Origin: Acidobacteriota bacterium
Lineage (GTDB): Bacteria > Acidobacteriota > Terriglobia > Acidiferrales > UBA7541
NCBI GenBank assembly: GCA_003223215.1
Contig: QHYH01000136.1
Span: 1-36,847 of the forward strand
Length of the DNA: 36,847 nucleotides
Direction: 5' to 3'
This document shows positions 1 to 36,847 of this stretch, in pieces. Made by a program: the position numbers and the translations under genes. The notes beneath the pieces are model-generated. The model did not search any database and had not been told where the DNA came from. It saw nothing but the letters and a program-made list of their open reading frames with translations. How positions within the stretch are numbered: position 1 is the stretch's first letter; each line of letters starts with the position of its first letter.

Positions 1-1312
1 TTACGGGCTTTCCCGCCGCGCGCGCCAGTCGTGCGGCCTCGACAGCCGCGTCGCTGGTATGCTTCCCTCCGTAGGCCGCCCCCGTGTCGGGAACGATGAC
101 CCGAACGTCGCTCTCCGGCATATGAAAAACGCCCGCCAGTTCGTCGCGGTTCGCAAACGGCCGCTGCGTTCCGGTCCATACCGTCAGCTTGCCATCGGCA
201 AATTGCGCCACCGCTGCCCGCGGCTCGGGCGGACCGTGCGCGATATACGCCACGTTGTAGGTCGCATCGAGTCGATGCGCCGCGGCAGCGAGGCCTTCGG
301 TTATGGAACCTTCCTCCCTTCGGAACCGCTCGTTTGACGAAGGCTCCGCGTTGTTCTTGAGGTAGGAGAAGATTTCCTTGCTCGAAACTTGCGGCACTTC
401 TTTCCATTGCGTGCGAATGGCGTCGAGCGCTTTCTGCGCTTGATGCGCGCTCGGCGCGGCAACGCCGACGAAGTCGCCATCTCGAACGACGACAACGCCG
501 CTCATGGCTTTGGCGGCGGTGTCATCGTAGGAAGCGAGCGTCGCGCCAAACGAAGGCGGCCGCAGAACTCGTCCGTAAAGCATTCCTTCGAGCCGGATGT
601 CGCTCGTGTACTTGTGACCTCCAGTGACAAACGCGCGGCCATCCACCTTCGGAAGCGGCTTCCCTGCAATCTTCCATTCCGTCGCGGGTGTGATGGGATC
701 CTCCGCGGGGAGATTCTGCGCGAGCGTCTTGCCGCGGGCGAGTTCCGCATAAGTCAGCGAACGTTTCGAAACCGGATCCGTCACCTTCGCGTCCGCAGCG
801 ACCAACCCTTCCGGCGCAACATTCCACTCCTTGGCCGCCACTCCGATGAGCAGATTGCGCGCTGCTTCGGCCACGCGGCGGAATTGTGGCGTCATCGTCG
901 GGGTCGTTCGGCTGCCAAACGTGCCGGCGTCAAACGGCGTCAACTTCGTATCCCCCATCACCAATCGCACGCTTGCGAAAGGCACGCGCAACTCATCCGC
1001 GATGGTTTGCGAAAGGGACGTTCGAATGTTCTGCCCCATTTCCGCCTTGCCGGTAAACCCGGTCACTGTTCCGTCTTCCCCAACGTGAAGCCAGGATGTG
1101 ATTTCCTTTGGCAGTTCCTCGCTGTGGAACGACCGCGAGCCAGGAGCGGTCTCCTGCGCGGCGAGCGCGTCCTTGCCCACCATGAACACGGCGATCCCCG
1201 CACCTAAAACCTTGAAGAACTCGCGGCGCGCCAGTGCAAACTGATGGATGGGCGGGGCATTAAATTCGTAACGCTCCGGTTCGGCGACGAGTCTTTCTTT
1301 TACGGTGTTCAT
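1..1312 (-). CDS. Molybdopterin-binding subunit of a xanthine dehydrogenase-family (isoquinoline 1-oxidoreductase beta-like) enzyme, partial
   Basis: This is the large subunit of a molybdenum hydroxylase, which oxidises aldehydes or N-heterocycles using water. Only the first 437 codons are present; the frame is still open at base 2. A Tat signal (RREFFKVLGAGIA followed by a hydrophobic stretch, about residues 29-50) shows export to the periplasm. The rest reads as the usual family order, with a GEDGTVTGFTGKAEMGQ segment, a PKVDGRAFVTG segment and the cofactor-binding AAYGGKH motif near the left edge. The ATG overlaps the stop of the [2Fe-2S] subunit by four bases (ATGA), so the two are translationally coupled and very likely form one enzyme. 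The substrate cannot be read from the sequence. The family call is firm; the IorB-like assignment rests on the Tat signal and the gene pairing. Confidence 0.9.
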   Translation of the reverse strand, partial: MNTVKERLVAEPERYEFNAPPIHQFALARREFFKVLGAGIAVFMVGKDALAAQETAPGSRSFHSEELPKEITSWLHVGEDGTVTGFTGKAEMGQNIRTSLSQTIADELRVPFASVRLVMGDTKLTPFDAGTFGSRTTPTMTPQFRRVAEAARNLLIGVAAKEWNVAPEGLVAADAKVTDPVSKRSLTYAELARGKTLAQNLPAEDPITPATEWKIAGKPLPKVDGRAFVTGGHKYTSDIRLEGMLYGRVLRPPSFGATLASYDDTAAKAMSGVVVVRDGDFVGVAAPSAHQAQKALDAIRTQWKEVPQVSSKEIFSYLKNNAEPSSNERFRREEGSITEGLAAAAHRLDATYNVAYIAHGPPEPRAAVAQFADGKLTVWTGTQRPFANRDELAGVFHMPESDVRVIVPDTGAAYGGKHTSDAAVEAARLARAAGKPV

Positions 1313-1788
1313 CGCGCACGCTCCTGCATCATCTTTGCCGCGTGTTCGACTGCCTCGATGACGCGTGGGTGCGTACCGCACCGGCAGACATTGCCTTGGA
1401 GAAACCGAACAATCTCCTCTTGTCTCGGATTGGCGTTCGTCTCGAGCAAGCCGACCGAACTCATCACCATTCCGGAAGTGCAATACGCGCACTGAAACGC
1501 GCCCGCGTCAAGAAACGCTTGCTGCACTGGATGCAGCCTCCCATCTTTTTCCAACCCTTCGATCGTGGTGACGGGTTTTGCCGCCGCAGCGCTCAAAGGA
1601 ACTTGGCAGGAACGCCTAGGCGCTCCTGCCAGCAGCACCGTGCAAGCGCCGCACTGCCCTTCTCCGCAGCCATATTTGGTGCCCGTGAGGCCGAGTTCGT
1701 CGCGCAGGACAAACAAAAGTGGCGTGTCCGGAGGGTAGCTGACGGCGTAACGTTTGCCGTTAACTTCGATTTCCATCGACTTTGTCAT
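1309..1788 (-). CDS. [2Fe-2S] subunit of a molybdenum hydroxylase (IorA/CoxS type)
   Basis: Small electron-transfer subunit of 159 residues, the usual length for this family. The plant-ferredoxin type cluster is bound by Cys41, Cys46, Cys49 and Cys61 (CGEGQCGAC motif), and the second cluster by Cys100, Cys103, Cys135 and Cys137 (CAYC and CRCG). The frame is open further upstream, but the start at 1788 is preferred because a GGGGAGGG ribosome site lies just before it and the fold begins with MEIEVNGKRY. There is no signal peptide of its own, so it probably travels as a folded complex with the Tat-bearing large subunit. It passes electrons from the molybdenum centre onward, here plausibly to the cytochrome encoded immediately upstream. 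Confidence 0.93.
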   Translation of the reverse strand: MTKSMEIEVNGKRYAVSYPPDTPLLFVLRDELGLTGTKYGCGEGQCGACTVLLAGAPRRSCQVPLSAAAAKPVTTIEGLEKDGRLHPVQQAFLDAGAFQCAYCTSGMVMSSVGLLETNANPRQEEIVRFLQGNVCRCGTHPRVIEAVEHAAKMMQERAR

Positions 1789-1820
1789 GAGCCCTCCCCA
1801 GCAACAAATTTTCCGCCCGA

Positions 1821-2384
1821 TCAAGACTTGTGGCAAGTGTCGCATGCCGTTTTGGCGTGATTCATTTCGTGGCAGTTCAGGCAGACGTACATCGTCGTCA
1901 CACTGGTGACCTCCGACATTTGTTCCATCCCGCGCACCTGGCCGTGACAAGTCTCACAATTCCATCCGGCTTGCAGATGCGGCCCGTGACTCCACGCCAC
2001 TCCCGGCAATACCCGGTATACGCGCACCCAGGGAACTGCCTGCTTCGACTTCGCGTAACTTGCAAGCTTCTGAATCGAGGGTTTGTCTTTCGCGACGGTG
2101 GCGTGACATTGCATGCACCGGGCAGCATCGGGAAAGGTCATCAGCTTACCGGGTTCGGGATTCCTATGGCACGTCTTGCAGTCCAAGCCAAGCGCCAAGT
2201 GCTTCTTATGGCTGTACGGGATCGGCTGCACCGGCGCCGGATGCTCGCTCGGATTGTCCGGCACCACGCTGTTTGTCGTCAGCGGCGGTGTCCCTTGTTC
2301 TGCGGGCAGGCTTCGAACGAAGATGACCAGCGCCGCCAAAGTCATTCCAGGAATCGTCCGGGAGACCGGCCTTCTAGCCTTCAT
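1821..2384 (-). CDS. Pentaheme c-type cytochrome (cytochrome c3/c7-like)
   Basis: A 187-residue exported cytochrome with five CXXCH haem sites at Cys69 (CKTCH), Cys90 (CMQCH), Cys143 (CETCH), Cys168 (CLNCH) and Cys181 (CDTCH). Extra histidines, such as those in SHKKH at 59-62 and SHGPH at 132-136, are candidate distal ligands. A hydrophobic segment at about residues 12-27 after a basic N-terminus acts as signal peptide or anchor. An AGGTGA ribosome site precedes the ATG. The gene lies 32 bases before the [2Fe-2S] subunit on the same strand, so the simplest reading is a periplasmic electron acceptor for the molybdenum hydroxylase. The partner assignment is inference from gene order; the multihaem identity is seen directly. 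Confidence 0.9.
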   Translation of the reverse strand: MKARRPVSRTIPGMTLAALVIFVRSLPAEQGTPPLTTNSVVPDNPSEHPAPVQPIPYSHKKHLALGLDCKTCHRNPEPGKLMTFPDAARCMQCHATVAKDKPSIQKLASYAKSKQAVPWVRVYRVLPGVAWSHGPHLQAGWNCETCHGQVRGMEQMSEVTSVTTMYVCLNCHEMNHAKTACDTCHKS

Positions 2385-2429
2385 CCCGCTTCACCTCGCG
2401 TCGGAAGCCTTGTTATTTCGCTTGCGCGG

Positions 2430-4100
2430 CTACGCTTTCTTGTTCACCACTTCCTCGATGCTGGTCCCGAAATCCTTGAGGATGACCGCCGCCGCGTTTC
2501 GTCCGGGCCCTCCGGTGACCGACCCGCCGGGATGCGTCGTCGCTCCGGTTTGATACAAACCGGGAATCGGCATGCGATGCTGCGCCCATCCGGGCATTGG
2601 CCGCATCGGTCCAACCTGCGACGCGCACTGCGCGCCCCCGTGCGCGCTGCCGTGCCAGAAGTGTGGGTTCATGCGCTCCAAATCGAGAGGGCTTTCGATG
2701 AAGCGCGCAAGGATCTTGTCGTCCGTCAAATTCGGCGCGTACCGCCGCAGGAACTGAAGGTAAGCTTCGGAAACCTCTTTCTTGATCTTGTCCCAATGCT
2801 CCGGGCCCTCTTTCAACTCGTACGGCTGCCACCCGACCACTTTGACGGTGTGCATTCCTGCGGGCGCGCGCGTTGGATCCGCCACTGTGCAGCTTATAAC
2901 CTGCATAGGGGGATCCTCGAGATTCGCCACGCCACGCGCGTCATCGTACGCAAATCGCAGAGCCCGCTCCGAGGAAACCAAAATCCCTGCCTCGATCGGC
3001 GCAAGCGTGCCTCCTTGCACGGCAAACTTTGGCGGCTCGCTTGTCGCGTAGTGCGTCACAAACATGGGGTTTTCTGCCTGCCAGGTATCCACGCCGTCGA
3101 TGAAGTCCTCTCCCCACAGCTCGCGCGGCGCCATGTCCACCAGGTGCTTGATGTGGATCGTCGAGACCACCGCTTTTTGCGCCCGATAGGAACTCCCGTC
3201 GCTGCACTCCACCCCTACGCATCGGCCATTCTCCACGATCAATCGTTTCACCCATTTGTTGGTCAGCAGCACTCCTCCATGCGCCTCGATGAACCGCGCC
3301 AGCGCTTGGGTAAGGACTCCCGATCCGCCTTTCGGAATGGGCCGCCCCGAATGCTGCTGACGCGCTGCGCCGTACGCCAACCGTCCGGTCATCGGCGCAT
3401 CCGGCGGCTCGGCCGCCAGATGGGCCATGAACAGCAAGAACGTTCGAGAGTGCTCGTCCTCAAAGGTGTCGCGAACGATTTCCCACGCGGACATGGCCAT
3501 CCGCCGCTGCCATAATTTGCCGCGCGGCAATGGCCCTAACTGATCGTTCAGCGGCTTGGCGAAACCAATCGGGGTAAAACTGGCACCCATCACCGTCGGT
3601 TTGATGGAGTCAAACTCCGAGAGCATTTGTCGATAAGCCGCCCCATCCTTCCTCGAAAATTTCCCGAACTCGTCGCAGGTTCGATCCACGTCGCGCCACT
3701 GCGTCAGGTAACTGCCATCCGCAAAAGGAACATGAAAGATCGGATCGGGATCGATGTACTCGAGCCCGTAGTCCCGCAATGGGAGTTCATCGTTTTTGAT
3801 CATCGGATTGTCGAGAAGAAATGCGTGAGACGTGGAACAAACGTCGTCTTTGAAGCCCTTTAGCGTCAACTCCGCGGTTTTGACGCCGCCTCCAACGATC
3901 GGCCGCCCTTCGAGCAGCAAACAGCGATGACCGGCCTTCGCTAAGTAGGCGGCCGTGATCATGCTGTTGTGCCCCGCGCCCGCCACGACAATGTCAAAGC
4001 GATCCTCTTGGAGCGCTTGCGCACTCAAGGAAAACGGCGCGGCGGCCAGAGGCGCCAGTGCCGTCGTTTTCACGAATTCGCGCCGGCTGACTTTGCTCAT
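2430..4100 (-). CDS. Tat-exported FAD-dependent oxidoreductase (phytoene desaturase/PYROXD2-like)
   Basis: A 556-residue flavoprotein of the NAD(P)/FAD amine-oxidase-like group that includes phytoene dehydrogenases and PYROXD2. It starts with a Tat signal (SRREFVKTTALAPLAAAPF, residues 4-22). A dinucleotide-binding fold follows at about 35-65 (DIVVAGAGHNSMITAAYLAK then LLLEGRPIVGGG). Near the C-terminus a GATTHPGGSVTGGPGRNAA stretch matches the FAD-contacting end of the family. The ATG at 4100 is chosen over an in-frame GTG at 4106 because GGGGAG sits seven bases before it. It is the first gene of a minus-strand run with the cytochrome and molybdenum hydroxylase genes. The substrate is unknown; export argues against carotenoid biosynthesis. 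Confidence 0.88.
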   Translation of the reverse strand: MSKVSRREFVKTTALAPLAAAPFSLSAQALQEDRFDIVVAGAGHNSMITAAYLAKAGHRCLLLEGRPIVGGGVKTAELTLKGFKDDVCSTSHAFLLDNPMIKNDELPLRDYGLEYIDPDPIFHVPFADGSYLTQWRDVDRTCDEFGKFSRKDGAAYRQMLSEFDSIKPTVMGASFTPIGFAKPLNDQLGPLPRGKLWQRRMAMSAWEIVRDTFEDEHSRTFLLFMAHLAAEPPDAPMTGRLAYGAARQQHSGRPIPKGGSGVLTQALARFIEAHGGVLLTNKWVKRLIVENGRCVGVECSDGSSYRAQKAVVSTIHIKHLVDMAPRELWGEDFIDGVDTWQAENPMFVTHYATSEPPKFAVQGGTLAPIEAGILVSSERALRFAYDDARGVANLEDPPMQVISCTVADPTRAPAGMHTVKVVGWQPYELKEGPEHWDKIKKEVSEAYLQFLRRYAPNLTDDKILARFIESPLDLERMNPHFWHGSAHGGAQCASQVGPMRPMPGWAQHRMPIPGLYQTGATTHPGGSVTGGPGRNAAAVILKDFGTSIEEVVNKKA

Positions 4101-4213
4101 GAACACGCTCCCCTCAAAACAAAGCTTTGACGGCCCGCTTGGATCTCATTTCTCTCTGAAGCCCGGGCTTGCGAATAAGAACCGCGACCGCAAGTACGCC
4201 GTTCGTGCGATCG

Positions 4214-5425
4214 CTAAAGCAACTTCATTGGTTCGCGCATCGCTCCCGCCAAATCGCTTAGGAACTCCGCCGCCCGCGCGCCATCCACCACGCGATGGTC
4301 ACTCGAAAGCGTCATCGTCATCATCGGCCGCACCGCAGGCTTGCCTTCGACCGCTACCACTCGTTCGGAAATCGCTCCGACCGCGAGGACTGCCGCTTGC
4401 GGCGGAGTGATAATCGCGCTAAACGCGTCCACCTTGTACATTCCCAGATTGCTCAGCGTGAAGGTCCCGCCGGTGATGTCCGCGGGCCGTAGCCTTCCGG
4501 CTCTCGCCCGTTCCGTCAATTGGCGCCGCTGCGTGGAGATTTCTTCGATCTCGAGCGTATCCGCCTTGTGAACCACCACGCCGACCACCCCATCGTTCAC
4601 CGCCACAGCAACGCTCACGTTGATGTCTCGATTCGCACGGATGCCTTCGTCGGTCCAGCTCGCGTTCATTCGCGGATGTCTCCCGAGCGCCCGCGCAACG
4701 AGAGCGACGAGCAAATCCGTAATCGTCCCTGCCGTACTCTGCGACTTCCCCGCCCCATCGCTCCAAACCTTTTGCGCCTCAAGCAATTCGTTCGCGTCAA
4801 CCTCGCGGACCAAAAAGAAGTGCGGCACGCTTGTCCAGCTCTGCGTGGTGCGCTCGGCCATAAGCCGCGCCAGTTGGCTGGGTCTCTCGAGTCCCGGGGC
4901 CATGGCTCGCGCCATGGGAGCAGGAACAGCCGCTTTCGAATCCGCAAACTTCTGTACGTCCTCGGCGGTAATCACTCCATCGGGTCCCGTGCCACGCACG
5001 AGCGCAAAATCCACTCCCAATTCTTTCGCGAGACGCCGCGCTTTCGGTGAAATCTCGGGAGGCGCATTGGCGACTGCCGTCTTCGTAGCCGCCGCAGCCT
5101 GGGTCGCTGCCCGAGTTTGCTGCGCCCCGCCGCTCCTCGAGCGCGCTCCCGGTGCAGCCGAGGCAACCTGTACCGGCGGCTGCTCGCCCGGGGCCACCAG
5201 CCACGCAATGGTTTCCCCCACGGGAATCACCGCGCCCACATCCGCAGTGATACCCGCCAGCATCCCGTCTCCCGGCGCTTCGACTTCCACCACCGCTTTG
5301 TCGGTTTCAATCTCCAGCAGCGGTTCGCCTTTGCGCACACTCTCGCCTTCTTTTTTTCGCCACGCCAGCAGTTTCCCGGTTTCCTGCGCCATCTCCAGCG
5401 CCGGCATCACCACACTGATTGCCAT
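4214..5425 (-). CDS. Dihydrolipoamide acyltransferase (E2) of a 2-oxoacid dehydrogenase complex
   Basis: E2 core of 403 residues that transfers the acyl group from lipoate to coenzyme A. One lipoyl domain occupies about residues 1-78, with the modified lysine at Lys43 in EIETDKAVVEVEA. An Ala/Thr-rich linker follows, then the peripheral subunit-binding domain at 125-160 (ISPKARRLAKELGV). The catalytic domain runs from about 180 to the end and carries the active-site HRVVDG motif at 377-382 (His377, Asp381). It is the last gene of a run with E1 alpha, E1 beta and an M24 protein, 21 bases after the M24 gene. Pyruvate, acetoin and branched-chain 2-oxoacids cannot be separated by eye. No E3 gene is present, so lipoamide dehydrogenase must come from elsewhere. 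Confidence 0.93.
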   Translation of the reverse strand: MAISVVMPALEMAQETGKLLAWRKKEGESVRKGEPLLEIETDKAVVEVEAPGDGMLAGITADVGAVIPVGETIAWLVAPGEQPPVQVASAAPGARSRSGGAQQTRAATQAAAATKTAVANAPPEISPKARRLAKELGVDFALVRGTGPDGVITAEDVQKFADSKAAVPAPMARAMAPGLERPSQLARLMAERTTQSWTSVPHFFLVREVDANELLEAQKVWSDGAGKSQSTAGTITDLLVALVARALGRHPRMNASWTDEGIRANRDINVSVAVAVNDGVVGVVVHKADTLEIEEISTQRRQLTERARAGRLRPADITGGTFTLSNLGMYKVDAFSAIITPPQAAVLAVGAISERVVAVEGKPAVRPMMTMTLSSDHRVVDGARAAEFLSDLAGAMREPMKLL

Positions 5426-5446
5426 AGTTTCTCTGTTGCGACGATT

Positions 5447-6793
5447 TCAGTCCGTCGCCGCTACTCCTTCCGCTTTCGCGCTGGCTTCCACCATTTCTTT
5501 CACGCGCCGGCTTGGCGGCTGTTCGTTTTCGCGCGTCGTCGAAAGCGGCCCGTTTACCGTGTGGTAGTGAGCTCCCGCCACCATCAATTCTTCCGCCGGG
5601 AATCGTGTGATTACTTCATGCCCCGTCGCCGTCACCACGATTTCTTCTTCAATGCGAGCTGCGCTCCATCCGTCGCTCGAGGGCCAGAACGTTTCCAGCG
5701 CAAACACCATCCCGGGCTTGATCGCGTGCGAATGCTCGAGCGAAACCAGCCGGCTGATCACCGGCTTCTCCCAAATCGCCAGCCCGACGCCGTGCCCGAA
5801 TTGCAGGGCGAACGCCGCTTCCTCATCCGGAAATCCAAATTCTTCCGCTTTCGGCCACACGGAGGCGATCTCCGCCGTGGTTCTTCCCGGCCGCACCAAT
5901 TCGATCGCCGCATCCAGATACTCCCGGCACCGTTTGTACGCATCACGCATGGCATGCGATGCGTAGCCAATCGTGAAGCACCGGTAGTAGCACGTGCGGT
6001 ATCCCATGTAGGAATGCAAAATGTCGTAGTACACCGGGTCCCCGGGCCGTAGCATGCGGTCGGAAAACACGTGCGGATGCGGGCTGCACCGTTCGCCCGA
6101 AATGGCGTTAACCGCTTCGACAAATTCCGACCCCAGGTCATACAACACTTTGCTCACCAGCCCCACCGCCTGGTTCTCGCTCATTCCCGGCTTCATCGCG
6201 CGATACAACTCGTCGTACGCTGCGTCCACCATTGCCGCCGAATGGTTCAGCAGCGAAATTTCGTCTTGCGTCTTGATCACCCGCGCATCGCTCATCACCT
6301 GCTGCCCATCGACAACCTTGATGCCCTCCTTCTCAAGTGCAAACAAAATCGGCGGCTCGACGACGTCGACTCCCAACGGCTCTTTGTGCAGCCCGCGCTT
6401 CTCCAGTTCCACTTTGATTTTCCGCGCCACATTTTCCGCGCGACCCATTTCCGGCGACATCGCTCCGCGCAGCAGCGGAATTCCGGCACGCGAACGCTCA
6501 CCAAGCCATGGACAATTCTGCTGGTGATGCCGCGCCGCGCTCCCGAAGTCCCACAAAATCGGTTCGTCATTCTGCGGCAGCAAAGTGAACCGGCTGATCT
6601 TGTCCTGCGCCCACGTTCCAATGTGCGTTGCCGTGATATACCGCACGTTGTTCATGTCAAAACACAGCAGCGCACCCATCTCCGATTTCCCGAGCAGCGC
6701 CTTCGCGCGCGCCAGCCGCTCGCGCCGCAGCCGGTCAAAATCAATGCGGTTCTCCCAGTCCACCGCCATCGGCCCATACGTTTTCAGCGCCAT
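5447..6793 (-). CDS. M24 (creatinase/aminopeptidase-fold) protein with one altered metal ligand
   Basis: A 448-residue member of the M24 'pita-bread' fold group, which holds Xaa-Pro peptidases, creatinase and the DMSP lyase DddP. The N-terminal domain contains GALLCFDMNNVRYITAT and ILWDFGSAARHH, a pattern also seen in DddP-like members. In the catalytic domain, Asp257 (VYYDILHSY), His334 (FGHGVGL), Glu367 (FALETFW) and Glu382 (IEEEIVV) match metal ligands. The bridging Asp, normally in a CSDLTRT-like segment, aligns with Cys268 (RTCYYRCF). The gene sits between E1 beta and E2 with 21-base gaps on both sides, so it is co-transcribed with the 2-oxoacid dehydrogenase. A metal-independent, creatinase-like or lyase-like reaction is possible; ordinary proline peptidase activity is doubtful. 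Function is unassigned. Confidence 0.85.
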   Translation of the reverse strand: MALKTYGPMAVDWENRIDFDRLRRERLARAKALLGKSEMGALLCFDMNNVRYITATHIGTWAQDKISRFTLLPQNDEPILWDFGSAARHHQQNCPWLGERSRAGIPLLRGAMSPEMGRAENVARKIKVELEKRGLHKEPLGVDVVEPPILFALEKEGIKVVDGQQVMSDARVIKTQDEISLLNHSAAMVDAAYDELYRAMKPGMSENQAVGLVSKVLYDLGSEFVEAVNAISGERCSPHPHVFSDRMLRPGDPVYYDILHSYMGYRTCYYRCFTIGYASHAMRDAYKRCREYLDAAIELVRPGRTTAEIASVWPKAEEFGFPDEEAAFALQFGHGVGLAIWEKPVISRLVSLEHSHAIKPGMVFALETFWPSSDGWSAARIEEEIVVTATGHEVITRFPAEELMVAGAHYHTVNGPLSTTRENEQPPSRRVKEMVEASAKAEGVAATD

Positions 6794-6814
6794 TTCACAC
6801 CTCCAGTAGCGCGC

Positions 6815-7810
6815 TCAGCGCTTACCGCACATCGCCCGCGCCGCCTGGAAAACCGCCTGTTCGGTCGGCACCGTCACATCCTCGAGCGGCGGCGAAAATG
6901 GAATCGGCACGTGCATCGCGCCCATGCGCTTCACCGGTGCATCCAGGCTATAAAACGCGCCTTCCGCAATCACCGACGCAATCTCCCCGGACACGCCGTA
7001 CCGCCCGTATCCTTCATCCACCACGATGGCCCGTGAAGTCTTCTTTGCCGACTCCACCAGTGTCTTCTCATCGAGCGGCCAGGTCGTCCGCGGATCAACT
7101 ACTTCTGCACTGATTCCGGCCTTCCCGAGCATTTCCGCCGCGCCCAGCGCCACTTGCACCATGCTGCTTGTGGCCACAATCGTGATATCTTCGCCCTCGC
7201 GCTTCACCTCCGCCACGCCGAAGGGAATGGTATACTCCTGTTCCGGCACCGGCCCTTTCAGCTTGTACATCATCTTGTCTTCAAAAAAGACCACGGGATT
7301 TTCATCGCGGATGGCCGTCTTCAGTAGCCCCTTCGCGTCATACGGAGTCGAAGGCATGGCCACTTTCAGTCCCGGCACGTGGCTTAACCACGCATGCAGC
7401 GATTGCGAGTGCTGCGCCGCCGAACGGCGTGTTGCTCCGAGCGTCGTTCGCAGTACCATCGGCACTTTCCAAGTTCCCCCGGACATGTAATGCACTTTTG
7501 CAGCCTGATTCACGAGTTGATCCATCGTCAGCGTCAGAAAGTCGCCGAACATGATGTCCACAACAGGCCGCAGTCCGGTCATTGCCGCGCCGACGCCCAT
7601 CCCCGTAAATCCCGCCTCCGAAATCGGCGTGTCGAGCACGCGCTCCCGGCCAAATTCCTCGACCAACCCCGACAGAACTTTGAACGGTGTTCCCGCTTCT
7701 GCCACGTCCTCGCCAAAAATGCACACGCGCTTGTCGCGGCGCATCTCTTCCGCCAGCGCCTCGCGCACCGCTTGCGCAAAGGTCAACTCGCGTGCGGGCA
7801 GCTCAGGCAT
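6815..7810 (-). CDS. 2-oxoacid dehydrogenase E1 component, beta subunit
   Basis: Beta subunit of the thiamine-diphosphate-dependent decarboxylase, 331 residues, the normal size. It contains the conserved GEDVAEAGTPFKV opening, the RVLDTPISEAGFTGMGVGAA segment and a C-terminal half with VVDPRTTWPLDE. The frame extends upstream, but ATG at 7810 is chosen: it overlaps the end of E1 alpha (ATGCCTGA) and begins the typical MPELPARELTFAQAV sequence. It pairs with E1 alpha to form the heterotetramer that loads acyl groups onto E2. Acetoin/pyruvate-type enzymes are the closest by motif feel, and branched-chain types remain possible. Confidence 0.93.
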   Translation of the reverse strand: MPELPARELTFAQAVREALAEEMRRDKRVCIFGEDVAEAGTPFKVLSGLVEEFGRERVLDTPISEAGFTGMGVGAAMTGLRPVVDIMFGDFLTLTMDQLVNQAAKVHYMSGGTWKVPMVLRTTLGATRRSAAQHSQSLHAWLSHVPGLKVAMPSTPYDAKGLLKTAIRDENPVVFFEDKMMYKLKGPVPEQEYTIPFGVAEVKREGEDITIVATSSMVQVALGAAEMLGKAGISAEVVDPRTTWPLDEKTLVESAKKTSRAIVVDEGYGRYGVSGEIASVIAEGAFYSLDAPVKRMGAMHVPIPFSPPLEDVTVPTEQAVFQAARAMCGKR

Positions 7811-8801
7811 ATACGTTCTCGTCCGCCTCTTCCGGCTTGGGGTACGGCGCAGCAATCGCAAATTCAACTGCCGCTTTCATCTCCACTCGCACGTTCTTGC
7901 GGATCTCTTCGAGTGCCATCTCGTCCGCCACTCTTTGCTGGATCATCCACCCGGCGAAGTTCTTGATCGGGTCGCGTTTGGTCTTCCACTCCTGCTCTTC
8001 CTGCTTCGACCGGTAATACTCGCGGTTGATGTCGCCCACATGGTGCCCGTGATAGCGATAGGTGTCGCAAACCAAAAACGCAGGCCCTTCGCCCTTGCGC
8101 GCGCGTTCGACAAGCCGTTGTGCCGTGGCGTAAACCGCGCGCACATCCTGCCCATCCACGCCTTCCGCATGCACGCCGAACGCGGCGCCGCGCGCGAGCA
8201 TGTCCCCGGCCGTGGTCTCTGAATAATGCGTGTATTCGTTATAAAGATTGTTCTCGCAAACGTAGATCACCGGCAGTTTCCACAGCGCCGCCAGGTTCAT
8301 CACTTCATACAAAACGCCTTGTCCCAGTGCTCCCTCGCCAAAAAAGCACACCGTCACTTGCCCCGTGTCCAGCCGCTTCGATGAGAGCGCCGCGCCCGTC
8401 GCAATTCCCGCGCTTCCCCCCACAATGGCATTGGCTCCCAAATTCCCCGTCGCCGGATCGGCAATGTGCATCGACCCGCCCTTGCCCCGGCAATACCCCG
8501 CTTCCTTTCCTAGCAGTTCGGCAAACATGCGGTCGGGCGAGGCGCCCTTGGCCAGGCAATGCCCGTGACCGCGGTGCGTGCTGGTGATGTAGTCGGTCTG
8601 CCGCAGCGCTTCGCAAATCCCAACCGCCACCGCTTCTTCCCCGACATACAAATGCGCCAGTCCCGGCATCAGCGCGCGCATATAGAGCTCGTTCACCTGG
8701 TCTTCAAACTCGCGGATCATCACCATGCGCCGATAGATGCGCGTCCAGTGGTCCGCTTTGACGCCTTCAATCACCTTGCTTTGATCCGTGGCAATGGTCA
8801 T
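7803..8801 (-). CDS. 2-oxoacid dehydrogenase E1 component, alpha subunit
   Basis: Alpha subunit of 332 residues. The thiamine-diphosphate/magnesium motif spans about residues 155-185: FFGEGALGQGVLYEV at the start and CENN at the end. Other family landmarks are the STHRGHGHCLAKG segment (74-86), the CRGKGGSMHIAD segment (104-115) and TYRYHGHHVGD near 245, which lies in the phosphorylation-loop area of eukaryotic relatives. The start overlaps the stop of the upstream dehydrogenase by four bases (ATGA), and its own stop overlaps the E1 beta start, so three genes are translationally coupled. The substrate is not defined by sequence; the acetoin dehydrogenase/AcoA-like subgroup is the best guess. 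Confidence 0.93.
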   Translation of the reverse strand: MTIATDQSKVIEGVKADHWTRIYRRMVMIREFEDQVNELYMRALMPGLAHLYVGEEAVAVGICEALRQTDYITSTHRGHGHCLAKGASPDRMFAELLGKEAGYCRGKGGSMHIADPATGNLGANAIVGGSAGIATGAALSSKRLDTGQVTVCFFGEGALGQGVLYEVMNLAALWKLPVIYVCENNLYNEYTHYSETTAGDMLARGAAFGVHAEGVDGQDVRAVYATAQRLVERARKGEGPAFLVCDTYRYHGHHVGDINREYYRSKQEEQEWKTKRDPIKNFAGWMIQQRVADEMALEEIRKNVRVEMKAAVEFAIAAPYPKPEEADENVYA

Positions 8802-9679
8802 TGGGAAACCCCAGCCATCTTCGCCAAAACCGCGAACACCACCGCGAAATCCTTGTCCGCCACTCCCATTCCCCGCGCCGCCGTCAAAAATTCATTCGTC
8901 ACCGCTGTAGTCGGCATGGGCACATCCAACTGCCGCCCCAGTTCGAGCGCCAGCAGCATGTCCTTTTGCATCATGTTGACGTTAAACCACGCCTCTTCCG
9001 GCATTTTCAGCACAAACGGCCCGCGGTACTCGACCATCGGCGACGCGATCACGCTGTGCGTCAGCACATCCACGGCGGTCTCTCTCTTGATCCCGCTCTT
9101 TTCCGCGAGCAGCACTCCTTCGCAGAACGCCAGCATCTGCACCGCCAAGCTTAAGTTCACGCCAATCTTCATGACCAGCGCTTGCCCGTTCTCTCCCACA
9201 TGTGTGACCTTCGGTCCAATGTCCAGCAGCAGCGGCTTCACTTTCTCGAAGGTTGCCTTGCGCCCGCCCGCCATCACCGAAAGCTTGCCTTCCTGCAAAG
9301 TGATCACGCTTCCGGAAACTGGCGCGTCCAACAGGTCGCCGCCTTTTTCCCGCACCTTCTCGGCAAGCTCCCGGCTGAATGCCGGACCCACCGTGCTCAT
9401 ATCCACAAAAATCTTGCCGGGCTTCACCCCCGCGAGCATTCCGTCGGGCCCGTTCATCACCGCCGCCAACGCCGCCGAGTTGGTCACCATGGAAAGCGTG
9501 ATGTCGCTCGCGCTCACCACTTCCCTTGGCGTATTTGCCCACTTCATTCCTTTCTTGATGAGCCATCCCGCTTTCGAACGCGTCCGGTTATATCCTGATA
9601 CGCTGTAACCCTTGCCGAGCAGCCGGTTCACCATCTCGCTGCCCATCACCCCCAGGCCCACAAATCCCAGATTCGCCAT
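8798..9679 (-). CDS. NAD(P)-dependent beta-hydroxyacid dehydrogenase (3-hydroxyisobutyrate dehydrogenase-like)
   Basis: A 293-residue enzyme of the 6-phosphogluconate/3-hydroxyisobutyrate dehydrogenase superfamily, which oxidises 3-hydroxyacids to semialdehydes or reduces tartronate or glyoxylate-type substrates. The Rossmann motif GLGVMG is at residues 8-13, followed by YNRTRSKAGWL, where an arginine-rich loop suggests NADP preference. The substrate-binding stretch DAPVSGSVITLQEGKL is at 118-133 and the catalytic lysine is Lys171 in VMKIGVNLSL. It is encoded just downstream of the GntR regulator and overlaps E1 alpha by four bases. With the aldehyde dehydrogenase upstream, a hydroxyacid to semialdehyde to acid route is conceivable, but that is inference. 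Confidence 0.9.
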   Translation of the reverse strand: MANLGFVGLGVMGSEMVNRLLGKGYSVSGYNRTRSKAGWLIKKGMKWANTPREVVSASDITLSMVTNSAALAAVMNGPDGMLAGVKPGKIFVDMSTVGPAFSRELAEKVREKGGDLLDAPVSGSVITLQEGKLSVMAGGRKATFEKVKPLLLDIGPKVTHVGENGQALVMKIGVNLSLAVQMLAFCEGVLLAEKSGIKRETAVDVLTHSVIASPMVEYRGPFVLKMPEEAWFNVNMMQKDMLLALELGRQLDVPMPTTAVTNEFLTAARGMGVADKDFAVVFAVLAKMAGVSQ

Positions 9680-9725
9680 GAAGATTTCTCTCCCGCCAAT
9701 CGTTCGCTTTACCTCTCGGCCCGCC

Positions 9726-10427
9726 TCAAGCGCCTCTGGCTCTCCGCGAATCTTCTCGCACCTGCCGCATGTGCGTCTTCATCGCCTCCCGCGCTCCCGC
9801 CGCATCGCGGTGCTCCACCGCATCCAGAATCTTCTTGTGGTGATATTGCCCACGCTCCGGCCCGCCCTCCACTTGAAAAATTCCCATTCTCTGCTCGCGC
9901 AGCAACCCCACAATCGAATCGATCAGCGACAAAATGATGGGATTGGCAGCCGCCTCCGCCAGCGCCAAATGAAAATCGAGATCAGCTTCGATGAACGCGT
10001 CGGGATCCCTTTTCGCTCCTTCCATCACTTCAAACGACTCCCGCATGGCGGCAAGATCCTCGGCATCGGCGCGCTCCGCCGCCAGTGCCGCGATTTCCGG
10101 TTCCATCATTTCCCGGACTTCCGTCAAATAGCGCGAACCTTCGGCCTGCCCGGCCTTCATCATGCGATCGAGCGACAGCCGGATCGGGTGGGAACTGGTT
10201 TCCATAATGAAAGTCCCGCGCCCGGGATAAGCCTCGACGAAACCTTTCTCGCGCAGGGCTTTGACGGCTTCGCGAACCGCCGTCCGGCTCACGCCAAATT
10301 GTTGGGCCAGTTCGCGTTCCGGAGGCAGCCTGTCGCCGGTTTTGAGCGCGCCCTTTTGGATGGATTCCTCTACCTGTTGGACAATCTGTTCGTACAAACG
10401 GGAGGAACGCACAACCTTGTACATCAT
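9726..10427 (-). CDS. GntR-family transcriptional regulator, FadR subfamily (PdhR/LldR-like)
   Basis: A 233-residue repressor or activator. The N-terminal winged helix covers about residues 8-75, with IQKGALKTGDRLPPERELA and FGVSRTAVREAVKALREKG as classic GntR recognition sequences. The C-terminal FCD all-helical ligand domain follows; its LDFHLALAEAAANPIILSL and HKKILDAVEHRDAAGAREA stretches carry the Asp and His residues that bind metal or a carboxylate in this subfamily. Start: two adjacent ATGs at 10427 and 10424; GGAG lies five bases before the first. The gene heads the operon of the hydroxyacid dehydrogenase, E1, M24 and E2 genes. A TGGT-N3-ACC site 42 bases upstream suggests autoregulation, as in the E. 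coli PdhR arrangement. Confidence 0.9.
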   Translation of the reverse strand: MMYKVVRSSRLYEQIVQQVEESIQKGALKTGDRLPPERELAQQFGVSRTAVREAVKALREKGFVEAYPGRGTFIMETSSHPIRLSLDRMMKAGQAEGSRYLTEVREMMEPEIAALAAERADAEDLAAMRESFEVMEGAKRDPDAFIEADLDFHLALAEAAANPIILSLIDSIVGLLREQRMGIFQVEGGPERGQYHHKKILDAVEHRDAAGAREAMKTHMRQVREDSRRARGA

Positions 10428-10468
10428 AAGCTCTCCGGAAATCGGGGCGGAAGGAGCTCGCCACACTG

Positions 10469-10479
10469 TGGTATTACCG
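10469..10479 (-). promoter_or_regulatory. Candidate FadR-subfamily operator upstream of the GntR gene
   Basis: The plus strand reads TGGTATTACCG, one base away from TGGT-N3-ACCA. That dyad is the core recognised by PdhR, LldR and GlcC type regulators. It lies 42 bases upstream of the regulator's own ATG, where a bound repressor would block transcription of the whole dehydrogenase operon. A second, exact copy of the core is upstream of the aldehyde dehydrogenase. Binding is inferred. Confidence 0.5.
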
Positions 10480-10500
10480 CTTGACCATACGAAATTACCG
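10473..10500. repeat. Two ATTACCG direct repeats spaced 21 bp
   Basis: ATTACCG occurs at 10473-10479 and again at 10494-10500, a period of 21 bases or two helical turns. On the minus strand they read CGGTAAT. The first copy is part of the candidate TGGTATTACCG operator. Phasing on one face of the helix is typical of paired regulator half-sites. Confidence 0.4.
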
Positions 10501-10536
10501 ATTTTCCGAAACTTAGCACCTGCGCTGGTCCTCGAC

Positions 10537-10555
10537 TGGTCGGATTGTCGGACCA
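10537..10555. promoter_or_regulatory. Inverted repeat TGGTC-N9-GACCA upstream of the GntR operon
   Basis: Perfect 5-bp arms, TGGTC and GACCA, flank nine bases (GGATTGTCG). It lies 110 bases upstream of the regulator start, in the gap after the aldehyde dehydrogenase. The half-sites match those of the FadR-type operator but the spacing is wider, so it may be an auxiliary site or chance. Confidence 0.35.
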
Positions 10556-10596
10556 ATCTACCAGACCCTCTTCCCCTTTGCAATCTCTCTCACACC

Positions 10597-11961
10597 CTAC
10601 TCAATCCAGACCGTCTTGATGTTGGTAAACTCGCGGATCCCGTGGACTCCCAATTCCCTGCCGTGCCCCGACCACTTCACCCCGCCAAACGGCAGCCGCG
10701 GATCGGAGGCGACCATCCGGTTGATGAACACCATCCCCGCTTCGAGATCGTTGATGAATCGCTCGCGTTCCTGGTCATCGTTTGTCCACGCGCTCGCTCC
10801 CAATCCAAACCGGCTGTCGTTGGCAATGCGGATGGCGTCGTCCAGGTCCTTCGCCCGGAACACGCTCGCGACCGGGCCGAACAGCTCTTCCTGATGAGCC
10901 GGCGAGCCTTTGGGAATATTGGTCAACACCGTTGGCGCATAAAAATTCCCCGGCCGAGCGAGCGGTTTGCCACCTGTCAGCACTTTTGCGCCTGCTTCCA
11001 CGGTGGCTTTCACGTCGCGATCCAGGTCTTCTAGCCCCTGTGCCGATGACAGCGGCCCCAATTCGGTAGCCTCGTCAAACGGGTCCCCAACCTTCAGCGC
11101 CGCCATCTTCTCCGCAAACATTTTTTCAAACTTCTCCGCAATCCGCTCGGCCACAATGAATCGCTTGGCCGCGATGCACGATTGCCCATTGTTGAAAATT
11201 CGCGCTTTCACCGCCGTGCTGGTTGCCGCCTCCAGATTCGCGCTCGGCATCACGATAAACGGATCGCTGCCCCCCAGCTCCAGCACGACTTTCTTGATTC
11301 TCTTGGCCGCCCCAACGCCCACTTCGACGCCGGCGCCCTCGCTTCCCGTCAACGTGGCCGCGGCGACACGCGGATCTCCCAGCACGCGGTCCACTTTTTG
11401 CGAGCTAATCAGCAGGGTCTGAAACACGCCGTCGGGAAAGCCCGCTTTGTGAAAAATCTCTTCAATCATGAGCGCCGATTGCGGCACGATCGAAGCGTGC
11501 TTCAGCAGGCCCACGTTTCCGGCCATCAGCGCCGGCGCCGCAAACCGCAGCACCTGCCAGAACGGAAAATTCCACGGCATTACAGCCAGCACCGGGCCGA
11601 GAGGCAAATAGCGAATGAAGCTGCGTTTTGCCGTTGTCTCCACCACCTCATCCGCCAGGATTCGCTCGGCATTTTCCGCGTAATACCGGCAAACCCACGC
11701 GCACTTCGCGGCTTCATCCACGGCCGACCGGAAGGTCTTCCCCATTTCCGTGGTCATCACCCGCGCATAACTCTCTTTTTCCTTTTCTAGGACCCTAGCC
11801 GCGTTCTCGATCAGCCGCGCGCGCTCGGCAAACGGCGTTTTGCGGTAACTCAAAAATCTGTCAGCCGCTTTCTGGAGTTTCACTTCGAGCTCGGCGTCCG
11901 ACAGCGATTCGAAGGTCTTCACTACCTGCCCGGTCGCGGGATTCACCGTTGCAATGGCCAT
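10597..11961 (-). CDS. NAD(P)-dependent aldehyde dehydrogenase, succinate-semialdehyde dehydrogenase (Sad/YneI) type
   Basis: A 454-residue aldehyde dehydrogenase. The general base is Glu228 in VVLELGGSDPF and the catalytic nucleophile is Cys262 in NNGQSCIAAKRF. The AAKRF sequence after the cysteine and the overall length resemble E. coli Sad (YneI) rather than GabD. VMPWNFPFWQVLRF at 128-141 forms part of the nucleotide site. The open frame continues far upstream, but the ATG at 11961 begins the standard MAIATVNPATG start and follows a GGAGG. It is separated by about 170 bases from the GntR gene on the same strand. It may oxidise the semialdehyde made by the neighbouring hydroxyacid dehydrogenase; that link is inference. 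Confidence 0.92.
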   Translation of the reverse strand: MAIATVNPATGQVVKTFESLSDAELEVKLQKAADRFLSYRKTPFAERARLIENAARVLEKEKESYARVMTTEMGKTFRSAVDEAAKCAWVCRYYAENAERILADEVVETTAKRSFIRYLPLGPVLAVMPWNFPFWQVLRFAAPALMAGNVGLLKHASIVPQSALMIEEIFHKAGFPDGVFQTLLISSQKVDRVLGDPRVAAATLTGSEGAGVEVGVGAAKRIKKVVLELGGSDPFIVMPSANLEAATSTAVKARIFNNGQSCIAAKRFIVAERIAEKFEKMFAEKMAALKVGDPFDEATELGPLSSAQGLEDLDRDVKATVEAGAKVLTGGKPLARPGNFYAPTVLTNIPKGSPAHQEELFGPVASVFRAKDLDDAIRIANDSRFGLGASAWTNDDQERERFINDLEAGMVFINRMVASDPRLPFGGVKWSGHGRELGVHGIREFTNIKTVWIE

Positions 11962-12072
11962 TTCTTCTCTTCCTCCACGGGTCGGCTTCGGTGCGAGGAG
12001 CGCTTCGCTCGCTCCTGCTGGAATTCGTTCCGGATGGAGATGACCCTCGACAGAGATCATGATCCTTGTGTC

Positions 12073-12083
12073 TGGTCTAACCA
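12073..12083 (-). promoter_or_regulatory. Candidate FadR-subfamily operator (TGGTCTAACCA) upstream of the aldehyde dehydrogenase
   Basis: An exact TGGT-N3-ACCA dyad, the PdhR/LldR/GlcC core, in the divergent intergenic region. Its edge abuts a minus-strand TATAGT at 12088-12083 that could serve as the -10 element of the aldehyde dehydrogenase promoter, although no good -35 is visible. Together with the similar site before the regulator gene, it suggests both units answer to the same regulator. Confidence 0.5.
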
Positions 12084-12132
12084 CTATACCCCATTTCTCC
12101 ATCCAGCAAAAACGGCGAGCTTTCATTTCTCC

Positions 12133-12161
12133 TTGACACGCTTTGCCGCCGAGTGGTACAG
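12133..12161 (+). promoter_or_regulatory. Candidate sigma-70 promoter for the LVIVD-like gene
   Basis: A perfect -35 hexamer TTGACA at 12133-12138 is followed, 17 bases later, by GTACAG as a weak -10. The coding start is 64 bases downstream of the -10. The 263-base gap from 11962 to 12224 between divergent genes holds only this and the operator candidate. Confidence 0.35.
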
Positions 12162-12224
12162 CGGTCATACCTTTTTGGCTGGCCCTTGGTTCCGCCAGCC
12201 TGCCATTCTAGGAGCCTCTCGACG

Positions 12225-13838
12225 ATGCGCGCTCGCCATGGCCGCAACAAGCTGCGCCCGCAAATCTTCCAGGGCGGCAGCCACCTTACGCCAAACGAAG
12301 GCGCCTCTCGGCCCACCCGCCGCGAGTTCCTCCGCAAGGCCGCCGGCGCAGGTCTCGCCTTGGCTGGCTCTTCCCTTACCGCATGGGGTGACCATCACGG
12401 CCACCCTACTCCCAACAGCATCACGTATCTCGACCGCCGCATGTACATTCACAACATGGAGCTTCTCGCGCATTTCGTTCCCGGGCAGCATCGCGGCGGC
12501 AAAATGCAGATGATGTCGGTTGGCAGCCGCCGCTACCTGGTGCAACAAGGCGACGTCATCGACATAAGCGACGTTCGAAAGCCCGCCATGTTCAACAAAG
12601 GCGGCTTCGAAGGTTACCAGGTCCAGGTCGCTTACAACAAAAACCTTAAAAAGTGGATCCTCATGACCGGTGCGCAAACGCCTATCACCGATTCCACGCC
12701 GGAAGCGCCCATGGGCAAGTACGACGATCCCCACCTCGACGACAAGCGCAAAAACTACAAGGGCCTTCGCGGCGTCCGCTTTTACGACGCAAGCGATCCC
12801 GCGAAAATGGTCAAGATCTCCGAATTCAGCACCGGCGCAACCGGCCAGGGCACGCATCGCAATTATTATGACGGCGGAAAATACGCCTATCTCGACACCG
12901 CGCCGGACGAGACTTTTATTCACCAGCCTTCCTACTTTCGTGAACTCGTCAACGGCAACATGATTGTCGATGTTTCCGATCCAGCCAGCCCCAAAGAAGT
13001 CTCGATGTGGTGGGTGCCCGGCTCGCGCAGGGGCGAGGAAGCCGAATACGACAAATGGATTTGGTCAAAGCTCGTTCCGCCGAAAGTCGTTGCCGATCAA
13101 ACTCCGTTCGCAGGACTGCACGGTCCCGTCTACGTGCCGAAAAAATGGGAAGATGGAGGCCATCGCGGGTACGGAGCGTTTGGCTGCAACGGTTTCATCA
13201 TTCTCGATCTTTCCGATCCCGCGCATCAACAAGAAATCGGCCGTTTCGAACCGCCACCGCAATACTCCGGCATGGGCATCGCTTTCCACACGATTTACTG
13301 CGGGATTCTTGAACGCGGCTTCGTCATTGCAAACGGCGAAACCACGAACTCCGACTGCAACCAAATCTACCTGCCGAACTGGGTCATCGATATTCGCGAC
13401 GAGCAGAATCCTGTCCCGGTCGCCCAGCTTCCTCGGCCCGTTCCGCCGCCCGAGGCCCCCTATCGCGATTTTTGTTTCAAGCGTGGCCGCTTTGGCGCGC
13501 ACAATCCGCCGCATCTCAAAGCGCCGGGAAAGCCGCGCCAGGAATTCATCGCCTATTCGTACTTCATTGCCGGGTTGCGCTGCTACGACATCGGCGATCT
13601 TACCAAGCCCGAAGAAGTCGCTTATTTTATCCCGCCGCAGGGCGGCGACTTGAAGAAATTCGGCAGTTACGACCGCACCGTGGACAACGTCTTTGTCGAA
13701 TGGGACCGCAACGTGATCTGGTGCGCCGCCGACACCGGCCTGTATGCGCTTGCTTGTCCGAATCTCGGCAAACCCGTTCTCGATCCCCTGCCCGTCGCGG
13801 AATGGTCGCTCGACAGGCTCAACGAAGGTGCGCCCTGA
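12225..13838 (+). CDS. Tat-exported LVIVD-repeat-like beta-propeller protein
   Basis: A 537-residue protein of unknown biochemical role. After an N-terminal extension it has a Tat signal at about residues 33-55 (RREFLRKAAGAGLALAGSS). The body contains repeated strands of the form 'V.D.SD..P', for example VIDISDVRKPAMF, FYDASDPAKMVKI, MIVDVSDPASPKEV, IILDLSDPAHQQEI and CYDIGDLTKPEEV. This is the LVIVD pattern of predicted propellers, usually surface or periplasmic. The ATG at 12225 is preferred to an earlier in-frame GTG at 12153 because AGGAG lies ten bases before it. The next gene in the same direction encodes a periplasmic binding protein. Enzyme activity cannot be inferred. Confidence 0.8.
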   Translation: MRARHGRNKLRPQIFQGGSHLTPNEGASRPTRREFLRKAAGAGLALAGSSLTAWGDHHGHPTPNSITYLDRRMYIHNMELLAHFVPGQHRGGKMQMMSVGSRRYLVQQGDVIDISDVRKPAMFNKGGFEGYQVQVAYNKNLKKWILMTGAQTPITDSTPEAPMGKYDDPHLDDKRKNYKGLRGVRFYDASDPAKMVKISEFSTGATGQGTHRNYYDGGKYAYLDTAPDETFIHQPSYFRELVNGNMIVDVSDPASPKEVSMWWVPGSRRGEEAEYDKWIWSKLVPPKVVADQTPFAGLHGPVYVPKKWEDGGHRGYGAFGCNGFIILDLSDPAHQQEIGRFEPPPQYSGMGIAFHTIYCGILERGFVIANGETTNSDCNQIYLPNWVIDIRDEQNPVPVAQLPRPVPPPEAPYRDFCFKRGRFGAHNPPHLKAPGKPRQEFIAYSYFIAGLRCYDIGDLTKPEEVAYFIPPQGGDLKKFGSYDRTVDNVFVEWDRNVIWCAADTGLYALACPNLGKPVLDPLPVAEWSLDRLNEGAP

Positions 13839-14039
13839 TTGCTCCTTCATCGGTTACAAGGCCGCCGGGGCAATCAACACCGTTTCCTTGTTCATGAATC
13901 TGGAGAAATTCCCATGAACTCCCATGAATCATTCGGCGGTGATTCTGACCCTCAGATCTGCCGCCGCCTGAGCCGCGGATCGTACGTTCCGTGCGCCTCG
14001 CCGGAGCGGCCGGATCTGTTTCCGCCTGTGAACTCCAAG

Positions 14040-15038
14040 ATGCGTCTTTTTCGACTATTGGCGGCAATGTCCGCCTCGACTCTCTTCTCGACCATGCTCA
14101 CCGCGCAAAAACCCATGCCAACCCAAATCAAATTGCTCACGTTGCTCGGTCGCCCGCTGCAACTTGCCGCCGCCGAGAAGCTCGACCTCTTCTCCGAATT
14201 CGGCGTCGCGGTCCAAACCGAAAATTCCGCGAATTCCCAGGAATTGCGTGACAAACTTGCCGCAGGCAACGGCGACCTCGCTTATCTCGCGGTTGACAAT
14301 GCCGTGGCCATGGTCGACCTCGCTCAGCAGGACGTCGTCATCGTCATGGGCGGGGAAGGCTCGCAAAATGAACTCATCGCCCAGCCGGAAATCAAAGCCA
14401 TCAAGGATTTGCGCGGCAAAACCCTCATCGTCGATGCGCCGAACACAGCCTACGCCGTACAGCTCAAAAAAATTCTTCTCCTCAGCGGCCTCGAACCCGG
14501 CAAAGACTACGAGATCAAGCCCGTGGGCGCAACGCCGCAGCGCTTGATTGCCATGCGCGAAAACAAATCCTACGCAGCCTCGATGCTCGGCCCGCCCAGT
14601 TCCATCATTGCCAAGCGTGAAGGGTTCGTCAGTCTTGCCGCCGTCGCAGCATCCATCGGGGCGTACCAGGCCGCGGGCTTCTTCGCCGAGCGCAAGTGGG
14701 CCCAAGAGCATCGCGGGCCACTCACAAGCTTTCTCGCCGCTATCATCGAAGCGCAGCGCTGGCTCGTAGCGCCCGCCAACAAAAATGAAGTCCTGGCGCT
14801 GCTGACCAAAGAAGCGCATCTCGCCCCGGAAGTCGCCGCCGAAACCTACGAAAACAGCATGACCAAGCCCGGCGGCTTTGCGAAGGACGCCGCCTTCGAT
14901 CTGAAAGGTTTTCAAAATGTCCTGAAGCTGCGCGCGGAAATCGAAGGCTCCTGGGGCGGCCATCCGCCGGCCCCCGACAAATATTACGACCCTTTGTTTT
15001 ACGAAGAAGCTCTAGCAAAGTTGAAGAGCAAGCCCTAA
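14040..15038 (+). CDS. Periplasmic substrate-binding protein, NMT1/THI5 (SsuA/TauA) type
   Basis: About 332 residues from the ATG at 14040, which opens a good signal peptide (MRLFRLLAAMSASTLFSTML). Upstream, in-frame ATG 13914 has a better ribosome site (GGAGA) but would add 42 hydrophilic residues before the signal, so either start is possible. The mature part follows the SsuA/THI5 plan: an ELRDKLAAGNGDLAYLAVDNA stretch samples ligand, DLRGKTLIVDAPNTAYAVQL marks the hinge, and LSGLEPGKDYEIKPVGATPQR precedes the second lobe. No permease or ATPase gene follows, so it is an orphan component in this window. Ligands of relatives include sulfonates and pyrimidine thiamine precursors; the ligand here is unknown. 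Confidence 0.82.
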   Translation: MRLFRLLAAMSASTLFSTMLTAQKPMPTQIKLLTLLGRPLQLAAAEKLDLFSEFGVAVQTENSANSQELRDKLAAGNGDLAYLAVDNAVAMVDLAQQDVVIVMGGEGSQNELIAQPEIKAIKDLRGKTLIVDAPNTAYAVQLKKILLLSGLEPGKDYEIKPVGATPQRLIAMRENKSYAASMLGPPSSIIAKREGFVSLAAVAASIGAYQAAGFFAERKWAQEHRGPLTSFLAAIIEAQRWLVAPANKNEVLALLTKEAHLAPEVAAETYENSMTKPGGFAKDAAFDLKGFQNVLKLRAEIEGSWGGHPPAPDKYYDPLFYEEALAKLKSKP

Positions 15039-15098
15039 GGTGCGTCTCACGAGAGAACGGCCGGGGCACTATCACCCCAGACGAGAAGGAGACTCGAC

Positions 15099-16331
15099 GT
15101 GCAGCACATTTTGCAATCTCTGTCGGCAAGCATCCTATCGTTTCTTTTTCCATACGTCGGTCTCCTCTTCGCGAGCGCCGCCTTCGCCGAGGAGCGCACT
15201 CTCGACGAAATCAAAGCCGAAGCCATCAAGCGCGCGGAAAACGGCATGTATCCGCTCATTGGCCTCGATCCCGCAGACGTGAAGCAAGCCTTTGCCGCCA
15301 TCACGACTTCCGACTACGACGAATGGGCCGCCGCGTTCATCGCCCTAGGCGACCGCTACATGTCGGAAGCGCAATCGCTCGAAAGAGCAGATCCCGGCAA
15401 AGCCAACGCCGATTACATTCGCGCATGGCGGATCTATTCCTTTGGCCGCTGGCCCGTACCCGCTTCTCCGGGCAAACAGCGCGCGTACACCAAAGCGCTC
15501 GAAGCGTTCCTCGCGCACGCCAAATTCATGGACCCGCCGCTCGAAGTTGTGCGTATTCCGTTTGAAGGCTCCGAAATCGTCGCATATCTGCGCCTGCCGA
15601 AAGCCGCGAAGGGCCCCGTACCCGTGGTCGTCGCTATCAGCGGACTCGACAGCCGCAAGGAAGATCTCTCCGAAAATTTCGGCGCCATCATCCCCCACGG
15701 CATCGGATTTATCGGCGTCGATTCACCGGGAACCGGCCAGTCACCCATCAAAGCCAGTGCAACCGCGGACCGCGAGTTTTCACGCGTCCTCGATTACCTT
15801 GAAACGCGCCCCGAAGTGGACAAGATGCGCATTGCCGTCGACGGCCAAAGTTTCGGAGCGTATTGGGCCACGAAGCTCGCCATCCTCGAGCACGCACGAT
15901 TGAGAGCGGTTGTCGCGCAATCGCCTCCCGTGGATGCCACGTTCGCCCACGATTTCGTCATCCACAAGACGCTCGGCAACCGCGAATATCTCTTCGGGCT
16001 TGCCCCCGCCCTGATGTCTATTTTTGAGGGCGCGAAATCGCCGGAGGATCTGGCAGCGGCTTTGGGAAAGCTGTCGCTCGTAGAGCAAGGCCTGCTCGGC
16101 TCGCCCGCCGGGGCGGGCATGCCCACCGCGCCCATGCTCGTCATCTCCGGCGCTCTCGATACGCAGGTGCCCATCTCGGACACCTACCTGCTGCTCTCGA
16201 CGGGCGACGTCCCCAAGGAGGCGTGGATCAACCCCCGGGGCGGCCACTTGGGCCGCCAGGTCAGGGTTTGGCCCGACCCCGTCATCTTCCGCGAAGTCAT
16301 TATCCCCTGGCTCGTCCGCAAGTTGCAGTAA
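15099..16331 (+). CDS. Secreted alpha/beta hydrolase (FrsA/dipeptidyl-peptidase-like)
   Basis: A 410-residue serine hydrolase with an N-terminal hydrophobic signal ending near ASAAFAEE (about residue 31). A helical region follows (about 35-150), as in 2,6-dihydroxypseudooxynicotine hydrolase and FrsA-like proteins, and then the alpha/beta core. Catalytic triad candidates are the serine of GQSFGAYWA, the aspartate of SGALDTQVP and the histidine of RGGHLGRQ. The start is GTG at 15099, supported by AAGGAG seven bases upstream; no ATG fits the signal. It follows the binding protein by 60 bases on the same strand and may be co-transcribed. The substrate is not predictable. Confidence 0.85.
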   Translation: MQHILQSLSASILSFLFPYVGLLFASAAFAEERTLDEIKAEAIKRAENGMYPLIGLDPADVKQAFAAITTSDYDEWAAAFIALGDRYMSEAQSLERADPGKANADYIRAWRIYSFGRWPVPASPGKQRAYTKALEAFLAHAKFMDPPLEVVRIPFEGSEIVAYLRLPKAAKGPVPVVVAISGLDSRKEDLSENFGAIIPHGIGFIGVDSPGTGQSPIKASATADREFSRVLDYLETRPEVDKMRIAVDGQSFGAYWATKLAILEHARLRAVVAQSPPVDATFAHDFVIHKTLGNREYLFGLAPALMSIFEGAKSPEDLAAALGKLSLVEQGLLGSPAGAGMPTAPMLVISGALDTQVPISDTYLLLSTGDVPKEAWINPRGGHLGRQVRVWPDPVIFREVIIPWLVRKLQ

Positions 16332-16391
16332 ACTGGGGCCTCGAGAACGCGCCCGAGGAAATGGGATGGGAGAACCCGGAGATGACCACGC

Positions 16392-16655
16392 CTATACCGG
16401 TACTTCGCGAACGGCGACGTACTCCCGAAGTCGAACGCCTTTGTACTTTTCGCGGGCCTGTTTCGTCAGCTCGAGCTTCATCTCGTGACGATTGCCGCCG
16501 ATCACCGTTTTAGGGATAGGCAGCAACAAGGGTCCGCAAGGCCCCAAGAACCAATAAGCGCCCGCGCTTTTTACAAAACGGCCGCCGTTGAGGATAGCGT
16601 TAAAGAAGTATTTGGAGGGATTAGAACCAGTCGCTGCGGTAGGCCACCCACCAAC
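16392..16655 (-). other. Stop-free minus-strand frame, possible eroded small gene
   Basis: Between the hydrolase and the small membrane protein, the minus strand has about 88 codons without a stop, ending at a TAG at 16392-16394. It reads in part KLELTKQAREKYKGVRLREY. It has no ATG or ribosome site near its 5' end; the first plausible starts (GTG or ATG) leave only 30-40 residues. It may be the tail of a decayed gene or chance. Nothing else is visible in 16332-16620. Confidence 0.2.
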
Positions 16656-16764
16656 TCACGATGCCGATGGGAATCGTGGCGACGAGGCCCCACAAAAGGG
16701 GCAGGGTAAAATCCGCGAGTAGGCCCAGCGCGATGAACACGGTCCAAAAGATTTTGCGCCGCAT
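16621..16764 (-). CDS. Small two-helix membrane protein, 47 residues
   Basis: An unrecognised small protein, too short for most gene finders. It begins MRRKIFWTVFIALGLLADF and ends WWVAYRSDWF. Two hydrophobic segments, about residues 6-18 and 20-41, are joined by a short turn, and the basic N-terminus suggests it stays inside. Only six bases separate a TACAAT (minus strand, 16776-16771) from the ATG, so the transcript could be leaderless; there is no Shine-Dalgarno sequence. The reading frame has no rare features and the amino acid mix is strongly membrane-like, which chance frames seldom show. Function unknown. Confidence 0.5.
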   Translation of the reverse strand: MRRKIFWTVFIALGLLADFTLPLLWGLVATIPIGIVSWWVAYRSDWF

Positions 16765-16907
16765 AGTTTTATTGTAGCGCAGCGATGGCCCGTACGGAAT
16801 TCTGCGGGAGAAGGTGTGCGCATCTCACTAGTTCAGCACATGAGGGCAGGCACGATAGGCCGTGCCCCAAGACGGAAAACCTTCGGAGAGCATGGCAGGA
16901 AGTCACT

Positions 16908-19673
16908 CTAGTTCGCACCCATAGCCATGCTTTCAAAGACATATTGACCGGAGCCGACGTCAACAACCACGGTGTCGCCGGCTTGCCGCGCGCTGAAAAT
17001 ATCCGCGCGGCTCGTGAGCGGTTTTTGTCCTTCCGTGACCTGCTCGAGTTTGGCTTTCGGCAAGCGTACCGTGGCCGTCGTATTCGGCGGAACTTGGATG
17101 GTGACGGTCAACTTGCCGTCCGCGATTTTCCAGCCCGACGCCACGCGGCCGTACAGGCTCTCGACCGAAGCGTTCGCGAAGGTCAGCCCACCGCCAGGTT
17201 GCGGCTGAATCAAAATATGTTTGTAACCGGGGTGGCTCTCGTCGAGCTCAATGCCTGCAACGACGCGGTAGATCCATTCGCCGATTGCGCCGTAGGCGTA
17301 GTGGTTGAAGGAATTCATCCCCGGATCTTGAAAACTGCCGTCGGGCTTGATGCCGTCCCATCGTTCCCAGATCGTCGTGGCGCCTTTGGTGACAGGATAG
17401 AGCCAGGAAGGATATTGGGTGCGATTCAGCAGCATGTAGGCGAGGTCGAGATAACCGTAATCGCTCAAAACCTGGCACAGCAACGGTGTTCCCAAGAATC
17501 CCGTGGTGAGATGGCCGAATTTCTTAACATCGTCGGCAAGCCTGGCCGCGGCGCCCGCGCGTTGCGCTTCCGGCAACAAGTCAAACGCGAGTGCCAGCGC
17601 ATAAGCTGTCTGCGTATTCGAAGAAAGCCGGCCATTGGGCGTCACAAATTCTTTTTGAAACGCGCTCACGATTTTTGCTTCTAGGGCCGCGTATCCCGCG
17701 GCTTCTTCTTTTTGCCCGAGCACGTCCGCGGTCTTGGCGAGCAACGCGGTCGAGCGCGCGAAGTAAGCCGTCTGAATCAAATCCTTGTCCGTGGTTGCGC
17801 CGGGATAATCGGCGTTGGTAGTCGCAAAAGCGAGCCAGTCTCCAAAGCTAAAACCATTGTTCCAGATAGATTTCTCGCCGGCCTGCCGCCGCATGTACTC
17901 GACCCAGGCTTTCATGCTCGGGTATTGCTCTTCCAAGATTCTTTTGTCGCCGTACGACTGATACACAACCCACGGAACGATCACTGCCACGTCCGCCCAA
18001 CCCGCCGACGCCGCCGCCCCCTTCCTCGTTTCATGGGACAAAACGTTAGGAATCACGAAGGGCACGGCGCCATCGTCCTCTTGATCGAGCGCGACGTCTT
18101 TCAGCCACTTGGTGTAAAACGCGGCGGTGTCGTGATTGAACGACGCGGTGCGCGCAAAAACTTGAGCATCGCCCGTCCAGCCGAGACGTTCATCGCGCTG
18201 CGGACAGTCTGTCGGCACATCGAGAAAATTCCCTTTCTGGCCCCAGATGATGTTGTGCTGCAACCGGTTGAGAAGAGGATTGGAAGCCTCGAACGAGCCC
18301 GTCCTCGCGACAGCCGAGTGCACAACCATGCCCGTAAAATCCTCCGGGTTTACTTCGCCGGGCCAGCCGCTCACCGAGACATAACGAAACCCCTGAAAAG
18401 TAAAATGCGGTTGGAACGATTCCGTTCCCTGGCCTTTGGCGGTGTAGCGAATCGTTTCCTCAGCCGAGCGCAGATTGGCGGTATAGAAATTTCCCGCTTT
18501 GTCGAGCACTTCCGCGTGACGCAAGGTGATGGTGGTTCCGGCAGGAGCGGTCAGTCGGAAGCGGATCCAGCCCACCATGTTTTGTCCCATGTCGAGGACC
18601 GTATCGCCTCCGGGCGTTTTCAAAACTTTCACCGGCGTAATCTGTTCCATGGCTTTGACCGGAGGTCCCGCGGGAGCTACGAGTTTTGCTTTTGGTGTGG
18701 GCAAAACGGTTACCGACTTCCAATTCTTATCGTCGAATCCGGCTTCGTTCCAGCCGGGCTGTTCGAGCCGCGCGTCGTAGGTTTCGCCGTTATAGATGTC
18801 GGATTCGAGGACCGCACCCGTTGCCGATTTCCATCCGTCATCGCTGCCAACGATTTGCTGTGTGCCGTCCTTGTAAGTGACGACGAGTTGCGCGAGGAGC
18901 GCCAATTTCTTTCCGTAGCTGTTTCTCTTATCGTCCCAAGCCAGCCTTCCGCGAAACCAACCGTCGCCTAACATGGCGGCCAGGCAGTTGGTACCGTTCT
19001 TCAGCGAACCGGTCACATCGTAGGTTTGATACTGGTAGCGAAAATCGTAGGCGGTCCATCCCGGTGTGAAGTATTCATCACCGACGCGCTTGCCGTTGAG
19101 CGACATTTCGTAGAGTCCCATTGCCGTTGCGTACAAACGAGCGCGTTCGACCTTCTTGTCGAACGAAAATTCCCTTCTCAGCAGGGGCGCGGGATTCGAT
19201 TTTGTCTCATCCTCGGCGAGATTGGGTGTAATCCACTTTGCTTTCCAATCTGCAGCCTGGAGCAGCCCCATCTCCCAATGCCCGGGCTGGCTCCAATCGG
19301 ACAAATGTCCGTGATTGTCGGCGACGCGCACCTGCCAGTAATAAATTCTGCGGCTTTCAAGGGCGGGCCCGCCGTACTCCACCTGGATGGACGCCTGCGA
19401 AGCCTGCTTGCCGCCGTCCCAAAGCAGTTTCCCTTTTGCAAGATCCGCTTCGGACTGAGCCACGCGGATTTCGTAGCTGGTCTCGAGCACGCCTCTTTCT
19501 GGGTTCACCAGTTCCCAGCTCAGCCGCGGTTTTCGCACGTCGATCCCCATCGGATCTACTTTGTATTCGCAGCGCAGATTTTTCACCGTGAGCGGCGTAT
19601 CACCAACCGCTTTGACCGCACAGGCCAACACGATTGCAGCAGTCCACGCTGCCCGAGTGCGCTTCCACATCAT
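16908..19673 (-). CDS. Alpha-L-rhamnosidase, glycoside hydrolase family 78
   Basis: A 921-residue inverting glycosidase that releases terminal L-rhamnose from plant glycosides and pectin side chains. It has a signal peptide (about residues 1-24), an N-terminal beta-sandwich region beginning LRCEYKVDPMGIDVRKPRLSW, a Bac_rhamnosid_N module around AKWITP, and the (alpha/alpha)6 catalytic domain. The family signature DCPQRDERLGWTGDAQVF is in the middle of the protein and supplies acidic active-site residues. The C-terminal segment (SVESLYGRVASGWKIADGK) is the usual closing beta-sandwich. GGAGG precedes the first of two ATGs by six bases. It stands alone, and its likely source of substrate is plant litter. 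Confidence 0.95.
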   Translation of the reverse strand: MMWKRTRAAWTAAIVLACAVKAVGDTPLTVKNLRCEYKVDPMGIDVRKPRLSWELVNPERGVLETSYEIRVAQSEADLAKGKLLWDGGKQASQASIQVEYGGPALESRRIYYWQVRVADNHGHLSDWSQPGHWEMGLLQAADWKAKWITPNLAEDETKSNPAPLLRREFSFDKKVERARLYATAMGLYEMSLNGKRVGDEYFTPGWTAYDFRYQYQTYDVTGSLKNGTNCLAAMLGDGWFRGRLAWDDKRNSYGKKLALLAQLVVTYKDGTQQIVGSDDGWKSATGAVLESDIYNGETYDARLEQPGWNEAGFDDKNWKSVTVLPTPKAKLVAPAGPPVKAMEQITPVKVLKTPGGDTVLDMGQNMVGWIRFRLTAPAGTTITLRHAEVLDKAGNFYTANLRSAEETIRYTAKGQGTESFQPHFTFQGFRYVSVSGWPGEVNPEDFTGMVVHSAVARTGSFEASNPLLNRLQHNIIWGQKGNFLDVPTDCPQRDERLGWTGDAQVFARTASFNHDTAAFYTKWLKDVALDQEDDGAVPFVIPNVLSHETRKGAAASAGWADVAVIVPWVVYQSYGDKRILEEQYPSMKAWVEYMRRQAGEKSIWNNGFSFGDWLAFATTNADYPGATTDKDLIQTAYFARSTALLAKTADVLGQKEEAAGYAALEAKIVSAFQKEFVTPNGRLSSNTQTAYALALAFDLLPEAQRAGAAARLADDVKKFGHLTTGFLGTPLLCQVLSDYGYLDLAYMLLNRTQYPSWLYPVTKGATTIWERWDGIKPDGSFQDPGMNSFNHYAYGAIGEWIYRVVAGIELDESHPGYKHILIQPQPGGGLTFANASVESLYGRVASGWKIADGKLTVTIQVPPNTTATVRLPKAKLEQVTEGQKPLTSRADIFSARQAGDTVVVDVGSGQYVFESMAMGAN

Positions 19674-19818
19674 CGCCTGCCTCCTTGCGCGCTAACCCCG
19701 CCCAGGCCGGTCACAGTGTATGCTCTTAGCGCCCGACGGGGAGGTACAAATTCGGGAATGAGATTCTACTACCCGGTTGGAGAAGTCGAGACTACAAACG
19801 GCGGCGAGGAATTCGAGA

Positions 19819-20705
19819 ATGGCACAGTCCGGAAAAGAACAGGGGCTGGTGAGGCGGCACGCGGTCGCGAGTTATTTTGTGTTCACGTTCGCCATTTCCT
19901 GGCTGGGCGCGCTGGCAGTGGTGGCGCCAAGACTGTTGCGCGGGGAACCCGTGCCGAAATTCAGCGGGATCCTGATGTTTCCGGTGATGTTGCTGGGGCC
20001 GGCGGTAAGCGGAATCCTGCTAACGCGAGTTGTGGATGGAGGCAGCGGGTTAGGGATCTGTTCTCGCGGATGCGGCGGATTCGGGCCGGCGCGCGGTGGT
20101 ACGCGACGTTGCTCCTTCCGCCTGCACTGATGCTCACCGTGCTTCTATGCTTGAAGACACTCGTCTCGCCGGTATACGCGCCAAACCGGTTCTTTGTGGG
20201 AGTTTCGTTTGGAATCGTGGCCGGATTGTTCGAGGAAATTGGCTGGACGGGCTACGCGTTTCCAAAAATGGCACGAACGGGCAACGGGCTGGGCGCGGCC
20301 ATCGCGCTTGCTATGTTGTGGGGCACCTGGCACATTCCGGTGATCGACTATTTGGGAACGGCGACGCCGCATGGCGCGCACTGGCTCGGGTATTTCCTGG
20401 CGTTTACGGCGGCGATGACCGCGATGCGCGTGCTGATTGCTTGGATTTACGCGAACACGAAAAGCGTAGCCTTGGCTCAGTTCATGCACGCCAGCTCGAC
20501 GGGTTCGCTCGTGGTGCTCAGTCCTGGCGCGGTAACGGCGAGGCAGGAAACGGCGTGGTACGCGGTGTACGCGGCGGCGCTATGGCTAATTGTCGCGCTT
20601 GTGGCAGCGGGATATGGGCCACAACTAACACGAGAGCCGCGTAAAGAAAAGAAGGCCCAGCGCTGGGCAGATCGTCGCTGGAACGAAGCATCCGGGCCTT
20701 GCTGA
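19819..20705 (+). pseudogene. CPBP-family intramembrane metalloprotease, one frame break
   Basis: A CAAX-protease/bacteriocin-processing (Abi/CPBP) membrane protein split across two frames. The first part (19819 to about 20052) reads from ATG through two membrane helices to TRVVDGGSG. The second frame continues without loss from [17 protein letters not shown] to the end. Adding one base within GCGGGTTAGGG near 20050 would rejoin them into about 295 residues. The active-site motifs are intact in the second part: EEIGWTGYAFP (Thr where Arg is common), WGTWHIPV and FMHASSTGSLVVL. The C-terminal tail after TREPRKEK is poor. The break may be a real mutation or a sequencing error. Such enzymes act in the cytoplasmic membrane. 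Confidence 0.75.
20640..20700 (-). terminator. Palindromic terminator between convergent genes
   Basis: A perfect 14-bp palindrome GCCCAGCGCTGGGC lies at 20655-20668, nested in longer arms AAGGCCC (20652-20658) and GGGCCTT (20694-20700). On the minus strand the structure is followed by CTTCTTTTCTTTAC, a T-rich tail. It fits an intrinsic terminator for the minus-strand RsbRD-like gene ending at 20718, and it may act in both directions. Confidence 0.5.
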
Positions 20706-20717
20706 CCGAGGAAGGAG

Positions 20718-20994
20718 CTAGCTCGCGGTGGAAGCGAAAGCCGCCTCGACGCGCTCGGCTTGCTCGAAGCCGCGCGCCGATCTCGGCATATTGGCGCGCG
20801 ATTTCGCCCTCGGTGCGGGACATCAGCCACTGTCCGAGATGACTGTAGATTTCGTGGACGCGCTGCCGGAGCTCGTGATCCGGCACTTTGCTGAACGAAG
20901 TGAGATGGGGAGACTGGTGAACGCGATTAAGAAGTTCGCTTGCCAGCTCTTGGGAATGTGATTCGATAAGATGCACCAAGCGGTGGAGCGGCAT
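20718..20994 (-). pseudogene. RsbRD N-terminal domain-like protein, one frame break
   Basis: The start is clear: ATG at 20994 preceded by ACGGAGG with six bases between. It reads MPLHRLVHLIESHSQELASE and continues HLGQWLMSRTEGEIARQYAEIGAR, which resembles the helical RsbRD/N-terminal sensor domain found in many acidobacterial proteins. The frame is then lost: the expected RRFEQ continuation is found one frame over (FEQAERVEAAFASTAS and a TAG at 20718). Restoring two bases, or removing one, near 20768-20775 gives a 92-residue protein that stops just before the terminator. Uncorrected, the frame would run on to 20518 antisense to the CPBP gene, which is implausible. It may be a sequencing error or recent decay. 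Confidence 0.55.
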
Positions 20995-21030
20995 AACCAA
21001 CCTCCGTCAGTTCCAAAAACAGTATGCGAG

Positions 21031-21067
21031 CGCTGGTGGACAAACGCTGCGGTCGAGAGCACCAGCG
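21031..21067. repeat. Inverted repeat CGCTGGTG/CACCAGCG
   Basis: Perfect 8-bp arms at 21031-21038 and 21060-21067 enclose 21 bases, just upstream of the RsbRD-like gene. It could be an operator or a leader hairpin. Nothing else is recognised in the rest of the 20995-21216 gap. Confidence 0.35.
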
Positions 21068-21216
21068 TGGGTGACCGCCGTCACGAGGCGAAGGCGGAGC
21101 CTTGACCGCCTGTTCCGAAGTGCAGGTAATTAACTGTCTGGGAATACTCAAAAATACGCAGCGGCCGGAGGGGCTCGGCGTGATGATGAAAGCACAGAGG
21201 GAAAGGCAGGGGAATC

Positions 21217-21819
21217 ATGGACCATACAAGACAGGCAGAAAATCCCTCCTCGAGCGAACTCACTGCGGCCGCGGTTGCGGAGCGGCAAGCCGAAGCAAAA
21301 GAGATTGCGGAGTCCCTGGCGGGAAAACCTGCCGCGGAAGCCCCCACGCAATCGCGCTACGCAGCGGTAACGGTTTCGCCCGGGAGCGCCCGCAGCGGGT
21401 CTTCGCCGGTGGCGGAGTTTGTGGGATTTTTGGAGCAAACCAAGCGCTTGTGGCTGATGGTTGTGGGCACGATTGTTGGCTTGATCGTACTGGTCACGGC
21501 GGCACAGCGCGGGTTCGCGTGGTTCAGCGAAAAGCGCGAGCGAAAACAGGAACAGGCGGTGGCCGGTGTGACGCCGGAACACTTGCTGGCGCGGTGCGGG
21601 CAACCGCTCGAAGACACCACGAAAAACGTTTACCCCATCCTGATGCGCACGATCACTTATCAGATCAGCCGCAACGAAACCTACATTTTTGACTTTAGCA
21701 GGACCGCGGAAGAAACCAGCGATTGGGTGTTCTTGTCAATGAAAGATGGCAACAGCAAGAGCTACGAGACGGCGGAAGAGAAAGTCAGCGCGATGTCCTG
21801 CTTGAACTCGCGGAAGTAG
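21217..21819 (+). CDS. Hypothetical single-pass membrane protein
   Basis: A 200-residue protein that I do not recognise. Residues 1-75 are hydrophilic, Ala/Glu/Ser-rich and probably disordered (for example AVAERQAEAKEIAESLAGK). One membrane helix lies at about residues 79-98 (LWLMVVGTIVGLIVLVTAA), followed by a basic KRERKQEQ stretch. The C-terminal part (VTPEHLLARCGQPLEDTTKN onward) forms a compact domain ending with a cysteine-containing tail; such 'ARCGQP..D' segments occur in small proteins annotated only as hypothetical. GGGGA precedes the ATG. It is transcribed towards the molybdopterin subunit gene and ends about 100 bases before it. Confidence 0.75.
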   Translation: MDHTRQAENPSSSELTAAAVAERQAEAKEIAESLAGKPAAEAPTQSRYAAVTVSPGSARSGSSPVAEFVGFLEQTKRLWLMVVGTIVGLIVLVTAAQRGFAWFSEKRERKQEQAVAGVTPEHLLARCGQPLEDTTKNVYPILMRTITYQISRNETYIFDFSRTAEETSDWVFLSMKDGNSKSYETAEEKVSAMSCLNSRK

Positions 21820-21883
21820 GCTGCACACCAAGTCGCTGCTGAAAAATAACTTACGCTTCGATGCCAAAGCATATTCTCGCTTC

Positions 21884-21911
21884 GCTCCGAAGGAGCAGGG
21901 CAACCTTTTTT
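21884..21911 (+). terminator. Weak terminator-like hairpin between convergent genes
   Basis: GCTCC-GAA-GGAGC at 21884-21896 forms a short stem, and a run of six T follows at 21906-21911. The nine-base gap between stem and T-run makes it a poor intrinsic terminator. Its position between two convergent genes supports it a little. Confidence 0.3.
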
Positions 21912-21921
21912 AAATAGTCCG

Positions 21922-24156
21922 TTACGCCCACGAAAAACCGTGCTTGGAAAGCGGCAGCGAGCGGATGCGGGTTCCCGTAACCGCGAAAATGGCATTGCAC
22001 ACCGCGGGCAGCAGTGGAGGAAGCGCGGGCTCGCCAAGGCCGGTCGGAGGATTGTCCGTTCTCAAGAAATGCACTTCGATTTCCGCCGGAATTTGGTTCA
22101 TGCGCACAGGCGGATATTCGTGGAAATTGCTCTGCACCGCGCGGCCGCCATCTATCGTGATTTCGTAGGACATGACCTGGCTGAGGCCATCAATCAGGGC
22201 ACCGCGAGCTTCGTTGTCCGCGCCGCTGGGATTGATGATCGTGCTGCCAACATCGCCCGCGACCCAAACCTTGTTGACCTTTAGTTTGCTGCCTCCTTCA
22301 ACCTGCACTTCGGCAACTTCCGCAAAATAGCCGCGATGTGCAAACTGGAAGGCCACGCCCATGCCGGTATTTCTCGGGAGTTGGCGCTTGCCCCAGCCGG
22401 ATTTTTCGGCGACAAGTTTGAGAACCCCGATCATGCGGTCGGCGTCCAAGTCGCTCGAAAAAGGATCGGGTTTTGCATTGGGATTGGACACCCGCGGAAG
22501 ACTGAGCAGATCCAGGCGGAATTGCACGGGATCTTTCCCGGCAGCGTGCGCAAGTTCGTCGACGAAAGACTGGAAGACGAAGCAAAAGGCGTTGCTGCGT
22601 GGTGCGCGCAACGCATAAGTTGGAACGCCTAGAGGCATCAACGAAGCACCGAAGAAAAAGTTTTCGAGGAACGTGCCGGGAAACTCGTTACCGGGAATAT
22701 TGGCAGATGGAGCGAACTGTTCGCCTTCGCCAAAGGAGACAAAGTGATTGCGCCAGGCGACGAGCTTTCCGGAAGCGTCGATACCGCCCTGGAGGTAGTG
22801 GAAACCGGCGGGGCGATAGTGGTCGTGGTGAAAATCGTCTTCGCGCGTCCAAAGAAGCTTTACGGGAACGCCGACTTGCTTGGCAATGGCGCCGGCTTCG
22901 AGCATGTAGTCGTTGGTGAGGCGGCGGCCAAAACCACCCCCGGCGCGCTTCATGTGCACGATAATGTCGTCGTGCGGAATGCCGAGAACTTTAGCGCATT
23001 GCATGCGGCCAGATTCGGGAGTCTGGCTAGGCGACCAGAATTCGAGTTTGCCGTCGTGATAATGCGCCAGGCAATTCTGCGGCTCCATCGGTGCGTGCGC
23101 GAGGAAAGGATAAGAGTAGGCGGCTTCCACGATTTTCGCAGCGGATTGCAGCGCGGCATCCGCGTCACCGTCCTTGCGCAAAGTGATCGAGGGCGGCTGC
23201 TTCGAGAGTTCGTCGGCGCGCTTCTGAAAGCCTTCGCTGCTTTGTTGCGCCGTGGGTCCTTCGTTCCATTGCGCGCGTAATTTCCTGCGCGCGGCATTCG
23301 CTTGCCACCAGGTGTCGGCAACGACGGCGACGCCCCAGTGCAACCCCAACAAATCCTGGGTGCCTTCGACCTCAAAGACATGGCTCACGCCGGGCATGGA
23401 CTTGATTTCGTCGAGGTTCGCGCCCACACACTTCCCTGCGTACACGGGACACTTGTCATAGACGGCATACAACATGCCGGGGACTTTGAAGTCGATGCTG
23501 TAGAGCGATTTGCCGGTGACGATGCTGAGGTTGTCGACGCCGGGGGTGGGACGTCCGATGATTTTGTAATCCTTGGCATCCTTGAGCTTGACGGTTTTGA
23601 GATCGGGGGGCGGAAGCATCGCGGCTTTTTCCGCGAGCGCGCCGTAAGTGAGTGTGCGCTTTGTGAGCTGATGAATGACGTGACCGGAAGAAGTCGCGCA
23701 CTCAGGTTCGGGGACGGACCAGGTTTGCGCGGCGGCCGTGACAAACATCTGCCGGCATGCAGCGCCTACGCGGCGAAGTGGATCCCAATTGATGGGCGTG
23801 GCCGTGCTCCCGCCGGCGCGCTGCGGGCCGTACTTGGTTTCTTCAAGGTCGGCTTGCTCGATGCGCACGTCTTTCCAATCGACGTCAAGCTCCTCGGCGA
23901 TGAGCATGGGCAAACTCGTTTTGACGCCCTGACCAATCTCAGGATTCTTGGCCATGATGGTGACGAGATTGTTGGCAGCAACACGGACAAAAGCGAGCGG
24001 CTGAAATGCGGGCGCGGGCGGCTGGGGCGCGGCAGCCTGAGCGGCCGCAGCAAGGGCTTTAGCGGCGGGCTCAAGATGATAGGCGAGAAGAAAACCACCA
24101 CCGGCAAGGGAGGATGCTTTGAGAAAAGCGCGACGATCGAGGAGAGCCGCGTTCAT
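21922..24156 (-). CDS. Molybdopterin-binding subunit of a xanthine dehydrogenase-family enzyme (isoquinoline 1-oxidoreductase beta-like)
   Basis: A complete 744-residue large subunit. A Tat signal is at residues 8-30 ([21 protein letters not shown]). The first substrate/cofactor region ([21 protein letters not shown]) and the molybdopterin motif [18 protein letters not shown] are intact. [22 protein letters not shown] near the end carries the conserved Glu expected to act as base. The ATG is preceded by GGAGG. Unlike the gene at the left edge, no [2Fe-2S] subunit gene adjoins it: upstream is an unrelated symporter and downstream is a convergent gene. It must borrow an electron-transfer partner or have it encoded elsewhere. 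The enzyme acts in the periplasm; the substrate is unknown. Confidence 0.93.
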
Positions 24157-24173
24157 GGAGCCTCCAGCGGTGA

Positions 24174-24204
24174 CAGACGCGGTTCACGCGGGTTGAGGCG
24201 TCTG
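24174..24204 (-). promoter_or_regulatory. Leader hairpin upstream of the molybdopterin subunit gene
   Basis: Perfect 7-bp arms CAGACGC (24174-24180) and GCGTCTG (24198-24204) enclose 17 bases in the 5' leader, close to the ribosome site. It may be an operator or an RNA hairpin. Confidence 0.35.
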
Positions 24205-24216
24205 CCACGCCGAAGC

Positions 24217-24222
24217 ATTGTA
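24217..24222 (-). promoter_or_regulatory. Candidate -10 element (TACAAT) for the molybdopterin subunit gene
   Basis: The minus strand reads TTTACAATGC about 60 bases upstream of the ATG. TACAAT is a good -10 hexamer, but no convincing -35 is seen 16-18 bases upstream. Confidence 0.3.
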
Positions 24223-24309
24223 AACCCAAATTCAGTGCTTGGTGACGGGTGAAACGATCGCCATGCGTCGCGGTTCAGTCGAGGAGAAATTCCCCACTGC
24301 TCGGGCGGA

Positions 24310-24331
24310 CCACTTCGCGGGGGCGAAGTGG
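24310..24331. repeat. REP-like hairpin CCACTTCGC-GGGG-GCGAAGTGG
   Basis: Perfect 9-bp arms with a GGGG loop. Flanking bases (GTTCGGAATGA at about 24354-24364, read on the minus strand as TCATTCCGAAC) look like the ends of dispersed palindromic repeats that often lie between genes in this phylum. No T-run follows on either strand, so it is not a standard terminator. A single copy is visible in this window. Confidence 0.35.
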
Positions 24332-24397
24332 AAAGACAGGGTCAGCCCGCTGCGTTCGGAATGACAGCGCTGATGTGCGGTGCGTGAAATACCCTCG

Positions 24398-25702
24398 TCA
24401 CGCGGCTGGTGGTGTCGCCTGCTCGGAGGGTTGGGACATGACTTCGCGGAGCTTGGCGGAGTCGAGTTCACCCTGCCAGCGGCTGACGACCAGCGTGGCG
24501 ACGCCATTGCCGATCACGTTGGTGAGGGCGCGGCACTCGCTCATGAATTTCTCGATGCCGACCAATAGCGCAAGTCCTTGAACAGGGATCGCTGGGATCG
24601 CGGTAAGAATGGCGGCAAGGGTCACAAAGCCCGTTCCAGTGACGCCGGAGCCGCCTTTCGAAGCAAGGAGCGCAAAGAGCAAAAGGCCAGAGATCTGGTC
24701 GAAACTCAGGTGCGTAGCGGTGGCCTGGGCGAGAAAGAGCGCGGAGAGCGTGAGATAGATGTTGGTGCCGTCGGTGTTGAAGACGTAGCCGGTGGGAAAA
24801 ACCAGGCCGACCACAGAGCGTGACACGCCGAGACCTTCGAGCTTGCGCATCATGTCCGGCAGAACCGTTTCAGAAGAGCTGGTGCCAAGGACGATGAGCA
24901 GTTCGTCCTTGACATAGGAGATGAAACGAAAGATAGAAAATCCTGCCAAAGCCGCGATGGCTCCGAGGACAACGACAACGAAGATCAGACTGGTTAGATA
25001 GAACGTGGCAATGAGCTTGACGAGATTCGAAAGGGAAGCCAGGCCGTAGCTGCCGATGGTGAAGGCCATGCCGCCGAGAGCGCCAAGCGGAGCGGTGCGG
25101 ATGATCATCCGAATGATCGCGAAAACGACTTTGTTGACAACTTCGACGGCCCGCAGCGCGCGGGCGCCAAACTCGCCTAGCGAAGCAATGGCGAGGCCAG
25201 TGAGGACGGAGATGAGAAGAACCTGAGGAACCTCGCCGCCAGTGAAGGCCTCCACAAAAGTGTGCGGAATGAAGCTGAGAAGAAACGGGATGAAGCCGGT
25301 TTCGCGGGCGCGGCCAACATAGACCGCGGCAGCCTTGAGATCGAGCGTGGCGGGATTGATGTTGAGTCCGGCGCCCGGGTGAATCGCGACGGCGACGATG
25401 ATGCCGATGACCAGCGCGAGCGTCGAAACGGCTTCGAAATAAATCAGCGTTTTGATGCCGACCTTGCCGACTTTCTTGATATCGGCCATTCCCGCGATGC
25501 CCTGGACAATGACACAAAAAATCACCGGCGCGATCATCATGCGAATGAGTCCGACGAAGGCGTCGCCAAGCGGCTTGAGGGCGACCCCGGTTTTTGGAGA
25601 AAAGCGACCAATGAGAATGCCAGTGAAGATGGCGATGAGTACTTGAATATAAAGGACGGCGTACCAAGGCTTGCGTGGAGACGCGGGCTTGGCGGCAGTC
25701 AC
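24398..25702 (-). CDS. dctA: C4-dicarboxylate:cation symporter, DctA/DAACS family
   Basis: A 434-residue, multi-helix transporter of the dicarboxylate/amino acid:cation symporter family (TC 2.A.23). Diagnostic motifs are present: LIRMMIAPVIFCVIVQGIA in the third helix region, the serine-rich re-entrant loop GTSSSETVLPDMM, and the ion/substrate helix PTGYVFNTDGTNIYLTLSA followed by LFLAQATATH. The pattern is closer to DctA than to glutamate carriers. GTG at 25702 is chosen because AGGAG lies eight bases upstream and the length then matches DctA; an earlier in-frame TTG at 25783 would overlap the previous gene. It is downstream of a hydroxyacid dehydrogenase, cupin and creatininase-like set, which suggests uptake of an organic acid used by that pathway. 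Confidence 0.93.
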   Translation of the reverse strand: MTAAKPASPRKPWYAVLYIQVLIAIFTGILIGRFSPKTGVALKPLGDAFVGLIRMMIAPVIFCVIVQGIAGMADIKKVGKVGIKTLIYFEAVSTLALVIGIIVAVAIHPGAGLNINPATLDLKAAAVYVGRARETGFIPFLLSFIPHTFVEAFTGGEVPQVLLISVLTGLAIASLGEFGARALRAVEVVNKVVFAIIRMIIRTAPLGALGGMAFTIGSYGLASLSNLVKLIATFYLTSLIFVVVVLGAIAALAGFSIFRFISYVKDELLIVLGTSSSETVLPDMMRKLEGLGVSRSVVGLVFPTGYVFNTDGTNIYLTLSALFLAQATATHLSFDQISGLLLFALLASKGGSGVTGTGFVTLAAILTAIPAIPVQGLALLVGIEKFMSECRALTNVIGNGVATLVVSRWQGELDSAKLREVMSQPSEQATPPAA

Positions 25703-25766
25703 GCGCGTTGCTCCTGACTGGGTGCGGACAGCGGCACACGCGTCGAGAACTGGCTCACGTTGTACC

Positions 25767-26747
25767 TCAGCAAGCGCGATCAAGTGGCGGTTCGTCGGCG
25801 AGAAGCACGCGCTCGATATTGCGCCAAGCGGACCGGAAAAGGAAAGTGGAGGCCTGGCGGTTCACGCCGGCGATGTGCGGCGTGAACAAGATGCGGCGCC
25901 GAGCTTCCCCGGAGAGAGTGAGGAGCGGATTGTCGTCGGCGGGAGGCTCGGTGGAATACACGTCGACGGCGGCGCCGGCGAGGTGACCCGAGTTGAGGGC
26001 GGCGGCGAGAGCGGCTTCATCGACGATGCCGCCGCGCGAAGCCTGGATGAGAATGGCGCCGTGCTTCATCAGCCCGAGTTCGCGCGCGCTAATAAGGCCA
26101 TGCGTGGGAGGGAGCAGCGGAACGTGCAAGGTGACAACGTCGGCGGTCTTCAGCAACTCGTTGAGCGGGACGGATTTCGCGCCACAAGCTGCAGCGGCTT
26201 TTGGATCGCGAGGAGTGGGGTCGAAATAAACAATGTTGCAGCCATTCTTTCGGAGCGCTTCAGCAACAGCCAAGCCTATGACGCCGAGACCCACAACACC
26301 AGCAAGGAGGCCGTCGAGGCCGGAAAGATTATCCGTGACCATGCGAGCGCGAAACTCGTGATACCGTCCGGCGCGGATTTCTGCGTCGGCCCAGGCGAAA
26401 CGGCGCAGAAGAACCGAAGCTGCGGTAACCACATACTCGGCGACGGCTTGGTTGCTGCCGCCCGGAACATTAGCCACGGCAATGCCAAGTTGCTTCAGGA
26501 GCGGCAGGTCCAAGCGATCGAGACCGGCGCCGGTGACTTGAACGAATTTTATCGATCCGTTCTGAAACAGCCCTGACGCGAGTTTCGGTCCCACCGCGGG
26601 AATGACCAGGGCGCGAGCTTGCTTCATCAGTGACGGAACGTCGGCGTCCTCCGGAGCGCGATAGACGACTTTGAGCGTGGGTGGTGGCGAGGCACCCGTG
26701 CGCAGAAAATCTGCTTCGGGGCGCAGGCAAAGCACGTCGACGGTCAT
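25767..26747 (-). CDS. D-isomer-specific 2-hydroxyacid dehydrogenase (NAD-dependent)
   Basis: A 326-residue dehydrogenase of the phosphoglycerate/hydroxypyruvate reductase group. The Rossmann motif is VVGLGVIGLAVAEAL, with an acidic residue following (VYFDP), which favours NAD. The catalytic residues are Arg in QASRGGIVDE, Glu in YSTEPPADD and His in FTPHIAGVN. The ATG at 26747 overlaps the cupin stop by four bases (ATGA). It may reduce hydroxypyruvate or glyoxylate or oxidise a D-2-hydroxyacid; sequence alone does not decide. It belongs to the overlapping minus-strand gene set that starts with the Gfo/Idh/MocA gene. Confidence 0.92.
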   Translation of the reverse strand: MTVDVLCLRPEADFLRTGASPPPTLKVVYRAPEDADVPSLMKQARALVIPAVGPKLASGLFQNGSIKFVQVTGAGLDRLDLPLLKQLGIAVANVPGGSNQAVAEYVVTAASVLLRRFAWADAEIRAGRYHEFRARMVTDNLSGLDGLLAGVVGLGVIGLAVAEALRKNGCNIVYFDPTPRDPKAAAACGAKSVPLNELLKTADVVTLHVPLLPPTHGLISARELGLMKHGAILIQASRGGIVDEAALAAALNSGHLAGAAVDVYSTEPPADDNPLLTLSGEARRRILFTPHIAGVNRQASTFLFRSAWRNIERVLLADEPPLDRAC

Positions 26748-27130
26748 GATTTGCGGGAAGCTCCGGGTTCCCCAGTGCCTTTGGCAACGTCCGCGACGGG
26801 AAAGAAGCAAAGGAGCAGGAGCGGCTCGGTGCCGGTGTTACGCGTGACGTGCTTTTCGCCCGCAGGCATCAAGAGCGTATCGCCGGGCTTGAGCGGAAAT
26901 TCGCCGCTATCGGCGAATGTCGTGCCGATGCCGGACAAAACGTAAATACATTCTTCGAACTCGTGATGTTGGTGCGGGCCACGAGGAGTTTCGCCAGGCT
27001 GAGGGACAGGAATCTCGGCAAGGCGCAACGTGACACCGCGCGAGCCCCTTTCGCCGGAGACGATTTCCAGCGCTTTGCGGCCGGAAAGACCGAGTTGCTT
27101 GGCCTCGGCTTGCGTAAACACGCGAGCCAT
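26744..27130 (-). CDS. Small cupin-domain protein
   Basis: A 128-residue single-domain cupin. Motif 1 supplies His53, His55, Glu59 or Glu60 (HQHHEFEECIYVLSG), and motif 2 supplies His94 (PGDTLLMPAGEKH), a complete metal site. Such small cupins act as isomerases, dioxygenases or sugar-acid-binding enzymes. Its start overlaps the creatininase-family stop by one base (TGATG), so the product is likely made in step with that enzyme. Role in the pathway unknown. Confidence 0.9.
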   Translation of the reverse strand: MARVFTQAEAKQLGLSGRKALEIVSGERGSRGVTLRLAEIPVPQPGETPRGPHQHHEFEECIYVLSGIGTTFADSGEFPLKPGDTLLMPAGEKHVTRNTGTEPLLLLCFFPVADVAKGTGEPGASRKS

Positions 27131-27954
27131 CAGCGTGCCTTGCTCAACGTTTTTATTTCAGCGATGCCGCCCCGGAGCTCGTCGAGCTGCGCAAACATTT
27201 CCGTGGATTTTGCAGCGATGGAGTCCGCGACGGCGGTGAGCATGCGTTGCGCTTTTTCGACAGTAGCGCCTTGCGGGCTGCCGTACCAACCGGTGGGAGC
27301 GATCGAGCGAACGTCGGTTAAGACCGGTTGATAACTGCGCGTACGCCGCAGGGCATCCATTTTCTGGCCGTGCGCATGATCAGAAGAATTGTCGATGCGA
27401 TCGAGATGCACGAGTTCCGGGCGGTATGCGAGCACGGCCAAGGCTTCGATCTCTCCGCCGTGCGTGAGTCCGTTGCACTCTTTGCCAAACAGCTCTTCCG
27501 CGACAAAGCAGGCCTGCACGGTAAGCACTGTCATGCCGTGCTCGCGATGCAGCGTTTCGGCAGCAACGCCGAGCGGCGAAACGTTCAGCTCGTGCCAATT
27601 TAGAATGAGCAGATACTTTGCACCGTGCTGCGCGGCGGAAGCACAAGTTTCGATGACCACGCGCATGTAGGTTTCCGGCGTAAGTGTGATAGTACTTTCG
27701 AACGGCATGTGCAACGGAGTGACGCCGAGCGGGCCGCCGGGCAAGACCAGGCCGTCCATGCGCTCGGCCACTGCGTGAGCGATGACGTTGGCAGCAAAAA
27801 TATCCGTGCCGGAGGGAAGATGCGGGCCGTGCTGCTCGACGCTACCTTGCGGAAGAATGACGAGCGGATGCTTTTTCAGTTGCGCGGCGATTTCCGGCTG
27901 GGTCAGGTCGATGAAGTAGCGGCTAGGCAACATCATGAAGTCTTTCGGCGACAT
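27130..27954 (-). CDS. Creatininase-family amidohydrolase
   Basis: A 274-residue metal-dependent amidohydrolase of the creatininase fold. Relatives open creatinine or act on formamide-type bonds in riboflavin/F420 and mycofactocin pathways. Metal ligands are recognisable: Glu40 and His42 in GSVEQHGPHLP, Asp51 in SGTDIF, His121 and an acid in HGGEIEA (Glu168 or Glu170). The usual NGHGGN or NGHYEN motif is changed to NWHELN, with Trp in place of the conserved Gly. The ATG at 27954 overlaps the upstream oxidoreductase by 32 bases; ATG 27936 is an alternative. With the cupin, dehydrogenases and symporter it looks like one catabolic unit; the true substrate is not known. Confidence 0.9.
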   Translation of the reverse strand: MSPKDFMMLPSRYFIDLTQPEIAAQLKKHPLVILPQGSVEQHGPHLPSGTDIFAANVIAHAVAERMDGLVLPGGPLGVTPLHMPFESTITLTPETYMRVVIETCASAAQHGAKYLLILNWHELNVSPLGVAAETLHREHGMTVLTVQACFVAEELFGKECNGLTHGGEIEALAVLAYRPELVHLDRIDNSSDHAHGQKMDALRRTRSYQPVLTDVRSIAPTGWYGSPQGATVEKAQRMLTAVADSIAAKSTEMFAQLDELRGGIAEIKTLSKAR

Positions 27955-29014
27955 GCTCTTGTGCCTCTTTCAGGACGTCGGCGATGTGCGTGCCCCGGCC
28001 GTGGTTTTCGAGAGAGCGAAGCGCGGCATACACAATGGCGACGGCAAAATTTCCGTTGTCCGCGCTGAGCTCACTGGACTTTCCGGTTCGACAACTTTCC
28101 GCAAACATTTCGAGCTCCTCGCGAAACATGTCACTTTCGGGAACTTTCAATTCTTCGCGCTTCGCGTAGCCGTCCTTGCCTCGCTGAATATACAGCGTGG
28201 ATCGCTTGTGGAGTTGATCGGGCGTGTCCCAGGTCTCGAAGTCGATTTCGTAGTGCAGCAAACCTTTCGATCCAAACACGCGAACGGCGAAGACACCGGG
28301 CGAGGTCCAGCAAGAGCCGACGTACCCTACTTTGGCATCGGCAAATTTCAGAAGGGTCATGGACTGATCGTCCACTTCGGCGCCCACGGGAGAAAGTTTC
28401 GAGGCCATGGAACTAGCTTCGACGATTTCGCCACCGAGATAATGCAGCACGTCGAACTGATGAATGGCGAGCTGCGAAAGCGGCCCGCCGGGAGCACGGT
28501 GTTTGTACCAGCGCCAGGTCTTGGGAGTCAGCTCGAGCGCGCGCTCGTTGGAAAAATTGGCTTCGATGAAGGCCACGCGGCCAAGTTCGCCGCGGTCGAT
28601 GGCTTCGCGAATTTTCCGGATGCCGCCCATGAGTCGCGCGCTGTGGCCCACGGTGACGGTGATCCCGTATTTTTTCTCCAGCGCGGCAATTTCCAATCCT
28701 TCTTCGAGAGTGCTGGCGATGGGCTTTTCCGTATAGACGTGCTTGCGGGCTTTCGCGACTTCTGCGGCGACCGCCAAGTGCTGCTCGTTGGGAACGGTGA
28801 GGATAGCGCCTTCGACCTCACAGTTCGAAAGCATGGCCTTCAGGTCGGGAACCGTCGGCACGCCAGTGTCCTGCTCGAACGCGGTCCGCTTTTCCTCCGA
28901 ACGGCTGAACGCAGTGACGATTTTGATCTTTTCGGACCTCGCAGCCGCGCGCGTCAAAACCTTGGCCCAGCGTCCGAGGCCTACGATGCCGATTTTGACG
29001 GGGTTTGCAGTCAT
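27923..29014 (-). CDS. Gfo/Idh/MocA-family oxidoreductase
   Basis: A 363-residue NAD(P)-dependent sugar or inositol-type dehydrogenase. The N-terminal Rossmann motif is IGIVGLGRWAKV. The family EKP motif is in VYTEKPIAST, whose lysine contributes to catalysis. The C-terminal alpha/beta domain contains RWYKHRAPGGPLSQLAIHQF, with the His of the usual G-x3-D-x3-H segment. GGAG abuts the ATG directly, so translation initiation may be inefficient. It heads the minus-strand unit with the creatininase-like protein, with which it overlaps by 32 bases. Substrate unknown. Confidence 0.9.
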   Translation of the reverse strand: MTANPVKIGIVGLGRWAKVLTRAAARSEKIKIVTAFSRSEEKRTAFEQDTGVPTVPDLKAMLSNCEVEGAILTVPNEQHLAVAAEVAKARKHVYTEKPIASTLEEGLEIAALEKKYGITVTVGHSARLMGGIRKIREAIDRGELGRVAFIEANFSNERALELTPKTWRWYKHRAPGGPLSQLAIHQFDVLHYLGGEIVEASSMASKLSPVGAEVDDQSMTLLKFADAKVGYVGSCWTSPGVFAVRVFGSKGLLHYEIDFETWDTPDQLHKRSTLYIQRGKDGYAKREELKVPESDMFREELEMFAESCRTGKSSELSADNGNFAVAIVYAALRSLENHGRGTHIADVLKEAQEHVAERLHDVA

Positions 29015-29044
29015 CTCCGGTTGATTCGCTCCAGCCGGTCCATT

Positions 29045-29700
29045 CTACTCAATCCTGGTATTGAAACTGAAAAGCATCTGCCAACGGCTGCCGCGCTTCA
29101 CAAACATGCGCGTATTGAAATACGACCTGGCGCCCGGGCGCTGCTCGCGGGCAATCATCATCACCGTTTCACCGAAATCGAACCTACGCGGGCTGGTCAA
29201 CTCCGGCGGAACAGAACGCGCCAGCGCGAGCTTTTGTTTTCTGATCTGTGCGAGGCGATCCGATTTCGTGTACGGGCGGTCGCGGTGCGTGTCCGTGGCC
29301 GTAAATTCATCGGCAATCAAGCTAGCGTAAGCATCCGCGTCGTTATTAGCCATAGCGCGCATCACGCCTTGCCACGAAGCGATGGCTTCTTTCTCCGACT
29401 GCGTTTCCGCCGCGAAAGGAATGGATTTGCAAGGATTTTCGCAGGCGCCCACGGCGGTTGGCGTAGAAGGGAAGAGGCTCTGATTTTTCCACTTGCTGGA
29501 CTTCCTGGTAAAGCAAGGGGCGCAGCCTGCTTCGCGATGAACCCAAATGGCGCAAAACATGAAGGCGCTCGCGGCTTGCACGAAGCCCGACCACGTTGTC
29601 ATACGTGAAAAGTTGCGGCTCCGCATTTGCATTCGCAAGGTTAGGTAAACTTTCGTTGCCAGTCGGCTTCGCGCACGGATCGAAAGCGACAGGTATTTTA
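29045..29700 (-). pseudogene. Eroded DUF4440/SnoaL-like paralogue of the neighbouring gene
   Basis: Remnant of a two-domain NTF2-like (DUF4440) protein. The second domain is intact from ACENPCKSIPF to SFNTRIE. It mirrors the neighbour's DCENPCKTIPY domain, including FDFGETVMM against FDFGDSVIM. The first domain is N-terminally truncated and scattered over two frames: RERLHVLR, then IWVHREAG, then RPLLYQEVQQVEK. These align in order with RDKVHVLR, LWVKRGAA and RLLVYHEVALGRQ of the neighbour. Restoring it needs removal of a C near 29551, addition of a G near 29525 and removal of an A near 29490. An open frame from ATG 29602 could still yield the second domain, but its first 35 residues are out-of-frame sequence. 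Clear homology, doubtful function. Confidence 0.7.
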
Positions 29701-30564
29701 CGTCTTTGCCGGCGCAGCGTGAATCGTCGTCTGGAAGCTGATGGACATTACCCATTGGCCGTCACGTTTGATCCACAAGCGGCTGACATGGACCGGTTTC
29801 CCGGTGTACGGCTGGTGCATGCAAGTCATGATCACCGAGTCGCCGAAATCAAACATCTGCGCGGACACGAGCGGGGCGGGAGCGGTACCGCGTCCGGTTT
29901 GCTTCTGTAAATTCAGTGTGGCGATGCGATCGGCTTTGGTGAGCGGATGATCGTTTGCGGAACTCAGCATAGCGAACTCTTCCGCAATGTGCGGCGCCCA
30001 TGCTGCAGCGTCGTGATTCGTGACTCCCGTTTCCAGCGCCTGCCAGGAAGCCATGATGGCTTGCTCGGCTTCGTTCTTTGGCTCGTAGGGAATCGTTTTA
30101 CAGGGATTCTCGCAGTCAGTCACGCCGGTGCTGTGCGCGCTTGCTTCCTGACGGCCGAGGGCGACTTCGTGATAGACGAGCAAGCGCCAGGCGGCGCCGC
30201 GCTTGACCCAAAGACGAAGCACGTGGACCTTGTCGCGGTCGGCCATGATGGCTTCCACGTGGCTGCGCGTTTGGCGAACCTGATGCGCACCGGCTTCGTC
30301 GCCGAGCGCAGGTTTGGGGAGTGCGCCAAGGACTTCGACACGAGAGAAAGTCTTGCCTTCGGCATCGGTCCAGGTGAAATCGGCGTCAAGAAGCTTTGCG
30401 ACGGAGGCGCTATCGCCCTTGGCAGCGGCTTGCACAAATTCGCGGTCGGCTTGGAGAACGGATGCTTCTCCCACCGCCGCACTTCCCTGCTCGATGGGCT
30501 TCGCGAGTAAGAAGCCGAAACTGAACATGCCTATAGCAAACACAGAGGTAACGGAACGTCCCAT
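29698..30564 (-). CDS. Exported protein with two tandem DUF4440/SnoaL-like domains
   Basis: A 288-residue protein with a signal peptide (MGRSVTSVFAIGMFSFGFLLAK). Two NTF2-fold domains follow. The first, about residues 35-135, starts VLQADREFVQAAAKGDSASV. The second, about 150-280, starts NEAEQAIMASWQALETGV. Both have the DUF4440 pattern of an N-terminal helix counting 'A..W...', a 'D..A...' segment and a strand ending in 'W.....'. Many of these domains bind small ligands or act as isomerases or hydrolases; none can be assigned. ATG 30564 is preferred over upstream alternatives because GGAGG lies ten bases before it and the signal peptide starts there. Confidence 0.8.
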   Translation of the reverse strand: MGRSVTSVFAIGMFSFGFLLAKPIEQGSAAVGEASVLQADREFVQAAAKGDSASVAKLLDADFTWTDAEGKTFSRVEVLGALPKPALGDEAGAHQVRQTRSHVEAIMADRDKVHVLRLWVKRGAAWRLLVYHEVALGRQEASAHSTGVTDCENPCKTIPYEPKNEAEQAIMASWQALETGVTNHDAAAWAPHIAEEFAMLSSANDHPLTKADRIATLNLQKQTGRGTAPAPLVSAQMFDFGDSVIMTCMHQPYTGKPVHVSRLWIKRDGQWVMSISFQTTIHAAPAKT

Positions 30565-30606
30565 GCTTCGCAGTCCTCCCGGGACTGTCGCTCTCTTTTG
30601 CGGTGC

Positions 30607-30633
30607 GAAAAAAGGGCCGCAGGAGGCCGGCCT
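30607..30633 (-). terminator. Intrinsic terminator after the TonB-dependent receptor gene
   Basis: On the minus strand GGCCG and CGGCC form a 5-bp stem (30632-30628 and 30619-30615) around a GCCTCCTG-like loop, followed by CTTTTTT at 30614-30608. It lies between the receptor stop and the DUF4440 gene, so it would separate the two transcription units. Confidence 0.5.
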
Positions 30634-30666
30634 TTCTCTCGCTTGGCCTTTCAAAACAGCGGAAAC

Positions 30667-33600
30667 CTAAAAGATAAATTTCAAACCCAACTGAATGGCG
30701 CGGTTGCTGCCGGAACCGAGCACAGGATTAAACGCGGCATTATCCGGTGTGGCGCAACCACAGCCGAAAGAACCGGGCTGTGAGGGATCAGCGAAAGCTC
30801 CCTGCCCGTAACCGCTGGTCGCGCCATTGGGATTGGCAAAGTCGGGGTGATTGAAGATGTTGAACGTCTCAATGCGGAATTGTGCCCGGAGGCGTTCGCC
30901 GAATTTGAAATTCTTGCTGACGGATAAGTCGACGTTGCGAAAGCCGGTATCGCGGAAGACGTTGCGCCCGAGAGTGCCAAATGTGCCCAGCCCATTCGGT
31001 ATCAGGATAGAATTGACGTTGGCATAACAACCGGCAATGCCGAGGGCTGTCGTGAAGGGCTGAATCGCGTTTGTTCCGTCAAGAGCTGCTGCCTTTTGAG
31101 CGCACGCTGAATTGCTAGTGCCTGGGAAATAGGGAAGTCCATTAGGCCCTTGGGATTTAAAGTCAGAGGGATTGCCATAGAAATTCCAGCGGTCGGCCAG
31201 TTCACCCGTCCCGCTGAAATCAAAAGACTGGTCATTGATGTTCCAGGGCTGGCCGCTTTGCAAGGTGATGATGGTATTGACCTGCCAGCCTTCCAAAAGC
31301 TGGCTCTTAGTCTTCATCTCGGGAAGAGTGTAAGTTATGGAGAATGTAAAGCGATGGCGAATGTCCTCATCGCTGCTGGCATGGTCCAGCAAGGGACGCC
31401 CGCTATCCATGGGAAGGAACGCCACCCAGTTCGAAGACAGATCGTCCAACGCGTGTGAGTAGGTATAGCCAGCCACAAAATCGAGACCGTGGTAGTTTCT
31501 GGCTGTCAGCGTGGTCTGCAGACCATGGTAGGTAGAGCCGTAGAAATTCGACAGATAGTTGAGAAAGCCCAGGTAGGGGGCCTTGCCGTTGAGCGTGTAG
31601 GGGCGCTGAAGCTGCTCGTTGCCGTCATTATTCGCCGCGCCCGCAGCAATGTCGGCGGCCGTCCATCCCGAACCAGCTGCAGGTTGATTGAGATCGACAA
31701 CGCCAGGCAGCTTGACGCCATGATTGCCAACATATGTCGCATCGATAGACAGCTTTCCCGAAAACGCATGCTGGATCCCAAGCGTCCAGTTTTCGACATA
31801 AGGAGTCCGGAAGTTGCGATTCATCGCAAACGAATCGCAAGGGTTGGCGTTTCGGAGGCCGTCTCCGCACTGGACCTGACTCGTTATGCTGGAGGGATAG
31901 ATGGCCGTGGTCTGATCCTTCCAGGTGATCCCCACAGGGTTGCTGGGACTGGTTGGGGAGAGCGTGACCCCGGTAGCAAAAATGCTCCCGATACCAGGAC
32001 AGCCGCTCGCGCATTGCGCCCCGTAAATGAGCGTGGCTCCCGTGGGTACGGTACCAACACCGAGCGTAACCGTATTCTGTGTATTTTGCTGGGACATGAA
32101 AGTGCTCATGGTGAGGAGGCTATAGACGATACTGCCGCCAGCGCGAACGACAGTTGTTCCCTTGCCAGTCACATCCCAAGCCACTCCAAGGCGTGGCGAA
32201 AAGTTCTTGTGGTCAGGGTTGTAGATTGAACTGATGTTTCTCCCTACCTGTTCAAATGCACCAGTGGCTATATCAACGTTGCCGAGGAGATTTCTGGAGT
32301 CCGTGGGAACCGCCTGGAACTCGTAGCGAAGGCCGAGGTTAAGAGTAATTCTTTTCGTGATGCGCCAATCATCCTGCGCGTAACCAGCATAGAGCCATTG
32401 CGACATATTCCTAGTGGGGTCGCCTGCAAGAAAATTGACGTTGTGCACTGCACCACTTAGAAAATCTTCGAACGAATTAAACTTGACTCGCCCTCTGCCT
32501 GCGCGGAACGTTGCCTGATGCACTAAGTCCCGGCGCAATTCGCCGCCAAACTTAAAGGCATGTTTGCCACGCAAATTGGAAACCTGATCGATAAAGTCGT
32601 AGACCTTATCCGGACCCACGATTTTGGGAAAGTTGTGGAAGGCTCCCAATTCTGTGAGGCCGGTAATTCTTACATTCGGTATGCCGTTTAACAGAGGATT
32701 CGTGATTCCTGTGTTGATCGTGTACTTCGTCGAAATATCGTTCGGCAAAATCTGAAGCGTATAATGCGTAAAACCTCCCCGCAATTCGTTAGCCCAAGTT
32801 GAGCTGGGGGTCCACGCCCAGTGCGCAGCTAATGCCTGCGCTCGGGAATGGACTCTGGTGCGGAACTGTGGCAGTAGCTCGTTGAAATCCATGCCGATTA
32901 TGGTGTCATTGCCAAAGAAATACGATCCGCTGAGCGCATTGTGGTCGCTAATGTGGTAGTCCACTTTGCCAAGGGCGTTTTTTGAACTGTTCACATTGGG
33001 GTAGTTGAGCGATACAAACGATCCCTGTGAAGCGTTGGGGGTATAAAAACCCAGCAAATAGTTTGAGAGCGGATTGACAACGAAGCTAGGATTTTGAGCT
33101 TTGAGGTCAGCGGTGGCATCCGCGATGCTGATTGTGCAGTCCCCTGTCGCCAGTGCGGCGCAGCCGTTACCACCGCCGCCTGCAACCGAAGCGGTTGTCG
33201 GGACATGTCCGGGAAGCGCATTGCCCACGGTGTACATCTGTCCCTCAAAGGCCCCGAAATAGAAGAGCTTGTCAGGAATGATCCGCCCCCCAAAGCTACC
33301 TCCATATTGCTCTAACTCGACGGGCGTCTTGGGAGTGCCCGCAGGATTGAAGTAGTTGCGTGCGTCAAAGGAATCTTTACGACCGAAGCCGTATGCCGTA
33401 CCATGTACCTCGTTTGTGCCCGATTTGAGGCCGACGCTGGTGATGGCTCCTGGTTTCCAACCGAATTCCGCTTTCGGATTGACCTGGGTGTTGAATTCCT
33501 GAATGGCGTCGATAGGGATGAGGGTCGCCGCATCGCCGAGGACCGCCGCGGCGTTGGTGACGCTTAAACCCATGAAGGACTCATCGTTGGTGACGCCATC

Positions 33601-34209
33601 GACGATGTAGCTGGTGTCCTCCGGACGAACGCCGTTGGTGGTCTGCGTCCAAGGACCACCGCCGGGATAGATGGAAGTTCCAGGACGCAGCGAAATCAAG
33701 TTTTGGTAGTTGCGGCCGTTCAAGGGGAGGTCGTTGATGATTTCGTTGCTGATCGTGCCGCCCAGCGTTGTGGAGGTGGTGTCTACCATCGGGACCTCTG
33801 CCGTGATGACAACGGTTTCATTGGTCGAGCCCGGTTGCAGCACTGCGTCCACGCGCACATCCTTGCCGACTTCCACGAGAACATTTTTGCGCTCGAAGGT
33901 TTTGAATCCTTTGTACTCGGCGCGAACGGTATAGGTCCCCGGGAGAAGGTTGACCGCCGCGTAAGCGCCATCGGAGTCGGTATTCAGATTCTGCGTGACA
34001 CCTCGGGCCACGTCCGTAATCGTGACTTTGGCATTGGCGACGAAACCGCCCGATTGGTCGGTGACCACACCCAGGATACGGCCGGTGCTGCCCTGCGGAT
34101 TTGCAGGGCTACCAAGGAGCGCGATCGCGAAAAGCGCGGTCACAGCCACCGCAAGCCTGGAAAGGCGTTGGTTCACAGGTACAGTGTTCCGGAGACTCTT
34201 GGACCGCAT
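30667..34209 (-). CDS. TonB-dependent receptor with N-terminal carboxypeptidase-regulatory domain (Oar-like)
   Basis: A 1180-residue outer-membrane transporter. A signal peptide covers about residues 1-39. A carboxypeptidase regulatory-like beta-sandwich follows at about 42-125 (GRILGVVTDQSGGFVANAKV, with LLPGTYTVRAEYKGFK). The plug domain has the phylum-typical DLPLNGRNYQNLISLRPG motif. A large beta-barrel then runs to the C-terminus, which ends in LGLKFIF with a terminal aromatic residue, as expected for BAM-dependent insertion. GGAGG lies five bases before the ATG. Barrels of this type take up large or scarce substrates, often saccharides, using energy from TonB. No SusD-like partner is present. 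The ligand is unknown. Confidence 0.95.
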   Translation of the reverse strand: MRSKSLRNTVPVNQRLSRLAVAVTALFAIALLGSPANPQGSTGRILGVVTDQSGGFVANAKVTITDVARGVTQNLNTDSDGAYAAVNLLPGTYTVRAEYKGFKTFERKNVLVEVGKDVRVDAVLQPGSTNETVVITAEVPMVDTTSTTLGGTISNEIINDLPLNGRNYQNLISLRPGTSIYPGGGPWTQTTNGVRPEDTSYIVDGVTNDESFMGLSVTNAAAVLGDAATLIPIDAIQEFNTQVNPKAEFGWKPGAITSVGLKSGTNEVHGTAYGFGRKDSFDARNYFNPAGTPKTPVELEQYGGSFGGRIIPDKLFYFGAFEGQMYTVGNALPGHVPTTASVAGGGGNGCAALATGDCTISIADATADLKAQNPSFVVNPLSNYLLGFYTPNASQGSFVSLNYPNVNSSKNALGKVDYHISDHNALSGSYFFGNDTIIGMDFNELLPQFRTRVHSRAQALAAHWAWTPSSTWANELRGGFTHYTLQILPNDISTKYTINTGITNPLLNGIPNVRITGLTELGAFHNFPKIVGPDKVYDFIDQVSNLRGKHAFKFGGELRRDLVHQATFRAGRGRVKFNSFEDFLSGAVHNVNFLAGDPTRNMSQWLYAGYAQDDWRITKRITLNLGLRYEFQAVPTDSRNLLGNVDIATGAFEQVGRNISSIYNPDHKNFSPRLGVAWDVTGKGTTVVRAGGSIVYSLLTMSTFMSQQNTQNTVTLGVGTVPTGATLIYGAQCASGCPGIGSIFATGVTLSPTSPSNPVGITWKDQTTAIYPSSITSQVQCGDGLRNANPCDSFAMNRNFRTPYVENWTLGIQHAFSGKLSIDATYVGNHGVKLPGVVDLNQPAAGSGWTAADIAAGAANNDGNEQLQRPYTLNGKAPYLGFLNYLSNFYGSTYHGLQTTLTARNYHGLDFVAGYTYSHALDDLSSNWVAFLPMDSGRPLLDHASSDEDIRHRFTFSITYTLPEMKTKSQLLEGWQVNTIITLQSGQPWNINDQSFDFSGTGELADRWNFYGNPSDFKSQGPNGLPYFPGTSNSACAQKAAALDGTNAIQPFTTALGIAGCYANVNSILIPNGLGTFGTLGRNVFRDTGFRNVDLSVSKNFKFGERLRAQFRIETFNIFNHPDFANPNGATSGYGQGAFADPSQPGSFGCGCATPDNAAFNPVLGSGSNRAIQLGLKFIF

Positions 34210-34266
34210 GAAGACCTCCCCCCCACGGAACGAAATAGGTATAGACGCTCTACCACCATACGAGAA

Positions 34267-34279
34267 CGCTTGTCAAGCG
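34267..34279 (-). promoter_or_regulatory. Palindrome overlapping a TTGACA box before the TonB receptor
   Basis: CGCTTGTCAAGCG is a perfect 13-base dyad (CGCTTG, T, CAAGCG). On the minus strand it contains TTGACA (34276-34271), the consensus -35 hexamer, 61 bases upstream of the receptor ATG. The -10 at the expected distance (GTAGAG) is weak. A repressor or activator site overlapping the promoter is likely; which factor binds is unknown. Confidence 0.45.
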
Positions 34280-34422
34280 ATTCCATTGATTTTATGCACA
34301 AAAGCAACCGATGGAAGGTCGAGCTTAGGGATATTGGTCTATTGGTATGACCGGAGACGCCTTCGCTGCGGAAGCAATGCGACAAGTTCTTTTCGCCCAA
34401 AAGCCATTCCGAAACAGCCGGA

Positions 34423-34800
34423 TCAGGCTTCTAGGTTATGCGTGGCGCCGCCGGAGACCAGCCCTTGTGGATTCGGGATTCCGGGAATGCTGTGGCTGCG
34501 CACGCGAGCGCTGATGTCGAGAATCTCCACGGCGTTGTTTCCCAACGTCAATTGGTTTTTCCCGTCAAAGCCGAAATGGTCGAAGCGTCCTTGGATACCC
34601 GGCATGGGAATCGCTTCGGTCAAGACCCGCGGTCGAGGAGGTTCGGGCTCGGAGGGTTCTTGAGCGTACAATCCAAACGCGAGCCCGCCGGCAAGCGCCC
34701 AAGTGAAGCAGATTTGAAATCCGCGCTTCAGAGTTTCCTTCCGGGAAACAACAGCGGGATCATGGGCGGCAAACCAAAAATGGTCGTCTTAGCACGGCCA
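34423..34800 (-). pseudogene. Truncated YncE/NHL-type beta-propeller gene fragment
   Basis: The minus strand encodes a leader that looks like a signal peptide (FQICFTWALAGGLAFGLYAQ) followed by EAIPMPGIQGRFDHFGFDGK and then GNNAVEILDISAR and IPGIPNPQGL. These are the first blade motifs of YncE-like or gluconolactonase-like propellers, which normally run to over 300 residues. Here the frame stops after about 80 residues, several bases appear lost after DGKNQ, and there is no proper start codon (TTG 34671 falls inside the leader). Read on the other strand there is no gene. It appears to be the decayed 5' end of an exported propeller protein. Confidence 0.55.
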
Positions 34801-34816
34801 CTAGACAGCAATTTCC

Positions 34817-34845
34817 TTGACGCCTCCAAGGCGCAGTGATAGAAG
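34817..34845 (+). promoter_or_regulatory. Candidate sigma-70 promoter for the secreted hydrolase
   Basis: TTGACG at 34817-34822 and TAGAAG at 34840-34845 are spaced by exactly 17 bases, with the coding start 71 bases beyond. Each hexamer departs modestly from consensus. Confidence 0.45.
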
Positions 34846-34915
34846 CGCCATGCTCAGAGGGCTGCCATAACACACGGAGCGTCCTCATTCTTGCCTGGAG
34901 CCAAGGGAGGTTGTC

Positions 34916-35944
34916 ATGAAATACCACCGTATTTCCGTCTCGCTAATCACAAGCGCCTCGGTTGCGGCGATATGGGCGGTGCCCGGGACGCTGAAAACGG
35001 CTCACGCGCAGCTCAGCACCGGAAAGCCTCCCGCCGAATCGATCCCCCCTCACGGCTATGTGATCGCGAGCAAGCCGCTCAAAGGAACGGACACGCCCGC
35101 CGATTACACTTTCGTTTTGACGCGTGATGAGATTTACCTGCCCATCATTGTCCGCAAACCCAAAGGCGATGGTCCCTTCCCCGCGATCACGATGGGCTGG
35201 GGCGAAGGGCGCGAGGGAATGAAAAAAGTAGAGCGTCTTGCGGAAGGCCTCTCGCAGATGCAGGACCGCATGATCGCGCGCGGCTACGTTGTGGCCACGG
35301 TGAATTACCGCAACGAAATTCCGTACGCTTACGAGCAAGCAAAGCCACCGCAGAATCTGCCGGATAGCATCAGCGGAGAAAGACGCATGTTGAAATCTGG
35401 CCCTACGCTGGACCATGAAGATCTCATTGCCACTATCCGCTATCTGCAATCCCTGCCCTACGTGGACAAGAATGGCGTCGGAGCCATCGGCGTGAGCCAC
35501 AGCGGCGAGATGATCATGAAGGCATCAAGCGAGTACACCTTCGGGGCGGGGGTGTGCATCGAACCAGCCAATCATGAATTTCTGACCGTGGACACCGGCC
35601 CGAACGCGCCACGCAAAGGCACGGAGATTCAGTACAACGACGTTGAAGTGGCGCGGAAAAATGCGAACAAAGCCGAAGGAATGGAGCGCATCCGGCGCAT
35701 CAATACGCCGATTCTGATTTTCGGCCGCGAAAAAGATCATCAGCAAGGCATCTTCAAGCTGACTTATGAATGGATGAAAGAAGCAGACAAAGACGCGCAA
35801 TGGGTCAGCTTCGACCATCCGACTCACGGCTACGTTTTCATCATGAATCAGCCCGACGGCTCCTACAAACCCGACGAGATCCAGCAAAAGACGTTCGAAA
35901 TTCTCATGGACTATTTTGACAAGCATCTAAAACACGCGCACTAG
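34916..35944 (+). CDS. Secreted alpha/beta hydrolase, dienelactone hydrolase-like
   Basis: A 342-residue serine hydrolase. Residues 1-31 form a signal peptide ending AHAQ. The core begins with EIYLPIIVRKPKGDGPFPAI, followed by the helix-rich insertion with EGREGMKKVERLAEGL. The nucleophile elbow is GVSHSGEM (Gly-Xaa-Ser-Xaa-Gly). Asp in FGREKDH and His in HPTHGYVF complete a plausible triad. GGGAGG lies five bases before the ATG. It resembles acetyl-xylan-esterase- and DLH-like enzymes, so an extracytoplasmic ester is a likely substrate; specificity is not known. A promoter is visible upstream and no terminator is obvious downstream. Confidence 0.88.
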   Translation: MKYHRISVSLITSASVAAIWAVPGTLKTAHAQLSTGKPPAESIPPHGYVIASKPLKGTDTPADYTFVLTRDEIYLPIIVRKPKGDGPFPAITMGWGEGREGMKKVERLAEGLSQMQDRMIARGYVVATVNYRNEIPYAYEQAKPPQNLPDSISGERRMLKSGPTLDHEDLIATIRYLQSLPYVDKNGVGAIGVSHSGEMIMKASSEYTFGAGVCIEPANHEFLTVDTGPNAPRKGTEIQYNDVEVARKNANKAEGMERIRRINTPILIFGREKDHQQGIFKLTYEWMKEADKDAQWVSFDHPTHGYVFIMNQPDGSYKPDEIQQKTFEILMDYFDKHLKHAH

Positions 35945-36011
35945 CTGCCGCGCAAAGACTGACAATATCTCTTGGCACTCCTTTTTACGTCTTTTCCTGT
36001 CTTTACAACCA

Positions 36012-36026
36012 TATCGTAATACGATA
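36012..36026. promoter_or_regulatory. 15-base perfect palindrome TATCGTAATACGATA
   Basis: TATCGTA and TACGATA flank a single A. The stretch is AT-rich compared with its surroundings and lies about 95 bases upstream of the small membrane protein start. A TTATTATACA follows and may contain a -10. It has the symmetry of a dimeric repressor site; no known family consensus is claimed. Confidence 0.45.
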
Positions 36027-36120
36027 CATCTTATTATACAGGTGAGCGTGAGCAAGAGTGCAGCGAGACACAAGCAAGGAGGTATGGTTGAAGTTCGGGC
36101 CCGACAAAGGGGAACTCAGA

Positions 36121-36438
36121 ATGCGCAGAAGTAATTATGGCCCCCTACAGTGGAGTTTTGCGGCGCCCCCACCGGGGACCGTCGCCAGATCCCGGCGCTG
36201 GAATCTTGTGCTGATCGCGATCCTCGCCTTTCTCGTGCTTGGCGTATTTGTTGTCGCAGAGGCCCCGCACACAGGAAGCGGCGCTTCGAATTCCGCAAAT
36301 GCCTCGCTGAAGGAAGGCGCAACTCCGGCTTCCGTGCAACACGCCAACTCGATCAAGGGATTCCCACCCGACATTCACGGCCGAGAGGGACCGGGGTATC
36401 TCCATAAGGACTTGAGGGGCGGTCATCACACCAGTTAA
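36121..36438 (+). CDS. Small hypothetical membrane-anchored protein
   Basis: About 105 residues from ATG 36121, with a GGGGA ribosome site before it. A TTG at 36088 is an equally good start because it follows AAGGAGG by six bases; it would add 11 residues. One hydrophobic helix (LVLIAILAFLVLGVFVV, about residues 29-46) follows a basic stretch, and the rest is a Ser/Ala/His-rich, probably disordered tail ending in HKDLRGGHHTS. I do not recognise the family. The upstream palindrome suggests regulated expression. Confidence 0.5.
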   Translation: MRRSNYGPLQWSFAAPPPGTVARSRRWNLVLIAILAFLVLGVFVVAEAPHTGSGASNSANASLKEGATPASVQHANSIKGFPPDIHGREGPGYLHKDLRGGHHTS

Positions 36439-36538
36439 GCCGCCGATGCACTGCCGTCAGCGACTTCCTTAGCATCTTGATTCTTCTTAGCGACAACGAG
36501 TGGGTGAAGGCGTAATCGACGACGAGACATCGGAACTA

Positions 36539-36679
36539 ATGACGTGTAACCTCTGCACAAAGGTCGATGCAGACCTCTCGCGACGCACGGCAGTCGCCGT
36601 CCAGCGCACATTGCAAAATTTGCGGCCGGGCGAAAGAATTCTCTTCGCAACCGATCCCGCCCTGAGAACGGGAATTTGA
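36539..36679 (+). CDS. Small CxxC-containing hypothetical protein, 46 residues
   Basis: A short frame reads MTCNLCTKVDADLSRRTAVA and ends LFATDPALRTGI. It has a CNLC pair near the N-terminus, then an amphipathic, likely helical stretch, a balanced charge pattern and no low-complexity bias, which makes it look coding. The ribosome site is poor (GGA five bases before ATG); an in-frame GTG 13 codons upstream is an alternative. It is in the otherwise empty region before the tRNA. Existence as a protein is uncertain. Confidence 0.35.
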   Translation: MTCNLCTKVDADLSRRTAVAVQRTLQNLRPGERILFATDPALRTGI

Positions 36680-36715
36680 CTCCGACTGAACATCAAGAGC
36701 TTAGCTTCGATGGAG

Positions 36716-36746
36716 ACTGTGCCAGAACTCAGAATTCTGGCACAGT
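36716..36746. repeat. Perfect 12-bp inverted repeat with 7-base loop
   Basis: ACTGTGCCAGAA (36716-36727) and TTCTGGCACAGT (36735-36746) pair perfectly around CTCAGAA. It is not followed by a T-run. It lies 70 bases upstream of the tRNA and could be a protein-binding dyad, a mobile-element end or a DNA uptake/repeat element. Confidence 0.6.
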
Positions 36747-36756
36747 TCTGACACAG
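36735..36756. repeat. Two adjacent 11-base repeats TTCTGRCACAG
   Basis: TTCTGGCACAG (36735-36745) is followed directly by TTCTGACACAG (36746-36756), differing by one base. The first copy is the right arm of the inverted repeat, so the element contains three related half-sites. Confidence 0.5.
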
Positions 36757-36794
36757 ACCAACGGAGGGGCGTGGAGCCGAGATTCGAAATGATT

Positions 36795-36800
36795 TAGAAT
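36795..36800 (+). promoter_or_regulatory. Candidate -10 element (TAGAAT) for the tRNA gene
   Basis: TAGAAT ends 16 bases before the first base of the tRNA, a suitable distance for a short leader. The matching -35 region (TGGAGC at 36772-36777) is poor. Confidence 0.35.
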
Positions 36801-36816
36801 CAGGTGCATACCCAGC

Positions 36817-36847
36817 GCGCCCGTAGCTCAGTTGGATAGAGCGTCTG
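36817..36847 (+). tRNA. tRNA, 5' part only (probably tRNA-Arg)
   Basis: The final bases give a clean tRNA start: acceptor arm GCGCCCG, then TA, D-stem GCTC, D-loop AGTTGGATA, D-stem GAGC, and the first bases of the anticodon stem. The anticodon lies beyond the window. The GCGCCCGTAGCTCAGTTGGA opening is typical of bacterial tRNA-Arg, but the identity is inference. Confidence 0.85.

Follow-up and report, generated by a model that had tools for sequence, protein, structure and literature searches.

The window, by which we mean the whole stretch of 36,847 nucleotides analysed, contains a collinear minus-strand gene run in which, as had been noted in the first-pass annotation, a regulator and an aldehyde dehydrogenase accompany E1 and E2 of a 2-oxoacid dehydrogenase. 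The run comprises genes for a succinate-semialdehyde-dehydrogenase-like aldehyde dehydrogenase (10597..11961; Pfam Aldedh, 460 bits; PRK09406, 694 bits for a cut-off of 730), an FCD-type (FadR subfamily) GntR regulator of 233 residues that is a candidate autorepressor (9726..10427), a dehydrogenase resembling 3-hydroxyisobutyrate/tartronate-semialdehyde reductases (8798..9679), a pyruvate dehydrogenase (PDH)-like E1 alpha (7803..8801), E1 beta (6815..7810, the start being picked from the translation), an M24-family enzyme that is DddP-like along its full length (5447..6793), and E2 (4214..5425). The last five were assigned with family profiles, complemented for E1 alpha by a PDB match. A DMSP-lyase (DddP) pathway was dropped for the M24 enzyme, which scored 113 of 600 bits and has Cys268 at what we take to be the position of one Asp ligand in DddP. 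On the plus strand, a divergent gene encodes an LVIVD-repeat protein (12225..13838; Pfam LVIVD) and is followed by a gene for an NMT1-like solute-binding protein (13914..15038; profile match), with which it is probably cotranscribed; this order was retained wherever both genes were seen. A TonB-dependent receptor-like outer-membrane protein is encoded further away on the minus strand (30667..34209; Pfam OMP_b-brl_4, 584 bits).

The assignment of the regulator to the FadR/FCD type, made at first pass, was borne out by its Pfam domains (GntR HTH, 80.6 bits; FCD, 114.3 bits; both above the cut-off). Eighteen orthologs were present in the genus, with 66-97% identity, and the genomes also contain other FCD paralogs. 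The metal ligands of FCD domains are an Asp and three His. The regulator is predicted to carry this set, H153, H197 and H219 being invariant in the alignment (19 rows) and D149 present in 18 of 19, with a deletion at that place in the other row. The protein scored below the cut-off of every curated NCBIfam family. The best score was for NanR (152 bits, 260 needed), followed by LldR (140 bits) and PdhR (115 bits, 330 needed), all three far too low, and the name PdhR-like, given at first pass, was thus not retained. Identity was 28-33% with PdhR, LldR and GlcC of E. coli, under the equivalog cut-offs, and 28% with NanR. In a free tree with the E. coli paralogs the regulator did not join PdhR, LldR and GlcC; the AU test did not reject a clade with these three proteins (p 0.12), and a tree with NanR joined was as acceptable as one without (p 0.52). 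A structure model (mean pLDDT 75, pTM 0.49) appeared informative for the fold class only; among the Foldseek matches listed for this weak model (TM-scores of 0.25-0.39), the top one was 9jpj, DhdR of Achromobacter, a D-2-hydroxyglutarate repressor in a chain labelled as a PDH repressor.

Both TGGT-N3-ACC(A/G) dyads on which the first-pass proposal rested were found where it had placed them. The first (10469-10479) starts 42 bases upstream of the regulator ATG at 10427; the second (12073-12083) reads TATAGTGGTTAGACCA on the minus strand and shares base 12083 with a TATAGT. Counting was of little help. The window contained 4 matches to TGGTNNNACCR (a palindromic match being counted on both strands) for 1.39 expected, and 6 of 100 shuffles reached 4. 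With at most one mismatch to TGGT-N3-ACCA there were 15 matches for 7.5 expected, and none of 100 shuffles was as high. Genome-wide, TGGTNNNACCA was not enriched (98 per strand vs. 126 for the reversed pattern). We discarded exact counts of TGGT-N3-ACCA as evidence, since they were near chance in the window and without excess in the genome, and also TTGGT-N3-ACCAA with 1 mismatch as a regulon finder, since its 194 genomic matches per strand equalled the control. Although the counts by themselves were weak, the dyads are more than chance occurrences because they are conserved in relatives. Loss of both from close relatives, which the first-pass annotation had named as evidence against its proposal, was looked for and did not occur: the site at the aldehyde dehydrogenase promoter was present in 17/17 cases and the pre-regulator site was exact in 10/19 genomes. 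Footprinting thus marks both as candidate operators.

The conserved unit, TGGT-N5-KGT-N3-ACCA, was larger than the dyads and is a composite of which they form the inner part. It includes a further TGGT, 8 bp upstream of the inner repeat, that had been overlooked at first pass; in some cases this half-site also has a mirror image downstream, so that the array spans 27 bp. Of 80 loci from named genomes, 67 had a composite with at most one mismatch in the 400 bp preceding the regulator gene (57 had an exact one); many of the 80 come from close relatives and hence are non-independent. Among the controls, none of 76 coding windows contained such a site, and five shuffles gave it in 0-2 of the 80 loci each. 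Among the 13 loci devoid of a composite site within 400 bp, 6 had none across the available upstream stretch (2.3 kb or shorter). With the inner repeat alone as anchor, 44 of 68 anchors had GGT at a distance of exactly 8 bp on the upstream side, the next best spacing accounting for 14. The inner core fits the consensus TKGT-N3-ACMA, published for the FadR subfamily (PMC4494728), and candidate operators of this form stand before both the regulator gene and the aldehyde dehydrogenase gene. The core agrees with the PdhR/LldR/GlcC group, as had been claimed, and is also that of the whole subfamily, so that it does not point to PdhR.

Operator positions 4-9 coincide with a -10 hexamer, and TTGACA (5-6 of 6 bases) was found 16-19 bp from them in 79 of 193 sites, compared with 62 of 3860 base-shuffled upstream flanks. 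These features would also be expected if the conserved blocks were promoter elements, i.e., an extended -10 box and an initial transcribed region, rather than operators. Since TGGT overlaps the extended -10 position at promoter sites, its conservation there could partly be promoter conservation. Yet an ACCA downstream of the -10 box and an ACC 8 bp beyond correspond to no promoter element, and one of the two pre-regulator sites, described next, keeps every half-site with no clear promoter. We consider this explanation highly improbable and take the blocks to be candidate operators.

Two such operators precede the regulator gene. C2 (TGGTCAAGCGGTAATACCA, 10469..10487, minus strand), the site with no clear promoter, was found as an exact composite at the same place in 10 of 19 genomes; among the other 9, 8 had a site with at most one mismatch at the C1 block, and the ninth (L044) an exact 19-mer 56 bp upstream in the opposite orientation. 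C1 (10537..10563) is a 27-bp symmetric array, with no assigned strand, of half-sites every 8 bp; the minus-strand promoter that we read from the sequence has its -10 TAGATT inside the array (10560-10555) and its -35 TTGCAA at 10583-10578, with a spacer of 17. Of the 19 genomes, 18 had C1 with at most one mismatch; its distance upstream was 112-136 bp in 16 of them, about 180 bp in L045 and 67 bp in L048. Operator A (GGGTATAGTGGTTAGACCA, 12073..12091, minus strand) lies over the -10 TATAGT of the aldehyde dehydrogenase operon and was conserved at 17/17 promoters of orthologs, none of which differed at more than 2 of the 11 fixed bases. Operator B (TGGTACAGCGGTCATACCT, 12154..12172, plus strand) lies on the divergent LVIVD promoter (-35 TTGACA at 12133-12138, spacer 18). 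It was found with at most one mismatch in 15 of 17 genomes having the aldehyde dehydrogenase promoter and in L044, its orientation being reversed in L042 and L045. It was not found at three unlinked LVIVD promoters; the other two of the five rows compared (G030 and G017) showed gene interior and were left out.

About 24 kb away, two further candidate operators share the intergenic region at the promoter of the TonB-dependent receptor, a candidate target. E (TGGTAGAGCGTCTATACCT, 34237..34255, minus strand) is placed on the promoter (-35 TTGACA at 34276-34271, spacer 18); it retains the outer dyad, and its inner half is degenerate, with 3 mismatches to the 19-mer. D (TGGTCTATTGGTATGACCG, 34335..34353, plus strand) came from the genome-wide motif search. 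Sequences resembling E precede TonB orthologs in relatives, and 8 relatives had exact 19-mers before such orthologs. In 5 of these 8 the site and the operon were on different contigs, which in draft genomes does not prove that the gene is unlinked. For G015 and G029, the TonB rows showed gene interior and the sites were taken from the exact 19-mer listing. In G001 the contig has just 169 bases preceding a TonB-like gene (49%), and these contained no site. C1, B, D and E, like the receptor as a target, had escaped the first-pass annotation.

The occurrence of the 19-mer was linked to that of the regulator. In the 19 genomes of the genus that carry the regulator, exact matches outnumbered those to the reversed pattern (56 vs. 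32), in contrast with the 17 that do not (13 vs. 23; Fisher p 0.009). This bears on the idea that a different DNA-binding protein uses the sites, the FCD regulator being a mere neighbour. One genome devoid of a regulator ortholog (G009) had a site with 1 mismatch before its TonB receptor; an exact 19-mer was also seen there ahead of an SDF symporter and AmOx gene. The motif may thus be read by a different regulator, and additional FCD paralogs are present in these genomes. Against this, the sites lie before the regulator gene itself in most loci, match the FadR-subfamily consensus, and exceed the control only where the regulator is present. We judge it quite unlikely that the regulator is a bystander, and infer that it binds these sites.

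The distribution of the genes also bears on the proposal that pyruvate or a related 2-oxo acid is the signal and that the regulator, like PdhR, tunes the 2-oxoacid dehydrogenase complex via TGGT-N3-ACCA. E1 and E2 are indeed in the gene run, the site preceding pdhR in E. coli has the same sequence as the inner core, and the AU test leaves the corresponding clade standing. Furthermore, E1 alpha scored 348 of the 394 bits needed for a PDH E1-alpha family, resembled PDH more than any of the genome's three other E1_dh proteins (one of those three, in G000, being 2-oxoglutarate-dehydrogenase-like), and had mammalian PDH E1 alpha as its best PDB match. However, the free tree and the family scores separate the regulator from PdhR, and the E. 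coli site has, by eye, no half-site 8 bp away. Moreover, the regulator, the M24 enzyme and a close E1-alpha ortholog were all missing from 17 of 36 genus genomes, which argues against the E1 of the operon serving as the genus's housekeeping pyruvate dehydrogenase. The M24 enzyme (E 1e-60 or better) was found in exactly the 19 genus genomes with the regulator, and an E1-alpha ortholog (74-91%) in 17 of the 18 other regulator-bearing genomes and in 0 of the 17 devoid of it. The exception, G031, has the regulator and the M24 enzyme, and a genome-wide comparison with a threshold of E 1e-40 gave no E1-alpha match in it; in L162, regulator, reductase and M24 genes stand in a row without E1. PdhR-like control of a pyruvate complex, as first proposed, is therefore unlikely.

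We think it probable that an autoregulated FCD-type GntR repressor runs an uptake-plus-catabolism regulon via the composite operator. Most likely a dimeric, metal-containing protein, it would bind the inverted repeat TKGT-N3-ACCA of the FadR subfamily together with the TGGT half-site exactly 8 bp upstream. Since the -10 hexamer falls on operator positions 4-9, the bound repressor would hide it and block RNA polymerase at the promoters of the aldehyde dehydrogenase operon, of its own gene, of the divergent LVIVD/solute-binding genes and of the TonB receptor. A carboxylate of the pathway, substrate or intermediate, would release it. The arrangement appears to be a new form of a well-known type of switch rather than a replica of the PdhR system of E. 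coli.

Known systems share parts of it. NanR, the E. coli FCD-type GntR protein with the best family score, has an operator in which GGTATA half-sites follow each other at intervals of 9 and 8 bp, the latter being the step of the candidate operator. In its published description (PMC8012715), cooperative binding places NanR dimers about half a turn from each other, on direct repeats only, with a 32-residue N-terminal extension serving cooperativity. Unlike NanR, the present regulator lacks such an extension (its HTH begins near residue 11, leaving about 10 residues before it) and its operator retains an inverted repeat. The likeness to LldR and GlcC is at the level of the subfamily consensus, and the candidate targets, in contrast with those of PdhR, LldR and GlcC, include a TonB receptor. 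DhdR, an FCD-type repressor of dhdR and d2hgdh, binds a single 13-bp palindrome, GTTATCAGATAAC, unlike the composite (PMC8651671). Atu1419, a tetrameric member of the VanR group, represses its own gene and other promoters through palindromes that overlap -10 boxes, like the sites described here; these are 10-bp palindromes, 190 bp apart in one promoter region, with DNA looping (PMC7797058), and, unlike the composite, not phased half-sites. It is quite possible, and we propose it tentatively, that the operator is a hybrid of a PdhR-type inverted repeat and a NanR-type direct half-site at an 8-bp phase, bound cooperatively by at least two dimers on alternate helix faces with the -10 box between half-sites, conserved across Terriglobia, and coupling outer-membrane uptake to catabolism.

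A literature search of limited reach, in sources available in part, yielded no FCD regulon of this kind described for Acidobacteriota. The analysis provides a footprinted regulon and an operator code for this soil phylum, and names the linked genes as candidates for the use of one common substrate, with the TonB receptor as its entry point. PdhR and NanR each use one of the two binding geometries that the operator joins, so that a single protein could reveal how inverted and direct half-sites are recognised by FCD dimers. Outside the window but in its own genome, an exact 19-mer on C235 was rejected since it looked coding by eye, as was a weaker match on C240, which lies inside a long open frame; weaker matches on C176 and C109 were unconvincing on reading. 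The match on C109 precedes a GntR/MocR-like gene (MocR by eye).

The regulator gene (9726..10427, minus strand) encodes an FCD-type GntR protein of the FadR subfamily and is the second gene of a minus-strand series coding for an aldehyde dehydrogenase (ALDH), the regulator, a 3-hydroxyisobutyrate-dehydrogenase-like protein, E1 alpha, E1 beta, an M24 enzyme and E2. A divergent run encodes an LVIVD-repeat protein and an NMT1-like binding protein. A full-length ortholog of the regulator was found in 18 further genomes of the genus (66-97%), and the entire operon order was present in 16 of these 18 in the stretches examined, as far as contig ends; ALDH was absent from the stretch examined at locus L044, and ALDH, E1 and E2 from that at L048. 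The M24 enzyme was conserved at 84-98% in the genus. The nearest named genomes with the regulator were Acidobacteriota subgroup 2 MAGs, followed at greater distance by subgroup 1, Sulfotelmatobacter and Edaphobacter.

The first-pass annotation had placed one TGGT-N3-ACC(A/G) dyad before the regulator gene and one before the ALDH gene, and both were found as described. TGGTNNNACCR had four matches in the window (1.39 expected) and TGGTNNNACCA showed no enrichment over the whole genome; dyad counts, taken alone, would not carry any weight. The dyads were also compared among relatives, the check that had been proposed, and the sites recurred in orthologous upstream regions. All blocks aligned to a 19-mer, TGGT-N5-KGT-N3-ACCA, which we call the composite operator. 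TATAGTGGTTRGACCAA or a related form, with at most two mismatches to the 19-mer, was present in 17 of 17 ALDH promoters. Before the regulator, 18 of the 19 genomes had block C1 with no or one mismatch, mostly 112-136 bp upstream (16 genomes; about 180 at L045 and 67 at L048); C1 was missing upstream of the regulator at L044. Ten of the 19 had an exact block C2 in the corresponding position. Block B occupied the divergent promoter in 15 of these 17 genomes with an ALDH promoter, and was not found on that promoter at L046 and L047 (genomes G007 and G010). In these two genomes the LVIVD gene is located elsewhere and lacks the motif there, as does that of G009. The promoters of these LVIVD genes (L116, L117 and L118), unlinked in G010 and G007 and without an operon in G009, carried a ATACAAATGTAT-like dyad and not operator B, which suggests an exchange of regulator.

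The spacing of the half-sites was examined with the inner TKGT-N3-ACCA as sole anchor, which avoids selection for the outer half-site; 40 loci gave 68 anchors after removal of duplicates, with palindromes counted on both strands. GGT stood exactly 8 bp upstream in 44 of the 68, the next spacings being 3 bp (14) and 16 bp (11); coding control stretches contained no inner-repeat anchors. Among 123 distinct 19-mers, in which the information at the fixed positions is biased by selection, several unselected positions were informative (5, A 0.69; 7, A 0.64; 9, T/C 0.91; 13, C 0.64; 15, G 0.69), and there was a weak ACC at positions 24-26. Operator positions 4-9 form -10-like hexamers, most often TATGGC, TACAGC, TATAGT, TATGGT or TAGATT, and TTGACA (at least 5 of 6 bases, spacer 16-19) accompanied 79 of 193 sites, as compared with 62 of 3860 shuffled flanks. 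The -10 box of many sites thus has the outer half-site on one side and the inner repeat on the other. No good -35 could be read from the sequence at the ALDH site.

Exact 19-mers outnumbered the reversed pattern (56 versus 32) in the 19 genus genomes with the regulator, while the 17 without it had 13 versus 23 (Fisher p 0.009). By our own tally, 28 of the 56 were at the operon (19) or at a TonB-receptor promoter (9). G009, which has no regulator ortholog, had a near-match before a TonB receptor and an exact site before genes for an SDF symporter and AmOx (L078, L092); these sites count against a regulator-specific reading, and a second regulator of like specificity may explain them. In the named genomes (the best 80 of 366 loci), a site lay at most 400 bp upstream of the regulator in 67 of 80 loci, 57 of them exact, as compared with 0 of 76 coding controls and 0-2 of 80 in each of five shuffles; 16 of the 80 loci appeared by eye to be shared with the genus set, so that the two sets are not independent. 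In seven of the 13 remaining loci a site preceded another gene farther upstream, no more than 2.3 kb away; the upstream stretch examined contained none at L162, L163, L166, L180, L183 and L197.

A search of the window's own genome (8.8 Mb, at most one mismatch) gave 88 matches versus 129 for the reversed pattern. Six matches fell in the 36.8-kb window, at five places (C1 twice), and the sole one not used in defining the motif was operator D (34335), before a TonB-receptor gene whose TTGACA promoter bears a related site, E. Eight relatives had exact sites before TonB orthologs, nine in all (two in G018; one each in G030, G008, G015, G029, G011, G017 and G014), in five of these genomes on a contig other than that of the operon, linkage being possible in these draft assemblies; sites with one or two mismatches were found in G024, G019, G007, G010, G022 and G020. 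No site was present in the 169 bases available before the TonB-like gene of G001, and G002 had no TonB match. The operon's own divergent region contained a TonB gene of 50-51% in G003 and G031 (L042 and L048); the receptor in this place beside the regulator or operon differs from that of the window, to which it showed 45-47% in one of the comparisons. A TonB-receptor match occurred in 48 of the 67 named loci having at least 2.3 kb upstream, and in subgroup 1 genomes the receptor and the regulator often diverged from a common intergenic region that contained TGGTATGGCTGTCGGACCA. The minus-strand series behind the window's receptor (21922-34209: two DUF4440 proteins, Gfo/Idh/MocA, creatininase, cupin, 2-hydroxyacid dehydrogenase, SDF symporter and a molybdopterin-binding subunit) perhaps belongs to the same catabolic programme. 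On another contig of this genome (L213, around 813), a TGGT-containing dyad preceded a GntR/MocR-like gene, possibly reflecting unrelated autoregulation.

For these sites, with their conservation, spacing, promoter overlap and co-occurrence with the regulator, we propose that the regulator would bind the composite operators and, once bound, repress. Its dimers might bind cooperatively, by analogy to NanR (PMC8012715). The effector pocket would be metal-linked, and a carboxylate would release the protein.

The PdhR label of the first-pass annotation was not supported, the PdhR family model giving 115 of the 330 bits needed (NanR, 152 of 260; LldR, 140 of 311). In a free tree the orthologs stood apart from PdhR, LldR and GlcC; joining them was not rejected in a test. 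In favour of that annotation, this E1 alpha comes closest to PDH among the four E1 proteins of the genome, and a mammalian PDH E1 alpha is its best PDB match. A close E1-alpha ortholog (74-91%) was present in 18 of the 19 regulator-bearing genomes, window included, and in none of the 17 others, some of them incomplete, where the best match was at most 46%. The M24 gene occurred in exactly the 19 genus genomes having the regulator. Because the regulator and M24 persist in G031, which has no close E1 alpha, we consider a pathway acid a more probable signal than pyruvate. Of the named loci, 58 extended 5.6 kb or more beyond the start of the regulator; three of these (L166, L186 and L193) had neither M24 nor the reductase, which argues against a fixed link, and L205 had no E1 alpha. 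L186 and L193 are apparently second regulator copies, in two MAGs also having an operon copy, and adjoin TonB-receptor or Fer2/MoCo genes without catabolic genes.

The M24 enzyme (5447-6793) aligned over nearly its full length with structures that we take to be of the DddP type. At the second Asp position of the GYxxDxTR motif it has Cys268, and all 75 aligned segments share this Cys. The first Asp is retained, as are His334, Glu367 and Glu382, these positions and the Asp pair presumably being metal ligands.
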